From: Ruania rhizosphaerae
Lineage (GTDB): Bacteria > Actinomycetota > Actinomycetes > Actinomycetales > Beutenbergiaceae
NCBI RefSeq assembly: GCF_009805705.1
Contig: NZ_VSMB01000004.1
Location: 248,001 to 312,000, forward strand
Direction of reading: 5' to 3'
DNA: 64,000 nt
Below, piece after piece: positions 1-64,000 of this stretch. Positions within the stretch are counted from its first letter, which is position 1. Each line of letters starts with the position of its first letter. The position numbers were made by a program, and so were the translations under genes. The notes under the pieces were generated by a model. It saw only the letters and a program-made list of their open reading frames with translations, ran no database searches and was not told the origin of the DNA.

Positions 1-154
1 ACTCCCACCCCATCGGCCCGCTCGGTCCTGGAGCAACGCTAGCCACATGCGACCGCGCAGGACCATGGGGAACGGTCCCCATCCGCAGCGCGCAGGCTCG
101 ACCGGCCGTAGGGTCGGGGCAGGGGATGCGATCGTGCGCCCCACCTTCGATGTC

Positions 155-197
155 TTGCACGTTCGTGTGATGTGTTTGCACGTCAGTGCGTGCACAC
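155..197. promoter_or_regulatory. putative operator region upstream of glpD
   Basis: TTGCACGT occurs twice as a direct repeat (155-162 and 176-183), 21 bp apart, or two helical turns. The second copy is the left half of an imperfect dyad at 172-197 ending in CGTGCACAC. The position, 50-90 bp before the glpD start, fits a repressor or activator site. Upstream, 65-82 forms a small hairpin (7-bp arms, 4-nt loop). No other gene is supported in 1-245. Confidence 0.3.
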
Positions 198-245
198 GGG
201 AGGATCGAACCACCAGGCCAGACCTCGGACCTCACAGGAGATGTT

Positions 246-1979
246 GTGACACGTTCAGCGTTGACGAAGCACAGCCGCGCTGCCGCACTCGACGCCATGA
301 CCAGCGGCGAACCGCTGGACGTCCTGGTCGTCGGCGGTGGCATCACCGGAGCGGGCGTCGTGCTCGACTCCGTTACCCGTGGCCTGAGCACAGGCATCGT
401 CGAGATGCAGGACTGGGCCGGGGGGACGTCGTCATGGTCCTCCAAGCTCGTGCACGGTGGGGTGCGCTACCTCTACAACCTCGACTTCAAACTGGTGGCC
501 GAGGGGCTGCGCGAGCGGGGGCTACTGCTGACCAAGACCGCCCCGCACCTGGTGAAGGCGCAACCGTTCCTGTGGCCGTTGAAGACGCCGGTGATCGAGC
601 GCGCCTACAGCGCTCTGGGCATCGGCCTGTATGACGCGATGGCCGTGATCGGGCACCGCGGCATGGCCGTGCCGGTACAGAAGCACTACTCCCGCGCTGG
701 GGTGGAGCAACTCTTCCCCGACGTACGCAGCGACCAGCTCGTCGGCGGTATCCGCTTCTACGACGCGCGGGTGGACGACGCCCGGCTCGTGATGACGCTC
801 GTGCGCACTGCGCAGTCCTTCGGAGCCCACGCCGCCTCCCGCACCCAGGTCGTCGACTACCTCAAGGAGGACGGCCGCGTGGTCGGTGCCGAGGTCGTGG
901 ACCTGGAAACCGGCACCCGCCGCGCGATCCGTGCCAAGCGGGTCATCAACGCCACCGGCGTATGGACCGAGGACACCGAGGCACTGGGCGGCAACGAGGG
1001 CGGCCTGCAGGTGCTCGCCTCCAAGGGCGCGCACGTGGTGATCCCGAAGGAGCGCATCAAGGGCGACGTCGGGCTGTTCCTGCGCACCGAGAAGTCCGTG
1101 CTGTTCATCATCCCGTGGCAGCGGTACTGGATCATCGGCACGACCGACACCCCGTGGGATGAGGAGCGCCTGCACCCGGTAGCCACCCGGGCGGATATCG
1201 ACTACATCCTCGACCACGCCAACGCGGTGCTCTCCTCGAACCTCAGCTTCGACGACGTCATTGGTGTGTATGCGGGCCTGCGGCCGCTGGTACAGCCCGG
1301 TACCAAGGACGGCGGCACGGCCTCCACGAAGGTCTCTCGCGACCACACGGTGGTCGAGTCCGCGCCCGGACTCACGGTGATCTCCGGCGGCAAGCTCACC
1401 TCCTACCGGCTCATGGCCGAGCACGCGGTGGACCACGCCCTCGGTGAGGAGGCGCGGAAGAAGCCGTCGGTCACCCCAGAGACCCCGCTGATCGGTGCGC
1501 CCCGGTTGGAGGCGATCACGCGGCAAGCGCCACAGATCGCCGCAAAGTATGGCTGGGACAAGGCCCGAATGCAGCACCTACTCGGCCGCTACGGCTCCGA
1601 CCTGGACACGTTGCTGGCACTCGTCGATGACGACCCCGAACTCGGCAAGCCGCTCGACTCCGCCCCGGCGTACCTGCGAGCTGAGGCCGTGATGGCGGTC
1701 GAGTACGAGGGTGCACTGCACCTGGAGGACATCCTGATGCGTCGCATCCGGCTGTTCTTCGAGCAGCGCGACCGGGGCGTGAGCGCGTTGGAGGAGCTGG
1801 CGCAGATCGTCGGCCCCCGGCTCGGGTGGGACGAGCAGACGGTGCGCCGCGAGGTGAGCGCGTATGCCGAGATGGCCGCCGCCGAGGAGGCTGCGCTGGG
1901 CACGATGACCGACGCCGAGGCCGAAGCAGCCAGGCTTGCCGTGGCTGATCTGGTGCCGCTCGCCGACCTCGAGAGCTGA
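246..1979 (+). CDS. glpD: aerobic glycerol-3-phosphate dehydrogenase (FAD)
   Basis: The 577-aa product oxidises sn-glycerol 3-phosphate to dihydroxyacetone phosphate and passes electrons to the quinone pool at the membrane. The FAD-binding motif VVGGGITGAG lies near residues 28-37. The family blocks around GGTSSWSSKLVHGGVRYL and WIIGTTDTPW are intact, followed by a C-terminal DAO_C region. Length is normal for actinobacterial GlpD. I chose the GTG at 246 because AGGAG (236-240) lies 5 nt upstream; an upstream in-frame GTG at 186 has no such site and would add about 20 unconserved residues. It is a lone gene here and converges on the Rpn gene. Regulation may involve the repeats at 155-197. Confidence 0.93.
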   Translation: MTRSALTKHSRAAALDAMTSGEPLDVLVVGGGITGAGVVLDSVTRGLSTGIVEMQDWAGGTSSWSSKLVHGGVRYLYNLDFKLVAEGLRERGLLLTKTAPHLVKAQPFLWPLKTPVIERAYSALGIGLYDAMAVIGHRGMAVPVQKHYSRAGVEQLFPDVRSDQLVGGIRFYDARVDDARLVMTLVRTAQSFGAHAASRTQVVDYLKEDGRVVGAEVVDLETGTRRAIRAKRVINATGVWTEDTEALGGNEGGLQVLASKGAHVVIPKERIKGDVGLFLRTEKSVLFIIPWQRYWIIGTTDTPWDEERLHPVATRADIDYILDHANAVLSSNLSFDDVIGVYAGLRPLVQPGTKDGGTASTKVSRDHTVVESAPGLTVISGGKLTSYRLMAEHAVDHALGEEARKKPSVTPETPLIGAPRLEAITRQAPQIAAKYGWDKARMQHLLGRYGSDLDTLLALVDDDPELGKPLDSAPAYLRAEAVMAVEYEGALHLEDILMRRIRLFFEQRDRGVSALEELAQIVGPRLGWDEQTVRREVSAYAEMAAAEEAALGTMTDAEAEAARLAVADLVPLADLES

Positions 1980-1980
1980 T

Positions 1981-2111
1981 ATTGCACGTCGATTTGGCGC
2001 CTGCGCAGAGGAGCTGACCAACCAGATCGACGTCGGATTCGAGCTACCCGAGATTGCACGTCGATTTGGCGGTTCCAACGTGCGAGCTTAGCCGCCAGAT
2101 CGACGTGCAAT
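1981..2111. repeat. two tandem palindromic units between convergent genes
   Basis: Two stem-loop units start with the same ATTGCACGTCGATTTGGC: 1981-1998 pairs with 2022-2033, and 2053-2072 pairs nearly perfectly with 2092-2111. The second stem is about 19-20 bp with one mismatch. The units lie between glpD and the Rpn gene, so they may act as a bidirectional terminator, but the repeated sequence looks like a REP-type palindromic element. No U-rich tail is visible. Confidence 0.65.
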
Positions 2112-2193
2112 TCCTGGGTCGTCGAAGCGTGAGGGACGCACACGTCAGACGTGTGGCGGTCGGTCGACGCTCGCGCAGATGCCTACGACCAGG

Positions 2194-3168
2194 TCAGCGG
2201 AGGACGTCGTCAATGCTGGTGGCGTCGGTGAAGCGGTCGACCCAGGCGTCGAGTTGGTCGGGTGTCGCCGCGTGGATGCGGGCGGACTGCTCGGGGGTAA
2301 GGGCACCGAACTGAGCAGCCAGCACACGGGTGAGCATGCCTGCTGCGCCCTCCGCGCGCCCCTTGGCGACGCCCTGTGCCACGCCTCGTTCAAGTGTGGT
2401 GGACATGTAGGCCTCCTGTGCATCGGGTCCAAGATCGTGGAAGAACGTCTGCAGCTCTTCCGGGTCGGTGTCGCTGACCTGGTAGGCGTACTCCATGATA
2501 ATCGCGAACATCTCATCGGCCCGAGCTGGGAGAACTAACTCCAGCACGTCCGGGGTGAACTGCGCCAGCACCTGTGCCAGGTGCTGCTGATTGGGTGCGA
2601 ACCTCAGCATCGCCAACGCCAACCGTGCCGCCGGAGTCAGCGGTGCTGCCAGCAACGCCTCCACCTCCACTCCCGTCAAGTCCTGCAACACGAACTGATG
2701 CCGGGGCAGAAACTCGCCGAGCGCCTGCTCGGCGTCAACGTCGTACAGCGCCTCCAGCCTGGTGGGGGCATTCCATCGGCGCCGTCCCTGATAGACGACC
2801 ACCGGCAGCACCGCCGGCAAGGTTCGCTCACGGGGATGCTGGGCGCGGTACCGGTCACAGATCCGCGTGACGTACTCCAGCACGCGCAACGCCATCCACC
2901 GATCGGAGCTGGCCTGGCGCTCCACGAGCACATACACCAGCGCCGGCTTCCCGTTCAGGCGGGTACTGAACAGCAGGTCCGTGTGCCGATGGCGCATCTC
3001 CGCATCGACGAAGCTCCCCGGCTCGGGACGTAGGCCTCCCAGGTCCAACCGATCGGCAATCTCCGCAGGCAGCACCGAGGCCAGCACCGACGCCGCATTC
3101 GCCGGCACACCCACCACCGCGCGGAACATCGCGTCATGCGGGTTCAGGTGATCATTTCTGCTCGCCAT
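2194..3168 (-). CDS. Rpn/YhgA-like PD-(D/E)XK nuclease (recombination-promoting nuclease family)
   Basis: The 324-aa protein resembles the transposase_31/YhgA-like family now called Rpn, whose characterised members are DNA endonucleases that raise RecA-independent recombination. Visible family features are an N-terminal NPHDAMFRAVV, RHTDLLFS near residue 65, YVLVERQASSD near residue 85 (PD-(D/E)XK-like core), and LPVVVYQGRRRW near residue 125. The C-terminal part is helical and ends in a segment rich in Ala and Arg. It stands alone, with palindromic repeats on both sides (1981-2111 and 3277-3328). No transposon ends or target duplication are visible. Its function in this cell is unknown. Confidence 0.78.
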   Translation of the reverse strand: MASRNDHLNPHDAMFRAVVGVPANAASVLASVLPAEIADRLDLGGLRPEPGSFVDAEMRHRHTDLLFSTRLNGKPALVYVLVERQASSDRWMALRVLEYVTRICDRYRAQHPRERTLPAVLPVVVYQGRRRWNAPTRLEALYDVDAEQALGEFLPRHQFVLQDLTGVEVEALLAAPLTPAARLALAMLRFAPNQQHLAQVLAQFTPDVLELVLPARADEMFAIIMEYAYQVSDTDPEELQTFFHDLGPDAQEAYMSTTLERGVAQGVAKGRAEGAAGMLTRVLAAQFGALTPEQSARIHAATPDQLDAWVDRFTDATSIDDVLR

Positions 3169-3276
3169 CCGTGCACCGTAGAAGCGACCACCCCCACCCT
3201 GCCGGCGTCACCCCAGGGGTTGTGGACACCCGGTCATCGGGGCCACGTCTCACCCCAGACCCCACGCCATCCACAG

Positions 3277-3328
3277 AATCCCTCGTCGATGTGGCTGGAC
3301 AGGCGACCAGCCACATCGACGAGGGATT
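3277..3328. terminator. 22-bp perfect inverted repeat
   Basis: A perfect 22-bp inverted repeat (3277-3298 and 3307-3328) with an 8-nt loop lies between the 3' end of the AGE gene and the 5' end of the Rpn gene. It could terminate the AGE transcript, but there is no T-run. The length and perfection are unusual for a terminator; a palindromic repeat element or protein-binding dyad is the alternative. Confidence 0.55.
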
Positions 3329-3360
3329 TCTGATGTGGGGCGATGCCCTGGCCTCAGTCC

Positions 3361-4653
3361 TCAGCGGCCGGCGCGCGCGGCTGCGATCTCGACCAGTTGC
3401 ATCAGGTTGCGCGTGATGTGGAACGGATCCTTCACCGGCAGTGCGACCACCTCATCGCGCGGCGACCCGTCCCGGTTGCGGATCTGCACCCATTCCTCAC
3501 CGTCCGTCCCGCCGGGGAACGTGTTCAGGGTGTAGTGCCAGATCCGGTCGAACCACGCAGCGACCTCCGGGCGGTCGTGCCGCCAGGCCGCCGTGGCGGC
3601 GACGGCGGCCGCTTCGGTGTGCACCCACCACAACTTGGTGTCCCAGGTGGTCTGCACCAGACGTTCATAGTCGCTCGCCCCGGCCACACCGGCGGGCGGG
3701 CCGCCGGCCTCGTCGACGTATCGGAACAACCCGCCGTACTCAGCATCCCACCCGAGTTCGCACAGGGGGGCGATGCTCGCCAGGGCGGTCTCCCGATGTG
3801 TCGCATCGCCGAGCAGATCCATCGCCTCGAGGGCGATCCACATCGCTTCCAGCGCGTGGCCCGGTACGCGATGCGTGGCGACCAGGCCCGCACCGGACGG
3901 GCCAGCCGAACTCTCGCCGGGGTCGCCAGAGCGAGCCCTCCCCAACGGAGGCATCTCCCGGAAGCCGTGGTCGCCGTCGTGAAATGACATCACTGCATCG
4001 AGTTCGGAGGCGAGCGCCTCCTGACGCGAGATCGGCATCTGTAGACTCCGCTCAGCCTCACTCAGGACGAGGAGCGCATTCAGGAGGATCAGGTGGGGCC
4101 CGAAGGCTCGGTGCCCCTCCGGAATCGTGTACGGCGGTGTGGGCGCAACCCGCTGGTGGATGTCCTCCCGGGCGCGGTCGACGATAAAGCGTGCCGGTTC
4201 CAGCCACCGCTGCGGCCCACCCTGCCGCGCGATCTCCGCGAATCCCATCGCCACGAACAGATCGGCATAGACGCTCCTCACGGGGTGGCCTCCTGCTTCG
4301 ACGGATCCGTCGCGCACGAGAGCGAACGAGCAGGTGCCGTCGGGGCGAAGGGCGTACTCCGCGAGGAAGTCGGCGCCGCGTGTGGCGCACGCCATCAACG
4401 CGTCGGCGTCGAAGCCCTCGACCGGACGCAGCAGTCCAGCGCGGGTCAGGGAAGCAGCCCGCGCCAGCATCCACACGAATCGACCCTGCGACCAGGTGAA
4501 CTTGTCGCCGGAGACCTGCGTGCGGCCGCGGTTGTCGAAACACGTGTGAAAGCCCCCGTACTCGTGGTCGATCCCATGCGTCAGCCAGAACGGCAGCACC
4601 ACCTGCTCCAGCTGATCACGTGCATCGACGGCGGCGCTCTCGAGGGTCTTCAT
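3361..4653 (-). CDS. N-acylglucosamine 2-epimerase (AGE) family sugar epimerase
   Basis: This 430-aa (alpha/alpha)6-barrel protein belongs to the AGE/cellobiose-epimerase/mannose-isomerase superfamily, which interconverts C2 epimers or aldose/ketose pairs. Typical signatures are WSQGRFVWMLARAA (residues 54-67) and the two catalytic histidines, H266 in VPGHALEAMW and H345 in LWWVHTEAAA. The annotated start is the ATG followed by KTLESAAV; a much longer open frame upstream runs antisense through the neighbouring dehydrogenase and is not credible. The gene is divergent from the hydroxyacid dehydrogenase, with a LacI-type operator between them (4687-4700). An exact substrate cannot be assigned; the regulon context favours an amino sugar or a hexose from the same glycan. 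Confidence 0.88.
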   Translation of the reverse strand: MKTLESAAVDARDQLEQVVLPFWLTHGIDHEYGGFHTCFDNRGRTQVSGDKFTWSQGRFVWMLARAASLTRAGLLRPVEGFDADALMACATRGADFLAEYALRPDGTCSFALVRDGSVEAGGHPVRSVYADLFVAMGFAEIARQGGPQRWLEPARFIVDRAREDIHQRVAPTPPYTIPEGHRAFGPHLILLNALLVLSEAERSLQMPISRQEALASELDAVMSFHDGDHGFREMPPLGRARSGDPGESSAGPSGAGLVATHRVPGHALEAMWIALEAMDLLGDATHRETALASIAPLCELGWDAEYGGLFRYVDEAGGPPAGVAGASDYERLVQTTWDTKLWWVHTEAAAVAATAAWRHDRPEVAAWFDRIWHYTLNTFPGGTDGEEWVQIRNRDGSPRDEVVALPVKDPFHITRNLMQLVEIAAARAGR

Positions 4654-4686
4654 GCTGCACGATCGTAGGTGATTCACTTCCGTCGT

Positions 4687-4700
4687 TGCAACCGATTGCA
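4687..4700. promoter_or_regulatory. LacI-type operator, copy 1
   Basis: TGCAACCGATTGCA is a CG-centred palindrome of the LacI/GalR type. It lies between the divergent starts at 4653 and 4747 and can serve both genes. TTGCAA (4686-4691) with GATAGT (4710-4715) would be an 18-bp-spaced promoter overlapping the site for the plus-strand gene. Confidence 0.82.
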
Positions 4701-4746
4701 GATATGTGCGATAGTCATGCAGACCGACTTCGAGAACAGGAGCATC

Positions 4747-5751
4747 ATGACCGCCCGCATCTTCGTCGCGATCACCACGGACCAGTTCGACCGCCTCTAC
4801 GACGAGCAGACCCAGGCGAAGCTCCACGGCCTCGGGGAGGTCGTCTTCGGTATGGAAACCGACGGGAAGGTGGCCGTCCCCGCGGACATCGGCGACGAGT
4901 TCGATGTGCTGCTCACCTCGTGGAGCACCGAGCGATTCGATCCAGCCATCCTGGCAGGTTCGCGCCTTCACCTGGCGGTGCACAGCGCCGGATCGGTGCG
5001 CAACCTGTTCCCCGCGGAGTGCCTGGGCGGCCAGCTTCGCCTGGCACAGGGTGGCGCCGACGCGATGGCGCTGCCGGTGGCCGAGATGGCGCTCACCATG
5101 ACGCTTGCCCATCTGCGCAATCTCGTGTGGCACGACCGCGCCTTTCAGCGCACCCGCGACTGGCGCGAGGGTGGCCAGGGCACGCTGGGCCAGAGCATCG
5201 CCGCACAGCACATCGGCATCGTCTCCCTCAGCCGCGTCGGCCGGCACTACGCCTCGATGGTCCAGGGGCTCGGCGCCACCTCCGTGCGCGCCTACGACCC
5301 GTACTGCTCGACCGACGACGCACGCCAGCTCGGCGTCGAGCTGTGCGACCTGGAAGAGCTGTGCGCAACGAGCGACGTTCTCTCGATCCATGCTCCCGTC
5401 ACGGCCAAGACGGCCGGAATGCTCGGCGCCGAACAGCTCGCCCTACTCCCGGACGGTGCGATCGTCATCAACACCGCGCGGGCCCAGGTGACCGACGAGG
5501 AGGCGCTACTCGCCGAAGTGAAGGCTGGTCGCCTCAAGGTGGGCCTCGACGTGTTCACCACCGAACCGCTCCCCTCGGACAGCCCGTTCTTCGGCTTGGA
5601 CAATGCGATCCTGACCCCGCACGTCGCCGGCGGCACCGTGCAGGCCCGGTTCGCCCAAGGCGCGACCGTCGTCAGCGAGGTTGAGAGTTTCCTGCGGGAG
5701 GGCACCCTCCGCGCTGAGGTGACATCCGAGAACTACGATCGGCTCGGCTGA
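4747..5751 (+). CDS. D-2-hydroxyacid dehydrogenase family oxidoreductase
   Basis: The 334-aa product belongs to the NAD(P)-dependent D-2-hydroxyacid dehydrogenases, which interconvert 2-oxo and D-2-hydroxy acids. The catalytic Arg-Glu-His set is present as R245 (INTARAQV), E273 (DVFTTEPLP) and H292 (LTPHVAG). The cofactor glycine motif is abnormal: where relatives have GxGxxG, this protein has S160-L-S-R-V-G165, so two of three glycines are serine. The start has AGGAG at 4738-4742, 4 nt upstream. A neighbouring operator (4687-4700) places it in the glycan regulon, perhaps reducing or oxidising a sugar acid. It converges on a DUF3800-like gene. Confidence 0.85.
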   Translation: MTARIFVAITTDQFDRLYDEQTQAKLHGLGEVVFGMETDGKVAVPADIGDEFDVLLTSWSTERFDPAILAGSRLHLAVHSAGSVRNLFPAECLGGQLRLAQGGADAMALPVAEMALTMTLAHLRNLVWHDRAFQRTRDWREGGQGTLGQSIAAQHIGIVSLSRVGRHYASMVQGLGATSVRAYDPYCSTDDARQLGVELCDLEELCATSDVLSIHAPVTAKTAGMLGAEQLALLPDGAIVINTARAQVTDEEALLAEVKAGRLKVGLDVFTTEPLPSDSPFFGLDNAILTPHVAGGTVQARFAQGATVVSEVESFLREGTLRAEVTSENYDRLG

Positions 5752-5813
5752 GCACAATTCATCGAGAGTGCTAGAATCAGAATCTGCCTCGCCTCGTTGG
5801 GGATGAGGAAGAA

Positions 5814-5850
5814 GGGGCCGAGACCCCCGGGGTATACCGGGACTCGGCCC
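5814..5850. terminator. hairpin between convergent genes
   Basis: GGGCCGAG-type arms pair across GGTATA, giving a GC-rich stem of about 14 bp. It directly abuts the stop codon of the minus-strand DUF3800-like gene and follows the plus-strand dehydrogenase by 62 bp, so it likely terminates both transcripts. Confidence 0.7.
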
Positions 5851-6446
5851 TAACGCTTGTCCAGGGCGATCTCACTCTCAGTGATCCTGGGCTCCAGAAG
5901 GCCGTAGGGGCGGCTGTCGAGACCACGCCTGTGCAGACCGATGGCTCCCGCAACTACATCGGGGAACCAGAGCATCGGTTCTTCACGGGGTAGCGCGAAG
6001 TCCAGCATCATCGCAGGAGGCATGACGCGTCGAGTGCGCAATGCGTCGACCAGCCGTCGATCTCGCCTGTTCAACGAATCCGTCCGGCTTTCTACCCACA
6101 CCTGGGCAACTTCGTGGCCAGCAAGCTCAAAGACCAAGCGCTCCATACACAACCGCCGCGCGCGTTCCTGGCGGCGCGGATCAACCGACACCCCAACGAC
6201 GACGGCGTGGAAGACGCCCACATCAGCCAACCTCTCGCAGATGCGGAGCCGGTGCGAACCGCCCGCGTCCTTCCAATGAAGCTTCGCGTCCGGGACGGTG
6301 CGCAGCGTTCGCAAGAGGTCTCGAATCTCATCACAAACGCTCGGATCTGCAACCGTGGCCGCCAGCACATAGATCCCCTCGCGCAACTGACCCTGAGCCA
6401 TGTGCATCGACTCGTCCACCCACGCGTGGAAAGACGAGACGACCAT
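5850..6446 (-). CDS. DUF3800-like hypothetical protein
   Basis: This 198-aa protein begins with an acidic strand motif (HAWVDESM near residue 7) of the kind seen in DUF3800 proteins, which have an RNase H-like fold. Later acidic and basic positions include KLHWKD near residue 55, VWVESR near 118 and LWFPDVVAGAIG near 160. No signal peptide or membrane segment is seen. An AGAGGA site lies about 7 nt before the ATG. It shares no operon with neighbours and ends at a hairpin. DUF3800 genes are often accessory; function is unknown. Confidence 0.62.
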   Translation of the reverse strand: MVVSSFHAWVDESMHMAQGQLREGIYVLAATVADPSVCDEIRDLLRTLRTVPDAKLHWKDAGGSHRLRICERLADVGVFHAVVVGVSVDPRRQERARRLCMERLVFELAGHEVAQVWVESRTDSLNRRDRRLVDALRTRRVMPPAMMLDFALPREEPMLWFPDVVAGAIGLHRRGLDSRPYGLLEPRITESEIALDKR

Positions 6447-6480
6447 CGCGCGATCCTCTCAAGGCCGACCCGCCGATCGT

Positions 6481-6600
6481 TTGAGCCTGTGGATAAGTCG
6501 CTACTCCGCAAAGACTCGCTCCCTTACGGGATCAAGAGCCGCCCACTCCTGGATTCCAGGTTCCAGAGCTCGAGTGCACGCAGGAACGTACGAGCCAGCT
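6481..6600. repeat. diverged duplicate of the GDSL-hydrolase 3' end (copy A)
   Basis: These 120 bp align without gaps to 9780-9899, the 3' end and downstream flank of the GDSL hydrolase gene, at roughly 80% identity. The block from 6515 to 6560 is almost unchanged. On the minus strand it encodes RALELWNLESRSGRLLIP, against RALGIWDPESRSGRLMIP in the parent, with the stop at the same place (TAA here, TGA there). Confidence 0.8.
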
Positions 6601-6772
6601 CCATCCACTCCGGCAGAGTGCGCCGCACCCGACGGCGGGTGCCGACTCGCACCTTCAGAGGGTTGAACTGTCCGAGCCTCAGCAGATCGAACACGGATTC
6701 ACGGCGCAGGAACCCGCCCGGCCCTGCGAAGGCGACGGCGACCGTCGGCTCAGTGAAGGGCATCGTGGGCAC
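6524..6772 (-). pseudogene. small ORF ending in a GDSL-hydrolase C-terminal relic
   Basis: The 82-codon frame starts with a GTG (an ATG three codons later is also possible). Its last ~25 codons are a diverged copy of the C-terminus of the GDSL hydrolase at 9823-10476. The first ~57 residues (rich in Arg, Val, Leu) match nothing I recognise. There is no GDS motif and no catalytic block, so it cannot be a hydrolase. It is most simply a chimeric remnant, though a small expressed protein cannot be excluded. Confidence 0.5.
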
Positions 6773-6834
6773 CTCACGGTGTCGAGCGGAACTACAACCC
6801 GGACCTGAGCCGAATCAGCGAAGCGAGCCTCGCG

Positions 6835-8406
6835 TCAGCCACGGGGAGAATGAATGGCTTCGATCTGCAGTTGCAGCACGAGTCGCTGCTGTGGATCGTC
6901 GAGGACGAGGGTGACCAGGCGGTGGAGCCGACTCATGCGGTAGCGCAGGGTGTTCGGGTGAATCATTAGTGATCGAGCTGCCCGGCCCGGTTCGCCGTAG
7001 TACTTCAGCCACGCGCCGAGTGTCGGCACATACGAGGTGCCGTTGTCGGCATCGTGGTCGAGCAAGACTCGCAGTGGGCTACCTGGGGCCATCAGGTCCA
7101 CAGTGGTGAGGACTCGGCCGAGGACGATCGCATCCCATTCGTCTTCCACAGCTACTGCGGGGCTCTCAACCAAGCCCGCCTGTCGGACCTCGAGGGCCTC
7201 AGCCCCCTCCGCCCGCGAGCGTGGCAGCTCTGGCACCATCGCGAGCGTTCCAGCCGCTGCCGACCATCCGAGAGCCTCTGAACTGGCAAGGTCGCGCACC
7301 AGCGCGCCCAACCATGCCCAGGTTCCGGGCTCGGTCGAACCGGAGTTGTCGTCGGTGACCACGGCAAAGACGGTGCCATCCAGGTCGGCCACGACTGCCT
7401 GGCGCCATCCATGCCGTCGTAGGGTCGTGGCCCACATCTGCGCATGCTCGTCGACGCCCCGGCTGTACGGTGCACGAAGCGCCACGACCCGCCAGGGCCC
7501 GCGCCCGGGCAGCAGACGTGCGATAGGACGCTCGGGGGCGTACTCCCGCAAGGTGGCGCGGATCAGTTCCTTGACCTGACTTCGGGCGATATCGGCGCCG
7601 GCATTCATTCGCAACAGGTGCAGCGCGAGGATCGAGGTGGCACGACGCAGTTCAGCCGTGGTGCTCTCATCGACCGATCGCTCGACCATGGCCCAGATCG
7701 ATCCGAGCCACTGGCCGCCGGCCCAGACCGGTACAACGAGCCGTGGAAGTGTCCCATCTGGGCAGTCTCGAACGACGAACGCTTCGTCTGAGCGCGCTAG
7801 CCGCCGAAAGACTCCGCGTGCCCTGAAGTGGGCTGTCACCTCTTCGGGGACCCGGCGACCGACAATGGTCGCCACGCGTGCTGGGTCTGTCTGCGCTTGA
7901 CCTGATGAGTAGGCCAGGATCCGTGATCGGTTGTCCTCAAAGGTGACCGGTCCGCCGACGATCGCGGCCACAGTATCGGCCAGGGCGAACAGGTCGTAGC
8001 CTCTCTCCGGCGCAGGATCGCCGTCGACGGAGCCAGAGTGCGGAACGGCAGGATCAACGAGTCCACGTAGCAGCCAGACCAGGTGCGCCCACGCGATCTC
8101 CTCCCCGAGAGAAAGTAGCGGAATCCCCACCTGCTGCGCGGTCTCGATGACTCGCTGCTCGTCTGCCACTCCCGATCGGAGGATGACCCCCGACGCGCTC
8201 CTCTGCGCACAACGCCGGACGAGGCGCTCGGCGTGGTCGACATCGTGAGCCGCGACCCCCAGCACCAGGTCTCCTGGCCCGTTGGGATCAGTGTCATCTG
8301 GTTCGGCGATGACCACATCGCGCACCTCCGTGACATTTGCCTCACCGGCAATCACCTGCAGGAGAGGCGAGCCCAAGGAGGCCGCAATGTCAGAAGCTGA
8401 ACTCAT
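6835..8406 (-). CDS. PucR family transcriptional regulator
   Basis: A 523-aa cytoplasmic regulator. The C-terminal ~60 residues carry the PucR-type helix-turn-helix (AARSLMIHPNTLRYRMSRLH), and the central region resembles the GAF/CdaR-like sensor portion of this family. Proteins of this family usually control amine, purine, proline or other amino-acid catabolism. The gene is divergent from an FAD-dependent amino-acid dehydrogenase 91 bp away, its likely target. I chose the ATG at 8406; a longer frame reaches 8574 but would overlap the divergent gene. The ribosome-binding site is weak, so the start is uncertain. Confidence 0.82.
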   Translation of the reverse strand: MSSASDIAASLGSPLLQVIAGEANVTEVRDVVIAEPDDTDPNGPGDLVLGVAAHDVDHAERLVRRCAQRSASGVILRSGVADEQRVIETAQQVGIPLLSLGEEIAWAHLVWLLRGLVDPAVPHSGSVDGDPAPERGYDLFALADTVAAIVGGPVTFEDNRSRILAYSSGQAQTDPARVATIVGRRVPEEVTAHFRARGVFRRLARSDEAFVVRDCPDGTLPRLVVPVWAGGQWLGSIWAMVERSVDESTTAELRRATSILALHLLRMNAGADIARSQVKELIRATLREYAPERPIARLLPGRGPWRVVALRAPYSRGVDEHAQMWATTLRRHGWRQAVVADLDGTVFAVVTDDNSGSTEPGTWAWLGALVRDLASSEALGWSAAAGTLAMVPELPRSRAEGAEALEVRQAGLVESPAVAVEDEWDAIVLGRVLTTVDLMAPGSPLRVLLDHDADNGTSYVPTLGAWLKYYGEPGRAARSLMIHPNTLRYRMSRLHRLVTLVLDDPQQRLVLQLQIEAIHSPRG

Positions 8407-8497
8407 CGAGTCATTGTGCGCCGAGCACAATGCTCTGCGCGAACTTTGCACGGCAGCGTCCATGACGACCGGTCCGGCCACACTCCACACTCGTGAC

Positions 8498-9763
8498 ATG
8501 AGGACGACCCGTTCGACGCACAGTCCGCCCCGCAGTGTCGCGATCGTCGGCGCCGGAATGACCGGACTCGCCACCGCGTGGTTCCTTCAGGAGCGAGACG
8601 TGGCGGTCACCGTCATCGACCGCGACGGGATCGCTGCCGGTGCAAGCTGGGGTAACGCAGGATGGCTCACGCCGGGCCTGGCCGCACCACTGCCAGACCC
8701 GGCCGTCCTCCGATATGGGATACGCGCGGTGCTCGACCCTTCATCACCCGTCTATCTACCGTTGCCCATAGGCCCCAGACTTCTGCAGTTCCTGACCAAG
8801 TTCGCGTGCAACAGCACCGCCGCTCGATGGCGTCGCTCGATGGCTGCACTGGTTCCGATCAACAACCGCGCACTCTCGGCGTTCGACCACCTCGCCGAAG
8901 GGGGAGTCAACGCGCACACCCAGTCGGCCAACCCGTTCCTGGCTGCCTTTCGCGCCGAGTCCGAGCGCACACACCTCGTGAAAGAACTCAACCACGTTCG
9001 GGCAGCCGGACTGGATGTCCACTTCGACCTCCTGAACCGAGAAGAGGTTCACGCCATGGAACCCCTGCTCGGGGACGAGGTCGGAGCAGCAATCAGGCTT
9101 CGCGACCAACGCTTCATCAACCCCGGAGCCTTCGCCGCAGAGCTTGCCGCTGCCGTTGAGCGCCGAGGCGGAACGTTCCAACTTGGCACCGAGGTGGCGG
9201 CCGTAGAGAACACACAGAACGCGGCCGTCACCCGGACGGACACCAACGACACCGAGGCATTCGATGCCGTCGTCCTCGCCAACGGCGCCTGGCTCGACCG
9301 GCTCGCACAACCGCACGGAGTCAGGATGCCCGTACAAGCCGGACGTGGCTACAGCTTCAGTGTGCCAACGCACCATCTGCCCAGCGGGCCCTTGTACTTT
9401 CCGAACCAACGCGTCGCCTGCACGCCACTCGGAGACAAGCTGCGTATCGCCGGGATGATGGAGTTCCGATCCCCCGATGCCCCACTCGATCCACGCCGAA
9501 TCACGGCCATCGTCAACAGCGTCCGCCCCCTCCTCAATGTCGGCGACCCCGCCGACCGAGTAGAGGACTGGGTCGGCTCACGGCCCTGTACCCACGACGG
9601 ACTTCCGCTCATCGGTAGAACACGATCACCTCGCGTGTACGTCACCGGAGGTCACGGCATGTGGGGCATCACCCTCGGGCCCGCCACCGGAGAACTCCTC
9701 GCAGATCTCATCACCACCGGAGAAGCACCCAGCGAACTAGCGGCATTCGACCCGCTCCGCTGA
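8498..9763 (+). CDS. FAD-dependent amino-acid dehydrogenase/oxidase, DadA-like
   Basis: The 421-aa DAO-family flavoprotein has an N-terminal dinucleotide-binding motif (VAIVGAGMTGLATAWFLQ, residues 13-30) and family blocks WGNAGWLTPG near residue 50 and DGLPLIGRT near 370. The glycine-rich C-terminal GGHGMWGITLGPATGELLADL is typical of D-amino-acid dehydrogenases such as DadA. It would oxidise a D-amino acid or similar amine to the oxo acid, feeding a quinone. The divergent PucR gene is the likely regulator. The gene lies in the segment bounded by copies A and B of the duplicated GDSL 3' end, so it may be an insertion relative to the surrounding catabolic genes. Confidence 0.85.
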   Translation: MRTTRSTHSPPRSVAIVGAGMTGLATAWFLQERDVAVTVIDRDGIAAGASWGNAGWLTPGLAAPLPDPAVLRYGIRAVLDPSSPVYLPLPIGPRLLQFLTKFACNSTAARWRRSMAALVPINNRALSAFDHLAEGGVNAHTQSANPFLAAFRAESERTHLVKELNHVRAAGLDVHFDLLNREEVHAMEPLLGDEVGAAIRLRDQRFINPGAFAAELAAAVERRGGTFQLGTEVAAVENTQNAAVTRTDTNDTEAFDAVVLANGAWLDRLAQPHGVRMPVQAGRGYSFSVPTHHLPSGPLYFPNQRVACTPLGDKLRIAGMMEFRSPDAPLDPRRITAIVNSVRPLLNVGDPADRVEDWVGSRPCTHDGLPLIGRTRSPRVYVTGGHGMWGITLGPATGELLADLITTGEAPSELAAFDPLR

Positions 9764-9779
9764 CACGTGATCAGCAGGC

Positions 9780-9899
9780 TTGAGCCTGTGGACAGGCCGT
9801 CAATTCGCGAAACCTCGCTCCCTCACGGGATCATGAGCCGCCCACTCCTGGATTCCGGGTCCCAGATCCCCAGCGCACGCATCACCGTGCGAGCCATCG
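9780..9899. repeat. GDSL-hydrolase 3' end (copy B, parent)
   Basis: Parent copy of the duplicated 120-bp block, covering the last ~25 codons of the hydrolase (stop at 9823-9825) and about 43 bp downstream. The diverged second copy is at 6481-6600, same orientation, 3299 bp away. Confidence 0.8.
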
Positions 9900-10476
9900 C
9901 GCGATGCCCGTAGGCATTCGGGTGGCACCCGTGCCCGAGCCAGTGGAACCAGGAGCCTTCCTCGGCCTGCTGCCACTCGGCATAGTGGTCCACGAGCACG
10001 GCCGACGTGTCGGCTGCCACGGCCCGCACCTCCTCGACGTAGGCGGGCAGATGGTCCACCACGTGCGCCGGCGCCGTCGGCAACGTCCCGTTCGGGGTCA
10101 TCACCACCACGACGGCGTCCGTTGTCTCCCGGATACGCCGGATGACCTCCCGGTAGACCCGACCGAACGCCTGAACCCCGTCGGCGCCTCCCCTGGTGTC
10201 ATTCAGACCGAAGCCGATCACGACGGCGTCCGGTGCGAACCGTAGGCACAGCGCCTCCAGCTCTGGCTCGAGGTCGGTGATCTGCCATCCCGAGACGGCC
10301 GTATTGATCACCGCGTCCCGCGAACGTCCCTGCTCCCGCAACCGTTCTTCGACCAGTTCCGAGAACCCGCGGCTCCCCCAGGTGTGCCAGCTGGCCGCCG
10401 TCACACTGTCACCCAGGAAGGTCCACACCCGCGGGTCCGGCGAGTCGAGAACCTCACGCAGTGCCGGATTCGCCAC
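9823..10476 (-). CDS. SGNH/GDSL-type esterase or hydrolase
   Basis: The 217-aa protein is an SGNH hydrolase. Block I is FLGDSVTAA with nucleophile S24, block II includes G63 in AVSGWQ, block III is FGLND (N92), and block V is CHPNAYGH with H185 as the likely catalytic histidine. No signal peptide is visible, so it probably removes an acyl group (for example acetyl) from an imported sugar. It is the last gene of a minus-strand operon with two Gfo/Idh/MocA oxidoreductases (10 bp gap to the upstream gene), controlled from the operator at 12395-12408. Its 3' end is duplicated at 6481-6600. Confidence 0.86.
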   Translation of the reverse strand: MANPALREVLDSPDPRVWTFLGDSVTAASWHTWGSRGFSELVEERLREQGRSRDAVINTAVSGWQITDLEPELEALCLRFAPDAVVIGFGLNDTRGGADGVQAFGRVYREVIRRIRETTDAVVVVMTPNGTLPTAPAHVVDHLPAYVEEVRAVAADTSAVLVDHYAEWQQAEEGSWFHWLGHGCHPNAYGHRAMARTVMRALGIWDPESRSGRLMIP

Positions 10477-10485
10477 TGCCTGGGG

Positions 10486-11478
10486 TCATCGTGGCTGCAC
10501 CGGCTTCCCGCTGCGCATCGACTCATACGCCGCCTCGATGAAGGCGACTGCGGCTCGGGCCTGGGTCGAGGTGACCACGGGCTCACGAGCGTTCTCGATT
10601 GCCCCGAGGAAGTCGAGGAGCTGCGCGCGTTGCATGTCGTTCGGCTCGAACGCGGGAAGGTCATGTTCCTGCGCCGTCACGAAGTGTTCGATCTTCCCGG
10701 CGATCGTCACGGCACTGCCGCCGTCGCCCATGATGGCCATCCGGATCGGCAGGTCGCCATACGCCGTGGTGCTCGCGAGGAAGGTGAGTACGCCACCGCC
10801 GGCGAACCGCGCGGTGATCGAGATGGTGTCCTCCACCTCGATGTTCTCGTGTGCGAGCAAGCCGCCGTAGGCGTGCACTTCCTCCACCTCACCGAGGAGC
10901 CACAGCGCCAGGTCGACCAGGTGCACGCCCTGGTTCATCAGCGCACCGCCGCCGTCCAGCGCCCACGTGCCGCGCCACGCGCCGGAGTCGTAATACTCCT
11001 GCGTCCGCCACAAGGCGATCTCGACGGTGGCCGAGGTAATCGAACCGAGGGAACCGGACCGGATCGACTCGCGCAGGAAGCCCGATTCGGGCAGGAACCG
11101 TCGCTGGCTGACCACGCTGAGCACCTTGCCCGAGCGCCGCTCGGCAGCGATGATGCGGTCGGCCGCGTCGACGGTCACGTCGATGGGCTTCTCCAGCAGC
11201 ACATGCTTGCCGGCATCCAGAGCGGCAACGGCCGCATCGGCGTGCAGTCCGGACGGGATAGCGATCACGACGGCGTCGACGTCCTCACGCACCAGCAGTC
11301 CCTCGACCGTCTCTGCCTCGACTCCGTAGTCGGATGCGATGGACCGTGCCGCCTCGGCCGAAGCATCGGCGACGGCGACCAGCTCTGCGGGAACGTCGTC
11401 CTGACGAATCCGTTCCACATGCTTTCGGCCGATGATCCCGACCCCGATCACGCCGAACCGAAGGTGCGCGGCGGTCAT
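10486..11478 (-). CDS. Gfo/Idh/MocA family oxidoreductase (1)
   Basis: The 330-aa NAD(P)-dependent sugar dehydrogenase has a Rossmann motif GVIGVGIIG at residues 9-17, the family EKP motif (LLEKPIDV) near residue 97, and GGGALMNQGVHLVDLALW near residue 180 carrying the substrate-site histidine. It likely oxidises a sugar hydroxyl. Its start overlaps the stop of the upstream oxidoreductase by 4 bp (11475-11478), indicating translational coupling, and the GDSL hydrolase follows. It is a close relative of the divergent gene at 12440, sharing the LMNQGVH block. Exact substrate and oxidised carbon cannot be read from sequence. Confidence 0.88.
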   Translation of the reverse strand: MTAAHLRFGVIGVGIIGRKHVERIRQDDVPAELVAVADASAEAARSIASDYGVEAETVEGLLVREDVDAVVIAIPSGLHADAAVAALDAGKHVLLEKPIDVTVDAADRIIAAERRSGKVLSVVSQRRFLPESGFLRESIRSGSLGSITSATVEIALWRTQEYYDSGAWRGTWALDGGGALMNQGVHLVDLALWLLGEVEEVHAYGGLLAHENIEVEDTISITARFAGGGVLTFLASTTAYGDLPIRMAIMGDGGSAVTIAGKIEHFVTAQEHDLPAFEPNDMQRAQLLDFLGAIENAREPVVTSTQARAAVAFIEAAYESMRSGKPVQPR

Positions 11479-12359
11479 GACTGCACCTGCCGAGTCGCCT
11501 CGAGTGCCTCGACGATCGCGCTGAGCACGACGACCGGTGCCATCATCGTCTCCCGCGACACGGGCGACTTCCCGGAAGAGATCGCCTCGACGAACGTGGC
11601 CAAGGCCGGAGCGTTGTAGTCGGGGTGGAGTGCGATCGGCCGGGTCACCACCCCATTGGTGTGGACCGCTGTGAGGTGGAACGGCACTCGCTCGGTGTCG
11701 GTGGGGGTCACGAAGGTCAAGGTGACATCGACGTCGGCGATCCGGAGCAACGCAGTCGTGGTGTCGCCGTGATGCTGAACGGTTGCGGCTATCTCGCCGG
11801 AAGCAACAGCAGGGTTGCCGAGCAGTTCGAGCGCGGCCTCCACGTGGTGGATCCCGTAGAAGAACAGGCCGGAGTACGGGCTGTCCGGATCGCCGGGGCC
11901 GACGATATGCAGGCTCCGCAGGGGGCCGGAGTCCGCACCTTCGCTGATCAGCTCGGCGATCTGGGGCACTGCCCGCAACGCGGACGAGGAGTACACCACC
12001 GCTCCGGCGTCAGCAGCGGCGTCCAGGATCGCGGCCGCGTCCGCCGGCGTGGTCGCCAGCGGCTTGTCCACGAGAACCGGCATACCGGCGGCGAGCAGCG
12101 GCTCCGCCTGCTCACGGTGCCGGGCACCGTCCCGCGTCGAGATGATCGCCGCATCGGCCACACCGATCAGCTCGGCCGGTTCGGTCACGATCGTCTCGAT
12201 CCCGCCCACGTCGGCCAGTTCCGCGTTCCGTTCGGTGTGGCCGTCAGCCAGTGCCACCGCACGCACGCCGGGATGCCTGCCCTCCTCGTTGAGAAATCGG
12301 ATGAAATGCCGGGTGTGGGAGTTCTCGGTTCCGATGAAGCCGATGCCGGTCACGCGCAT
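11475..12359 (-). CDS. Gfo/Idh/MocA family oxidoreductase (2), short form
   Basis: The 294-aa product is shorter than typical members (about 330-390 aa). The N-terminal strand-loop is GFIGTENSHTRHF (residues 7-19) instead of the canonical GxGxxG, and the EKP motif is DKP (VLVDKPLATT, near residue 95). A histidine pair occurs in YGIHHVEAALELLG. It may bind a cofactor weakly, or act with its coupled partner at 10486 on one substrate. It is first in the operon 12359 to 9823 and lies just downstream of the operator at 12395. Confidence 0.8.
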   Translation of the reverse strand: MRVTGIGFIGTENSHTRHFIRFLNEEGRHPGVRAVALADGHTERNAELADVGGIETIVTEPAELIGVADAAIISTRDGARHREQAEPLLAAGMPVLVDKPLATTPADAAAILDAAADAGAVVYSSSALRAVPQIAELISEGADSGPLRSLHIVGPGDPDSPYSGLFFYGIHHVEAALELLGNPAVASGEIAATVQHHGDTTTALLRIADVDVTLTFVTPTDTERVPFHLTAVHTNGVVTRPIALHPDYNAPALATFVEAISSGKSPVSRETMMAPVVVLSAIVEALEATRQVQS

Positions 12360-12394
12360 GTCCTCTCGTTGCAGGTATCAGATCCATCCTGACA

Positions 12395-12408
12395 TGCAAT
12401 CGGTTGCA
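12395..12408. promoter_or_regulatory. LacI-type operator, copy 2
   Basis: TGCAATCGGTTGCA, the exact reverse complement of copy 1, lies in the 80-bp gap between divergent oxidoreductase operons starting at 12359 and 12440. One repressor here could control both. Confidence 0.85.
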
Positions 12409-12439
12409 GTTCAAGGAGAAGCTCTCGTAGGGTGAGCTC

Positions 12440-13468
12440 ATGCGGCAACACACGACAGCAGAAGCGATCGGTGTCGGAATCGTCGGCGCCGGCAGTATCG
12501 GCACCACCCACGCGCGGGCGTTGCATCACGTGGCGGGCACCACCCTGGTCGCCTACAGCGGCGGCAACCCGGAGGTGATCTCAGACGGCGGATGGCCGGC
12601 CGCCCGCCAGTGCAGTGCCGACGAGGTGATCGACCATCCGGATGTCGATGTCGTCGCGATCTGCACGCCATCGCAGACCCACGCCTCGCTCACGCTCGCC
12701 GCCACCGCGGCCGGAAAACACGCCGTCGTCGAGAAGCCCCTCGCCACCACGGCTGCCGATGCGGACCGCATCGTCGCTGCGGCACGCGAGCACGACGTCC
12801 TCGTCGCGATGGTCGCCCAACGGCGATTCGAGCCCGAGGTCGCCGCCATCAAGCAGCTGCTCGATTCCGGCGAGCTGGGTGAGATCCGGCTCGCCGTCAC
12901 TCAGGTCCACTGGAGCCGCGACGACGACTACTACCAGGCAGCCCCCTGGCGGACCACGATGCCCGCCGGCGGATCCCTGATGAATCAGGGCGTCCACAAC
13001 GCCGACCTGCTCCGCTGGCTGTGCGGCCCGGTCGACGCCGTGACCGCGCAGCAGGCCACCCTCGGCCATGACATGGCGGCCGAGGACACCACCGTGGCCA
13101 CCCTGCGTCTCGCATCCGGCGGCCTGGGCCTCATCAGCACCTCGACGGCCACCCCTCCGGGCTCGGCCGCGACCCTGACCCTGCACACCTCGCGCGGCAC
13201 CGTCGAACTCGGACAAGGGGAGATCCTGCGCTGGGAGATTCCGGGAGTCCCACGTCCCGCCTCATCGGCGTCGGTCACCAGCGGATCCGCCGATCCGGCC
13301 GCCATCGGCATCGCCGGGCACGTCACCATGTGGCAGGAGGTCATGGCCGCACTCCGCGAGGGGCGCCCATGCGCCATCGATGCACCGGAGGCAGCCCGCA
13401 CAGTCCACCTGCTCGATGCGATCTACCGGGCCGCCGAGACCGGCACGCAGGTGGAGGTGTCGGCATGA
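12440..13468 (+). CDS. Gfo/Idh/MocA family oxidoreductase (3)
   Basis: The 342-aa protein has the Rossmann motif GIVGAGSIG (residues 13-21), EKP in VVEKPLATT near residue 97, and GGSLMNQGVHNADLLRW near residue 176, closely resembling the oxidoreductase at 10486. It is the first gene of the plus-strand operon 12440-15919, followed by a second, coupled oxidoreductase (ATGA overlap at 13465-13468) and a DUF1961/LamG protein. The arrangement mirrors the opposite strand: one canonical and one diverged family member. Role: oxidation, reduction or epimerisation of an imported sugar, substrate unknown. Confidence 0.88.
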   Translation: MRQHTTAEAIGVGIVGAGSIGTTHARALHHVAGTTLVAYSGGNPEVISDGGWPAARQCSADEVIDHPDVDVVAICTPSQTHASLTLAATAAGKHAVVEKPLATTAADADRIVAAAREHDVLVAMVAQRRFEPEVAAIKQLLDSGELGEIRLAVTQVHWSRDDDYYQAAPWRTTMPAGGSLMNQGVHNADLLRWLCGPVDAVTAQQATLGHDMAAEDTTVATLRLASGGLGLISTSTATPPGSAATLTLHTSRGTVELGQGEILRWEIPGVPRPASSASVTSGSADPAAIGIAGHVTMWQEVMAALREGRPCAIDAPEAARTVHLLDAIYRAAETGTQVEVSA

Positions 13469-14454
13469 TCCGGGTCGCCATCCTGGGAGCAGCACATCCG
13501 CACGTCTCGTACGCGCTCGACGAGGTGGCCGCACGGGAGAACTGCACACTGGTCGCCGTCGCTGAACCGGACCCCGACATGCAGGCGGCACACCTGTCCG
13601 ATATCGGCGACACACCACGCTACGACTCCCCCGCCGCGCTACTGGCAGCCCACCAGGTCGATGTCGCACTGGTCGCCGGCGTCTATTCCCGCCGCGGTGC
13701 GGCCGTGATCGCGGCCCTGGAGGCGGGGGCACACGTGGTGGCAGACAAGCCGCTGTGCACCTCCCTTGACGAGCTGGACCGGATCGAGGAACTCGCCGCC
13801 GCGGAGCACCGGCACGTCTCCGTCGTCTTCGAGAAGCGGTTCTATCCGGCCACCCTCGCCCTGCGAGACCTGCTCGACGCCGGCACCCTGGGCGAGCCGG
13901 CGCTGATGGCCAGTACCGGTCCGCACAAGCTCAACCTCCCCAGTCGCCCGGCCTGGTTCCTGGACCGCAGCACCTATGGCGGGATCGCCGGAGACCTCCC
14001 GGTGCACGACATCGACCTCGCCCTGATGCTCAGTGGCGCGACCTCGGGGACAGTCTCGGCCGTCACGGGCAACGCCCGGGCGGCCGACCACCCCCAATTC
14101 GATGACCATGTGGCAGTGCTGCTGCAGGCCGGGGATCTCACGGCCACGATCGAGGCCAACTGGCTCGCTCCGCAGGCAGCCGATGTGCACGGCCACTACC
14201 GGATGCGCCTGGCCGCAACGGATGGCACGGCCGAGCTGGACTGGGCATACGACTCCGTGACGGTCACCACGCACGACGAGCCCCGCCGTCAGGTGGACCT
14301 CCCGCCGGGCCTGCGCCCAGCGGCCTACTTCTTCGATGCAGTGGCAGCCGGCCACGAGCCGGAGATCACGACGGCGCAGAGCCTGCTGGCCACACGAGTC
14401 GCCTTGCTGGCTCAGGACAGTGCCGATCACGACGGCGTCCCTCGCCCCTGGTGA
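13465..14454 (+). CDS. Gfo/Idh/MocA family oxidoreductase (4)
   Basis: The 329-aa protein begins MIRVAILGAAHPHVSYALDE. The Rossmann loop is LGAAHPH rather than GxGxxG, and the EKP position reads ADKPLCTSLDE near residue 93. A histidine lies in GDLPVHDIDLALML near residue 175. These deviations parallel those of the short oxidoreductase at 11475. The start overlaps the previous stop by 4 bp; a longer open frame beginning at 13330 lies inside the upstream gene and is rejected. Likely works as a pair with oxidoreductase 3. Confidence 0.85.
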   Translation: MIRVAILGAAHPHVSYALDEVAARENCTLVAVAEPDPDMQAAHLSDIGDTPRYDSPAALLAAHQVDVALVAGVYSRRGAAVIAALEAGAHVVADKPLCTSLDELDRIEELAAAEHRHVSVVFEKRFYPATLALRDLLDAGTLGEPALMASTGPHKLNLPSRPAWFLDRSTYGGIAGDLPVHDIDLALMLSGATSGTVSAVTGNARAADHPQFDDHVAVLLQAGDLTATIEANWLAPQAADVHGHYRMRLAATDGTAELDWAYDSVTVTTHDEPRRQVDLPPGLRPAAYFFDAVAAGHEPEITTAQSLLATRVALLAQDSADHDGVPRPW

Positions 14455-14470
14455 GAAAGGAACCCTTCCC

Positions 14471-15919
14471 GTGGACCTCAGCAGCCCCGACTGCCTGACG
14501 GGGACCGTACGCCCCCACGGCCCACACCGCTTCGTCACGGTTGACGGGCGCAGCGGCTATCACCCGACCACCCGCACGAGCGAACTCACCTTCGAGACCG
14601 ACCTGCTGCGCGGGGCCGAATGGTCGCTCTCGTTGTGGGTGTGCTCGCTGGAGGATCTGGACGTGGCGGCACCGCTGGCGTGGATCCTCGAGCACGATCC
14701 CGAGGCACAGCGGTACCGGCTGGTCAGCGACACTCCCGTGGGCGGGGCCGGCGGGGTCTTCAGCTGGCTGTGGACCTCGCAGATCCGGCCGGCCATGCAG
14801 GCCAAGCTGGTCCACGGCACACCGGAGCCCGGGCGGCTGCCGGCGTCCACGCAGGTCGAGAGCCTGCCGTTGGCTGCGGCCACCTGGTACCACCTGGTGT
14901 TGACGTTCTCCGACCGGGAGAAGCGGATGTGTCTGTGGGTGAACGGGGTGCTGGCAGGGATCAGTGAGTTCGACTTCACCGCTGATGTACCGGGCACCCG
15001 ACTCCACCTCGGCAATCCCGCCATGGTGTTCGCCTCGATCGAGGCAGTCGATCGTGAGCTCACCGCAGCCGACGTACGGGAGGAGTTCGCCTCGTCTGCC
15101 TCATCCCGTAGTCGTGCGGCAGCCGAGCGGATCCGGCCATTGTTCGAACCCCAGCCTCGCGCTCGAGTGGACTGGGAGCCCGGCTCCGACTGGAGCCTAG
15201 ACCTACAGACGTCCTTCACCCATCCGAGCGATATCGACGGGTGGACGTTGCACGGCTGCCAGCGACCTCCGCATCAGATGAGGGAGCTGCGCACCACCAG
15301 CGAGGGGCTCGTGCTGCACACACCAGACGAGGTCGCGGACGAATCGCGCATGTACCTGTGGAGCCCGCAGATGTTCGAGGGCGATCTCGCCGTCCAGTTC
15401 GACTTCCGGATGGAGCAGGACAGCGGGTTCGGGATGCTCGTGACGCACGCGAGCGGGATGCAGGGCGAGGATGTGCTCGCCGATCCAGGTGACCTGGCAC
15501 GCGGCGCCATGCAAGTCATCAACAGGAACCGGCTCCGCAACTACTACTGGGGCTTCTTCCGGCGCACCCCGACCACACCCAAGCACGTCGCCTCTCACAC
15601 CCTGGTCAAGAATCCGTGGACGCGGAACCTTGCGCTGAGCGCTTCTCCGGTCGTCGAAGTCGGGCAGTGGCATCGCCTGCTGCTGGTGCAGGAGGGGGCA
15701 CGACTGCGGGGCGCCATCGACGGCCAGTGGGTCGTGGAAGGCCACGACGACTCCTTCCAGAACTACGGCCCGATCTTGCGTACGGGGAGGATTGCGTTGC
15801 GGCTCATGTACCAGACGCGGATGCGGGTGCGGGATCTGCACGTGTGGACGCGCGCCGGAGATGTCGTGACCACACCACAGACCTTTCCCGCCAACCAGGC
15901 TGGCAAAGGTCACGATTGA
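14471..15919 (+). CDS. two-domain concanavalin-like protein (LamG + DUF1961/YesU-like)
   Basis: The 482-aa protein has no signal peptide, so it should be cytoplasmic. Residues ~1-200 look like a LamG/concanavalin jelly roll (WSLSLWVCS, TWYHLVLTF, CLWVNGVLAG). Residues ~225-475 resemble DUF1961, the family of Bacillus YesU (YLWSPQMFEGDLAVQFDFRM, GFGMLVTHAS, GQWHRLLLVQ). I chose the GTG at 14471, 9-10 nt after AAAGGAA; the frame upstream of it lies in the previous gene. It ends the operon with two Gfo/Idh/MocA oxidoreductases. Related jelly-roll proteins (DUF1080) hydrolyse 3-keto-glycosides, so an intracellular glycoside-cleaving role is a reasonable inference. Confidence 0.75.
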   Translation: MDLSSPDCLTGTVRPHGPHRFVTVDGRSGYHPTTRTSELTFETDLLRGAEWSLSLWVCSLEDLDVAAPLAWILEHDPEAQRYRLVSDTPVGGAGGVFSWLWTSQIRPAMQAKLVHGTPEPGRLPASTQVESLPLAAATWYHLVLTFSDREKRMCLWVNGVLAGISEFDFTADVPGTRLHLGNPAMVFASIEAVDRELTAADVREEFASSASSRSRAAAERIRPLFEPQPRARVDWEPGSDWSLDLQTSFTHPSDIDGWTLHGCQRPPHQMRELRTTSEGLVLHTPDEVADESRMYLWSPQMFEGDLAVQFDFRMEQDSGFGMLVTHASGMQGEDVLADPGDLARGAMQVINRNRLRNYYWGFFRRTPTTPKHVASHTLVKNPWTRNLALSASPVVEVGQWHRLLLVQEGARLRGAIDGQWVVEGHDDSFQNYGPILRTGRIALRLMYQTRMRVRDLHVWTRAGDVVTTPQTFPANQAGKGHD

Positions 15920-15938
15920 GATACGTCCCTCCGGTGTC

Positions 15939-15968
15939 TTGACACGTCTCGTCGTCAGTCGTTACGTT
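15939..15968 (+). promoter_or_regulatory. promoter of the ABC importer operon
   Basis: TTGACA (15939-15944) is followed after 17-18 bp by TTACGT/TACGTT (15962-15968), a good sigma-70-type pair for an actinobacterium. The LacI-type operator at 15972 begins 3-4 bp after the -10 box, so repressor would cover the transcription start. Confidence 0.68.
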
Positions 15969-15971
15969 GCA

Positions 15972-15985
15972 TGCAACCGATTGCA
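15972..15985. promoter_or_regulatory. LacI-type operator, copy 3
   Basis: TGCAACCGATTGCA, identical to copy 1, lies immediately downstream of a TTGACA-based promoter and 36 bp before the solute-binding-protein start codon. This is the clearest repression geometry in the set. Confidence 0.87.
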
Positions 15986-16021
15986 GTTCCGACCAACACG
16001 ATCGAACCCAATGGAGGGACC

Positions 16022-17269
16022 ATGAGGCACAAGACCACAGTTGCCGCCGGTGCCGTCGCGACGAGCGCGCTACTTCTCGTCGCTGCGTGTAGCGGCAGCA
16101 CTCCCACAGACACCACAGACGTCGACCCGGAAGAGGTCTCCGGCACCGTGACGTTCTGGACCTATCCGTTCTCAACCATCGCCGAGGCATCCTGGTGGCA
16201 GCCCTACGTTGACGAGTTCAACGAGGAGTACCCGAACGTCGAGGTCGAGGTCGTGATGCAGGCCTGGCAGGGACGTGAAGAGTCTCTCGTCACGTCGATC
16301 ACCGGCAACAACGCGCCCGACGTCGTCTACTTCAACCCGGACTTCGTGCCGAAGTACGCCGACCAGGACCTGCTGCTCCCGATAGATGACCTGCGCGAGG
16401 ACTGGGACCAGTTCTACGACTCCTCGCTCGAGGCCATGACCTGGGACGGCACCCTCTACGGACAGCCCATGCTGATGCAGCTGCAGACGTCCTACTGCAA
16501 CACCGAAGTACTCGAGGAGGCGGGTGTTGCTGACTGCCCGACCACCTGGGACGAGTTCCGCGACGCCGCGCCGGCCATCCAGGAAGCCGGCTACTACGCA
16601 ACCGAGTACAACGGAGTTTCCACGCTGAACCACACCTTCTACGTCTACCTCTGGCAGGCAGGCGGTGATGTGCTGAACGAGGACATGACCGAGGCGACGT
16701 TCAACGGCCCGGAAGGCCTGCAGGCACTGGAGTTCATCCAGGAGATGGTGGACAACGAGTGGGTTCCGCAGGAACCGTTGAGCATCGCCGAGCCCTTCGA
16801 ACAGACCGATGCCGGGCAGGGGAACCTCGGATACGTGATGGGTTCGAACCTGGCGTCCACCCGACAGTTCATCGACCCTGACGTCATCGAGACCGTCCCG
16901 CCGATGAGCAACGTCGAGCAGGTTGCCTCTGGCTCCGTGGGTGCATGGTCGATCTTCAACACCACCGAGTCACCGGAAGCCGCTCAGGCCTGGGTCCGGT
17001 TCCTGGGTGAGCCGGAGTTCCTCGAGGACTTCCTGAGCGAGGCGGGGTACCTCTCACCGCGCGCTGACATCGAGGGCCTGTTCGCAGATGACCCGCAGAT
17101 CGCCGGAGGAGCGGACTATCTTGAGCATCTCCGCACTGGTGTTCAGCACCCCAACGCTCGCGAGATCATCGACATGATTCGCCCGCACATTCAGAGCGTG
17201 CTGCTCGAAGGCGCCGATCCGCAGGATGCGCTGGACGCCGCTGCGGCCGAGGTCAACGGGCTTCTCTGA
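16022..17269 (+). CDS. ABC importer solute-binding lipoprotein (sugar)
   Basis: A 415-aa extracellular solute-binding protein of the carbohydrate (CUT1) type. The signal peptide ends in the lipobox LLVAAC, giving lipidation at C23, followed by a Ser/Thr-rich linker and a typical VTFWTYPFS start of the mature domain. The many acidic and aromatic residues suit an exported sugar binder. The ATG at 16022 follows GGAGGGAC; an in-frame start at 15971 would overlap the operator and is rejected. It heads the operon with two permeases and is separated from them by a strong hairpin (17291-17322). Confidence 0.92.
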   Translation: MRHKTTVAAGAVATSALLLVAACSGSTPTDTTDVDPEEVSGTVTFWTYPFSTIAEASWWQPYVDEFNEEYPNVEVEVVMQAWQGREESLVTSITGNNAPDVVYFNPDFVPKYADQDLLLPIDDLREDWDQFYDSSLEAMTWDGTLYGQPMLMQLQTSYCNTEVLEEAGVADCPTTWDEFRDAAPAIQEAGYYATEYNGVSTLNHTFYVYLWQAGGDVLNEDMTEATFNGPEGLQALEFIQEMVDNEWVPQEPLSIAEPFEQTDAGQGNLGYVMGSNLASTRQFIDPDVIETVPPMSNVEQVASGSVGAWSIFNTTESPEAAQAWVRFLGEPEFLEDFLSEAGYLSPRADIEGLFADDPQIAGGADYLEHLRTGVQHPNAREIIDMIRPHIQSVLLEGADPQDALDAAAAEVNGLL

Positions 17270-17290
17270 CCCGGACAGATGTCTTTGTCT

Positions 17291-17322
17291 GCGTGGGGCC
17301 AGCCACTGCGCTGGCCCCACGC
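17291..17322 (+). terminator. intercistronic hairpin after the binding-protein gene
   Basis: A perfect 13-bp stem (17291-17303 with 17310-17322) and 6-nt loop lie between the binding protein and the first permease. Such hairpins in importer operons can stabilise the upstream message or attenuate the downstream one, giving more binding protein than permease. No T-run follows, so full termination is unlikely. Confidence 0.7.
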
Positions 17323-17343
17323 TTACTCAGAAAGGGATCAATC

Positions 17344-18282
17344 ATGGCAGTAGCCACGGGATCCGCACCGGTGGACCAGACGGCGCAGGATGCGCGGCAG
17401 CCACCGACCCGCAAGCGAAGGTGGTGGAGGTCAAAGAGCGCGATTGCGGCGTACATCTTCATTGCGCCGTACGTGGTGTTCTTCGTAGTCTTTCGCATAC
17501 TTCCAGCGATCTTCGGGATCGGTCTCAGTTTCGGCGAGTACAGCCTCACGGGCGCACTCACGTTCGTCGGGCTCGACCACTACGCCAGGCTCTTCGCTGA
17601 CCCCAACTTCTGGGGAGCGCTCTGGGTCACGCTGAAATATGCCGCGATCGCCATGCCAATGACAGTGGTCCTCTCACTCGCCATCGCTCAACTGTGCAAT
17701 CGGATGATGCGCGGCATGGCCTTCTACCGCTCCATCTTCTTCCTTCCCGCGGTGACGTCGCCGGTGCTCTCTGGCCTCATCTTCGTGTGGATCTTCTCCG
17801 AGTCGGGCCCGATCAATCGCCTCCTCAGCGCCGTCGGGCTCGAGCCGATCAGCTGGCTACAAGACAGTTTCTGGGTGCTCCCGGCGCTCGCCTTGGTGAG
17901 TGCGTGGATGAACTTCGGCTACAACATGCTGATCCTGCTGGCCGGCATGCTGGCGATTCCGCAGGAGTACTACGAGGCGGCAGCGATCGACGGCGCGAAC
18001 GGGTGGCAGCGCTTCTGGCGCATCACGCTCCCGTCCCTGCGGCCGGCTCTCTTCTTCGTGCTGGTGCTCGAAACGGTCAAGTCGTTCCAGACCTTCGACA
18101 CCATCTTCGTGATGACCGGCGGCGGCCCGGTGCGCGCAAGCTACACGCTCACCTTCATGCTCTACGACCAGGGGTTCGGCTACTTCGACTTCGGCTATGC
18201 CAGCGCGGTGGGTGTTGTTCTGCTGATCATCGCCCTGGTCTTCTCACTCATCCAACGCCGACTGGTCGGGAGGGACGACTGA
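17344..18282 (+). CDS. sugar ABC importer permease, MalF/UgpA-type
   Basis: The 312-aa inner-membrane subunit has about six hydrophobic helices (first at IAAYIFIAPYVVFFVVF) and the EAA loop YYEAAAIDGANGWQRFW that docks the ATPase. The start ATG follows AAAGGGA. Its stop overlaps the next permease by one base (TGATG). It forms a heterodimeric channel with the next gene product. No ATPase is encoded nearby, so a shared MsmX/MsiK-type ATPase is expected elsewhere. Confidence 0.92.
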   Translation: MAVATGSAPVDQTAQDARQPPTRKRRWWRSKSAIAAYIFIAPYVVFFVVFRILPAIFGIGLSFGEYSLTGALTFVGLDHYARLFADPNFWGALWVTLKYAAIAMPMTVVLSLAIAQLCNRMMRGMAFYRSIFFLPAVTSPVLSGLIFVWIFSESGPINRLLSAVGLEPISWLQDSFWVLPALALVSAWMNFGYNMLILLAGMLAIPQEYYEAAAIDGANGWQRFWRITLPSLRPALFFVLVLETVKSFQTFDTIFVMTGGGPVRASYTLTFMLYDQGFGYFDFGYASAVGVVLLIIALVFSLIQRRLVGRDD

Positions 18283-19175
18283 TGTCCATCACACGTGACC
18301 TATCGCCGGCTCCCGCTCCGACGCCGCCTCGCATGAGTGGTTCCATGCCGCTGTCCCGGCGCCTGACCCGGGCCCGCCGCCTCGCGCCGATGCATGTGCT
18401 GCTCATCGCTGTGGCGGTGGTGACAGCATTTCCCTTCTACGCCATGGTGATGATTGCCTTCCAACCGGGACAGGCCATCGTTCTGCCAGATTCGATGTTC
18501 CCGGATAGGCTGTCCGTCGCGGCCTTCGAGGACGCTCTCAACAGCCAGAACATTCCGCAGTGGGCGTTGAACTCAGCGATCTACTCCGTCGTGTCAGTGG
18601 TCATCGTCCTACTGCTGGCGTCAATGGCCGGATACGCCTTCGCGAAGAAGCGTTTCGCGGGACGTGAGGTGATCTTCTGGGTTTTCCTCGCGATGCTGAT
18701 GATCCCCTACCACCTCACGATCATCCCGCAGTATCTCATCGTCGGCGGGCTCAACGGCCTGGACACCATGTGGGGAATGATTGCCGCAACGATCGCGAAT
18801 GCTCAAGCGATGTTCCTGATGCGGCAGTTCATCTACAGCATCCCGGACGAGATGCTCGATGCGGCCAAGATCGACGGTGCCGGCGAGTTCCGTATCTACT
18901 GGTCGATCGTGTTGCCGCAGACCAAGCCGATCATGGCGACGCTGGGTACGTTCGTCTTCCTCTGGCACTGGAACGACTTCCTGTGGCCGATGATCTCGCA
19001 GCAGTCCCCGGAGAACTACGTGCTGACCGTGGGGCTGAATACACTGCAAGAGCAGCAGGTGCCGCTCGCGACAATGATGGCTGCGGCAGTGGTCAGCTTC
19101 ATCCCGACTCTGATCATCTTCATCGTCCTGCAGCGGTACTTCGTCCGTGGCGTCATGATGTCGGGGATGAAGTAG
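18282..19175 (+). CDS. sugar ABC importer permease, MalG/UgpE-type
   Basis: A 297-aa permease with an N-terminal cytoplasmic tail of about 35 residues rich in Pro and Ser, then six transmembrane segments. The EAA-type loop is DEMLDAAKIDGAGEFRIYW, followed by the conserved WNDFLWPMI. Translationally coupled to the first permease. It is the last gene of the importer operon and is followed by a bidirectional terminator hairpin. Substrate is inferred only from context: an oligosaccharide released from the regulon's glycan. Confidence 0.92.
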   Translation: MSITRDLSPAPAPTPPRMSGSMPLSRRLTRARRLAPMHVLLIAVAVVTAFPFYAMVMIAFQPGQAIVLPDSMFPDRLSVAAFEDALNSQNIPQWALNSAIYSVVSVVIVLLLASMAGYAFAKKRFAGREVIFWVFLAMLMIPYHLTIIPQYLIVGGLNGLDTMWGMIAATIANAQAMFLMRQFIYSIPDEMLDAAKIDGAGEFRIYWSIVLPQTKPIMATLGTFVFLWHWNDFLWPMISQQSPENYVLTVGLNTLQEQQVPLATMMAAAVVSFIPTLIIFIVLQRYFVRGVMMSGMK

Positions 19176-19191
19176 AGCAGTGGTCCACGAA

Positions 19192-19225
19192 GATCGGTGA
19201 CGGGCACCACCGCCCGTCACCGATC
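19192..19225. terminator. bidirectional terminator hairpin
   Basis: Perfect 14-bp arms GATCGGTGACGGGC (19192-19205 with 19212-19225) and a 6-nt loop lie between the convergent ABC importer operon and the enolase-superfamily gene. Confidence 0.78.
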
Positions 19226-19284
19226 GGGGCGCAGGGCAGGGGGCGCGACTCGTATCAGGTGCGTTCCCTGCTCTGCCAGTCCCG

Positions 19285-20610
19285 CTACTGGGGAGTCCAC
19301 ACATCTGCGCCGTAGAGCCCCGCTCCGTCGAGCCCGTCCAACCTCACCTGACCGTCGTTCACGTTGGCCAGCTGTGGGAGCACGCTACGGAGCCCGTCAT
19401 TGTCTGCGGGAGCGTACTGCCTGCTGTTGTACTCGAGCTGCGGCACACTCACCCGCAAGGCGCTGGCAATCCGCGCGGAGTGCACATACGCACGTCCGGT
19501 GGCGGTGAGATCCTGAACGGCGACGAACAATCCGAGGCGCCGCGCAACAGCGGCCGCGATCACCGCAGGTGTCTGTCCTTTACCCGCCTTGATGACCACC
19601 CCGGACCATCCCTCTCCGCGAATTCGCGGCAGTCTTGCGAGGGATGTGAATCCCTCGTCCATGATGGTGGGCACTCGTTCAGAGAGCCGCCACATCGTAC
19701 GCGGGTCGGCAGCCGCTGAGCGGGGGATCGGCTGCTCCAGGTACTGCACCGCAGCGGCGGCGCCCGGATCGGAAGCCGAGAGTTCGTCCAGCATGGTCAC
19801 CGCGAGGCTCGCGTCCGTATACCCCTCGTTCGGGTCGACGGCCAGGTGCGGCACGACACCCTGTGACCTCGCGGTGCGGTAGACATCGGCGATCCGCCGA
19901 GCATCGACCACAGGATCGGCTCCGGCCACTTTGACCTTGAGACGGTCGACACCCTCCTGCGCGATCCAGTCCGCAAGCGCAGTCGACCCGTCTCCTGCCG
20001 CCTCGGTGGTCAGCGGATCGGAGATGCCGACGACGTGCTGCACAGGCAACGACTGCCGCGGCGAAGGTTCGACCCCGTCGCCGGGGTAGCGGCCGGGCAG
20101 ACCGTAGGCGCGTAGATCATCTGCCAGATGATCTGCCGTGTACATCCCGAACACGTTCTGACCCGCTGCGTTGCCCCACGCATCATGTAGCGCATTGTCG
20201 ACCGCGCCCAGCGCCAGGGCTGCGCCCAGCTTCGGGACTCGTTTCTGCATAGGCGCCCGCAAGGCTGCCCGGAGGAGGGCCTCGGTGCCGGCGGCCAGAT
20301 GTCCCCACATCGCGATCGGATCAGCAGGCTCGAGCTTTGTAGCCCGCTGCGCATAGCCGTGCACCAGCTCGCGCAGTACCGCATCCCGTTCTGCGACGGA
20401 GAGGTCACTTCCGGGCCATGCCCATGGCACCGACAGCACACTCTCACCGTGACCCGTTGCGCGTTCGCCTGAGCGATTCACGACCGCCACATCGACTTCA
20501 GCAACAGTGAAGTGCGTGATCGATCCCCCGCTGATCGTCAGTGGCGACGCAAGCTGGACGTCACGGTAGGCGATCGCAGTGTCGAGTACCCGGATGTCGG
20601 TCTTGGACAT
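19285..20610 (-). CDS. enolase-superfamily enzyme (mandelate racemase/muconate lactonising type)
   Basis: The 441-aa protein carries the enolase-superfamily active site: K225-x-K227 (LKVKVAG), metal ligands near D259 (AVDPNE), E292 (YLEQPIPR) and D318/E319 (IMDEG), and a C-terminal lysine in VVIKAGKGQT (K341 or K344). Two lysines on opposite faces are typical of racemases, epimerases and cycloisomerases; a sugar-acid dehydratase with a C-terminal His is less likely. It is last in a minus-strand run with three secreted propeller proteins (74-bp gap), so it probably acts on a product of the same glycan. Confidence 0.83.
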   Translation of the reverse strand: MSKTDIRVLDTAIAYRDVQLASPLTISGGSITHFTVAEVDVAVVNRSGERATGHGESVLSVPWAWPGSDLSVAERDAVLRELVHGYAQRATKLEPADPIAMWGHLAAGTEALLRAALRAPMQKRVPKLGAALALGAVDNALHDAWGNAAGQNVFGMYTADHLADDLRAYGLPGRYPGDGVEPSPRQSLPVQHVVGISDPLTTEAAGDGSTALADWIAQEGVDRLKVKVAGADPVVDARRIADVYRTARSQGVVPHLAVDPNEGYTDASLAVTMLDELSASDPGAAAAVQYLEQPIPRSAAADPRTMWRLSERVPTIMDEGFTSLARLPRIRGEGWSGVVIKAGKGQTPAVIAAAVARRLGLFVAVQDLTATGRAYVHSARIASALRVSVPQLEYNSRQYAPADNDGLRSVLPQLANVNDGQVRLDGLDGAGLYGADVWTPQ

Positions 20611-20684
20611 AGTGGCTTGCGTACCTCTTCTCGGTTCGGCTGAACGCCACGACCGATCCCTGCCACGGGGCAGCCGGGGGCGGA

Positions 20685-23201
20685 CTAGGGAACGTATCGG
20701 TAGATGTTGGTCTCGTCGGCGAAGTAGATGTTCCCGGCCGTATCGATCGTGGAGTGGAAGGCGCCATCGGTCATGAGCGTCACGAACTCGTCAGTCTCGG
20801 GGTCGAAGCGGAAGAGTCTTCCACCGGAGTCCCCGTAGAACTGCCCATCCGGATGCAGATAGAGCTCGCTGAGCCGCCCCCAGTTGCTGCTCACCCGGGC
20901 TGGGGTCGAGACGGTGCGGGCTACCTCACCGCGTTCGACGTCGTATTCGAAGAAGACCCCGTTGTCGGCAAAGCCCCACAGATCTCCGTCGTGATCGAAG
21001 GCGAGAGCGTGTATCACTTCTGCTCCCGGGACCACCACGCTGCTGGAGACCAGTCGGTCTCGGCGGGTGTCCCACACGAACAGCTCCGCCTCGTCTTGGG
21101 TGGGCTCCGAGGACAGACCACCGTGAATGCTGGTACCGCCGTAGACCAGGCCGTCACGGTAGGCCAGTTCGGTGATGCTCTGGTCCTCGACGATGTTGCG
21201 GTGCACCTGGTACCGGCCGCTGTTCGGTTCGAACAAGGTCAGGGCGCCCCCGAGTTCGCCGTAGTTCGGGATCGTGGCCGCCGCCACCCGGGCTCCGGTG
21301 GAGACCAGGGAGACGGGCCTGTCCTGCCCGTACTGCTCCCGGCCGAGGCCGAGCACATGCGCCGGATTCTGCCCCCACTCCCAGTCCCGATTGCCGAGAG
21401 CGACGTGGAAGTCGGCGCCTGGGTATGTCCCGACGACGGTGCGGTTGTGGTGCGCCGTGATGCTGTCAGCCTGCTTGGGCCCGGTCAGCTGTTCGAGCTC
21501 ACCAGTGGCCGGATCTAGCCGGGCCATCACCCCGGCGCTCAGATACGCACCGAAGTAGATGTTCCCGTCGCCACCGGTACCGACCGAGTGGACAGTCGCA
21601 GGAGCACCCACGATCGGTGGCTCGATGACATCCCCGGTGCCAGTGGCAAGGTTGTATCGCCAGATCGTCCCGTCTGCGCGATAGCCGATCAGGCTCTCGC
21701 CCGGGAAAGCCTCGGTGCCGAGCTCGACCAGGGACACGGCGTTGGTACCGTCCAACTCCTCGGCAAGGTCGCTCTCCGCCCAGCCGATGTCCAGGCTCTG
21801 CCTGGAGTCAGGGTCGAACGCCCGTACCGTGCCATCACCCACGTAGTAGGAGAGTCCGTCCGAGGAAGCCGCCGTCCACGGACCGACAGTTCCCCCGATA
21901 CCGCCGATCCACTGTTCGGTCGCCAGGTCGTAGATCGCCGTGTTCTCCGCGCCTCCGGGCGAGAAGCTGACGAGCACGAGATCACCCAGCTGCTGCACCC
22001 GCGTGATGAAGTCCGCAGCCTGGGCGACTTCCTCAGGCAGCGGAATCTCCGCCAAGGCCGCCGTCTCCGGGTCCAGCACCATGAGGTGCGGATTGGTGCC
22101 CGTGCCCACCCAGAGGTTGCCCTGGATCATGCCGAAGCCCCACGCATACGAACCATCGTCCACGACGCTTCCATAGTCGTGGATCGCCCCGGTGGCCAGG
22201 TCGTAGGAGAACACCTTGGCGTTGGGATAGGTCGTGCCGAAGAGCATCCCCTCAGCGATGACGAGGCTGCGGAGCATGCGCTCGCCCGCGATCCTGCTCG
22301 CGAGCCGTTCCATCTCAGCGGATGCGGGGTCATAGCGCCACAGCGAACCGTCGTTGGGTCCCCGCACGCTCAAGTAGACGCTGTCGTCATCATCGACCAC
22401 CACTGAGGCAGCGATGGAGTAGGCGTCCATGTCATGACTGTCCAGCAGTTCGCCGGTGCGCAGATCGACGACGTTGAAACTCACCGGTTCCCCGTCGGAG
22501 AAGACATATCCCACCGGGGTGCCATCGCTGAGGACGTCGGTTTCGGCCAGGCGGACGTTCGGGCTGTGGAACGCAGTGCCCAGGTCCGTGACCTCGAGTG
22601 GGGCGTGGGTGTGGGTGAGGCTGACTTCATCGACGTGGAAGGTCGAGATCCGGGCGATGTTCGAGTAGAGATAGATTGATGCAGTAGCGGCTTGCTCCGG
22701 TGCGCTGGCATCCAGGCGCAGTTGAGTCCACTCCCCAGCCGGTTCATCGGTGTAGTGCGCGTACTCCACATCGAGTTGGCGACCGTCCGCGTCGTAAAAG
22801 TAGACGTACAGAGTCGGTGAGCCACGTTCGATCAGCGCGCGCAGGGACAACTGGTATGAATGCCCGGCGCGTATCGGCATCCGGTCGCTCATCAGCCCAT
22901 ATGACCTGTCATCCTCCGGGTCGTCCAACCGAAGGCTGTGCTGACCCGAGAACACGGGATCGGTCACGACAGTGGAGCCTCCAGCTGTGCCGCCCCGCTG
23001 GTCCCAGCCCGGGATCTGCCCTTCCACGATCGGCTCCTCGAAGCCGCCGTTGATCGGGCCGACTCGCGAGTTGTCTGGCGAGTCGGCCCGGGCAGTACCT
23101 TGCCCTGCCACGCTCAACGCAAGCAACGCCAGGCAGGCGAGTGCCGCCAGCAACGAGCGAATGAACGGCCGGGCGAGTACAGCAGATCCTTGGGATGTCA
23201 T
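20685..23201 (-). CDS. secreted CBM + beta-propeller protein (propeller protein C)
   Basis: An 838-aa exported protein. A signal peptide (hydrophobic stretch LLAALACLALLALSVAG) ends near TARADS. Residues ~45-190 form a CBM4/9-like jelly roll starting NGGFEEPIVEGQIPGWD. The rest is a beta-propeller of repeated strands such as YVGDGTVRAFDPDS and LWRYDPAS. The block from GQDRPVSLVS through YGELGGALTLF to VYGGTSIHGG is shared with the two upstream propeller proteins. The start at 23201 has an AAGAGG site 7 nt upstream; an ATG six codons earlier lacks one. Unlike its paralogs it has no C-terminal solenoid. It could bind or cleave a polysaccharide. Confidence 0.8.
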   Translation of the reverse strand: MTSQGSAVLARPFIRSLLAALACLALLALSVAGQGTARADSPDNSRVGPINGGFEEPIVEGQIPGWDQRGGTAGGSTVVTDPVFSGQHSLRLDDPEDDRSYGLMSDRMPIRAGHSYQLSLRALIERGSPTLYVYFYDADGRQLDVEYAHYTDEPAGEWTQLRLDASAPEQAATASIYLYSNIARISTFHVDEVSLTHTHAPLEVTDLGTAFHSPNVRLAETDVLSDGTPVGYVFSDGEPVSFNVVDLRTGELLDSHDMDAYSIAASVVVDDDDSVYLSVRGPNDGSLWRYDPASAEMERLASRIAGERMLRSLVIAEGMLFGTTYPNAKVFSYDLATGAIHDYGSVVDDGSYAWGFGMIQGNLWVGTGTNPHLMVLDPETAALAEIPLPEEVAQAADFITRVQQLGDLVLVSFSPGGAENTAIYDLATEQWIGGIGGTVGPWTAASSDGLSYYVGDGTVRAFDPDSRQSLDIGWAESDLAEELDGTNAVSLVELGTEAFPGESLIGYRADGTIWRYNLATGTGDVIEPPIVGAPATVHSVGTGGDGNIYFGAYLSAGVMARLDPATGELEQLTGPKQADSITAHHNRTVVGTYPGADFHVALGNRDWEWGQNPAHVLGLGREQYGQDRPVSLVSTGARVAAATIPNYGELGGALTLFEPNSGRYQVHRNIVEDQSITELAYRDGLVYGGTSIHGGLSSEPTQDEAELFVWDTRRDRLVSSSVVVPGAEVIHALAFDHDGDLWGFADNGVFFEYDVERGEVARTVSTPARVSSNWGRLSELYLHPDGQFYGDSGGRLFRFDPETDEFVTLMTDGAFHSTIDTAGNIYFADETNIYRYVP

Positions 23202-23336
23202 GAGTGACCTCTTCACCATTTGATCGATCGGACCATCGGGGCGGCGGAGTCAACCGTGAGGCTGGCTCCTCCTTGCTAGCGGGTGTATTCGCCGTAGTGG
23301 CTCAACCCAACGGGGTCGATGAAGCAGCGCGGCAGA

Positions 23337-26300
23337 TCATCCACCCGCCACGACCAGCCCGGCACACTGACCATCGGCCGAGCCGGTGATCGTGTTGGCA
23401 CTGGCCTCATCGTCCGGAACGGAGGCGTTGTCGGAGCACTGCACCGAGCCATGTACGTCGTTGCCCGCGAACACGAACTCATCCGTCGTGCCAGTCACCG
23501 ACACGGCACCGCGGATCTGACTGTCGCGCACCTGCACACTCACAGCATCCACTGCAGTCAGGCCGCCACGGATCTCACTCAACCCCTCGACGACCAGCAC
23601 ACCACCGGCCTCGACCGATACGCCACCGTTCACACTCGCAGCCTCGACGCATAGGACCTCCCCATCGGCGACAGTGAGACCACCGTTGACCCGGTCGGTG
23701 AGTGTCTCGCTGCAGGTCACTGGCTCCTGTGAGCCGGCCGCGTTGTACCGGAACAGGTTGGCACCCGAACTCAGGTAGACGTCGCCGTCCTCGTCCACGG
23801 TGCTCCACTGGAGACCGTTCGCGATCCGCGTTGTCTCACCAGTCTCGGGATCGTGAACGCTGAAGCGGCTGCCCGCCGTGACGTAGATTCTCCCGTCAGC
23901 ATCTGACATCGAGACCGTGCCGTACGCCCAGAAGGTCCTGCCGTCTGGGTAGCGGCCACCCACGGTGCCCATGATCTCCGACTCACCCGTAGCGGGGTCG
24001 TAGGCGAACAGTGCCTCCTCGGCGACGCCCCACACCACGCCGTCGGGGTCGACCATCAATCCGGTGATGCCCTCGCGCTCACTCCCGGCCGGGTCGATCG
24101 TAGTGACGACGCTCCGGGTCTCCGGATCGAAGACGATCAGCTTGCCCGCCGTGTTGCCACTCGGGTCCGATCCGAGCCCGCCATCCACAGTGCTGCCGAG
24201 GTACACCAGACCGTCGACGGGATTGTACGCGACAGAGACAATGTTCTCGTCCTGGCCAATCTCGGAAGTCAGCCATTCGTGCTCACCGGTCGCCGCGTCC
24301 CAGATCGCCACACCGCCCTGGGTCTCACCATAGGTGGCCACCGACCCCATGTAGAACTCGTCACGGTCAGGGCCATATGCCATCCCGAACGGTCGGTCCT
24401 GCCCAAAGTCGACCCCAGTAAATAGCGTCGGCACGGTGCTGGGATCTGCGGGTTCATAGGTGGCCGGGTCGAGCCGGTCGAACCTGGCTTCTCCATAGGC
24501 ACCCAAGTACAGTTGCCCGTCCCGAATCGCAGCGGATTCGAACTGACCACGCTGCATCGTCGGCCCATGGGTGTCGCCATCCTTGTCAACTTGCGACAGG
24601 CCCACCATGTATCCCGATGCCCACACAGTGTTGTCCGGGCCCGCGAAGAGCTTCTGAATCAGCGTCGGCTGAGCAAATTCAACCGGGTTGGCCGACAGGA
24701 GCTCCTCTGCCTCAAGATCGGCGACGAAGACTCCAGACGCCGACGTCCCATACAGCAGCGACGTACCACTCGATGAATCCACCACACCGTTGGAAAGGTA
24801 CCCACCGATCGTTATGTCGGTGGACGTGAAGGAGTTCGTGGCCGTGTCATAGATGAGCAGTCCACCACCGCCGGTCGAGAAGATGGCGGTACCCCTTTCG
24901 GCGCCCTCAATACTGTGGTGACCGAAGAAGAATCGGGTCTGCTCGGGATCCCAGTGGATGACATTTCCCGCGAGATCAAGCACGAGCATCCGCAAACGCG
25001 CCTGGGCGATGATCCGGTCGCCGACGATGTCCATCCTGCTGATGGTGTTGGCCCCCTCATCACTCAGTCCAGGGACGAGCGAGTCATCGGCTATCAGGGT
25101 CTGCTCGCCGCGACCGCGCTCCTCGATCTTCCAGATTTGCGGCTCTTGCACACCGGTGCCGACGTAGACCGTCTCGGTCTCGGCGTGGTAAGCGATTGAA
25201 TGGATGTAGTCGATACCGGCACCGATCTGCCGAAGGAACTCAACCTCGTCAGTCTCAGGATCAATCAGATAGAGCCGGCCCTCCGGGTAGGAGCCGACAT
25301 ACATCGACCCGTCAGGACCAGGCGACATTCCGAAGGTGGAGTCCTTATGACCACTGAATCGGCCCAGATCGGCACACTCACCAGTCAGTGGATCATATCT
25401 CCAGAGTTTGGAGTCATGGTACGTACCCCAGTAGACGCGGCCGTCGTCCGCGATATTCAAGTTTCTCGCGTTCTCGGCGTCGCCGAGCTCGCACGTTCGA
25501 AGTTGTGCGCCTGTCTCGATGTCGGTGACCGCGAATGCCGCTGGGTATCCACTCGAAGGATTCCCCTTGAAAACCTGATACGAGACGTGCCTACCGTCCT
25601 CGATTCCCTGGGCCGCCTGACTGGGAATCTGACTCGTCACCGGGGTCCCCAGGTACTCGAGATTCTCATCCTGGGCGAGAATCGTCTCGACGGGAGACAG
25701 TTCGGGCTCCTCAGGCTCCTCGCTCGCCAGCCCGAACCACACATCATCGATGAACGTGTTGAGCGTCGCCCCGGAGACAGCATAGAAGAGCAGTCGTGCC
25801 GAGACCGTGCCCTCAGGGGCTTCGAAACGAACTGATGTCCGCTGCCAGGTATCCGTCGTCGAACGGACCATCTCGTACGGCTGGCTGATCACGTTGCCCT
25901 CGGCATCGTCGAAGTAGAACGTGACGCTCAGCGCGCCGCCCTCGCGGTACTGGTCGAAACTGAGTTCATATGTCTCACCCGCGTCCGCCGGCACCGGGTC
26001 TGAAACCAGCCCACCGGTACGCATCCCGTCCTCCCGGAGGATGTGCAGACTCCGCACGCCGTCGCTCGCGCGCTCGTCGGTGAACGAAACAAGTTCGTTC
26101 CTTCCCCACAGGGGCGCCCAGCCTGGCGCGTTGGTAGCGTCCTCGCCTTCTTCAAAGCTCGTGTTCGTGAGCCGATTGGGCTCCTCAGCGGGTGTCTCGC
26201 CCGCCGCATGTGCGCTGACTCCGGCTGCGGCGAGCATCACTCCCGCCAGCAGGACGCCAGCTGCTCGCGTCAGCAGGGTTCTGGACTGGGTCATGGTCAT
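23337..26300 (-). CDS. secreted CBM + beta-propeller + solenoid protein (propeller protein B)
   Basis: A 987-aa exported protein. After a signal peptide (cleavage near VSAHA), residues ~42-190 are a CBM4/9-like jelly roll (NTSFEEGEDATNAPGW to FIDDVWFG), ~205-850 a beta-propeller (blades such as YVGSYPEGRLYLIDP), and 863-987 a short beta-solenoid with repeats like VNGGLTVADG, VNGGVSVEAG, IRGGLTAVDA and IRGAVSVTG, bracketed by cysteines. The propeller contains GQDRPFGMAYG and YGETQGGVAIWD, matching the two paralogs. Two ATGs lie 6 bp apart behind GAAGGAG. No catalytic family can be assigned; cell-wall or glycan binding, or a new lyase or hydrolase, are possible. Confidence 0.8.
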   Translation of the reverse strand: MTMTQSRTLLTRAAGVLLAGVMLAAAGVSAHAAGETPAEEPNRLTNTSFEEGEDATNAPGWAPLWGRNELVSFTDERASDGVRSLHILREDGMRTGGLVSDPVPADAGETYELSFDQYREGGALSVTFYFDDAEGNVISQPYEMVRSTTDTWQRTSVRFEAPEGTVSARLLFYAVSGATLNTFIDDVWFGLASEEPEEPELSPVETILAQDENLEYLGTPVTSQIPSQAAQGIEDGRHVSYQVFKGNPSSGYPAAFAVTDIETGAQLRTCELGDAENARNLNIADDGRVYWGTYHDSKLWRYDPLTGECADLGRFSGHKDSTFGMSPGPDGSMYVGSYPEGRLYLIDPETDEVEFLRQIGAGIDYIHSIAYHAETETVYVGTGVQEPQIWKIEERGRGEQTLIADDSLVPGLSDEGANTISRMDIVGDRIIAQARLRMLVLDLAGNVIHWDPEQTRFFFGHHSIEGAERGTAIFSTGGGGLLIYDTATNSFTSTDITIGGYLSNGVVDSSSGTSLLYGTSASGVFVADLEAEELLSANPVEFAQPTLIQKLFAGPDNTVWASGYMVGLSQVDKDGDTHGPTMQRGQFESAAIRDGQLYLGAYGEARFDRLDPATYEPADPSTVPTLFTGVDFGQDRPFGMAYGPDRDEFYMGSVATYGETQGGVAIWDAATGEHEWLTSEIGQDENIVSVAYNPVDGLVYLGSTVDGGLGSDPSGNTAGKLIVFDPETRSVVTTIDPAGSEREGITGLMVDPDGVVWGVAEEALFAYDPATGESEIMGTVGGRYPDGRTFWAYGTVSMSDADGRIYVTAGSRFSVHDPETGETTRIANGLQWSTVDEDGDVYLSSGANLFRYNAAGSQEPVTCSETLTDRVNGGLTVADGEVLCVEAASVNGGVSVEAGGVLVVEGLSEIRGGLTAVDAVSVQVRDSQIRGAVSVTGTTDEFVFAGNDVHGSVQCSDNASVPDDEASANTITGSADGQCAGLVVAGG

Positions 26301-26420
26301 CGTCTCCTTCGGGGCATGATCTCGGTGTCGTGCTCTGATTCATCAAGCGTTCGTGGGCGAATCAATGCGGCTGGATGCTCGGAGCTTCGTTCAGCGAAGC
26401 TGCGGATCTCTGGGGCGGAT

Positions 26421-29321
26421 TCACCCATCTCCCAACCCGCCAGGGACGCCGAAGTAGACGTTGTCGACGAAGGACTCGCCGACGATCCCGCTGGAGCTGT
26501 AGATCATCACTCGCGCCGCGACGGCGCCTTCTGGCACCTCAAAGCGAAGGTCGGTCCGTTCCCAGGTGTCGAGAGTGGGCTCGACGAGCTCGTACGACTG
26601 ATCGACCACGTCGCCGTCGGCGTCGTCAAAGAAGATCGTCGGAGCCAGTCGGCCGTCGATCCGGTACTGATCGAAGCTGAACTCATAGGTGGCACCTGCC
26701 TCCACGGGAACTGAGTCGGATACCAACCCTCCGCCGCCTGAGGTCGAGGTGTCCCGGACGTGCAGGCTCCGAATGCCATCGCTGGAGCGTTCGTCCGTCA
26801 ACGAGACGTAATGCGCTGATGCGGGCCAACGCAGCGACCAGCCGGGGATATCGGTCACGTCCGCGCCTTCTTCGAAGCCGGCATTGACGAGAAGATTCGG
26901 CGAATCGTCCTCGACCGGTACCAGGACTGCGCACTGGCCGCCGGCAGACCCGGTGACAGTGTTCAGGCTCCCCTCGTGGTGAGGTTGGGAGGAGTTCTCG
27001 GAGCACTCGAGAGATCCACGCACCGTGTTGCCTGAGAGAACGGTCTCGTCCTGAGTTCCGGTCACCGTGACTGCACCGCGAATCTCCGAGTCCCGGATCT
27101 GCACGCTCCGCGCATCGGTGGTGCTCACTCCCCCACGGATTGAGGAATCATCGACCAGCAACGCTCCGCCTACTCCCACCGTGATCCCGCCGTTCACACG
27201 CGCACCCTCAAGGCAGGCCACGTCACCTGCCGCAACCGTGAGTCCGCCATTGACCGTGTCCGTGAGTGTCTGGCTGCACACCAACTCGGGCTCCACCCAG
27301 CGATAGAGGTTCGCCTGGCGGGCGTAGTAGTAGGAACCGTTGCGGTCAATGGCCAGGCCGTACGCATCGTCGAACAGAACAGTCATCTCCAGCGTCTCAG
27401 GGTCGATCTCGAAGAGCTGGTTGTTGGAGGAACCGACGAGTTTTCCCTCGTGCCAGAACAACTCGCGACCCGTCGCATAGATCGAGCTGTCATCGAAGTC
27501 GAAGTAGCGCTCGGTCAACACCACCTCACGGGTGGTCGGGTCGAACTTGAACAGCTCGTTGGCCGTGAAGCCCCAGAGGTTGCCGTCATTGTCGAAGGTG
27601 AGCGCCGAGACGTTTTCGGCACCGGGGACAGGGACACCGGAATACACAACCTCTGACGTCGCCGGATCGAAGACGAAGAGGTGTCCTTCTGTGGTGCTCG
27701 GCTCCACGCCGATGCCACCCCAGATGCCGGTGCCGCCGTATATCAGCCCGCCCCGGTAGGCCAGTGAGAGCACGGTCTGGTCGTTCACCACGTTGCGGAA
27801 GACGTCGACATCACCAGATTCGGGGTCGAAGAGAGACAGTGCGCCCCCCAACGTGCCGTACGTCGGCATCGTGCCGACCGCGACGACGTCACCGGCCGAT
27901 GCGAGCGCGAGTGGCCGGTCCTGTTCCTCCCCGAGCCGGATATCGGTTCTCGGGTTCGAGCCCCACGACCAGCTCTGGGTCGTGTCGTAGGCATGAAGCC
28001 TCGCCCGCGTGTACATCCCGGCGACAAGGTAGTCGCCGTGCGCGACGATCTCCTCGGGCTGCCCGGTGCGCGTCGGGTACACGATGCTCTCCCCCGTGTC
28101 AGCATCTGTGCGCGCGAGACCTGGAGGGCTCGCGTAGCCGCCGGTCCAGATGTCACCTTGCGGGCCCACACCAAGCGAACGGATCAGGTATCGCGACGGC
28201 GCCACGTCCGGTTCAAAGGTTGACGTGGCCCCTGTCTCGGGGTTCCAGGCGTAGAACGTCCCCTCATCGGTCGCGGTGACGAGGGTCTCACCGGGGAATC
28301 CCTCCGCCGAGAGTTCCAGCAGACCGAAGCTGCGCTTCTGCCCCCGGTGGCCGAACGAGATCTCACGCGTCTCACCTGTGTCGATATCAAAGGCGAGGCC
28401 GTCGGAGAGCTGCATCGGGATCAGCGCTTCGCGGCGCTCCACACCCGAGTCGATCGTCGTCACCACGGGTGAGAGGTCCTGACCAGCTGCCCGCGGGATC
28501 TCCTCGATCCAGGCCTCCTGTGCGAGCGAGTACACGTGCAACACCGCGTCGCTCATCCGGGCGAATACGTAGTCCCCACGCACGCTGAGGTCCTGGACGA
28601 ACTGCTCATCCTGGGCCGCAGTGGGCAATTCGATCTCGCTCATCGCGCCGGTCTCGATGTCGATCTGCACCACACCGACAGTCGTCCCCGTGCCCGCGTA
28701 GATGTACTCATCGTCGACGTCGATGCTTCGCACGTACATTGCCCCGTCGAGCACGGAGCCGTAGTCACGCCACTCATCCGCCGACGGCTCATAGGAGATC
28801 ACCTTTCCGTCGCGGTAGGTGCCGAAGTAGATGCGGCCGTCGCTTCCTGCCGCAGCGCCGAAGAAGTGGGTCTGTCCGAACGGTTCGACGGCGATTACGT
28901 TGAGCTCGTTGTTCTCGACGTCGTACTGAAAGACCTCACCAGTCTTGGTGGCGCCGAAGTAGACGTCGCCGTCCGGTGCCGTGACGAACTCCCATATCTG
29001 CACGCCGAAGCCGTCGATGTCGTACTCCAGCAGGCGCTCGCCTGTCTCGATATCGACCGCGCTGAACGCCGATGGTGACCCCGTGGAGACGAACAGTCCG
29101 ATGTTGCGGCCGTCGGGATCGGTCGTATAGCCAACCGAAGCGGAGCCGTAGCCGGTCATCGTGGGGCCGAGGTCTTCCTCGACACGGCTGGTCTCCTGTG
29201 CGATCCCGGATTCGTTCGTGGGCGGCGTCGCGACAGCCGCCACCGGCATCAGCATCGTTGCTGCCAGCCCGACCAGCGCTGCCGTGCTCACGGCGCGGCG
29301 TGGATTCGTGGAGTGTCCCAT
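26421..29321 (-). CDS. secreted beta-propeller + solenoid + C-terminal CBM protein (propeller protein A)
   Basis: The 966-aa protein is the first of the propeller operon. Signal peptide ends near AVATPP. Residues ~50-675 form a beta-propeller, 682-800 the same Cys-bracketed beta-solenoid as in protein B, and ~808-966 a CBM4/9-like jelly roll (NAGFEEGADVTDIPGW to FVDNVYFG). Thus the CBM is at the opposite end from proteins B and C. The shared core motif appears as EEQDRPLALAS, TYGTLGGALSLF and IYGGTGIWGG. The ATG at 29321 follows AAGGAG by 6 nt; an open frame extending to 29576 crosses the operator and is rejected. The operator at 29375 lies 54 bp upstream. Confidence 0.82.
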   Translation of the reverse strand: MGHSTNPRRAVSTAALVGLAATMLMPVAAVATPPTNESGIAQETSRVEEDLGPTMTGYGSASVGYTTDPDGRNIGLFVSTGSPSAFSAVDIETGERLLEYDIDGFGVQIWEFVTAPDGDVYFGATKTGEVFQYDVENNELNVIAVEPFGQTHFFGAAAGSDGRIYFGTYRDGKVISYEPSADEWRDYGSVLDGAMYVRSIDVDDEYIYAGTGTTVGVVQIDIETGAMSEIELPTAAQDEQFVQDLSVRGDYVFARMSDAVLHVYSLAQEAWIEEIPRAAGQDLSPVVTTIDSGVERREALIPMQLSDGLAFDIDTGETREISFGHRGQKRSFGLLELSAEGFPGETLVTATDEGTFYAWNPETGATSTFEPDVAPSRYLIRSLGVGPQGDIWTGGYASPPGLARTDADTGESIVYPTRTGQPEEIVAHGDYLVAGMYTRARLHAYDTTQSWSWGSNPRTDIRLGEEQDRPLALASAGDVVAVGTMPTYGTLGGALSLFDPESGDVDVFRNVVNDQTVLSLAYRGGLIYGGTGIWGGIGVEPSTTEGHLFVFDPATSEVVYSGVPVPGAENVSALTFDNDGNLWGFTANELFKFDPTTREVVLTERYFDFDDSSIYATGRELFWHEGKLVGSSNNQLFEIDPETLEMTVLFDDAYGLAIDRNGSYYYARQANLYRWVEPELVCSQTLTDTVNGGLTVAAGDVACLEGARVNGGITVGVGGALLVDDSSIRGGVSTTDARSVQIRDSEIRGAVTVTGTQDETVLSGNTVRGSLECSENSSQPHHEGSLNTVTGSAGGQCAVLVPVEDDSPNLLVNAGFEEGADVTDIPGWSLRWPASAHYVSLTDERSSDGIRSLHVRDTSTSGGGGLVSDSVPVEAGATYEFSFDQYRIDGRLAPTIFFDDADGDVVDQSYELVEPTLDTWERTDLRFEVPEGAVAARVMIYSSSGIVGESFVDNVYFGVPGGLGDG

Positions 29322-29374
29322 CTCAATCTCCTTCACTGCAGATTGGACGACGCGGAGTTGCCGCGTATGACAAG

Positions 29375-29388
29375 TGCAATCGGTTGCA
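29375..29388. promoter_or_regulatory. LacI-type operator, copy 4
   Basis: TGCAATCGGTTGCA lies between the propeller operon (start 29321, minus) and the DUF4127-hydrolase-LacI operon (start 29536, plus). It could repress both, making the LacI gene autoregulated. Confidence 0.85.
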
Positions 29389-29535
29389 TCGCATTGCTGT
29401 GTGACGCTACCGTGGTTCATCAGTCGGGCACAACCCCCAGCGCGAAGTAGCAGCCGATACCAGTTCTGGGGATGAACCGACCTGGTTTGCTGCCCACGCC
29501 GCGGTCGCGGGGCTGACGAGACGACAAGGAGATCC

Positions 29536-31014
29536 ATGCGCATCGCCCTCCTCCCACCCGACGAGCGTCCGAACACGGCCGGCTACGCCGAGTGGATCGG
29601 CCGGTGCTGCGGAGTCGACGTTCTCTTGCCTCCGCGCCACCTGATGCCGCGCTTTCGTGAAGGCGCGAATACGGCCGGGCTTGCCGTCTGGCTCCGTGAG
29701 GTCGACCAGGACGTCGATGCCTTCGTCCTCTCGCTCGACCTCCTGGTGCACGGCGGACTCATCCCGTCCCGGAACACGCCGGACGGAATCCTCGATGCAC
29801 TCCCGCGGCTGGAGGTGCTCCGGGGACTCACCTCCCCGATCACGGCCTACCAGGTGGTCACCCGCCTGCCCCACTACGACAACAACACGCGCAGCCGGCA
29901 AGAGCCCGAGTACTGGGCGACACATGGTCGACGTTTGTTCGAGCTGTCCCAGGCCTGGGACAACATCGAACACGGCGAAGCCAACGCCGACCAGGTGAGT
30001 GCTGCCCGGGAGGCCGTGCCAACCGACGCGGTGGCAGATCAGGTTCAGCGGCGCCTGCGCAACCACACCATCAACCTCACAGCCCTGTCCCTGCTCGCCG
30101 ACGGCACAGTGTCTACGCTCGCGATCACGTCCGACGACACCGCGCCCCGGGGACTTCCCGCATCGGACCGCCGCGCCCTGGACCGATGGAACGACCGCCT
30201 CGGCACGCGCGCCCTGTTCTACCCCGGGGCCGACGAGGTGCCGAGCGTGCTGACGGCACGGGTCGCGGCCGAAGCAAAGGCGGTGACGCCACGGATCTGC
30301 GTGCGGTGCCCGGAACCGGGTGGTCTCGACCGTACGGCACCGTATGAGGACCGCCCGCTCGCCGACGGCATCGGCAACCAGATTCGCGCGCTCGGAGCTG
30401 CCCGTGTGGACGATCCAGCCGATGCGGATGTCGTGCTCGTTGTCCATCCACCATCCACGACGCCCGGGGACTGGACCGGCGAGGTGCCAGAACCGAGCAC
30501 GGCAGCAGAGCGTGAGGAGCTCGTCGCCGAGGTCGGGGCCCTGCTCTCCGAGGGTCGCCGCGTCGCGCTCGCCGACGTGCGCTATGCGAACGGTTCGGAC
30601 CCGCTGCTGGTCGATGCCCTAGACGCCGCGAATCTGTTTCCGCGCCTGGTCTCCTACGGCGGGTGGAACACGGCCGGCAACACCCTGGGGACCGCGCTCG
30701 CCGCCGCAGTCAGCGCGATCATCGATGACTCCGACGACGCATCCCGTGAGCGCGAGCAGTTCCTGGCGAACAAGATCATCAAGGACGGCCACTATCTGCC
30801 GGTGCTGCGCCCACGACTGCAGCACGAATTCATGCAGCGGGGGCTGACGGATCCGCCGCTGGAGGAGATCCCCGAGTTGGAGCGGCGCGTCGAGGACGAA
30901 CTCAACGACTGGGCATCTGGCATCGACGCACTCGACGGGTGGCGGGTACGCGACGTGCGCTGGCCCTGGAACTACTTGTTCACCGTGGACTTCGACCTGG
31001 AACGGGTCCGGTGA
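29536..31014 (+). CDS. DUF4127 family protein
   Basis: A 492-aa cytoplasmic protein matching DUF4127 by its N-terminal LLPPDERPNT, the block SLDLLVHGGLIPSR near residue 75, and LVSYGGWNTAGNTLGTA near residue 375. I know no established function for this family. The start has AAGGAG 4 nt upstream. It begins a three-gene operon with an alpha/beta hydrolase (4-bp overlap) and the LacI regulator, and is divergent from the secreted propeller operon with operator 29375-29388 between. This context ties DUF4127 to sugar catabolism in this organism. Confidence 0.85.
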   Translation: MRIALLPPDERPNTAGYAEWIGRCCGVDVLLPPRHLMPRFREGANTAGLAVWLREVDQDVDAFVLSLDLLVHGGLIPSRNTPDGILDALPRLEVLRGLTSPITAYQVVTRLPHYDNNTRSRQEPEYWATHGRRLFELSQAWDNIEHGEANADQVSAAREAVPTDAVADQVQRRLRNHTINLTALSLLADGTVSTLAITSDDTAPRGLPASDRRALDRWNDRLGTRALFYPGADEVPSVLTARVAAEAKAVTPRICVRCPEPGGLDRTAPYEDRPLADGIGNQIRALGAARVDDPADADVVLVVHPPSTTPGDWTGEVPEPSTAAEREELVAEVGALLSEGRRVALADVRYANGSDPLLVDALDAANLFPRLVSYGGWNTAGNTLGTALAAAVSAIIDDSDDASREREQFLANKIIKDGHYLPVLRPRLQHEFMQRGLTDPPLEEIPELERRVEDELNDWASGIDALDGWRVRDVRWPWNYLFTVDFDLERVR

Positions 31015-31937
31015 GCACCTCCGGACACGAGACTGGTCACGCCGCCGGTCCCACCGACCGGATCGACCGAACCAGCTGGATCGACCTGATCGGTGCACGC
31101 CGCGCCGTCGACGGATCGTGGCGGCTCGGCGAAACGGAGCCCGGCCCCCACGGCAGCGTGCAGCGCCCGCTGCACCTGCGAAGTTTCGGAACAGACGTGA
31201 CGGCGGTGCTGCTCACGCCGGATGCCACCTCACCTTCCGCCGTCGTGGTGGTGCCGTTCTACGACACGGATACCCTGCTGGGACGGCCGAGCCCGCTCTA
31301 TCCGGCGGGCCGCCCGGGGCCGGGCCGGGACTATGCGCTGCGCCTGGCCGCGCGCGGCCTCGGTGTGCTCGCTGTGCCGTGGTGGGCGGAGTTGCTCGCC
31401 GAGCGCGAGGGCCCCACCGAGTTATCCGCGCGATATGGTCCACCGGCCGCGGCGCACGCCGCGCAGCATCCGGGCGTCACCGGCCTGGGCCGCAGCGTCG
31501 CCGATCTGCTGCTCGCCATCGATGCACTCACCGAAACCCCTGGGGTCGACGCCGATCGAATCGGCACCTTCGGCCACTCCCTCGGCGGCAAGCACGCGCT
31601 GTTCCTCGCCGCCCTCGATCCACGGATTCGCGCCGCCGTGGTGCACGAACCAGGTGTGGGCTTCGCGCACTCGAACTGGCAGGACCCGTGGTATCTGGGC
31701 GATCAGGTGCCACGACACCGCGACCTGGACGAACTCACCGGACTCATCTCCCCTCGCCCCATCCTGTATGCCGGCGGTGGGGCGTCGGACGGGTCGCACA
31801 ACGCCGACATCGCCCAGCGTGCGCAGCAACACTGGCCCGATTCGGGATTCGATGTGCTGATGCACAACACGGGCCACCCGCTTCCCGACCACGTGTTCGC
31901 CGCCTGCGCTTCCTGGCTCACCGACCATCTGAACTAA
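31011..31937 (+). CDS. alpha/beta hydrolase (dienelactone hydrolase/acetyl-xylan-esterase-like)
   Basis: The 308-aa protein has the nucleophile elbow GHSLGG with S190 and a likely catalytic histidine H289 (HNTGHPLPDH); an acid residue probably lies near residue 260 (GGASDGSHN). No signal peptide is seen, so it acts inside the cell, probably as an esterase on an imported, acylated sugar. The GTG at 31011 overlaps the DUF4127 stop by 4 bp; the open frame before it is inside DUF4127. The LacI gene follows after 16 bp. Confidence 0.83.
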   Translation: MSTSGHETGHAAGPTDRIDRTSWIDLIGARRAVDGSWRLGETEPGPHGSVQRPLHLRSFGTDVTAVLLTPDATSPSAVVVVPFYDTDTLLGRPSPLYPAGRPGPGRDYALRLAARGLGVLAVPWWAELLAEREGPTELSARYGPPAAAHAAQHPGVTGLGRSVADLLLAIDALTETPGVDADRIGTFGHSLGGKHALFLAALDPRIRAAVVHEPGVGFAHSNWQDPWYLGDQVPRHRDLDELTGLISPRPILYAGGGASDGSHNADIAQRAQQHWPDSGFDVLMHNTGHPLPDHVFAACASWLTDHLN

Positions 31938-31953
31938 CCTTGCGGGGAGTATC

Positions 31954-32967
31954 GTGCCGATGAACCGACGACGGACAGGGGGCGCACGCGTGAAGGCGAC
32001 CATCTACTCGATCGCGCGAGAGCTGGACATCTCGGCATCGACCGTTTCGCGTGCCTTCTCCCGGCCGGACATGGTGAACGCGAAGGTCCGCGAGCGCATC
32101 CTCGCTACCGCGCAAGCTCAGGGATACGAGCTCAACCGCGCCGCCCGCGGGCTCGCCACCGGACGCACCGGACTGATCGGCCTAGTGGTGCTGGACATCA
32201 CCAACCCGTTCTTCCCGCCCCTGGTCCGCGCGGTCGAGCGCGCGGCGAGCGAGTCGGATACGTCGGTGATGCTGCTCGACGCCGAGTCCGGCGGCCAGAA
32301 GGCCGCCGACCAGCTCAAAAGGCTCAGTGCCCAGGTCGACGGCCTCATCGTCGCCTCACCGCGCCTGGCCACCAAGGACCTGCAGGCAGCCGTCGGATCG
32401 ACGCCGACGGTGCTGGTCAACCGGTCAGTTCGCGGCATCCCGTCGGTGACCTGTGACAACTCCGCCGCTCTGCGGGAAGCGGGTGACCACCTGGTCGAGC
32501 TCGGCCACCGCAGAATCCTGCTGCTGCGCGGACCCGCAGGATCATGGGCGGCAAGCCAACGTACGAACGCCGTCCGCTCCTGGGCGCAGCACACCTCAGC
32601 CGATGTCGAGCTCGTCGAGCTGGGACCCGTCGAAGCCACCTACGAAGCCGGCTGGCACGCAGCGGAGGCCATCGCTGCGAGCGGGGCGACGGCGATCATG
32701 GCCTTCGACGACTACCTCGCCTGCGGTGTGGTCGGCGGGCTCGACGAGCAGGGCCTGTCCGTCCCGGACGATCGCAGCATCATCGGCTGCGACGACGTGC
32801 TCCTCGCGCGCACGCTGACACCGCAGCTGAGCACCGTGACAGCTCCGTTCGAAGAACTGGGCGCCCGCGCGGTCACCATGCTCAGCGAGGTGAGCGCCGG
32901 TGGTGCGCCCGGGAATCAGAAGTTGTCCGGGGTGTACGCGCCACGGGGGACGACGGGGAAGGTGTGA
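31954..32967 (+). CDS. LacI family transcriptional regulator (candidate master repressor of the 4-41 kb regulon)
   Basis: A 337-aa LacI/GalR regulator. The N-terminal helix-turn-helix reads TIYSIARELDISASTVSRAF, followed by the hinge and a periplasmic-binding-protein-like effector domain (GLVVLDITNPFF, LELGHRRILLL, RSIIGCDDVLLA). The GTG at 31954 has GGGGAG 4 nt upstream; an ATG at 31960 is also possible. It is third in the operon that starts behind operator copy 4, which implies autoregulation. The six TGCAA-N4-TTGCA palindromes in the window are the natural candidates for its binding site. The other LacI protein (56631) sits in a locus with a different motif. Confidence 0.92.
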   Translation: MPMNRRRTGGARVKATIYSIARELDISASTVSRAFSRPDMVNAKVRERILATAQAQGYELNRAARGLATGRTGLIGLVVLDITNPFFPPLVRAVERAASESDTSVMLLDAESGGQKAADQLKRLSAQVDGLIVASPRLATKDLQAAVGSTPTVLVNRSVRGIPSVTCDNSAALREAGDHLVELGHRRILLLRGPAGSWAASQRTNAVRSWAQHTSADVELVELGPVEATYEAGWHAAEAIAASGATAIMAFDDYLACGVVGGLDEQGLSVPDDRSIIGCDDVLLARTLTPQLSTVTAPFEELGARAVTMLSEVSAGGAPGNQKLSGVYAPRGTTGKV

Positions 32968-33028
32968 CGGCGGCGACATAGCGAGGACCTCTCTCGCGGT
33001 GTCTTACGCTCCGTGAGACACTCGAGCT

Positions 33029-33262
33029 ATGGCCGCAACGATCACATTCCGTCCCGATGATGAGGCTCGGCTCGCACTCGATGAGTTGACCTCCGATGGA
33101 ACTCCCGTGTCGCGGGCGGTGCGCGATGCCTTGGTCGAGGCGGCTGCCAAGCATGCGAAGTCCCGGCTACAGGCCGAAGCTGAGGCTCTGGCTGCGGATC
33201 CCGATGACCGTGCTGAGGCCGCGCAGGTTTTGCGCGACATGGAGTCTCTGCGTGCGTGGTGA
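33029..33262 (+). CDS. antitoxin of a MazEF-like pair (ribbon-helix-helix type)
   Basis: The 77-aa protein starts ATITFRPDDEARLALDEL, like ribbon-helix-helix antitoxins, then has a charged helical C-terminal half that would wrap the toxin. It overlaps the toxin gene by 11 bp. Antitoxins of this type normally neutralise the toxin and repress their own operon. Confidence 0.82.
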   Translation: MAATITFRPDDEARLALDELTSDGTPVSRAVRDALVEAAAKHAKSRLQAEAEALAADPDDRAEAAQVLRDMESLRAW

Positions 33263-33566
33263 TGTCTACCGTCTGCGCGCGCCCCGCGGCACCGGGGGTC
33301 ACGAACAGCAGGGATCTCGCTACGCAGTCGTTGTGCAGTCCGATGATCTGCATCTCCTGTCGACCTGGCTGGTCGCTCCCACGTCGACGTCGGCGCGCCC
33401 TGCCACATTCCGCCCGAGCGTTGGGATCGACGGCATCGAAACTCGCGTCCTCGCCGAACAGGCGAGCGCAGTCGATCCGAGCCGGCTCGGCGACCGGATC
33501 GGGCACCTGGGCTTCGATGAGTTGCGTGCGGTCGACGCCGCGCTGCGTGTGGTGATGAGCCTGTAG
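33252..33566 (+). CDS. MazF/PemK-like toxin (endoribonuclease)
   Basis: The 104-aa product has the PemK/MazF opening RGDVYRLRAPRG, RYAVVVQSDDL and STWLVAPTSTSA, and the C-terminal strand-helix GHLGFDELRAVDAAL. Members cleave mRNA at short motifs. The GTG start at 33252 overlaps the antitoxin end; a longer frame from 33096 is inside the antitoxin gene. The pair lies between the LacI operon and the relic at 33625. Confidence 0.85.
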   Translation: MRGDVYRLRAPRGTGGHEQQGSRYAVVVQSDDLHLLSTWLVAPTSTSARPATFRPSVGIDGIETRVLAEQASAVDPSRLGDRIGHLGFDELRAVDAALRVVMSL

Positions 33567-33624
33567 CGCGATGAGATGGCCCTCACCGTGGCGACGTGGC
33601 GGAGCCTGTCACCACAGTCACGTC

Positions 33625-33720
33625 ACAACTCACTCAACGAGACCTGCCGGTGCTCACGTGCGCTCCGGTGCACGGCCTCGGTGAAGCGCATGTAGCGCAC
33701 GCCGTCCTCGAAGGTCGTCC
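33625..33720 (-). pseudogene. 3'-end relic of the Gfo/Idh/MocA gene at 35847
   Basis: These 96 bp match 35849-35944 at 89 of 96 positions without gaps. On the minus strand they encode TTFEDGVRYMRFTEAVHRSA and the following ten residues, ending at the equivalent position (TGA here, TAG in the parent). Nothing of the upstream gene remains. The copies are direct repeats flanking a 2.1-kb segment with two unrelated genes. Confidence 0.85.
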
Positions 33721-33793
33721 GGCTTCGAGGGCCGCTGTCGGTGGCTTCTGATCTGCTCGTATGTGTCCTGTCAAGCGTCACAAGGAGAATGGG

Positions 33794-34447
33794 ATGTCCG
33801 AGAAGCAGCAGACCCAGCACAATCAGGTCACCGGCGGAAGCGTCGGAGGCATCTTCAACGGCGGCAACAACGGCACAATCGTCGTGAATCCCGGAGCCCC
33901 GGAGAACCCAGTCCAGCCCTACAGCGCCCGCGTCGTCATGAACCTGCCAACGCAGGGCGCCCTCGCCACGACCGCGGCTGTCATCACCATCGTCACGTTC
34001 TCGACCGGGTGGAGATCGCTCACGCCGCTCATCCAGGTGGTCAACGGCCTCAGGGAAGGACGCGACCTTCTGCCACCTGCACCGGGCGATAGCCAAACTT
34101 ACTGGTTGCTCGCACTCTTCGTGTGCATCGTCGCACTGGTGGCCGTGTTCGCGGGCCTGCGTCACGTAAGGAATCAGACGTTCCAGCCACCTCGCCTGAG
34201 CACCCTCCCGGCACTCGCGGGCGTCACCGACAAGCGCTCCCGCAAGCGGCTCGCGTTGGTGCGGTTCTCAGGAAACTGCATCATCTGCAACGGACAGCTG
34301 CGGTTCTACGACAAGCCGGTCGAATGGCATGACGAGGTCATCAACGGTCGACGCAAGCGGATCATCGACCGGCGGGAGCCCGCCGCCGAGTGCAAGAAGA
34401 ACCCCAAGCACTGGTACCCGATGGACATCACGGACTTGATCACCTGA
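33794..34447 (+). CDS. membrane protein with Cys-rich C-terminal domain, unknown function
   Basis: A 217-aa protein. The N-terminal ~45 residues are polar and Asn/Gly/Gln-rich (NQVTGGSVGGIFNGGNNG). Two hydrophobic segments follow (near residues 58-80 and 103-123) around an extracellular loop. The C-terminal cytoplasmic ~90 residues contain CIIC, a further Cys (AECKKNP) and His residues, which could form a zinc site. The ATG at 33794 has AAGGAG 6 nt upstream; an earlier start at 33761 does not. I recognise no family. It lies inside the segment bounded by the oxidoreductase 3'-end copies, next to an AAA ATPase, so it is probably accessory. Confidence 0.68.
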   Translation: MSEKQQTQHNQVTGGSVGGIFNGGNNGTIVVNPGAPENPVQPYSARVVMNLPTQGALATTAAVITIVTFSTGWRSLTPLIQVVNGLREGRDLLPPAPGDSQTYWLLALFVCIVALVAVFAGLRHVRNQTFQPPRLSTLPALAGVTDKRSRKRLALVRFSGNCIICNGQLRFYDKPVEWHDEVINGRRKRIIDRREPAAECKKNPKHWYPMDITDLIT

Positions 34448-34627
34448 GCCGCTGCGGCGCTAGCCGCGGTATCTCATGCGGCCGGGGCAGCGAGGCGGTG
34501 CTAGTAGTTAGTCGATCTTGAGGAGTTCGTGTCGTTGGGCCGGGCCCATACGCGTGAGAGGCGCCCGGGGGTTACATCGGGGGGCGGGCTCCCGAGTCGC
34601 GTACAGCGGGGTCGTCGTCGTGGCGGC

Positions 34628-35752
34628 TCAGAAGTGGCGAAGATCTGCAGTCGCATGTTCGCGGAGGTACTGGCGCAAGTACGGGATGGTGAACTCGACC
34701 TTGCCGTACCCGGCGGGCTCGATGACCTCGGCGTCGATGAGACGCATGCGGTACTGACCGGCATAACTGCTGTTCACGCCTAGCCGTGCAGCGATGTCCG
34801 CCATGCGGCTGGGGCCTTGCGCATCGTCTGCCATCGCGATGAGGAATGAGCGGTCCGTGGGAGAAAGATCCGCCATCGCTGGCGCATGCACCAGTTGCCC
34901 GATCTTGCGTTGAGCCTGCGCAACCCCTCGCTCAACATGGTCGCTCGAGATCTCGTGCTCACCATGAGCCGCCCGCCAGGCCTGCTGTCCCACAAGCTGG
35001 ATCATGAAGGGATAGCCTTGAGTGCCCGCGACAGCGGCGCTCAAGGCGTGATCACTTATCGTGCGGTCTCCGTGGGAGATCGGCACGCGAAGCGCCTGGC
35101 GCACGTCGTCTTCGCTGACGGAGCCCAGGTGGCGTCGGTCCGCGCGACGCAGGAAGGTCGAGGCATGCGTTGATGCGAGCAGGTCTTGGACCATTGACGG
35201 CAGCCCGGCCGCTACAAATGCGACATGCCGCCCTTCCCGGCGCAAGTGCTGCAGAGTCGAGCCGAGAAGTTCGATGTCGTCGTCACGGTGGATCTCGTCG
35301 ATCGTGATGAGCACGCCGGTCTCAGGGCTCATCGCGTCGAGCAACTGATTCATCCGAGACCGGAAGTTCGGTTCGGGCTCGTTCAACTCCTTGACCTGCC
35401 GCTGTGCGCCGAATCCGCCGCCTACCGAAAGGCCAGTGATCCTCGACTGGGTCTGGTTCGGCTCCAGCATCCGCAGTGCCTCAGGTACCGCCGTATGTGT
35501 GAGGCGGTTCAGGACTCCTCTGCCTGCGGTTTCCGACAGCACCACCCACCCTTCGCTCTTCGCCACATCTTCGTAGGCATTGAGCATGACCGTCTTGCCT
35601 GTGCCACGCAGTCCGGTCACCAACGTGATCCGCTCGATCGCGCCGATACCCTCCTGCAACGCCACGCGAAAATCGTCGATCTCGTGCTCGCGACCGACGA
35701 GCAACGGTGGCGTAACGCCGAATCCTGGGGTGAACGGGTTCACGGCCAGCAT
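34628..35752 (-). CDS. AAA/archaeal-type ATPase with C-terminal winged helix
   Basis: A 374-aa STAND/ORC-like ATPase. Walker A is GLRGTGKT (residues 47-54) and Walker B is VLITIDE (147-153). The C-terminal ~75 residues look like a winged helix (AADIAARLGVNSSYAGQYRM). The start ATG at 35752 lies 12 bp from a long AT-rich palindrome (35764-35798), suggesting autoregulation by the protein's own winged helix or by a partner; the leader would be very short. It is convergent with the membrane protein gene and lies in the same flanked segment. Possible roles are chromosomal maintenance, defence or regulation; none is proven. Confidence 0.8.
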   Translation of the reverse strand: MLAVNPFTPGFGVTPPLLVGREHEIDDFRVALQEGIGAIERITLVTGLRGTGKTVMLNAYEDVAKSEGWVVLSETAGRGVLNRLTHTAVPEALRMLEPNQTQSRITGLSVGGGFGAQRQVKELNEPEPNFRSRMNQLLDAMSPETGVLITIDEIHRDDDIELLGSTLQHLRREGRHVAFVAAGLPSMVQDLLASTHASTFLRRADRRHLGSVSEDDVRQALRVPISHGDRTISDHALSAAVAGTQGYPFMIQLVGQQAWRAAHGEHEISSDHVERGVAQAQRKIGQLVHAPAMADLSPTDRSFLIAMADDAQGPSRMADIAARLGVNSSYAGQYRMRLIDAEVIEPAGYGKVEFTIPYLRQYLREHATADLRHF

Positions 35753-35763
35753 CCTACAGCGCC

Positions 35764-35798
35764 TATGAGAAGTTTTAAATCTTTTAAAACTTCTCATA
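35764..35798. promoter_or_regulatory. 35-bp AT-rich palindrome upstream of the AAA ATPase
   Basis: A perfect 16-bp inverted repeat (35764-35779 and 35783-35798) with a 3-nt centre, built from TATGAGAAG and TTTTAAA. It stands out in this GC-rich sequence. It abuts the ATPase start (35752) and is most likely an operator, possibly overlapping the promoter. A terminator role is less likely. Confidence 0.72.
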
Positions 35799-35846
35799 CT
35801 GGGGTTGGAGTGGTTCTCCCGACTAGTTCAAGCATCCGCAGTCAGG

Positions 35847-36878
35847 CTACAACTCGCTCAACGAGACCTGCCGGTGCTCACGCGCACTCCGGTGCACGGC
35901 TTCGGTAAATCCCATGTAGCGCACGCCGTCCTCGAAGGTCGTCCTGCGCACCTGCTCGGTGCCGCGAATCGCCGCCACGAACTCCTCCTCGACCCGCCAT
36001 CCGGCCGAGGCGTCAGGCGGAACTGTCTCCGGTTCGGCGTCCCGCCGCTGCAGGCTCAACTCCCCGTCGACGAAAGTTAGCGTGCCGTCGGTCCCGAGAA
36101 TCTGCACACCATTCCCGCTCGACTGACTTACCTGACTGATCGTCATCCGCAGTTGGCCACCCCCGGCCAGCGCTGCGATCAGATCCACGTGGTCCGGCAC
36201 GTCGACGGCGACGGTCCCTCCGGCGCCGTCCGACCGCACCGGCACCACCGTGCGCGCCAGGGCTGAGACGCGCGTTGCTTCCCCGACCCAGCGCATCACC
36301 TGCTCGTACCAGATCCCCAGGGCCATCACGTTGAAGCCACTGAGATCGACGTCCTGACGCCAACTGCGCGGCGCCTGGCGGTCCGCGTACCCGGTCCGCA
36401 TCGTCACGTCCACGCCGACCAGCTCCCCGATCGCTCCCTCGCCGATCAGGCGGGAGATGGCGTCGTCGTGGGGCAGCGTGAACGGCGCCGGGACCAGTTG
36501 CACCGTTTGCTTCGGGTGCGTGCGCGCGGTAGCGAGCATGCGTCGAGCCTCGGCCAGGTCGCGCGCCATCCGTGCCTCGCACAGCACGTGGTGGCCTGCC
36601 TGCAGTGCGGCCACAGTGACAGGTTCGTGCATGTTCGGCCAGGTCCCGATCACGACGGCGTCCACGTCAGCATTGCCGACGAGGTCCTGCCAGTGGTCAT
36701 GCACCACGGGAATCCCGAACTCCTCAGCCACCCGGCTTCCCGATTCCCGGCTCCGGTTGGCGACGGCGACCACCTCGACACCGTCGATGGCCTGCAGCTT
36801 GGGTAGGTGATGGCGCCGGGTGTTCGCTCCCGCTCCGACGACACCTACGCGCAGGGACTCGCCCACAACATCCTCCAT
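35847..36878 (-). CDS. Gfo/Idh/MocA family oxidoreductase (5)
   Basis: The 343-aa product has a Rossmann motif GVVGAGANTRRH (residues 12-23). The EKP position is replaced by VLCEARMARDLAEA near residue 96, so the catalytic lysine normally in EKP is an Arg (EAR). It keeps a long substrate domain with SGFNVMALGIWYEQ. The start is 36878, upstream of which is the operator at 36913. Its last 96 bp are duplicated at 33625-33720. Divergent from the epimerase-DHDPS-NagB-NagA gene run, it belongs to the LacI regulon. Confidence 0.85.
   Translation of the reverse strand: MEDVVGESLRVGVVGAGANTRRHHLPKLQAIDGVEVVAVANRSRESGSRVAEEFGIPVVHDHWQDLVGNADVDAVVIGTWPNMHEPVTVAALQAGHHVLCEARMARDLAEARRMLATARTHPKQTVQLVPAPFTLPHDDAISRLIGEGAIGELVGVDVTMRTGYADRQAPRSWRQDVDLSGFNVMALGIWYEQVMRWVGEATRVSALARTVVPVRSDGAGGTVAVDVPDHVDLIAALAGGGQLRMTISQVSQSSGNGVQILGTDGTLTFVDGELSLQRRDAEPETVPPDASAGWRVEEEFVAAIRGTEQVRRTTFEDGVRYMGFTEAVHRSAREHRQVSLSEL
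35849..35944. repeat. parent copy of the duplicated oxidoreductase 3' end
   Basis: Direct repeat partner of 33625-33720, at 93% identity over 96 bp. The similarity stops abruptly at 35944/33720. Confidence 0.85.
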
Positions 36879-36912
36879 TCGTCTGGTTCCACCCAGGTTC
36901 TCACACCCTGCC

Positions 36913-36926
36913 TGCAATCGGTTGCA
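36913..36926. promoter_or_regulatory. LacI-type operator, copy 5
   Basis: TGCAATCGGTTGCA lies between the oxidoreductase at 36878 (minus) and the epimerase gene (plus). TTGCAT (36922-36927) with TACCGT (36945-36950), 17 bp apart, would be a plus-strand promoter overlapped by the site. Confidence 0.84.
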
Positions 36927-37056
36927 TTCTGGGGCGCAGATCCGTACCGTAGCCGCTATGGCCACAGCGGTCGCGAGTGCCCACGATGCCGGGGCACAGC
37001 CGCGACCACGGCTGCGGCACAGCGCGGCACTCGCTCCCAACGGACTGGAACCTGTG

Positions 37057-38073
37057 ATGAAGACTCTGCACGAGCTCGAGGAGGCCCTCGCGGCACCCAG
37101 CGACGGGCTCATTCGTGACATGCGCGCTCTCGATGGCGACCTGGTCGTGCTCGGCGCGGGCGGCAAGCTCGGCCCCAGCCTGGTCTCGCTGGCCGTACGT
37201 GCGATCGAGCGAGCCGGAACCGGGGCGACGGTCTACGCCGTCTCGCGATACGGCAGCGCGGCATCCCGCGAGGCGATCGAGCGGACCGGCGCGCAGATCG
37301 TCTCCGCCGACCTCAGCGACGACCGTGCGCTCGACGACCTTCCCGACGCGGCGAACGTCGTCTTCCTCGTCGGCGCGAAGTTCGGCAGCACCGGAGCAGA
37401 GGCGGCCACCTGGGCCACGAACGCCTACCTGCCGGGACGGGTCGCGCAGCGCTACGCCGGTTCCCGGATTGCGGCCCTGTCCACCGGGAATGTCTATCCG
37501 CTCGTTCCGGTGGCCGGCGGTGGCTCGCGCGAAGGCGACCCGCTCGGTCCGGTCGGAGACTATGCGATGTCCTGCCTGGGCCGCGAGCGCGTGCTCACCC
37601 ACCTGGCCGGCACCACGCAGACCCCCGCCTCCCTGATCAGGCTGAACTACGCCGTCGAGATGCGCTACGGGGTGCTGGTGGACATCGCCCGCGAGATCAT
37701 GGCCGGCCGGCCGGTCGACGTGACCACCGGATTCGCCAACGTGGTGTGGCAGGGCTACGCCAATGAGGTGGTGCTGCGCTCGCTGCTGCACGCCGATGTA
37801 CCGCCGTTCGTGCTCAACCTCACCGGACCGGAGACGATCTCGATCCGCCAGGTGGCGAGCCAGCTCGCCGAACGGATGGGACGCGAGGTCGAGTTCACCG
37901 GTGAGGAAGCGCCCACCGCACTGCTTGCCAATGCCGCCCGGTGCCACGGCATGTTCGGCTACCCCGCGCTCACCCTCGATCAGCTCATCGCGGCCACCGC
38001 CGACTGGGTCGCCGCCGGTGGCGAGACGCTCGGCAAGCCCACCAAGTTCCAGCAACGAGACGGGAAGTTCTGA
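37057..38073 (+). CDS. NAD-dependent epimerase/dehydratase (SDR-extended)
   Basis: A 338-aa extended-SDR-like protein. The cofactor loop is LVVLGAGGKLGPSLV (residues 23-37), Ser-Thr in ALSTGNVYPLVPV is near residue 145, and an active-site-like tyrosine occurs in GDYAMSCLGRERVL. It likely epimerises, oxidises or dehydrates a sugar or sugar nucleotide. I chose the ATG at 37057, with GGA 8 nt upstream. If the promoter at 36922-36950 is used, an ATG at 36958 could be a leaderless start adding 33 residues of low complexity. First in a run with DHDPS-like, NagB-like and NagA-like genes. Confidence 0.8.
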   Translation: MKTLHELEEALAAPSDGLIRDMRALDGDLVVLGAGGKLGPSLVSLAVRAIERAGTGATVYAVSRYGSAASREAIERTGAQIVSADLSDDRALDDLPDAANVVFLVGAKFGSTGAEAATWATNAYLPGRVAQRYAGSRIAALSTGNVYPLVPVAGGGSREGDPLGPVGDYAMSCLGRERVLTHLAGTTQTPASLIRLNYAVEMRYGVLVDIAREIMAGRPVDVTTGFANVVWQGYANEVVLRSLLHADVPPFVLNLTGPETISIRQVASQLAERMGREVEFTGEEAPTALLANAARCHGMFGYPALTLDQLIAATADWVAAGGETLGKPTKFQQRDGKF

Positions 38074-39146
38074 TGACCACGCCGGCAGCTCTCGACGCTT
38101 CCCCCGCCGTCTCCCGTTTCCGGGCCGGGGGTGTCATCCCCGCTCACCCGCTCGCGCTGACGAGCGACCGCAGGCTCGATGAACGCAGGCAGCGAGCGCT
38201 GGGTCGCTACCAGATCGAATCCGGTGCGCTCGGGCTGGCGGTGGCCGTGCACTCGACACAGTTCGCCATCCACGATTCGCATCAGCACCTGCTCGAGCCG
38301 GTCCTCACACTCACGGCCGACGTCGCCCGGGAGTACCCGGCCGAGAATCCCCTGCTCGTGGCCGGCATCACCGGCCCGATCCGGCAGGCGGTGCGCGAGG
38401 CCGAGCTGGCCGCGTCCCTCGGGTACGACCTCGTGCTGCTCTCGCCCTACGGCGTCGGTGAGGCGAGTGAGGACGATCTGATCGAGCGCGCCGCGGCAGT
38501 CGCCACCGTACTACCGGTGATCGGCTTCTACCTCCAGCCGGCCGTCGGGGGTACGCGGCTCTCGCGCTCCTTCTGGGAGCGACTGGCCGCGCTGCCGAAT
38601 GTCGTCGGCATCAAGATCGCCCCGTTCGACCGGTACGCCACGCTCGATGTGATCCAGGGCGTCGCCCGGTCCGACCGCGCCGACGAGGTGGCCCTGTACA
38701 CGGGGAACGACGATCACATCGTGATGGATCTACTCACCTCCTTCCCAGCCCAGACCTCCGGCGGCGAGACCACGCAGATGGAGATCGTCGGTGGGCTGCT
38801 CGGGCAGTGGGCGGTCTGGGTGGGCGGCGCCGTCGAGACACTCGCCCTCGCCCGCCGCGCCAAGCAGGGCGACGGCGAGGCACTCGAGTCGTTGCTGCGG
38901 ATCAACCCCGCCCTCACCGATGCCAACGGGGTGATCTTCGATGCCGCGAACGGGTTCGCCGGCTGCATCCCGGGTATCCACGAGATCCTGCGCCGGCAGG
39001 GCCTGCTGGAGAATCTGGTCTTCCTCGACGAGGGCGAAGGCCTCTCCCCCGGACAGGCCGAGGAGATCGACCGCATCTGGGCGGCCTACCCCCACCTGCG
39101 CGACGACGAGTTCATCGCGGAGAACCTCGACCGCTGGCTGGCCTAG
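38073..39146 (+). CDS. dihydrodipicolinate synthase/N-acetylneuraminate lyase family aldolase
   Basis: The 357-aa class-I aldolase-fold protein has a probable Schiff-base lysine in VVGIKIAPFD (near residue 186) and a tyrosine in LLSPYGVGEA. It may cleave or condense a 2-keto-3-deoxy sugar acid with pyruvate. It overlaps the epimerase stop by one base (TGATG), so the two are co-translated. The stretch before the ATG at 38073 lies inside the epimerase gene. It is followed by operator copy 6 and the amino-sugar genes, supporting a role in degrading an amino sugar or a derived keto acid. Confidence 0.84.
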   Translation: MTTPAALDASPAVSRFRAGGVIPAHPLALTSDRRLDERRQRALGRYQIESGALGLAVAVHSTQFAIHDSHQHLLEPVLTLTADVAREYPAENPLLVAGITGPIRQAVREAELAASLGYDLVLLSPYGVGEASEDDLIERAAAVATVLPVIGFYLQPAVGGTRLSRSFWERLAALPNVVGIKIAPFDRYATLDVIQGVARSDRADEVALYTGNDDHIVMDLLTSFPAQTSGGETTQMEIVGGLLGQWAVWVGGAVETLALARRAKQGDGEALESLLRINPALTDANGVIFDAANGFAGCIPGIHEILRRQGLLENLVFLDEGEGLSPGQAEEIDRIWAAYPHLRDDEFIAENLDRWLA

Positions 39147-39195
39147 CCCTTCGTCCTCAACCTCGCAGGACGACACCAGCGCACGACCGGACCGA

Positions 39196-39224
39196 TTGAC
39201 CACAGAAGTACGCCACACTAGAGT
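39196..39224 (+). promoter_or_regulatory. promoter before the nagB-like gene
   Basis: TTGACC (39196-39201) and TAGAGT (39219-39224) are 17 bp apart. The operator copy 6 starts 2 bp after the -10 box, the same geometry as at 15939-15985. Confidence 0.6.
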
Positions 39225-39226
39225 GA

Positions 39227-39240
39227 TGCAACCGCTTGCA
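39227..39240. promoter_or_regulatory. LacI-type operator, copy 6 (one mismatch)
   Basis: TGCAACCGCTTGCA differs from the consensus at one position. It lies 15 bp before the nagB-like start and just after a plausible promoter, giving the nagB-nagA pair a transcription unit of its own in addition to possible readthrough from upstream. Confidence 0.78.
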
Positions 39241-39255
39241 AGTGAAAGGAACGAC

Positions 39256-40044
39256 ATGCCCGTCACCGACGAGCTGGAGACACGGGTCACCATGGGGGCC
39301 ACCGTGGCCGACGCCGCTCGTGCAGCGGCCCAGCACGCCGCCGAAGCGATCATCGGAGCCGTCCAGGCTCGTGGATCGGCCCGCGTCGTCTTCGCCAGCG
39401 CCCCGTCCCAGGAGGCGATGCTGGCCGAGCTCTCAGGAGACGAACGCATCGACTGGACGAAGGTCACCTCCTTCCACATGGACGAGTACCTCGACCTGGC
39501 CATGGACCGACCGCAGGCCTTCGGCCAGTGGCTCGCCGACCGCCTCCCGCTCACCGCTCTCCCCGGTTTCGAACGCATCCGCGCCGATGCCGACGACAGC
39601 ACAGCCGAGATCGCCCGCTACAGCACCTTGATCACTCAGGCACCGATCGATGTGACGTGCCTCGGTGTGGGCGTCAACGGGCACATCGCATTCAACGAGC
39701 CGGCGATCGCAGACTTCGCGGACCCCGCCTGGGTGCGGGAGGTCACGCTGGATGTAGTCTCGCGCCAGCAGCAGGTGGACGACGGACTGTTCACCTCCGT
39801 CGACGAGGTCCCCACCCGCGCACTCACCCTGACCGTCCCGGCCCTCACTTCGGCCGCCACGATGGTGTGCACCGTGCTGGGCCGGCAGAAGGCGCACGCC
39901 GTAGCGCGAGCGCTGACAGGCCCGGTGGAGACCGCGTGCCCGGCGAGCCGCCTGCAGGAGCATCCAGGCGCACGCTGGTTCGTGGACTCAGAGGCCGCGA
40001 GCGAGCTCGAAGGAGTAACAGTCACGGCATCATCGTCGTCATGA
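39256..40044 (+). CDS. glucosamine-6-phosphate deaminase/isomerase family protein (NagB-like)
   Basis: The 262-aa protein aligns with NagB by length and motifs: SFHMDEYLDL (acid at D76) and GVGVNGHIAFNEP with H143 and E148. E. coli NagB has Asp at position 141; here it is Asn, so the ring-opening dyad is altered, as in some NagB-like subfamilies. It would convert an amino-sugar phosphate to a ketose phosphate and ammonia, or an isomerase reaction on a related sugar. AAAGGA lies 5 nt before the ATG. The ATGA overlap with the next gene (40041-40044) couples it to the NagA-like enzyme. Confidence 0.85.
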   Translation: MPVTDELETRVTMGATVADAARAAAQHAAEAIIGAVQARGSARVVFASAPSQEAMLAELSGDERIDWTKVTSFHMDEYLDLAMDRPQAFGQWLADRLPLTALPGFERIRADADDSTAEIARYSTLITQAPIDVTCLGVGVNGHIAFNEPAIADFADPAWVREVTLDVVSRQQQVDDGLFTSVDEVPTRALTLTVPALTSAATMVCTVLGRQKAHAVARALTGPVETACPASRLQEHPGARWFVDSEAASELEGVTVTASSSS

Positions 40045-41093
40045 CTTCCCCCGCGTCCACGACTCGGCAGGTGAGCTACCCAGGCCTTGTCGATCTGCAG
40101 GTGAACGGCTACGGCGGCCTGGACCTGAATGCTCCCGACGCGGACGCCGACCTCGTCATCGCGCTGACCAGGGCGCTGTGGGCAGAAGGCACCACCACCT
40201 ACCTGCCCACCCTCGTCACCGCCCCGGAAGCCCAGCTCCTGGCGACGCTCCGAGCGATAGCCGAGGCACGCCGTCGGGATCCGCTCGTGGCGCACTCGAT
40301 CCCGGGCGTGCACGTCGAAGGGCCCGCGTTGAACCCCGACGACGGCCCTCGCGGTGCGCATGACGTGCGCCACCTGCGCGACCCCGACCTGGGCGAGCTC
40401 GAGCGCTGGCAGGAGGCCAGCGACGGCCTTGTCCGTATCGTCACCCTGGCGCCCGAGCGAGACGGCGCACTGGAGTACATCCGCGGGGCCACGGCACAGG
40501 GCGTGCGCGTCTCCATCGGACACTGTGCGCCGGCCCCGGACCAGGTGCACGAGGCAGCGGCAGCCGGCGCGAGCCTCGCCACGCACCTCGGCAATGGCAC
40601 CTACCCCCAGCTGCCGCGGCATCCGAACCACCTGTGGGCACAGCTCGCCGAGGACCGGCTGACGGCGATGGTGATCCCCGACGGACACCACCTGCCCGCC
40701 GATGTGCTCACTGTGTTCCTGCGTGCGACCGCGCCCGATCGATGCGTCTTCACCTCCGACTCGGTCGCCCTCGCCGGTGCCGAGCCGGGTGAGTACCGCA
40801 CGCCCGTCGGCGGTTCGGTGGCCGTCTCCGACGACGGCCGGCTCACTCTGGCCGGTACGGACCTGCTGGCCGGGTCCGGCCGCTCGCTGCGCGCGTGCCT
40901 CGACTGGGCGCGCGAACACCTGCCGTTCGAGGAGGCAGACCTGGTGGCGGCCGCCACGGATCGCCCGGCGTCGCTGCTCGGGCTGGCAGAACGCACCGGG
41001 CCGGAAGGGGACCGGGTGGAACTCGAGATCAGCCGCGGGGGCAGCCGGGTGCTCGCTGTCGATGTGGCGGGGCACAGAGTCGTCCAGGAGTGA
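40041..41093 (+). CDS. N-acetylglucosamine-6-phosphate deacetylase family amidohydrolase (NagA-like)
   Basis: The 350-aa metal-dependent deacetylase keeps E93 (GVHVEGPAL), H161 (SIGHCAP), H182 (ATHLGNG) and D240 (FTSDSVALAG). Two points differ from classical NagA. It starts only about 12 residues before PGLVDLQVNG, so most of the N-terminal beta-sandwich domain is missing. The usual THLFNAM block is THLGNGTYPQ. It may deacetylate a non-phosphorylated or unusual N-acetyl amino sugar. Coupled to the NagB-like gene and last in the run. Confidence 0.85.
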   Translation: MTSPASTTRQVSYPGLVDLQVNGYGGLDLNAPDADADLVIALTRALWAEGTTTYLPTLVTAPEAQLLATLRAIAEARRRDPLVAHSIPGVHVEGPALNPDDGPRGAHDVRHLRDPDLGELERWQEASDGLVRIVTLAPERDGALEYIRGATAQGVRVSIGHCAPAPDQVHEAAAAGASLATHLGNGTYPQLPRHPNHLWAQLAEDRLTAMVIPDGHHLPADVLTVFLRATAPDRCVFTSDSVALAGAEPGEYRTPVGGSVAVSDDGRLTLAGTDLLAGSGRSLRACLDWAREHLPFEEADLVAAATDRPASLLGLAERTGPEGDRVELEISRGGSRVLAVDVAGHRVVQE

Positions 41094-41237
41094 GCTATTG
41101 GGCCTGGCATTCACAGCAAGGCCGTCCGCATCCACCATGGCGGGGCGCAGCCCACCAGCACGCCGGGCGGCGCGACTCCGGCACCATCTCCACACCGATC
41201 GAGGCAGGCAAAAGTAGAAGGAGCTCGGTTCCTGGAT

Positions 41238-43757
41238 CTAGGTCCGCGCGTGGGAAGTGCGCACGCGTGCGGTAGGCACGTCCGTGCGCGGACGGCGCGT
41301 CCGCGCCTCGCCGCTACCCGCCGCCAGCATCCCGAGCGCTGCTAGGCGCGTGAGCGCGTCCGCACGGTTGGTCACACCGAGCTTGCGGTACAGGGTCGCC
41401 AACTGCTTCTTGATCGTGTTGATCGAGACGAACATGGAGTCGGCCATCCGCTCACGGGAGACCTCGTGCGGAAGCAAGGTGACCAGTTGCCGTTCGCGTG
41501 GCGTCAACGTCACGACAGCCACCTGCTCCGGGTAGGTGGGCACGACGTCGGACACTCTCACCTTTCCCTCCGGCGGCAGCTCGCGGCCGAGCCCCCGCAT
41601 GCAGTTCTCCACAAGCCTCCGGTCCGGCAGAGTGAAGGGGCGCCAGATGCCGGACGCCACTGCCATCGCGACAGCCTGGTCAAAGGCATCGGCGGCCGCC
41701 GCCTGGTCACCGCACTGCTCGATGGCGATGGCTGCCACAAGCATCGTCTCGACGCGGTCCGACACCGCGCTGTCATCGGCGAAGGTCGCGGCTAGGGCAA
41801 CCTGACCTGCAGTAGCCGGATCACCGGAGAGTAGATGGATCCACGCCAGCGGCACGTCCAGTAGCGGTCGTACCTCGCGATCGGTCGATTCGATCAGCCG
41901 GAGTGCCTGGTGAGCCCGCCCGGCGGCGATCAGCACCTCAGCCTCGGCCCGGGCCAGAAGGGCCGGCGCCCCGGAGGCCCGCACCTGGCGAATGCGATCA
42001 AGAAGGCCGATCACCCGGCCACGAGGGCCGAAGGTCAGGGTCCACCGGGTCGCGGCGTAGACGACCAACGGACCATACTCCCCCAGCGCCTCGGATAGAT
42101 CCGGGGGCTCGGCACCGGCTGCCTGCACCCGATCGGCAGCCACCACCTGAGCGGCCGCACGACTCAGCACCTCGGTCTCCTGCCCGGACCCGGCGATCGC
42201 AGGACTGCGGGCCTGCCATGCCAGGCTCTCCTCGGTCCAGCCGTTCAGCGCGCTCACCAGCGCCAGCCCGCCGGCGATCGATGCGGCAGTGCCGGCGTCA
42301 CCCCCTCCGTCATGCCATGCACGCTGCAGCCACCGGAGCGCATTCCCAAGCTCCTCCTGGAGCAGCGCGATCACAGCCCGCTGCAGGTAGAACCAACTCA
42401 CCACGTCCGCGCCCGGTCCGCGCGCCTCAGGTGCGCGTTCCATCGTCACTTCCAGCCGCTCGGCCCAGGCCGCTGCCTCGCTGACCAGCCCGCGTTGCCG
42501 CAGTCCCATCATCCGCCCGGTACCGACGATCAGCATGTCCTCCGGCGGCATACTCAGGATGTTCGACGGCGCGACCTGGGACGACATCCGCACGTACTCT
42601 GCGCGAATCGCCGTCAGCTCAGACCGCCCCGCGGCCAGCGCGTCCCTCAGCACGGCGATGCTCGGACGCCGGGTGAGCAGAGCGATCGGTACGTCCCGCA
42701 ACACGCGCTCAACCTCGACGGGCCAACGGGTCATCAGGTGTGCACCGGACCGACTCCAGACTGACTCCAGAAGCGTCCACGCCTGCGCCGCATGGGCATG
42801 GCGCAAGGCGTGCAGCTCGTAGCCCGGGCCGTGGTTTCGCTCGAACCATGCAGCCAATCGCTCATGCATCCTGCACGCGGCATCCGGCTGCCGATCCATG
42901 AGTTCGCGGCGCAGCACCCGTCGCACGACATGCGGGATCCTCAGCTCGACATCGTCGGCGTGGTAGCGCACGTGGGTATACGCCTCGGCTTCGAGTGCTT
43001 CGATCGCGCCCTGCGCGCGCTCGGCCAGGACGTCCCGGATCAGGCGATGTGTCAGGCAGTCGGCAAGCGCCAGCTCCATGAGCACCTGCTGCTCCCCCGC
43101 GCCGGCCGGACTCTGCAGCACCGCCTCCTGCACATAGCGTTCGGCGCGGGTGAGCGGCGGTTCGCCATCGGCGTCCTGGTGCGCGTCCAGCACCATCCGG
43201 GTCGGCGCTGCCCAGCCACCGAGCTTACGCGCGAGGCGATCGCACTCGTGGACACTGAGGGGCGCACGTACTCGTGATGCCAGATCCGCGATCTCATCGG
43301 GCCGCAGCATCAGATCGCCGGCCGTCACTCGCTCCATCTGCACCCGGCCGTCGGCTTCGCGGTCCAGTGACGTCGGAGCGCGCGAGATCACGATGGCGTG
43401 GACGTCGTGGTGTCGGCACAGCAGGGTCAGTAGGCGCTCCACATCGCCGGCCGCGAGCCGATCCGCGTCATCGATCACGACGACGGCACGCCCATCCGCA
43501 CGGCGCTGCGGCAGCTGCGCGATCACGTCGTCCACGCTCGGCCCCTCGCCGGCGTCGATCCACGCCAGCGACGGACGCGACGACAACTCGCGTAGCCAGA
43601 GGACCACTTGTGTCGTCTTGCCGGCGCCTTGCAGGCCCTGCACCACGGTGAGCGGTGCCCACCTGTTGAGAACGTCATGCACACGCGATATCGCGACGGC
43701 ATCGTCCACGATCCGCGGCACAGGCATCCCATCGCCCCATCGCATCAACGCCGCCAC
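41238..43757 (-). CDS. large LuxR-family ATPase regulator (MalT-like)
   Basis: The 839-aa regulator has an N-terminal NTPase domain with Walker A GLQGAGKTT (near residues 42-50) and Walker B VVVIDDADRL, a long TPR-like helical middle, and a C-terminal LuxR helix-turn-helix (LTPRERQLVTLL, FVSINTIKKQLATLYRKL). It probably activates transcription in response to a ligand. The GTG at 43757 is used; an ATG four codons later is possible. A lipoprotein and a surface protein lie immediately upstream in the same orientation and are the likely targets. The tail after the HTH is Arg/Thr-rich. Confidence 0.85.
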   Translation of the reverse strand: MAALMRWGDGMPVPRIVDDAVAISRVHDVLNRWAPLTVVQGLQGAGKTTQVVLWLRELSSRPSLAWIDAGEGPSVDDVIAQLPQRRADGRAVVVIDDADRLAAGDVERLLTLLCRHHDVHAIVISRAPTSLDREADGRVQMERVTAGDLMLRPDEIADLASRVRAPLSVHECDRLARKLGGWAAPTRMVLDAHQDADGEPPLTRAERYVQEAVLQSPAGAGEQQVLMELALADCLTHRLIRDVLAERAQGAIEALEAEAYTHVRYHADDVELRIPHVVRRVLRRELMDRQPDAACRMHERLAAWFERNHGPGYELHALRHAHAAQAWTLLESVWSRSGAHLMTRWPVEVERVLRDVPIALLTRRPSIAVLRDALAAGRSELTAIRAEYVRMSSQVAPSNILSMPPEDMLIVGTGRMMGLRQRGLVSEAAAWAERLEVTMERAPEARGPGADVVSWFYLQRAVIALLQEELGNALRWLQRAWHDGGGDAGTAASIAGGLALVSALNGWTEESLAWQARSPAIAGSGQETEVLSRAAAQVVAADRVQAAGAEPPDLSEALGEYGPLVVYAATRWTLTFGPRGRVIGLLDRIRQVRASGAPALLARAEAEVLIAAGRAHQALRLIESTDREVRPLLDVPLAWIHLLSGDPATAGQVALAATFADDSAVSDRVETMLVAAIAIEQCGDQAAAADAFDQAVAMAVASGIWRPFTLPDRRLVENCMRGLGRELPPEGKVRVSDVVPTYPEQVAVVTLTPRERQLVTLLPHEVSRERMADSMFVSINTIKKQLATLYRKLGVTNRADALTRLAALGMLAAGSGEARTRRPRTDVPTARVRTSHART

Positions 43758-43919
43758 CTGGCCACGGTGGCGGCACTGAACAAGGCAGCCGACGTCCCGC
43801 TCGCCGACGCCTCAGTCCCGGAACGCACGCGCCGATTCTAGGGAGCAGCCAACGCCTGGGCAACGTGAGAGCACTGTAGCCGATCCCGCGAAACACACAC
43901 GCCGCACGCCGGCAGCGAC

Positions 43920-44642
43920 CTACAGATCCACGCCCTGGGCAGGTGTGAGGTCGAACGTGCTCCATGCGACGCCGTCGAGCATCGCCTCCACGCGCAACAG
44001 GGAGCCGTCATCATCGATCCAGTAGCGGAAGCTGCTGCTGCCACCGGAGGCACCAGGTTCGACCGGCCCGCTCATGATGTCCACCACCACGCCGTCGACG
44101 GTTCCTGCCCCCAGCCACTGCGCACCGTTCTGAGCCAGCAGCTGGGAGTTCTCCGGCCGGTCCGCGGCAAGACTGACCAGCAGTACCTGCGCCGCGGCCA
44201 GCGTGGACGTATCCGGGTCCAGCGGCATCGTCTGCCAGCCAGACTCCGGAGGCGGAAGCGGTGCCGAGGTGCCGGAGGTGTCCTGAGCGCTGACCTCCTG
44301 GTCAGTCCACGCCGTGAGGAACGCTCCGCCCTGCCCGCCGTTCGGTGTCACCACAACGCCGTACCCGAGCCCGTCAGCCACGTCCACCCAGCCGTTGAAC
44401 GTCACCGGCTGCTGACCGGAAACCGTGGCCTGCACCTCCACCGTCTCCGTCTGGTAGAGGACGAACCGGGAGACCGCGAGTCTGTCGAGTTCCTCAGACG
44501 TCAGCGGACGCGGCGCCTCCTCCTGCGAAGGGGACGGATCGCCGTCGGAACATCCCGTCACGACAGCCACGGACAGCAACACGCTGGCCATGACAACGAC
44601 CCACCGGGCCATCCGCCCGATGGGTCGTTGCCGCCGGTTCAC
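43920..44642 (-). CDS. secreted lipoprotein, unknown function
   Basis: A 240-aa protein with a signal peptide and lipobox VVTGC, lipidation at C31. The mature region is rich in Ser, Thr, Asp and Gly with beta-strand character (FRYWIDDDGSLLRVEAML at the C-terminus), resembling LppX/LprG-like or generic DUF lipoproteins. Its ATG overlaps the stop of the SdrD_B-repeat surface protein (44639-44642), so the two are coupled and may work together on the cell surface. Confidence 0.76.
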   Translation of the reverse strand: MNRRQRPIGRMARWVVVMASVLLSVAVVTGCSDGDPSPSQEEAPRPLTSEELDRLAVSRFVLYQTETVEVQATVSGQQPVTFNGWVDVADGLGYGVVVTPNGGQGGAFLTAWTDQEVSAQDTSGTSAPLPPPESGWQTMPLDPDTSTLAAAQVLLVSLAADRPENSQLLAQNGAQWLGAGTVDGVVVDIMSGPVEPGASGGSSSFRYWIDDDGSLLRVEAMLDGVAWSTFDLTPAQGVDL

Positions 44643-47600
44643 GAGGTGCTACGTGCCCTGCGGCTGCCGCGCTGTGCCAGCAGGAACCCACCACCCAGCA
44701 GGAACAGAGCACTGGCCAAGATAGGCGCGACATTGTCGAACCCGGTGCTCGGGAGCGGCGCGGTCGGGTCCGGGGTGTACCCGGCATCGATCGTCGGATC
44801 ATCCGCCTCGCCCGGCTCCGCCGAGTTCGAGCCAGTCGCCGGCGTGGTCACCCAGGCGATCCCGCTCGACTGATCCGGGTTGGAGTCGGTACCGCGGTCG
44901 CTTCCCTGACCTGGAGTGCTCAAGGTGTGCTCCACGCCGTCGACGATCACGGTGGTCGGGAACTTCACCCCGTACTGCGTGTCCGGAAGCAGGTCCGTGA
45001 ACACGTAGTACCCGTTCTCGTCGGTCGTGGTGCTCGCGATGACCTCTCCGGACTCGTCCAGCAGGTCGACCGTCACGCCGGCAACCGGAGACTCTCCCGA
45101 ATCCTGGACGCCGTCGCCGTCCTCATCGATCCACACGTAGTGGCCGATCGAGACGGGGTTCGGCCGGTATCCGGCGTCGATCGTCGGCAGATCAGCCTCC
45201 CCGGGGGTGCCCATGTTGTCTCCACGCATCGGTGTGGTGACCGCAGCCCTGCCGGTCTCCGGATCTGCGTTGGAGTCGGCAGCCGGGTCATCCCCCGCCC
45301 CCTGAACGGTCAGGGGGTGGTCCACGCCGTCGAGCGTGACCGACGTCGGGAACTCGACGATCACGTCAGTGTTCGGCGGGAGATCGGTGAAGGCGTAGAA
45401 GCCATTCTCATCCGTCGTCGTGGTCGCCAGCTCGTTGCCGTCGACGTCGAGCAGCCGGACGGTGGCGTCCGCGACGGGGAGCTCGCCCTCGTCCTGCACG
45501 CCATCACCATCGGCGTCGATCCAGAGGTAGTCACCAATCGAGACCGGGGCGGGCACATAGCCGGCATCGATCGTGGGATCGTCAGCCATCCCCGGCTCAC
45601 CGGAGTTCTCGCCCTCGGCCGGCGTCGTGACCGGCGCCTGCCCGGAGGCTTGATCCGCGTTGGAATCGGCGGCTGGGTCCTCACCCTGCCCCGGCGGAAC
45701 CAGGATGTAGTCGATCTCGTCCACGGTCACCGTGGTCGGGAACTCCACCGTCACCTCGGTGTCGGGCGGGAGATCGGTGAAGGCGTAGAAGCCGTTCTCA
45801 TCCGTGGTCGTCGTGGCCAGCTCGACACCCTCGTCATCGAGCAGCCGCACCGTGGCACCCGGGACTGGTGACTCACCCTCGTCCTGCACACCATCGCCAT
45901 CGCCATCGATCCACAGATAGTCACCGATGGAGACCACGGGCTCGACGAAGCCGAAGTCGAGAGTGGTGTCGGCAGCGCCGTCCTCGCTCAGATCGCCCGA
46001 CTCAGCCGTCCATGTCGAGGAGTCCGCGGCGGGATCGTCCCCGGCGCCCTCGACAGTGGGCTCATAGGGGGCGAGCGCATCTGCCGAGGCACCCTGGTCA
46101 ATGGTCACCGTGTAGGACTCACCCGGAGGCAACACTGGCAGGCCGTCGAAGGAGTAGTGGCCATCGGCGTCCGTCGTCACCGGGTCTACCGGATTCCCGG
46201 CGACATCGATGACAGGCTCACCGTCGGGTCCGGTGATGACGAGCGTCACCCCTTCGATCCCGGGCTCGCCCTCATCCTGCACGCCGTCCCGATCGCTGTC
46301 GACCCAGACGAAATCGCCCACCGAGACCTGCGGGCCCGAGAACCCGAAGTCGAGCGTGTGGTCGTTCTCGCCGGCCCCACCGGTGGTGAGGTCGATCTCC
46401 GAGTAGGTTCCGCCGTCGGGGATCGCTCCATCGGAGTCGTGACCGTCGTCCTCGCCGGCGTCGGCGATGGTCGGGCTCAGGCCGGCCAGCGGTCCGCCCT
46501 CGTCGTAGTCGTCCGGGTTGTCCAGTCGCGCCGTGTAGTCGGTGCTCTGGGCCAACCCGTCGTTGCCCGGGTCGTCGTCCTCGACGTTCACATTCGTGGC
46601 GTCGAAGTAGTAGGCACCGGTGTCGTTGGTGATCGTCGTACCGATGACCTCTCCGGCGTCGTCGTACAGGTTGACCGTGACGCCGGCGATGCCTGGCTCG
46701 CCCGGATCCTGCACACCGTTACCGTCGACGTCGTTCCAGACGCGGTTGCCCACCTGGATCGGTGCCACGTCGCACAACACCTCAAGATCCGCCATGCCGG
46801 CGCCCTTTGAGAAGCGGTCCGACGGGCTGTCGGTGACGACACCGAGGGATCCCTCCGGGCGCTGACCGTTGCGGTCGATCGCGCTGATTCCCTGGGTCAT
46901 GATGCCGTCAGCCGGATCCATCCCGGAGATCACGAGCGTCGGCTCGGCGCGGGAGAGTGCCATGCCTCCGAAGAACGTCTCGGTGTGGCTGTTGTTCACG
47001 CGCCAGTCGCCGACGTAGTACTCGCGGAAGCTCGTCTCCTGGCCACCGTTCGCCGCACCGTCCACATTGTTGTCGGTGCACACGGCCGCCGCATCGAGGG
47101 CTTCACCCGCGTAGTTCGGGTCCAGCACGTAGGAGCCGTCCGCGAGGCGGCAGCCACGCACCAGGTCGCCTCCGCTGGCCGGCCCCCACACGTTGTAGAA
47201 CTGCTCGCCTTCCACTGTCTCCATGAGCGCTCCGGCACCGCCCTGGTCCGCCAGGCGGTCGCGGAAGGAGAGGACCAGATCCCCGTTGGTCTCCTCGACG
47301 ATGTCGCTCAGCATCGGCTGCGGATGGGCCACCCAGTGGTTGCCCTCGCTGGTCCCGTTCGAGCCGGTACCTCCGGCAGGTCCGTCGCAGCCTTCAGCCT
47401 GCTGCTCGTTCGGACCCCACGGGTAGGTGTCGGTCCACGAGAACCACCGGCCTTCGCCGTCGAGCGTGCCGTCGCACAGCACGGGGCGGATGGTGAAGCC
47501 CCGGCCGTAAGTCAGGGGGTCACTGAGCACCTCGGCTCCGAACGCGCCCGATGCCGGGTCGAACTCGAAGACGTGCGCCGACAGGTCGTTCATATCGGCC

Positions 47601-48850
47601 GAGCTCTGGCCGTTGCACACGCCACCGACGTAACTTCCACCGCGTGCCGAACCGGTCCCCATCGGGCGCCAGTCGGACTCGACGGCGCACGGGTTCGGGA
47701 TCGTGTAGACCTCCGGAGTCCCAGCGGCACCGCCGGCAGCGATGTCGTAGACGAAAACGGTCCGGTCGAACTGGTTCACGCCGAAGAGGTACTGCCCGTC
47801 GTCGGTGATGTCGATGTCACCCAAGGACTCGTTGCCGACGTGCGGGATGAATCCCAGGTCGTTGTCGACGTCCATCGCGTGATTGTCCGCACCTGCGTTC
47901 GGCACTGTCGTCCACTCGCTCGTGGTGCCCTCGAGCGGATAACTGGTCGAGGTGAGATCGGTGACGTAGATGCCGCCTGCGCCGGCGGGACCGTAGTCGG
48001 ATCCGCGCTTGGCGTAGGCCGCCGAGAAGATGCGCTCGTTCTCGCGGTCATACGCAATGCCGTAGACCGTTCCGGTCTCCTGGTTCTCTGCCAATCCACT
48101 GTCAGGCTGGTCCAGGTGGTATGGCGCAGACAGCAGAGTTGCCTCATCCGGCGCGCTCTGGTTACCCGGGTCCTCCGCATCCCACGGCTGGTTGGCGTCG
48201 CAGACGGCCGGGTTGTCCTGGCAGTAGTACGGCGGGTACCAGAAGGCCGTGTTCACGAACGCGGAGGCCCCCTCGCGCACGTCGACGAACTCGGTGTTCG
48301 AGGACAGCTTCGCGTTGTTCGGGTTCGCCAGGTCCTCGAGCATCACCGGCGGGACCGTACTCGGCGTGCCACCGGATGCGTCGACGAAGGGCTCGTGCCC
48401 GCTGCCGACCTCCTGATTGTTGGCGGCGAACGCCGGGAAGTAGGTGCCCGGGTCCGGGTTGGCCACATCCACGCGGTACTGCCCGCCGGTCATCTCCGGC
48501 GCCGAGGCCAGGTCGAACGTCGCGATGCCATCGTCATCGGTCGTGGCGGAGAGCGTGTCGCCATCGTCATCTGTGAGGGTGACGCTCACCCCGGACAGCG
48601 GCGGTGCCATCTGACGGCTCGTCGCGGTCTGCGCCCCTTCGTCGGGCCCGGTGGTCTCGATGGCGACGTAGCCATGCGCGCCGGAATCTTCGACTACCCG
48701 AACCTGGACCGATCCGTCACCGGCGGCCGCGAATGCACCACCGCCGACGCCAACACTGGCCATGGCCAGGGCCACGACGGAAATGGCACGCGTCAGCATG
48801 CCCCCTGAGCCTCGCCGCGGCGTGCGCCGGGAAGGAACCACACTTGACAC
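44639..48850 (-). CDS. sortase-anchored SdrD_B-repeat surface protein
   Basis: The 1403-aa cell-surface protein has an N-terminal signal region (ISVVALAMASVGVGGGAFA near residues 23-41). It has a ~630-residue head rich in aromatic, Cys and Asp residues that includes a beta-propeller-like part (VYGIAYDRENERIFSAA, LFGVNQFDRTVFVYD). Five SdrD_B Ca-binding modules follow (each with motifs like WIDGDGDGVQDEGE), and the protein ends in LPSTGF, a hydrophobic segment and an Arg tail, the sortase signal. Modules 3-5 are 130-residue repeats. The GTG at 48850 has GGAGG 6 nt upstream. Likely adhesion or cell-surface binding. Confidence 0.88.
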   Translation of the reverse strand: MSSVVPSRRTPRRGSGGMLTRAISVVALAMASVGVGGGAFAAAGDGSVQVRVVEDSGAHGYVAIETTGPDEGAQTATSRQMAPPLSGVSVTLTDDDGDTLSATTDDDGIATFDLASAPEMTGGQYRVDVANPDPGTYFPAFAANNQEVGSGHEPFVDASGGTPSTVPPVMLEDLANPNNAKLSSNTEFVDVREGASAFVNTAFWYPPYYCQDNPAVCDANQPWDAEDPGNQSAPDEATLLSAPYHLDQPDSGLAENQETGTVYGIAYDRENERIFSAAYAKRGSDYGPAGAGGIYVTDLTSTSYPLEGTTSEWTTVPNAGADNHAMDVDNDLGFIPHVGNESLGDIDITDDGQYLFGVNQFDRTVFVYDIAAGGAAGTPEVYTIPNPCAVESDWRPMGTGSARGGSYVGGVCNGQSSADMNDLSAHVFEFDPASGAFGAEVLSDPLTYGRGFTIRPVLCDGTLDGEGRWFSWTDTYPWGPNEQQAEGCDGPAGGTGSNGTSEGNHWVAHPQPMLSDIVEETNGDLVLSFRDRLADQGGAGALMETVEGEQFYNVWGPASGGDLVRGCRLADGSYVLDPNYAGEALDAAAVCTDNNVDGAANGGQETSFREYYVGDWRVNNSHTETFFGGMALSRAEPTLVISGMDPADGIMTQGISAIDRNGQRPEGSLGVVTDSPSDRFSKGAGMADLEVLCDVAPIQVGNRVWNDVDGNGVQDPGEPGIAGVTVNLYDDAGEVIGTTITNDTGAYYFDATNVNVEDDDPGNDGLAQSTDYTARLDNPDDYDEGGPLAGLSPTIADAGEDDGHDSDGAIPDGGTYSEIDLTTGGAGENDHTLDFGFSGPQVSVGDFVWVDSDRDGVQDEGEPGIEGVTLVITGPDGEPVIDVAGNPVDPVTTDADGHYSFDGLPVLPPGESYTVTIDQGASADALAPYEPTVEGAGDDPAADSSTWTAESGDLSEDGAADTTLDFGFVEPVVSIGDYLWIDGDGDGVQDEGESPVPGATVRLLDDEGVELATTTTDENGFYAFTDLPPDTEVTVEFPTTVTVDEIDYILVPPGQGEDPAADSNADQASGQAPVTTPAEGENSGEPGMADDPTIDAGYVPAPVSIGDYLWIDADGDGVQDEGELPVADATVRLLDVDGNELATTTTDENGFYAFTDLPPNTDVIVEFPTSVTLDGVDHPLTVQGAGDDPAADSNADPETGRAAVTTPMRGDNMGTPGEADLPTIDAGYRPNPVSIGHYVWIDEDGDGVQDSGESPVAGVTVDLLDESGEVIASTTTDENGYYVFTDLLPDTQYGVKFPTTVIVDGVEHTLSTPGQGSDRGTDSNPDQSSGIAWVTTPATGSNSAEPGEADDPTIDAGYTPDPTAPLPSTGFDNVAPILASALFLLGGGFLLAQRGSRRARSTS
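44760..45930. repeat. three 390-bp tandem repeat units in the surface-protein gene
   Basis: SdrD_B modules 3, 4 and 5 repeat with a 390-bp period (130 residues). Matching marks are ATCCACACGTAG at 45129, ATCCAGAGGTAG at 45519 and ATCCACAGATAG at 45909. Homologous recombination between units could change the stalk length. Confidence 0.75.
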
Positions 48851-49260
48851 GTCCGACCTCCAGGTCTTGTTGAGCCTCGATGCACGGCGTGGGCTGTCTC
48901 CCCCGCGGGATAGTCACCTGGTGAGCCGCGACATTCCAAGATGTGGCCAGGCTAGGGCGCGGGAGTAAGGCGACACCAGTACCCCCATCGGCGCGCACCT
49001 CACCTGTGACAAGCTCGCGGGGGCAGCGGGGAATGCTCGAGTCGCCAGGCCTTATGCGCCTGTTGAAGCCGACTACTCGACACTCGTCGGAGCGGATGGT
49101 CCTGCCCGGCACCTCGCCGACCACGGATACCTCGCGCGCCCAAGTTGGTCCTTGATTTGGTCCTCAATATGGTCCTCAGCCCCCGTCGCACGCGCTCAGC
49201 ACGCACGGACGGGGGCCGAGAACACTCAGGCGATTCACGCAGTCGTGGCCACCACGCCGG
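48851..49260. other. 410-bp intergenic region between the surface-protein gene and the GntR gene
   Basis: Holds the ribosome-binding region of the surface-protein gene (GGAGG near 48857-48861), three 12-bp units around GGTCCT at 49145-49180, and a 9-bp GC-rich stem (49179-49187 with 49208-49216) that could terminate the GntR transcript. The central 48900-49140 shows no gene or repeat that I can support. Confidence 0.5.
49179..49216 (-). terminator. candidate terminator of the fucD-gntR operon
   Basis: Inverted arms GCCCCCGTC/GACGGGGGC (49179-49187 and 49208-49216), 20-nt loop, located 45 bp beyond the gntR stop. No clear T-run, so moderate confidence. Confidence 0.5.
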
Positions 49261-49959
49261 TCAGGCGTGTTGCTGGGCGCGGTCCCCCTCGGCCGCGCGT
49301 CGCAGCCATGCCTCCACTCCCCCGATGTGCACGGTGAGGGCGGCGCGCACCATCTCATCGTCCCGACGCCGTAGCGCGTCCAGGATCGCCCGGTGCTCGG
49401 AGAGGGTGCGGTCAGTCACGCCGCCCTCGGTAATCCCGCGCCACACCCGCGCCCGCACCGTGGCACTGGTGAGGGAGTCGAGCAGACTCGCCAGGTACGT
49501 ATTGCCACCGGCTTCGGTGATGGCCCGGTGGAAACGCAGGTCGTGCGCCACCAGATCCTCCACACTCGCCGCAGGTGTGACACTGTCGAGCTCAGCCTGC
49601 AACGCCGCGAGCTCATCGTCGGTGATGCGCACGGCCGCCCGAGCCGCGGCGTGTGGTTCCAACAGCCGCCGCACCTCGAAGATCTCCAGCACGGAGTCGT
49701 CCTGGTGCAGGTCCACCACGAAGCTCATCGCCTCCAGCAACAGCCCAGGTTCGAGCGACGTCACATACGTCCCATCACCACGGCGCACGTCCAGCACCCG
49801 GATCAGCTCCAAGGACTTGACTGCCTCGCGCAACGAGTTCCGCGACAGCCCGAGCCTCTCACTGAGCTCCTTCTCCGGGGGGAGGCGCTGCCCCGGCTTG
49901 AGTTCACCGGAGACGATCATCGCCTTGATGGTCTCGATCGCGGTATCGGTGACAGCCAT
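49261..49959 (-). CDS. GntR/FCD family transcriptional regulator, candidate L-fucose regulator
   Basis: A 232-aa FadR-type regulator: winged helix (residues ~1-70, LSERLGLSRNSLREAVKSLE) and an FCD effector domain with the metal-ligand pattern DLRFHRAI, SEHRAILDAL and VHIGG. It likely senses a fucose-pathway acid. It lies 44 bp downstream of the fuconate dehydratase gene in the same orientation. A palindrome in the divergent control region (51324-51334) is a candidate binding site. Confidence 0.88.
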   Translation of the reverse strand: MAVTDTAIETIKAMIVSGELKPGQRLPPEKELSERLGLSRNSLREAVKSLELIRVLDVRRGDGTYVTSLEPGLLLEAMSFVVDLHQDDSVLEIFEVRRLLEPHAAARAAVRITDDELAALQAELDSVTPAASVEDLVAHDLRFHRAITEAGGNTYLASLLDSLTSATVRARVWRGITEGGVTDRTLSEHRAILDALRRRDDEMVRAALTVHIGGVEAWLRRAAEGDRAQQHA

Positions 49960-50003
49960 GGCTCATCCTCTCCTCTCGCCGCAACATTGCCCTGAGCAGC
50001 GCC

Positions 50004-51290
50004 TCACCCGCGCCAGGTGTACTCGCGCACTGAGGCCTCGTGCATCTGCATCCCCGCACCGGGCAGCCTCGGCGCCTGGAACGCCCCACCGGTCACACGC
50101 ACCGGATCCAGGAAGTGCTCGTGGAGGTGATCGACGAACTCGATCATCCGATCCTCGCGCGTGCCGGAGACCGCCACATAGTCGAACATCGACAGGTGCT
50201 GGACAGCCTCGCACAGGCCCACCCCGCCGGCGTGCGGGCACACCCGCACCCCGAATTTGGCCGCGAGCAGCAGAATCGCGATGTTCTCGTTCACCCCGGC
50301 CACGCGGGTAGCGTCGATCTGCACCACCTGCACGCCCCCAGCTTGGAGCAGCTGCTTGAACATCACCCGGTTCGCGGCGTGCTCCCCGGTGGCCACCGGG
50401 ATGGGCGCCACCCCGCGCGAGATGGCCGCGTGAGCGAGCACATCGTCGGGGCTGGTGGGCTCCTCGATCCAGGCGATGTCGAACTCGGCGAGCGCGTTCA
50501 CCCAGCCGATCGCCTCGGCCACATCCCACCGCTGGTTGGCATCGATCGCGATCCGGATGTCCGGCCCGACGGCGTCCCGTGCAATCCGTAGCCGTCTGCG
50601 GTCGTCCGCGAGGTCGCCTCCGACCTTCAGCTTGATCTGGGCGAACCCGTCCGCCACAGCCTCCTTGCTGAGCCGCTCGAGCTTCTCGTCGGAATAGCCG
50701 AGCCAGCCGGGGGTGGTGGTGTAGGCGGGGTAGCCCTCGGCAAGAAGGGTCGCCTCCCGCTCGGCGCGCCCGGCCTGGGCGGCTGTGAGGATCTCCAGTG
50801 CCTCCGCACGGGTCAGTGCGTCGGTGAGGTACCGGAAGTCGACGAGATCGACGATCTCTTCCGGGCTCAGGCTCCCCAGGAGCTGCCACAGCGGCATGCC
50901 CGCGCGCTTGGCGCGCAGGTCCCACAGGGCGTTGACGACCGCCCCGACCGCCATGTGCGCGACACCCTTCTCCGGGCCGAGCCAGCGCCACTGGGAGTCA
51001 TAGACGAGTTCGCGCCACACGCCGCCCAGGTCGGCGAGAAGCTCGTCGACATCGCGACCGATCAGCCGCTCGGCCAGCGCCCGCACCGCACCGGCCTGCA
51101 CGTCGTTGCCCCGGCCAATGGTGAACACGAAGCCGTAGCCGGACTCGCCGGTGTCGCCGGTGTCGCCGGTGTCGACACGGAGGTAGGCGGCCGAGTAGTC
51201 AGGGTCAGGGTTCATCGCGTCGGACCCGTCCAGCTGGGTGGACGTGGGGAATCGGATGTCGGTGACGTCGATGGCGACGATCTTGCTCAT
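50004..51290 (-). CDS. fucD: L-fuconate dehydratase
   Basis: The 428-aa enolase-superfamily enzyme dehydrates L-fuconate to 2-keto-3-deoxy-L-fuconate. Active-site residues match the FucD pattern with a two-residue offset: K220 and K222 (IKLKVGG), metal ligands D250 (AIDANQRWD), E276 (WIEEP) and E303 (ATGEHAANR), and H353 (VCPHAGG). Start ATG at 51290 follows GGGAGG. The next genes on the other side encode the downstream enzymes. A local 9-bp repeat adds a DTGDTG stretch near residues 40-48 in the N-terminal capping domain. A lactonase for L-fuconolactone is not encoded here. Confidence 0.93.
51145..51171. repeat. 9-bp triplet repeat inside fucD
   Basis: TCGCCGGTG occurs three times in a row (51145-51153, 51154-51162, 51163-51171), encoding repeated Asp-Thr-Gly. 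Slippage would add or remove three residues without a frameshift. Confidence 0.85.
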
Positions 51291-51323
51291 GGCTGCCTCC
51301 CGTGGATACGGTGGTGAGCCTAG

Positions 51324-51334
51324 ACATCGGATGT
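51324..51334. promoter_or_regulatory. candidate GntR operator in the fucose control region
   Basis: ACATCGGATGT is an 11-bp palindrome with a G centre, located between the divergent starts at 51290 and 51372. The placement between both fucose operons suggests the FCD-type regulator's site. Confidence 0.5.
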
Positions 51335-51371
51335 TTGCCTGGTCAATGCGCCAGTCACTAGTGGAGGACCC

Positions 51372-52226
51372 ATGAAGCTCGCACGCCTCGGAGCACCCGG
51401 CCAGGAGATCCCGGTGCTGATCGACGAGTCCGGCACCGCATTCGACCTGCGTTCGGTCGTGCCCGACATCACCGGGGAGCACCTGGGGCCGGACTCGCTG
51501 GCGAAGATCCAGCAGGCCGCGGACGACGGCGCACTGCCGGCACTCGAGGGCTCTGCCGACCTGCGCACCGGCTCCCCGATCGCTCGTGCAGGTTCCATCC
51601 TGTGCATCGGCCAGAACTACGCCGCGCATGCGGCCGAATCGGGCGCCGAGCCGCCGGAGGTGCCGATCCTGTTCTTCAAGGCGGCGAACACGCTGACCGG
51701 TCCCAACGATCCGGTGGCGATCCCGCGGCGGGCCACCAAGACCGACTGGGAGGTGGAGTTGGGCATCGTGATCGGCACCCGCGCGCTCTACCTCGACTCC
51801 CCCGAGCAGGCACGTGAGCACATCGCCGGCTTCGTCACCGCCGACGATCTCTCCGAGCGCGACTTCCAGCTCGCCGAGTCCGGTGGTCAGTGGAGCAAGG
51901 GCAAGTGCGCGCCGGACTTCTCCCCGCTCGGCCCGTGGCTCGTCACCGCCGACGAGGTGGACCCGAAGAACCTGGCGCTGCGCAGCTGGGTGAACGGTGA
52001 GCCACGTCAGGATTCGTCCACGGCAGACATGATCTTCGACGTCGACCACATCGTGTGGCACCTGAGCCAGTACCTGGCGCTCGACCCGGGCGACGTCATC
52101 CTGACCGGCACCCCCCAGGGCGTGGCCCTCTCGGGCCGGTTCCCGTACCTGAGCGCCGGGGACGTGGTCGAGGTGGAGATCGAGGGCCTGGGACGTCAGC
52201 GCACCGTCATGGAGGCATCCCGATGA
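51372..52226 (+). CDS. fumarylacetoacetate hydrolase family enzyme (2,4-diketo-3-deoxy-L-fuconate hydrolase)
   Basis: The 284-aa protein has FAH-fold signatures: [13 protein letters not shown] near residue 80, [15 protein letters not shown], the metal-binding acidic block [11 protein letters not shown], and [15 protein letters not shown] near the C-terminus. In the oxidative L-fucose route it splits the diketo acid to pyruvate and L-lactate. The start follows GTGGAGGAC. Overlap of 4 bp with the next SDR gene indicates one operon. Confidence 0.87.
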
Positions 52227-53005
52227 CGACGAACGGCGCCTTCGAGGGTCTGGTCGCCCTGGTCACGGGCGGGGCATCCGGGATCGGCGCAGCCGTCGCC
52301 TCACGTTTGCACTCCGACGGCGCCCGCGTGGTCGTCCTGGACCGGGACCTCCCCGAGGGCACCCCGGCGCCCGTCATGGGGCTGCCCGACGGCGTCCTGG
52401 GCGTGCGCGCGGACGTGACGGACAGCGCACAGGTGAGCTCCGCCGTCGAGCAGGTGGTGGCCACCTGCGGCGGGATCGACATCCTCGTCAACAACGCCGG
52501 GATCGGCGCTCAGGGCGACGTGGCCGGCAACGACGACGCCGAGTGGGCGCGGGTGCTGGACGTGAACGTGGTCGGGATCGCGCGGGTGAGCCGCGCCTGC
52601 CTGCCACACCTGCGCGCCTCCGCGCATGCGGCGATCGTGAACACCAGCTCGATCGCCGCTACCGCCGGGCTCCCGCAGCGAGCGCTGTACAGCGCATCCA
52701 AGGGGGCGGTGCTGGCCCTGACGCGGGCGATGGCCGCCGATCATGTGCGCGAGGGCATCCGGGTCAACTGCGTGAGTCCGGGCACCGCGGACACCCCGTG
52801 GATCGGCCGGCTGCTCGACGCCGCCGATGATCCCGAGGCCGAGCGAGCGGCGCTGCGGGCGAGGCAACCCCACGGCCGGCTGGTGGACCCGGTGGAGGTG
52901 GCGGACGCCGTCGCGTATCTGGCGAATCCGCACAGTCATTCAACAGTTGGGGTGAGCCTGGCCGTGGACGGCGGCATGCACGAGTTGCGGCTGCGGCCCC
53001 AATGA
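52223..53005 (+). CDS. SDR family dehydrogenase (2-keto-3-deoxy-L-fuconate 4-dehydrogenase)
   Basis: The 260-aa classical SDR has the cofactor loop TGGASGIG (residues 15-22), NNAG near 90-93, S143, Y156 and K160 (YSASK). By context it oxidises 2-keto-3-deoxy-L-fuconate to the 2,4-diketo acid, NAD-dependent. ATGA overlap with the preceding gene and with the next. Confidence 0.88.
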
Positions 53006-53970
53006 CAGGCCCGACAGCAGGCCCAGTGATGCGCACGCGTGAGCTGGGCGGAGGTCTTGCGCTCACGGAGATCGGGTTCGGGGCGGCTGGCCTCGGCAAT
53101 CTGTACCAGGCGATCGACGACGAGACCTCGCAGCGGTGCGTGGACGCCGCCTGGGAGCTGGGGATCCGTTACTTCGACACGGCACCGCACTATGGGCTGG
53201 GACTGTCCGAACGTCGCCTCGGGGCGGGGCTGGCCGGGCGGCCGCGGGAGGAGTTCGTCGTCTCGACCAAGGTCGGGCGATTGCTCGCCCCCCGGGTCCC
53301 GCCGTTGCCGCAGGACGATGAGATGTTCGAGGTCCCGGGAGATCTGACCCGTGAGTGGGGTTTCGATCGTGACGCGGTGCGGCGCTCGCTGGATGCGAGC
53401 CTGGACCGCACCGGCTTGGGGTACATCGACATCGCGCTGGTGCACGACCCGGACGTCAGCGACGATCCGGATGCGCTCGACCAGGGCGTGCAGGCGTTGC
53501 TGGAGTTGCGCGAACAGGGCGTGGTGAAGGCAGTGGGCGTCGGTACCAATGACTCTGCGACCGCGGCGGTGGCACTGGAGCGGTACGACATCGACACCGT
53601 GATGCTCGCCGGCCGGTACACCCTGCTGCGCGATGACGACTTCGACCGGGTGCGGGATGCCGCGGGTGAGCGTCGCGTGGTGCTCGCGGGGGTGTTCAAC
53701 TCGGGAATCCTTGCGCGCCCGCAGGTTCCGGAGGTCGCCACCTTCGACTATGAGCCGGCCCCGACTGCCCTGCTGGACCGGGCCCGTGAGATCGCGGCGG
53801 TCGCTGCGCAGTACGGGGCGACGCTGCCGCAGCTGGCGGTCGAGTACCCGCTGCGGCAGGAGTGCGTGGCGTCGGTGGTGCTCGGGATGCAGACCGCGGT
53901 CGAGGTGCAGGAGAACGTGGCGCTGCGGTCGCGGCCGGAGTTCACGGCGTGGGGTGAGGCCGGGCTCTGA
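53002..53970 (+). CDS. aldo/keto reductase, probable L-fucose 1-dehydrogenase
   Basis: The 322-aa AKR-fold protein has the catalytic tetrad pattern D59 (RYFDTAPHYG), Y64, K90 (VVSTKVGRLL) and a histidine in IALVHDPD. It belongs to the D-threo-aldose/L-fucose dehydrogenase group and would oxidise L-fucose to L-fucono-lactone. It overlaps the SDR stop by 4 bp. An ATG at 53029 would give a shorter start. Last gene of the operon, followed by hairpins at 54099-54156. Confidence 0.87.
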   Translation: MTGPTAGPVMRTRELGGGLALTEIGFGAAGLGNLYQAIDDETSQRCVDAAWELGIRYFDTAPHYGLGLSERRLGAGLAGRPREEFVVSTKVGRLLAPRVPPLPQDDEMFEVPGDLTREWGFDRDAVRRSLDASLDRTGLGYIDIALVHDPDVSDDPDALDQGVQALLELREQGVVKAVGVGTNDSATAAVALERYDIDTVMLAGRYTLLRDDDFDRVRDAAGERRVVLAGVFNSGILARPQVPEVATFDYEPAPTALLDRAREIAAVAAQYGATLPQLAVEYPLRQECVASVVLGMQTAVEVQENVALRSRPEFTAWGEAGL

Positions 53971-54332
53971 GGGGTGTGCTGAACCAGAGGCACCGAGGCC
54001 GGGTCCGACCGGTGCGCCGGGCACCTGCACAGCACATCCCAGCACGGTCGCGTACCGCACGGTCCGGAACCTCATGGTCCGGCCAGGTACGCCCGCCGCC
54101 GCCTCAGAATTGAGGCGGGGTCGAGGTCAGGCAGGGGATGGGCCGACCTCGACCCCAGTGACGCCCCATTGCGCCGGTCTGAGCGGCGGGCGCCCGGACC
54201 TGCTGCCCATCGTGACGCCTCGGAGGCGCTGGTAGATCGCATCGTGATCACAACCCGGCAACGATTAGGTCACGGCCGCGCCTCGAACCCAGCGATTGGA
54301 CCGACCTACAGGGGGTCAATACGCTCTGAAGC
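53971..54332. other. 362-bp intergenic region with two stacked hairpins
   Basis: Two GC-rich stem-loops, 54099-54118 (8-bp arms CCGCCTCA/TGAGGCGG, 4-nt loop) and 54117-54156 (12-bp arms GGGGTCGAGGTC/GACCTCGACCCC), sit after the fucose operon and probably terminate it. The rest holds the promoter region of the GH42 gene. No TGCAA-type or TGANACGT-type site is seen here. Confidence 0.6.
54099..54156 (+). terminator. tandem terminator hairpins after the fucose operon
   Basis: Adjacent stem-loops (see intergenic region entry) about 130 bp after the aldo/keto reductase stop. The second has a 12-bp perfect stem. Confidence 0.65.
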
Positions 54333-56441
54333 ATGGCCGACGACGTCACCGCCCCGGAGACTCAACCCGAGTCTCAACCCGCTGCTGAACCCGCTGCTGA
54401 ATCCGAGCCCAAGCCGGCCACGCCACCGGCCCCCACGACCCCCGACTGGCCGATCGGGCTGCGCGCGCTCGGATTCGGTGGCGACTACAACCCGGAGCAG
54501 TGGCCGATGGAGGTGCGGCTCGAGGACATCGAGCTGATGCGCGAGGCCGGGGTCAACTTCGTCAGCCTGGCGATCTTCTCGTGGGCCACGATCGAGCCGC
54601 GCGAGGGTCGCTACGACTGGACCTGGCTGGACAACATCATGGACCGGCTGCAGGCGGCGGGCGTGAAGGTAGCGCTGGCCACGGCCACCGCCTCTCCGCC
54701 ACCGTGGTTGACGGCGAACCACCCGGAGATCCTGCCCCGCACCGCTGAGGGAGTCGTGCTGCATCAGGGTGGCCGGCAGTCCTACGCCCCCTCCTCCCCC
54801 GTCTACCGGGACTACGCGGTCAAGATGGCCACGGCGATCGCGGAGCGCTACGCCGAACATCCCGCGCTGGCGCTGTGGCACATCGACAACGAGATCGGCT
54901 GCCACGTGCCGCACGACTTCTCCGAGTCGGCTGAGCGGGCGTTCCGTACCTGGCTGCGGCGGCGCTACCGCACGATCGACCGGCTCAACGAGGCATGGGG
55001 CACGGCGTTCTGGTCCCAGCGCTACAGCGCGTTCAAGGATGTGCTACCTCCGCTGGCGGCGCCGACCTACGCGAACCCGACCCAGCAACTGGATTTCGCC
55101 CGTTTCTCCTCGGACACGCTGCTGGAGTACTACAAGAAGCTGCGTGACGCCGTCCGGCCGATCACCCCGCTCGTGCCCTCCACCACGAACTTCATGGTGA
55201 ACCTGAGCACGAAGTGGATGGACTACTACCGGTGGGCGCGTGAGGTGGATGTGGTGGCCACCGACCACTACACGATCGCCGACGACCCGGAGCGGGAGAT
55301 CGATCTCGCCCTGGCGGCCGACATGACCCGCGGAGTGGCCGGCGGCAAGCCGTGGATCTTGATGGAGCACTCCACCGGCGCCGTGAACTGGCAGCCGCGC
55401 AACCGCGCCAAGGGGCCCGGGGAGATGGTCCGCAACTCCCTGGCACATGTGGCGCGCGGCGCGGACTCGGTGATGTTCTTCCAGTGGCGCCAGTCCAAGG
55501 CGGGGGCGGAGAAGTTCCACTCGGCACTCGTTCCGCACGCCGGCCGGGAGTCGACCGGCTGGCGGGAGAGCGTGCGGCTGGGTGAGGCGCTCGGGACGCT
55601 GAGCGACGTCGTCGGGAGCCGGGTGCAGGCGCGGGTGGCGCTGCTGTTCGACTACCACGCATGGTGGGCGATCGAGCTTGACTCCCACCCCAGTGTGGAC
55701 GTGACCTACGGGGACAGGATCCGGGCGCTCTACCGCGAGTTCTGGTACCGGAACGTGACGGTGGACGTGGTGCATCCCAGCGCAGACCTGGACGGCTACG
55801 ACGTGGTACTCGTCCCCTCGCTGTACCTCGTGACAGACGAGCACGCCGCGGCGATCGCGGCGGCCGCCGAGCGCGGTGCGAGCGTGGTGATCACCTACTT
55901 CTCCGGCATCGTCGACGAGCGCGACCACGTCCGCCTCGGCGGCTACCCGGGTGCGTTCCGCGAGTTGCTCGGGGCGAGCTCGGATGAGTTCTTCCCGTTG
56001 CTCGAGGGCGAGAGCGTCACGCTGGACGATGGCACGACGGCGGACGTGTGGACCGAGCGGGTGGAGGTCACCACCGCTGAGGTGCTCCGGTCCTTCGCCG
56101 ACGGCCCCCTACCCGGTGGCCCTGCCGTGACGCGCAACGCAGTCGGCGAGGGTGCGGCCTGGTACGTGGCGACGCGGCAGGACGAGGCAGGAACCGCTGC
56201 GTTGGTCGAGCAGGTGCTGGCTGAGGCGGGGGTGGAGCACGTGGCTGCGGTGCCACGTGGGGTGGAGGTGGTGCGACGTGCCATGGAGTCCGGTGAGCGC
56301 TCCAGCTTCTTGTTCGTCCTCAACCACACCGACAGCGACGTGACCGTCCCGGCGTCTGGCACCGAGCTGTTCACGAGCACCGAGGTGGCCGGCGAGCTGC
56401 ACGTGCCCGCACACGGGTCCGCCGTGGTCGCCGAGCGCTGA
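54333..56441 (+). CDS. GH42 beta-galactosidase
   Basis: A 702-aa glycoside hydrolase family 42 enzyme that retains configuration at cleavage of terminal beta-galactosides. The catalytic acid/base is E187 (HIDNEIGC) and the nucleophile is E345 (ILMEHSTGAVNW). The (beta/alpha)8 barrel begins at GGDYNPEQWP (residue 49), followed by a trimerisation domain and a C-terminal beta domain. The first ~37 residues are a Pro/Glu/Ala-rich tail, unusual for the family. No signal peptide, so it is intracellular and acts on an imported oligosaccharide. LacI regulator follows. Confidence 0.93.
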   Translation: MADDVTAPETQPESQPAAEPAAESEPKPATPPAPTTPDWPIGLRALGFGGDYNPEQWPMEVRLEDIELMREAGVNFVSLAIFSWATIEPREGRYDWTWLDNIMDRLQAAGVKVALATATASPPPWLTANHPEILPRTAEGVVLHQGGRQSYAPSSPVYRDYAVKMATAIAERYAEHPALALWHIDNEIGCHVPHDFSESAERAFRTWLRRRYRTIDRLNEAWGTAFWSQRYSAFKDVLPPLAAPTYANPTQQLDFARFSSDTLLEYYKKLRDAVRPITPLVPSTTNFMVNLSTKWMDYYRWAREVDVVATDHYTIADDPEREIDLALAADMTRGVAGGKPWILMEHSTGAVNWQPRNRAKGPGEMVRNSLAHVARGADSVMFFQWRQSKAGAEKFHSALVPHAGRESTGWRESVRLGEALGTLSDVVGSRVQARVALLFDYHAWWAIELDSHPSVDVTYGDRIRALYREFWYRNVTVDVVHPSADLDGYDVVLVPSLYLVTDEHAAAIAAAAERGASVVITYFSGIVDERDHVRLGGYPGAFRELLGASSDEFFPLLEGESVTLDDGTTADVWTERVEVTTAEVLRSFADGPLPGGPAVTRNAVGEGAAWYVATRQDEAGTAALVEQVLAEAGVEHVAAVPRGVEVVRRAMESGERSSFLFVLNHTDSDVTVPASGTELFTSTEVAGELHVPAHGSAVVAER

Positions 56442-56550
56442 TCGGCAACCGTGTGGCCGGGTAGGCGCCATCCGTCGTCGGTAGCCAGCCAGTAGGTGCC
56501 ATCCGTCGTCGTTCGCGCAGTCGGTTGCCGACAGGCGATGGCACCTACTG
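56440..56550. repeat. nested hairpins and direct repeat between GH42 and lacI
   Basis: A 20-bp direct repeat with one mismatch (56461-56480 and 56492-56511) is followed by a long stem, 56490-56503 with 56537-56550 (14 bp), enclosing an inner stem GTCGG/CCGAC. The outer arms also pair with ATCGGCAACC near 56441. It probably terminates GH42 transcription or folds into alternative structures. Confidence 0.6.
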
Positions 56551-56580
56551 CGGCGGCACCATGCAGATGATCTCGCCACC

Positions 56581-56592
56581 TGAAACGTGCAA
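56581..56592. promoter_or_regulatory. partial TGAAACGT operator-like site upstream of lacI (second locus)
   Basis: TGAAACGTGCAA shares its left half with the palindromes at 60968 and 63282. It lies 39 bp before the LacI start and may mark autoregulation. Confidence 0.4.
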
Positions 56593-56630
56593 AGATGGAT
56601 CCCCCACGACCACGAACGGGATACCCACCG

Positions 56631-57683
56631 ATGCCACGACAGGGATCACGCGGGCCGGACGGCAACGCACGCCCGAACAGCCGCCACGTCGCGGCGCGTG
56701 CTGGTGTGTCTGTCGGCACCGTCTCGAACGTCCTGAATCGCCCTGACCTCGTCGCACCGGCCACACGCGAGAAGGTCGAGACCGTGATGCGGGAGATGGG
56801 CTTCGTGCGCAACGCCTCCGCGCGGCAGCTCCGGATGGGGCGGTCACAGACCGTGGGGCTGCTGGTGCTGGACATCGTCGGGCCGTACTTCACTGCGGTC
56901 GCCAAAGGTGTCGAGCAGCGGATGGCCGAGGCGGGTTTCGTCCTCATGCTGTGCAGTTCCGACCGGGATCCGCAGACGGAGGAGCGCCAGCTGGCCCAAC
57001 TGGAGGAACACGGTGTCAGCGGGATCCTGATCGCCCCGTCGACGACGAATCTCGCCCAGGTTGACGGCGTCCGCTCACGCGGTACGCCCGTCGTCCTGCT
57101 GGACCAGCCCAGCCCCGATGCGGGTCGCTGTTCAGTCGCGGTGGATGACATCAAGGGAGCGGTGACGGCTTCCCAGCACCTGCTGGATCTTGGACACCGG
57201 CGCATCGCCCTCATCAATGGACCAGAGCACATCCAGCAGGCCTCCGACCGGCGGGAAGGCCTGCGGCACGCCGTGGCGGCCGCCGGACTGGACGTCGCCG
57301 CCACCGTCGAGGAGGTCGTGGTACCGACGCTGGTTGCGAGCGAGGGGGAGGAAGCCGTCGACCGGTTGATGTCGCAGTCTCCTCCGCCGACGGCGATCAT
57401 GTGCGTGAACGACCTTGTTGCCCTGGGCGCGTTGCGCGGTTTGCACGCCCGTGGGCTCCGGGTCCCTGACGACGTTGCCCTGGTCGGATACGACGACGTC
57501 GAATTCGCCTCCGTCCTCGCCCCAGCGCTGACCTCGGTGCGGCGACCGAAGCACGAGTTCGGACGCCGGGCTGCGGAGTTGCTGCTGGAGGAGATCGACC
57601 CGGGCGAGGGTCATTCGCATCAGCAGGTGATGTTCCAACCGGAGCTGATCGTTCGGGGGTCGACCGGCGCCGTCCATGGTTGA
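56631..57683 (+). CDS. LacI family transcriptional regulator (second glycan locus)
   Basis: A 350-aa LacI/GalR repressor: HTH SRHVAARAGVSVGTVSNVLN, hinge ATREKVETVMREMGF, and an effector domain (VGLLVLDIVGPYF, LLDLGHRRIALI, DVALVGYDDVEFAS). The ATG at 56631 is chosen; one at 56595 is possible but lacks a ribosome site and abuts the operator-like sequence. It converges on the ABC importer operon. The TGANACGTNTCA palindromes near the importer and beta-helix genes are the plausible targets. Confidence 0.9.
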   Translation: MPRQGSRGPDGNARPNSRHVAARAGVSVGTVSNVLNRPDLVAPATREKVETVMREMGFVRNASARQLRMGRSQTVGLLVLDIVGPYFTAVAKGVEQRMAEAGFVLMLCSSDRDPQTEERQLAQLEEHGVSGILIAPSTTNLAQVDGVRSRGTPVVLLDQPSPDAGRCSVAVDDIKGAVTASQHLLDLGHRRIALINGPEHIQQASDRREGLRHAVAAAGLDVAATVEEVVVPTLVASEGEEAVDRLMSQSPPPTAIMCVNDLVALGALRGLHARGLRVPDDVALVGYDDVEFASVLAPALTSVRRPKHEFGRRAAELLLEEIDPGEGHSHQQVMFQPELIVRGSTGAVHG

Positions 57684-57735
57684 ACGGCGCCGGCGTCACC
57701 CGGGCGGCCGAATCGAATCCATTGATCTGCAGGGC

Positions 57736-58563
57736 CTACTCCTTCACGGCCCCTCCCAGGCCCTTGACGAACTGGTTCTGTGCAGCGAGGAAGACGATCA
57801 GCATGGGCAGGGTGGTGAGCAGGACGGCCATCATCACCGTGCTGATGGGTGTAATCGAATGCTCGCTCGTTGCCAAGGGAGCTAGGACGAGCGGCAGCAC
57901 TCGCATCTCTGAGGACCGGGCTGCGACCAGCGGCCACGCATACATGGTCCACGCGTTCAGCAACGAGATCGCCGCGTAGGCAGCGACGGCAGGGCGCGCC
58001 AACGGAGCGGCGATCCGCAGGAAGACCTGGCCCCAGTGCGCGCCGTCTACCCTGGCCGCTTCGACCATCTCGTCGGGAAGCGAGGTGAAGTACTGCCGGA
58101 AGAGGAAGGTGCCGAAGCCCGTCTGGGCGACGATCGGCAGCATCAGGCCGACGTAGGTGTTCAGCAGATCGAACTCCTTCACCACGAGAAACATCGGCAA
58201 CAACATCACGTGGGGAGGCACCAGCATGGCCGTGACGAAGAGGGTGAACATGGGCTTCGCCCCGCGGAACCGCAGCTTCGCCAGCGCAAAGCCGGCCGAA
58301 AGGCAGATCGCACCCTGTACCGTGACGACGACGATCGCGAACAGAGCCGAATTGACGAATGCCCGGGCACCGAGGATTTCGAACGCTGCGGTGACGTTGC
58401 TCAACTGCAGCGACTCTGGCCACCACGTGGGTGGGTAGGCAATGACCTCAGCAGGCGACTTGAATGCGCTCGTGACCATCCACAACAGGGGCGCTGCCAT
58501 GATGATCGCACCGATGATCACGGCCGTGTAGTGCGCTGCGCGGGCGCGCCGGTCGACAATCAT
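57736..58563 (-). CDS. sugar ABC importer permease, MalG-type (second importer)
   Basis: A 275-aa inner-membrane permease with six transmembrane segments (first AVIIGAIIMAAPLLWMV) and an EAA loop DEMVEAARVDGAHWGQVF. Its start overlaps the upstream permease stop by 4 bp (58560-58563). A longer frame up to 58995 lies inside that permease and is rejected. Last gene of the importer operon; the ATPase is absent. Confidence 0.9.
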   Translation of the reverse strand: MIVDRRARAAHYTAVIIGAIIMAAPLLWMVTSAFKSPAEVIAYPPTWWPESLQLSNVTAAFEILGARAFVNSALFAIVVVTVQGAICLSAGFALAKLRFRGAKPMFTLFVTAMLVPPHVMLLPMFLVVKEFDLLNTYVGLMLPIVAQTGFGTFLFRQYFTSLPDEMVEAARVDGAHWGQVFLRIAAPLARPAVAAYAAISLLNAWTMYAWPLVAARSSEMRVLPLVLAPLATSEHSITPISTVMMAVLLTTLPMLIVFLAAQNQFVKGLGGAVKE

Positions 58564-59537
58564 TCGTTCTCCTTCAGCTGCGGCCGGTAGACCAAGAACG
58601 TCAGCGCGGCGATGCATATGAACAGCACAGTCGCCAAGGCGCTGGCATACCCGATGTCGAACGACCGGAAGGCCGTCTCGTAGAGGTAGTAGATGAAGAC
58701 TTCGGTCGACCGCAGCGGACCGCCCTGGGTCATCACCGAGACGATGTCGAACGTCTGATACAGCACGTGCAGGGTGGTGACGACGCTGACGAAGAAGGTC
58801 TGTTGACGCACGCCGGGCCAGAGGATGTGGCGCGCGCGTGACCACGCGCCGGCACCATCCAGATGCGCGGCTTCGATTCGCTCGTGCGGGATCTGCTGCA
58901 GCGCAGCCAGGTAGAAGATGACCGCGGTCGGTATGTTGAGCCAGATCACCACGATTGCGACAGCTGCGGGCGCCCAGGTGGGACTGAACAGCCACTCAGG
59001 CCCTTCGATGCCCATCAAGCTGAGCGTGGTGTTGATCAACCCGTACGTGGGGTCGTAGAGGAAGCGCCACAGCACGGCCGATGCCACGAATGAGATGACG
59101 ATGGGCATGAAGTAGAGCGTGCGTACGACGCGCATCCAGCGGGTGGGCACGTTGACACCGATGGCGATGACGAACCCGAGGAACACGATCGGGATCGCTG
59201 TGGTGGCCATGAGGATGGCGGTGAGCCGAAGCGAAGTCAGTGCTCGCTCGTCGCCCAGGAAGCGGAGGTAGTTCTCCAGGCCCACCCATTTCGCATCGGA
59301 AGTGAGGTCCCACTCGAAGAAGCTCAGACCGAATGCGAGAAGTGCCGGCACGATCACGAAGACCGTGAAGACGGACAGGTTCGGGGCCAGCAGAATCGCC
59401 GCCCACAGACCACGTCTATCTCCCCGGTGCCCGGAGGAGCGCGTGGGCCGACCCCTCCCCGGCCGGTGGCCGGCACCAGAGTTCGGTGCCGGCACGGCCG
59501 AGGCATGGGACCTGCTCGATGAGGCAACGTCAGTCAT
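58560..59537 (-). CDS. sugar ABC importer permease, MalF-type (second importer)
   Basis: A 325-aa permease with a ~40-residue Ser/Pro/Arg-rich N-terminal tail, six transmembrane segments (AAILLAPNLSVFTVFVIVP first) and EAA loop IEAAHLDGAGAWSRAR. I use the ATG at 59537, whose ATGACTGA overlaps the binding-protein stop; an ATG five codons further upstream is also possible. Partner of the permease at 57736. Confidence 0.9.
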   Translation of the reverse strand: MTDVASSSRSHASAVPAPNSGAGHRPGRGRPTRSSGHRGDRRGLWAAILLAPNLSVFTVFVIVPALLAFGLSFFEWDLTSDAKWVGLENYLRFLGDERALTSLRLTAILMATTAIPIVFLGFVIAIGVNVPTRWMRVVRTLYFMPIVISFVASAVLWRFLYDPTYGLINTTLSLMGIEGPEWLFSPTWAPAAVAIVVIWLNIPTAVIFYLAALQQIPHERIEAAHLDGAGAWSRARHILWPGVRQQTFFVSVVTTLHVLYQTFDIVSVMTQGGPLRSTEVFIYYLYETAFRSFDIGYASALATVLFICIAALTFLVYRPQLKENE

Positions 59538-60900
59538 CGTTGAGGGCGTCATTCGCTTCGATGTTGGCCTGGGTGAAGGCGTCTTCGATGGAGGTGCCGT
59601 TGATCAGCACCTCGTCCATGGCCTGGATCACGACGTCACGCACCCCGGCCTGGTTGTTGAAGGGGATGTCCGGGTAGGACCCGCCGTCCTCGATCGCCTG
59701 CAGGTACGCGTCGTTGTTCTCCGGCGGCGCCGGCAGGTCACGCCAGATGGCGCTGTCGGCGAGTGACGTCAGCGGGGGCATGACGGCGTAGGTCTCGGCC
59801 AGCATGCCCATCCCACCGTCTTCGGAGTAGTACCAGCGCAGGTAGTCCTGAGCAGCTGCCAGGTTGTCGGTGGTGGCAGAGATCCCGATACCAGCTGAAC
59901 CGGCGCCGACGACGCGCTCTCCGTCGGTCGTCGGCCAGGTGACCACGCCCCAGTCGGCTGGGTCGGTCCCGAGCGAGTTCCGGATCGGCGGCACCTGCCC
60001 GCGGACGCCGGAGTACATCGCCTGGGTGCCGTTCAGGAACGGTGCCAAGTTGCCACCCTGGGTTGCTTGCACCGACGGCGGGATGAAGATGCCTTCCTGG
60101 ATGGGGTCGAGCCAGTAGTGCCAGGCCTGCATCGCCTCCGGGGAGTCGAGCTGTAGTGTGCCGTCTTCGGCGAGCAGCGCGCCACCGAACATGTTGATCT
60201 TTGAGACCCACTCCGCCGGCTGGTTGTAGTTGGCGCCGAACCCGTACTGCACCGTGCTCCCACCCTCGGTGATGGTGAGCTGTCGGGAGATCTCGAGGAG
60301 ATCCTCCCAGGTCCAGTCGTCGGTTGGGTAGGCCACTCCTGCTTCGTCGAAGAGCGCCTTGTTGTAGTAGATGACCTTCGCATCGGCGCTGCGGGGGAGG
60401 CCATGGATCTCACCATCGTTCTCGCCCCCGCGCACCTCATAGTTCGCGAGGAACGTCGGCGCGAACTCATCTGCGCTGAGCTCCGGATCGGTTCCGAGGA
60501 ACTCGGTGAGGTCCTGCGTGATGCCACTGTCGGCGAAGGTGTCGTTCGCCAGGTCGAAAGTGGCCACGACGTCGGGGAGGTCGTCTGCCATCTGCGACTG
60601 CAGCATGAGCTGGACGTACTCGGAGGCGGTCACGTACTCGTACTCGACCTCGAGGTTCGGGCGCGCCTCGTCGTATGCCTCGATGACCTGACCCTCGACA
60701 GGGTCCTGCCAGTCGAAGACCGAGATCGTCAACTCACCGGTGACCTCCTCGGGTGCGGGAACTTCGCCTGCCTCGGGCTCGTTCGAGCCCCCTTCGGCGT
60801 CGTTCCCACCACAGCCTGCCAAGCTCAGCGCGAGTGCTGCCGTGATTGCTGCCGTCGCTTTTCGTGGACCAGTGTGGCGACTTTGTCGAACGCTCTGCAT
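59530..60900 (-). CDS. sugar ABC importer solute-binding lipoprotein (second importer)
   Basis: A 456-aa binding protein. Signal peptide and lipobox SLAGC, lipidation at C30, then a Gly/Glu-rich linker and CUT1-type domain (LTISVFDWQDPVEG). ATG at 60900 follows AGAGGAG by 8 nt. First gene of the importer operon. A -10 box TATATT (60979-60984 on the complementary strand) with TTTACG 18 bp further upstream, followed by palindrome 60968-60979, gives repressor-controlled transcription. Confidence 0.92.
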   Translation of the reverse strand: MQSVRQSRHTGPRKATAAITAALALSLAGCGGNDAEGGSNEPEAGEVPAPEEVTGELTISVFDWQDPVEGQVIEAYDEARPNLEVEYEYVTASEYVQLMLQSQMADDLPDVVATFDLANDTFADSGITQDLTEFLGTDPELSADEFAPTFLANYEVRGGENDGEIHGLPRSADAKVIYYNKALFDEAGVAYPTDDWTWEDLLEISRQLTITEGGSTVQYGFGANYNQPAEWVSKINMFGGALLAEDGTLQLDSPEAMQAWHYWLDPIQEGIFIPPSVQATQGGNLAPFLNGTQAMYSGVRGQVPPIRNSLGTDPADWGVVTWPTTDGERVVGAGSAGIGISATTDNLAAAQDYLRWYYSEDGGMGMLAETYAVMPPLTSLADSAIWRDLPAPPENNDAYLQAIEDGGSYPDIPFNNQAGVRDVVIQAMDEVLINGTSIEDAFTQANIEANDALNDD

Positions 60901-60967
60901 GGATCTGGCTCCTCTCGGCGACCGTCGTCGGTCGCTCATGGTGTCCCCACATGTGAGGAACAGTACC

Positions 60968-60979
60968 TGATACGTTTCA
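60968..60979. promoter_or_regulatory. putative operator for the second LacI, at the importer promoter
   Basis: TGATACGTTTCA (reverse complement TGAAACGTATCA) is a CG-centred imperfect palindrome. It sits directly downstream of the -10 box TATATT (minus strand), about 68 bp before the binding-protein start. Confidence 0.7.
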
Positions 60980-61032
60980 ATATAGGATGCTCAACCCGGA
61001 CTCGTAAAGCCTGGGTCGAGCACCCGGATGGG

Positions 61033-63204
61033 TCAGTTGATGACACGCAAGCTGCGATAGCCGGGCCCACCGCTGTCAGCATCACCCACTTCGACCGTGC
61101 GCACGGACAACCCGCCGTCAACCTGGACACCGAGCAGCAGAGTTGTCTCGCCGTCGGCTGCAGTTCCGGCCAGCGCAGCCACGCGCACGGGCTGAGCACC
61201 ACCGCCGAGCGCGAAGAAGTCGAGTCCACTCACCTCTCCACCATCGGCATTGTCGTGCAGCCGGGTCCGGATCACGGACGCCGTCACCTCCGTGCCACTG
61301 GCGTTCGGTCCAGCTACCTGCCAGTCGCCAAGGATCGGGTCCGAGGTCGTCGCATAGTCCGGGCGTTCGCTCCTGAGGATGGAACGCACCGGGCTACCCA
61401 CGCCGGTGCCGGATGAACGCACCACGTGCTGAGATCCAGGCTGGTCGCCGCCCTTACGTTCGACGTAGGCCTCGGCCAGAATGCCGGCATTGTCGACGCG
61501 CGGCACGAAGGTCGCCCAGACATCATCGACGGTGGCGCCGACGAACTGTGACGACGTCACGGTGACAGATCCTTCGCCGTCACCATCGGTGCGGATCCCG
61601 ATCCCGCCATGGGCAAATGTGGTTCCGACGATGTTCGCGGTGACCCGTCCAGCGGTTCTGATGCCGCAGGTGGCGTTGTCCTGGTCGAGGTAGAAGCCGG
61701 GCTCGAGGAAGAGGCACCCGATGACGGTGATGTCGTCTGCGCCATCCAGGAAGAGGGCCGACGGGAGTCCCTCGTAATTGGCCAGGCCACGGCCACGAGG
61801 CGTGTAGAAGTAGACCCCGCTGACCACCACCTGCCGGTGGAGTCGTAGTCGAATCCCGTAGGTGTGGGCGTTGATGTGGCAGTTGGAGATCGCCCCACCA
61901 GGCTCGTGCAGGCGGTCGAAATGGACCCCGTCGGACAGATCGTCGGCGTGCCAGACTTCGAACGCGACGTCCATGCCGACGAGGAAGGAGTCGGCGATCC
62001 GGAAATCCTCGAAGTCATTGGGGGCGACCCCGGCGTCCCGTCCTTCGATCTTGACCCCGTAGCGCCAGAACCCATTGACGTAGATCTCGGTCATCACGGG
62101 GCTGTAGCAGTCCTTGAAGTGGATGGCATGCGTGCGCCCGGTGAGCTCGTACTTCATCAACTCACCCTCAGAGGGAATCTCGCTCGGGTCGGGTTGACGA
62201 GGTCCGTAGAAGTTGGTGAACATGTTCGACGGTGTGTCGCCGTTGATGTAGACGTCCGTGATGTAGGCCCACCACTTGTTGGCCAGATAGATGCCCTTCT
62301 CGAAGTTGCCATCGAAGGCCAGGTCGCGGAGGCCATTGGCGTAGGCCCCGATGTAGACGTTCTCGATGCGTACTGAACGACGTCGGTGCGACCCGAAACC
62401 CGGCGTTCCTGGGCTCAATGACGAACTGATCTCCAGCGCGACTCCGTTGTTCGTCGCTGAATCTGCCGGTAGTGCGGAGAGCAAGCTAATCCCATAAACC
62501 TGCCACACCTCGGCGTTGAAGTTCGACGTCAGCTTGATCAGGCCGTCCGCATTGCTCTCGTCTGCGACGAAGTAGGAGCTCTGCGGACCATCGCCGGTCA
62601 CGCTGATCCCTGGCACGCCATCGACCGGACGGTTGTCGATCTGGCAGACCGCCTGGGACATCATCCGGTATAGGCCGGTCGGGACGTAAACGACCAACCC
62701 TGTGAACACGCCATCGCCGACCAGGAACTCGACCAGGTCGAACGCACCCTGGACTGCCTGGGAGTCGTCCGCTACGCCGTCGCCGACCGCGCCGAACCAC
62801 CGGATGTTGAGACGATCGTCGTGGACTCGGACCCATGCGCCGTCGGTGGCAGGTGACGAGTCCGAGACGATGTAGACACCTTCGCGCGCGTCAGCAGCAG
62901 CGTGGTCGGAGAAGTCGCCGGCGCGCCAGACGAATGTTCCTTCCCGTCCCGGTTCGGTCAGGTAGACCACCTTCGTCGTGCCCGGATCAAGCGCTTTGAT
63001 TCCACCCCTGTCAGCGACGGCGGTATCGACCACGTGACCGCCGCTGGCGACCACCTGTCCAGGATCCGCCGACGCGCTGGTCGCCGTCGCGACCGAGGCG
63101 GCCGTCGCGAGCGCTGCGCCACTTACTACGCCGAAGACGCCTCGGCGCCCGATCATGCTTGAACCCGTGTCCTCCATGGACGCTCCCTGTGTGACCTGTT
63201 TCAT
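61033..63204 (-). CDS. secreted right-handed beta-helix protein (pectate-lyase-like fold)
   Basis: A 723-aa exported protein. The N-terminus has a twin-arginine-like signal (GRRGVFGVVSG near residues 20-30) followed by ATAASVATATSASA. The core, from about residue 130 (IRWFGAVGDGVADDSQAV), is the glycan-depolymerase-type entry to a beta-helix, with many parallel strand turns (GYGVKIEGRD, ITVIGCLFLEPGFYL, IVGTTFAHGGIGIRT). A C-terminal beta-sandwich-like domain follows. The WFGAVGDGVADDS motif is shared with polygalacturonase and pectate-lyase-like exported proteins. Specific catalytic residues cannot be fixed. ATG 63204; upstream operator-like site 63282. Confidence 0.78.
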   Translation of the reverse strand: MKQVTQGASMEDTGSSMIGRRGVFGVVSGAALATAASVATATSASADPGQVVASGGHVVDTAVADRGGIKALDPGTTKVVYLTEPGREGTFVWRAGDFSDHAAADAREGVYIVSDSSPATDGAWVRVHDDRLNIRWFGAVGDGVADDSQAVQGAFDLVEFLVGDGVFTGLVVYVPTGLYRMMSQAVCQIDNRPVDGVPGISVTGDGPQSSYFVADESNADGLIKLTSNFNAEVWQVYGISLLSALPADSATNNGVALEISSSLSPGTPGFGSHRRRSVRIENVYIGAYANGLRDLAFDGNFEKGIYLANKWWAYITDVYINGDTPSNMFTNFYGPRQPDPSEIPSEGELMKYELTGRTHAIHFKDCYSPVMTEIYVNGFWRYGVKIEGRDAGVAPNDFEDFRIADSFLVGMDVAFEVWHADDLSDGVHFDRLHEPGGAISNCHINAHTYGIRLRLHRQVVVSGVYFYTPRGRGLANYEGLPSALFLDGADDITVIGCLFLEPGFYLDQDNATCGIRTAGRVTANIVGTTFAHGGIGIRTDGDGEGSVTVTSSQFVGATVDDVWATFVPRVDNAGILAEAYVERKGGDQPGSQHVVRSSGTGVGSPVRSILRSERPDYATTSDPILGDWQVAGPNASGTEVTASVIRTRLHDNADGGEVSGLDFFALGGGAQPVRVAALAGTAADGETTLLLGVQVDGGLSVRTVEVGDADSGGPGYRSLRVIN

Positions 63205-63281
63205 CGTGTCCTGGCCTCTCAACTCTCGATCGCAGCGACGTCGCTGCGGGGTGAAATCTCAGTCCGGACTTCGTCCCGAAA

Positions 63282-63293
63282 TGAGACGTATCA
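63282..63293. promoter_or_regulatory. putative operator for the second LacI, at the beta-helix gene
   Basis: TGAGACGTATCA matches the site at 60968 (read on the other strand) except for one position. It lies 78 bp upstream of the beta-helix start. Confidence 0.65.
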
Positions 63294-63444
63294 ATTCATG
63301 CGCTAGCGACGCGCTGTCTTCACCTCGACTCTGAGATTCGGGGATTTCCGCCGGTTCGAGACCCCTCGCTGTGACCCGCGGCGGTGGTGGTTGCTGGTCC
63401 ATGCTTGCCCAGTTCGCTGGGCACTGTCAAGATGTAGACTGAGA

Positions 63445-63641
63445 CGATTCAAGTTGCTGCTTGCGCATGGTGGCTTGAGGGCTTCATCGACGCCCACCCC
63501 GAGTTGGAACTGCGCCGGGTCAAAGATGCCGCAACCTGGCCGCCCACGGCTATCTCGTCGTCGACCCGGAAATCGTCTGCAGTATTCTGGCGGAATATCC
63601 CCGTGGTCGCCGCTCGAGTCGAAGAGCTGCTCAGACGATGA
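63445..63641 (+). pseudogene. decayed gene fragment, unidentified
   Basis: One frame reads WWLEGFIDAHPELELRRVKDA, then stops looking coding; a shifted frame continues LAAHGYLVVDPEIV; the first frame resumes as VVAARVEELLRR and stop. A start codon is missing. The pattern suggests two frameshifts in a short conserved gene. I do not recognise the family. Confidence 0.35.
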
Positions 63642-63650
63642 GGGGCACGA

Positions 63651-64000
63651 TCATCGGCCACCGCCGCTGACCTGCGCCAGCTCGTCCGCGAGCGCACCCA
63701 ACTTCTCCCACGGGAGCGGTCCGAAGAGCACGGGCGCTGCGCGGTAGAGGGTGGTGGCTTCGGCGACCGGTGCGAACGGGCCGATCGGAACGTCGCCGAT
63801 GTGGCGGCGCAGCACGACCGCTGCGTCCGGGTCGTCGAGGATCTCCCGCAGGGTCGAGGTGACCCCGACGCGACCGGACGGGAAGGACTCCGGCGAGGGG
63901 ACGGCGTCGTAGGCCCGCTGGGCGGCCAATGCCTGGGCGTGCTGGCTACGGCACAGCAGGTGCTCGGCACCAACCTGGCCGTGCTCGGGCAGGCCGAGGC
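63651..64000 (-). CDS. C-terminal part of an unidentified protein (runs off the window)
   Basis: The open frame enters from beyond the window edge and stops at 63651. The visible 115 residues include PEHGQVGAEHLLCRSQHAQA and ALAAQRAYDAVPSPE, then TLREILDDPDAAVVLRRHIG and a tail ending LADELAQVSGGGR. The middle is reminiscent of short C-terminal domains attached to bacterial glycoside hydrolases, but I cannot assign a family. Its neighbours suggest a sugar-related role. Confidence 0.5.
   Translation of the reverse strand, partial: LGLPEHGQVGAEHLLCRSQHAQALAAQRAYDAVPSPESFPSGRVGVTSTLREILDDPDAAVVLRRHIGDVPIGPFAPVAEATTLYRAAPVLFGPLPWEKLGALADELAQVSGGGR

Follow-up and report, generated by a model that had tools for sequence, protein, structure and literature searches.

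Three consecutive genes on the minus strand of a Ruania rhizosphaerae contig encode secreted paralogues, here called A, B and C, of a well-delimited, uncharacterised family of tandem-propeller proteins that is found in sugar regulons and involves no new principle. We regard A-C as secreted glycan-active proteins that are most likely enzymes, a lyase relying on Tyr, Arg and Gln being plausible; more specifically, and with a confidence that falls a little short of even, we propose that they are the secreted, glycan-contacting arm of a LacI regulon and that their attack on the polymer is enzymatic, most simply that of a lyase. The substrate is probably an acidic heteropolysaccharide containing aminosugars, to judge from the genes of the regulon, the neighbours of related propeller genes, and the sulfatases beside a fourth paralogue. 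Within the window (the whole stretch of 64,000 nucleotides that was analysed) the three genes are laid out as follows:

26421-29321, minus strand: protein A (966 residues), with signal peptide, predicted tandem-propeller core 47-682, beta-solenoid 683-800, and CBM_4_9 domain 801-966
23337-26300, minus strand: protein B (987 residues), with signal peptide, CBM_4_9-like domain 36-198, predicted tandem-propeller core 205-868, and beta-solenoid 864-982
20685-23219, minus strand: protein C (844 residues), with signal peptide, CBM_4_9 domain 45-208, and predicted tandem-propeller core 205-844

The gaps between the genes are about 120 bases long, and A starts with an ATG at 29321 that has AAGGAG immediately 5′ to it. 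A Sec-type signal peptide is present on each of A, B, and C (by sequence and by a heuristic scan); among 19 genes of the regulon region screened in the same way, only A-C and the importer lipoprotein have one, which makes A-C the candidates for attack on, or capture of, the polymer, and the screen revealed no further secreted depolymerase. The initial annotation had called A-C secreted paralogues with permuted domains, and rightly so, coordinates included: i) the cores are 38% identical between A and C (Z 130), 33% between B and C, and 30% between A and B; ii) the domain order is core-solenoid-CBM in A, CBM-core-solenoid in B, and CBM-core in C; iii) the CBM_4_9 domain (Pfam PF02018, curated cut-off 25.9 bits) lies at the C end of A (residues 809-942, E 5.6e-8, 33.7 bits) and at the N end of C (residues 57-186, E 1.2e-5, 26.2 bits) and B (residues 44-172, E 6.8e-5, 23.7 bits), the match in B falling slightly under the cut-off and the other two above it; and iv) A and B share 54% identity in their CBMs (Z 82), despite these standing at opposite ends of the two proteins, and 64% in their solenoids (Z 39), so the permutation is real. 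By sequence comparison the similarities of core, CBM, and solenoid all lie far beyond chance. Internal duplication of the two halves of the core is clear for B alone (Z 15), with Z about 3 for A, C, and the fourth paralogue.

That the core is a propeller agrees with the fold of the predicted model, but it is not a single one: the strand list of a confident model of C (residues 205-844, modelled from five sequences; mean pLDDT 87.7, pTM 0.87) gives fourteen blades over about 640 residues, which rules out a single propeller. The cores of A-C are thus predicted to be tandem propellers of fourteen blades in two seven-bladed units, the last blade of the C core apparently being completed by an N-terminal strand. 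Behind the core of A the predicted model has a beta-solenoid with rungs of about 19 residues, mostly at pLDDT above 90; the CBM in the same model is of low confidence.

Fold and sequence searches placed the core near propellers of a generic kind. The top Foldseek matches of the C core were generic tandem WD proteins at TM 0.31-0.41, and an assignment from them was dropped; the C-terminal half of the core matched ordinary propellers of seven blades (with TM to target reaching 0.74), just as generic as the matches of the whole core, and its best 50 fold matches included no polysaccharide lyase. A likeness to PL11, PL22, PL24, or PL25, which the initial annotation had proposed to look for, was not borne out, these families being absent from the best 50 matches, which were generic WD40 or tandem propellers and BT4663. 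Pfam recognised chiefly DUF6923, DUF5074, and PQQ_2 repeats (in 19, 7, and 12 of 24 members, respectively), generic or uncharacterised repeat models that each cover part of the core. A PDB sequence search returned designed or generic propellers, and no solved enzyme matching the core specifically was found by PDB sequence or profile search or by fold search. The earlier statement that no known catalytic family is recognisable stands: Pfam, NCBIfam, and the PDB sequence and fold searches assigned none. No description of a tandem-propeller lyase appeared among the literature titles and abstracts retrieved, and nothing was found on DUF6923.

The putative operator TGCAAYCGRTTGCA is present in five perfect copies in the whole 4.4-Mb genome, all at window positions 4687-36926 and hence within about 32 kb; allowing up to two mismatches, 6 sites were found against 0.42 expected. 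The operator copy 4 that had been placed ahead of the propeller genes is real, being the fourth of the five perfect copies. The sites and the regulator gene are:

4687-4700: operator copy 1, perfect, probably directly upstream of the true start of an AGE-type epimerase gene
12395-12408: operator copy 2, perfect, between divergent Gfo/Idh/MocA genes
15972-15985: operator copy 3, perfect, upstream of the ABC solute-binding lipoprotein gene
29375-29388: operator copy 4, TGCAATCGGTTGCA, perfect, between the divergent A and DUF4127 genes
36913-36926: operator copy 5, perfect, near the start of a NAD-dependent epimerase/dehydratase-like gene
39227-39240: imperfect operator with 1 mismatch, near a glucosamine-6-phosphate isomerase-family gene (frame 38941-40044)
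31954-32967, plus strand: LacI-family regulator (Pfam/NCBIfam)

The longest frame of the AGE-type epimerase runs from 3361 to 5391, with the epimerase domain from residue 280; that of the solute-binding lipoprotein starts at 15971, with the signal peptide from codon 18, about 50 bases on. In most related Ruania loci TGCAAYCGRTTGCA, exact or with 1 mismatch, is found near the starts of propeller genes. We conclude that the TGCAAYCGRTTGCA set is a strictly local LacI-type regulon whose operator is reused at related loci across the genus, and that the LacI-family protein is likely to be what reads the operators. A PemK/MazF-like toxin of a type II toxin-antitoxin system (33096-33566) is encoded between the LacI gene and operator 5.

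The other neighbours of A-C are concerned largely with sugar uptake and catabolism:

19285-20610, minus strand: enolase-superfamily (MR_MLE_C) enzyme, 74 bases downstream of C
29536-31014, plus strand: DUF4127 protein, divergent from A across operator 4
30939-31937, plus strand: alpha/beta hydrolase with a weak match to glucuronyl esterase (GCE_fung)
15971-19175, plus strand: ABC sugar importer, comprising the lipoprotein solute-binding protein and two permeases (the second by inspection)
36820-39146, plus strand: NAD-epimerase-like and DHDPS-family genes, followed by the glucosamine-6-phosphate-isomerase-family gene
14336-15919, plus strand: DUF1961 protein, with a 3-keto-disaccharide hydrolase match slightly below cut-off

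Co-regulation of A-C with the enolase-superfamily enzyme, as initially suggested, is upheld by the position of that gene close behind C on the same strand, probably in the same operon. The DUF1961 gene adjoins several Gfo/Idh/MocA genes, and their sequences together suggest a pathway of the 3-keto-glycoside type. At several Ruania loci the DUF4127 gene stands beside a propeller gene and points away from it, and the genome has two more copies elsewhere; we found no literature on DUF4127, and a PDB search gave no relatives of the enolase, NAD-epimerase-like, or DUF4127 proteins. The same company recurs elsewhere. Propeller loci in Ruania share genes for an enolase-superfamily enzyme, Gfo/Idh/MocA proteins, an ABC importer, and a LacI regulator. 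The propeller relatives of Mesobacillus, Paenibacillus, and Streptomyces are accompanied by a DHDPS gene and by one for a NAD-epimerase or a NAD(P)-oxidoreductase, mostly together with Gfo/Idh/MocA and sugar ABC genes. The DHDPS genes beside the Paenibacillus and Streptomyces propellers, and the oxidoreductase gene in Paenibacillus, find their best matches in the window at 36820-39146, with 53-55% identity.

In an alignment of 50 sequences (residues numbered as in protein C), no columns are strictly invariant other than those of Tyr599, Arg634, and two glycines, and the invariance of Tyr599 and Arg634 spans family members at 22-30% identity. The codons of the conserved polar residues in C are:

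21318-21320, minus strand: Arg634 (the R of QDRP), invariant in all 49 sequences with a letter there
21423-21425, minus strand: Tyr599, likewise invariant (49/49 with a letter there)
21471-21473, minus strand: Gln583, kept as Gln by 39/39 members of the main (catabolic) clade, with Glu instead in the outgroup (10/10)
22146-22148, minus strand: Tyr358, in 40/40 of the main (catabolic) clade and not invariant in the outgroup

The motif blocks on which the initial annotation had fixed (QDRP, YGxxxGG, and (I/V)Y(G/L)G(T/S)) do follow in the same order in A, B, and C, but they hold family-wide only in part, as Tyr599, Arg634, and Gln/Glu583; YGxxxGG fails as a universal signature, its Tyr653 being kept in just 28 of 39 main-clade members. 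On the predicted fold, Gln583 and Arg634 would lie where the inner strand begins in each of two consecutive blades of the second propeller, Tyr599 in the B-C loop between them on the same face, and Tyr358 at the equivalent position in the first propeller. Of the binding or catalytic site suggested for the shared motif, a shared conserved site on the propeller core is retained, but we advance its catalytic role as a hypothesis. No His column is conserved at 70% or more in the 50-sequence alignment, nor is any plausible pair of catalytic acids; the near-invariant Asp residues are 717 and 760 only, both at a repeat-type YD(P) position that recurs at 297, 340, 383, 569, and 806, and they look structural for that reason.

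The family is multi-copy in Ruania, with relatives in Streptomyces and Bacillota. Matches occur in 12 of 24 genomes of the taxonomic family (up to ten in one genome, some genes yielding more than one), distant full-length members are present elsewhere in the phylum, and a plasmid collection contains members from Mesobacillus, Paenibacillus, Streptomyces, and Nonomuraea. A tree of 49 cores, on which the architectures core, core-sol, cbm-core, cbm-core-sol, core-sol-cbm, cbm-cbm-core, and core-cbm are found, needs at least 11 architecture changes; A groups there with a cbm-core-sol protein from another species, so that the CBM of A has either switched ends or been replaced. The fourth paralogue, elsewhere in the same genome (G000:C22), has VSRP for QDRP and PG for YG, and adjoins two sulfatases with SGSH_C domains. 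Tyr599 and Arg634 persist in the outgroup, part of which is without an obvious signal peptide. Individual relatives include two distant ones that have no obvious signal peptide (L077 7980-9833 and L075 7947-9782), the former encoded between clpX and a valyl-tRNA synthetase gene; a 2011-residue protein with two complete tandem-propeller cores and more repeat segments (L046 9916-15951); and a propeller gene of the related genome G015 that is split across two overlapping frames (L036 548-3026), which looks like a disrupted copy or a mistake in assembly. Next to propeller genes, L037 4874-8644 encodes a protein of 1256 residues that probably bears an export signal; from a weak match of its C end to the lambda-carrageenase propeller it is possibly an additional depolymerase, and its N-terminal part is without assignment.

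Comparison with characterised systems yields resemblance rather than membership. PL24 and PL25 ulvan lyases and the PL42/GH145 rhamnose-glucuronate enzymes combine an Arg neutraliser with an active-site Tyr (PMC8377490, PMC11395424); the sites of PL24 and PL42 use His/Arg (PMC8377490), that of the PL25 propeller is Tyr/His/Arg, and that of the PL28 jelly roll is Tyr/Gln/Arg (PMC11395424). Like A-C these PL24/PL25/PL42/GH145 enzymes have a propeller fold, but theirs is a single 7-blade propeller with a catalytic His, whereas the core has 14 blades and no conserved His. The invariant Arg634 and Tyr599 may be counterparts of the Arg and Tyr, and by this analogy the Tyr/Arg/Gln residues would suit a lyase. 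For PL24, PL25, and PL42 there was no Pfam family match at E up to 10, no PDB chain by profile, and none among the best 50 fold matches of the core; PL11 rhamnogalacturonan lyases were likewise absent from the Pfam matches and from the best 50 fold matches. The PL22 oligogalacturonate lyase (PDB 3pe7), also a propeller, gave a marginal profile match (E 0.012) over some 95 residues, and unrelated kelch and WD proteins on the same list score as well or better. The best natural bacterial match of the core, by sequence profile and by fold, is to the extracellular domains of BT4663/BT4673 (PDB 4a2l, 3ott), which are also tandem propellers in a carbohydrate context; they belong to membrane sensors, unlike A-C, and the match is weak (TM about 0.35, 12-14% identity).

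An enzyme, and a lyase in particular, is favoured by the signal peptides, CBM_4_9 domains, operators, conserved company, sulfatases, Tyr599/Arg634, and the chemistry of PL25 and PL28; the generic-propeller fold matches, and the persistence of Tyr599/Arg634 in an outgroup partly without an obvious signal peptide, count against this explanation. A lyase is further disfavoured by the lack of the conserved His that the PL24, PL25, and PL42 propeller lyases use, and by GH88/GH105, a family that usually processes unsaturated uronyl products: it occurs in 3 of 8 Ruania genomes, never in the regulon of A-C, and is missing from the propeller-rich G015 and G017, the former being one of the two Ruania genomes with most propeller matches. 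KduI was uninformative as a sign of uronate use, being present in 8/8 genomes, including one without propellers; its Pfam model also covers inositol enzymes. Of the new lyase or hydrolase family first envisaged, the carbohydrate context has stood and a lyase is plausible, as are a hydrolase and a non-catalytic binder, but no PL fold was matched. That A-C are founders of a new polysaccharide-lyase family, defined by a tandem 14-blade propeller with a His-free Tyr/Arg/Gln site and by cores recombined with CBM and beta-solenoid, strikes us as possible though doubtful.

It is rather unlikely, in our estimate, that A-C are non-catalytic, with CBM, solenoid, and propeller binding the polymer in the medium or on the surface of the cell and passing it to other depolymerases or to the importer, and with the conserved site as an acidic-sugar binding pocket. 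The double propeller of the non-enzymatic heparin/heparan sulphate sensor BT4663 is among the best natural matches, no His or catalytic carboxylate pair is conserved, and the presence of several paralogues in one regulon would be in keeping with binders; yet such strict Tyr/Arg/Gln conservation at 22-30% identity would be unusual for binders, and the regulon has offered no other secreted depolymerase. Glycoside hydrolases or other non-lyase glycan enzymes of a new tandem-propeller family we consider distinctly unlikely. CBM_4_9 often accompanies hydrolases, GH74 is an example of a hydrolase family with tandem propellers, the cytoplasmic Gfo/Idh/MocA and DUF1961 genes resemble an oxidative pathway that needs no unsaturated products, and GH88/GH105 is not linked; against this, the sole near-invariant Asp residues look structural, Pfam gave no glycoside-hydrolase family match besides the CBM at E up to 10, and of GH74 features there was no BNR match, the conserved Asp pair being of the repeat type. 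A structural or regulatory propeller, such as a signalling or anchoring scaffold whose place in a sugar locus is incidental, would account for the distant-clade members without an obvious signal peptide and for the one beside clpX, but is highly improbable given a sugar-catabolic context and secretion that are consistent across Ruania, Streptomyces, and Bacillota.

Returning to secreted enzymes as the preferred reading, the catalysis and mechanism that we infer would be as follows. The LacI-controlled regulon would import and catabolise an acidic polysaccharide, probably one with aminosugars, or oligomers of it; A-C would attack the polymer outside the cell, most simply by metal-independent beta-elimination, with CBM_4_9 and beta-solenoid as swappable targeting modules; Tyr599, Arg634, and Gln583, together with Tyr358 of the other propeller, would mark a functional site on the loop face, where Arg and Gln may neutralise the uronate carboxylate and a Tyr may act as base/acid; and the ABC importer would bring the products into the cell for processing by the cytoplasmic enzymes.

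We wish to stress that this is an uncharacterised family in at least two bacterial phyla, amplified and domain-shuffled within a dedicated sugar regulon that holds further proteins without assigned function (DUF4127, DUF1961). The family is a good hunting ground for a new carbohydrate-active enzyme, and the invariant residues make the question of its function directly testable with two point mutants.
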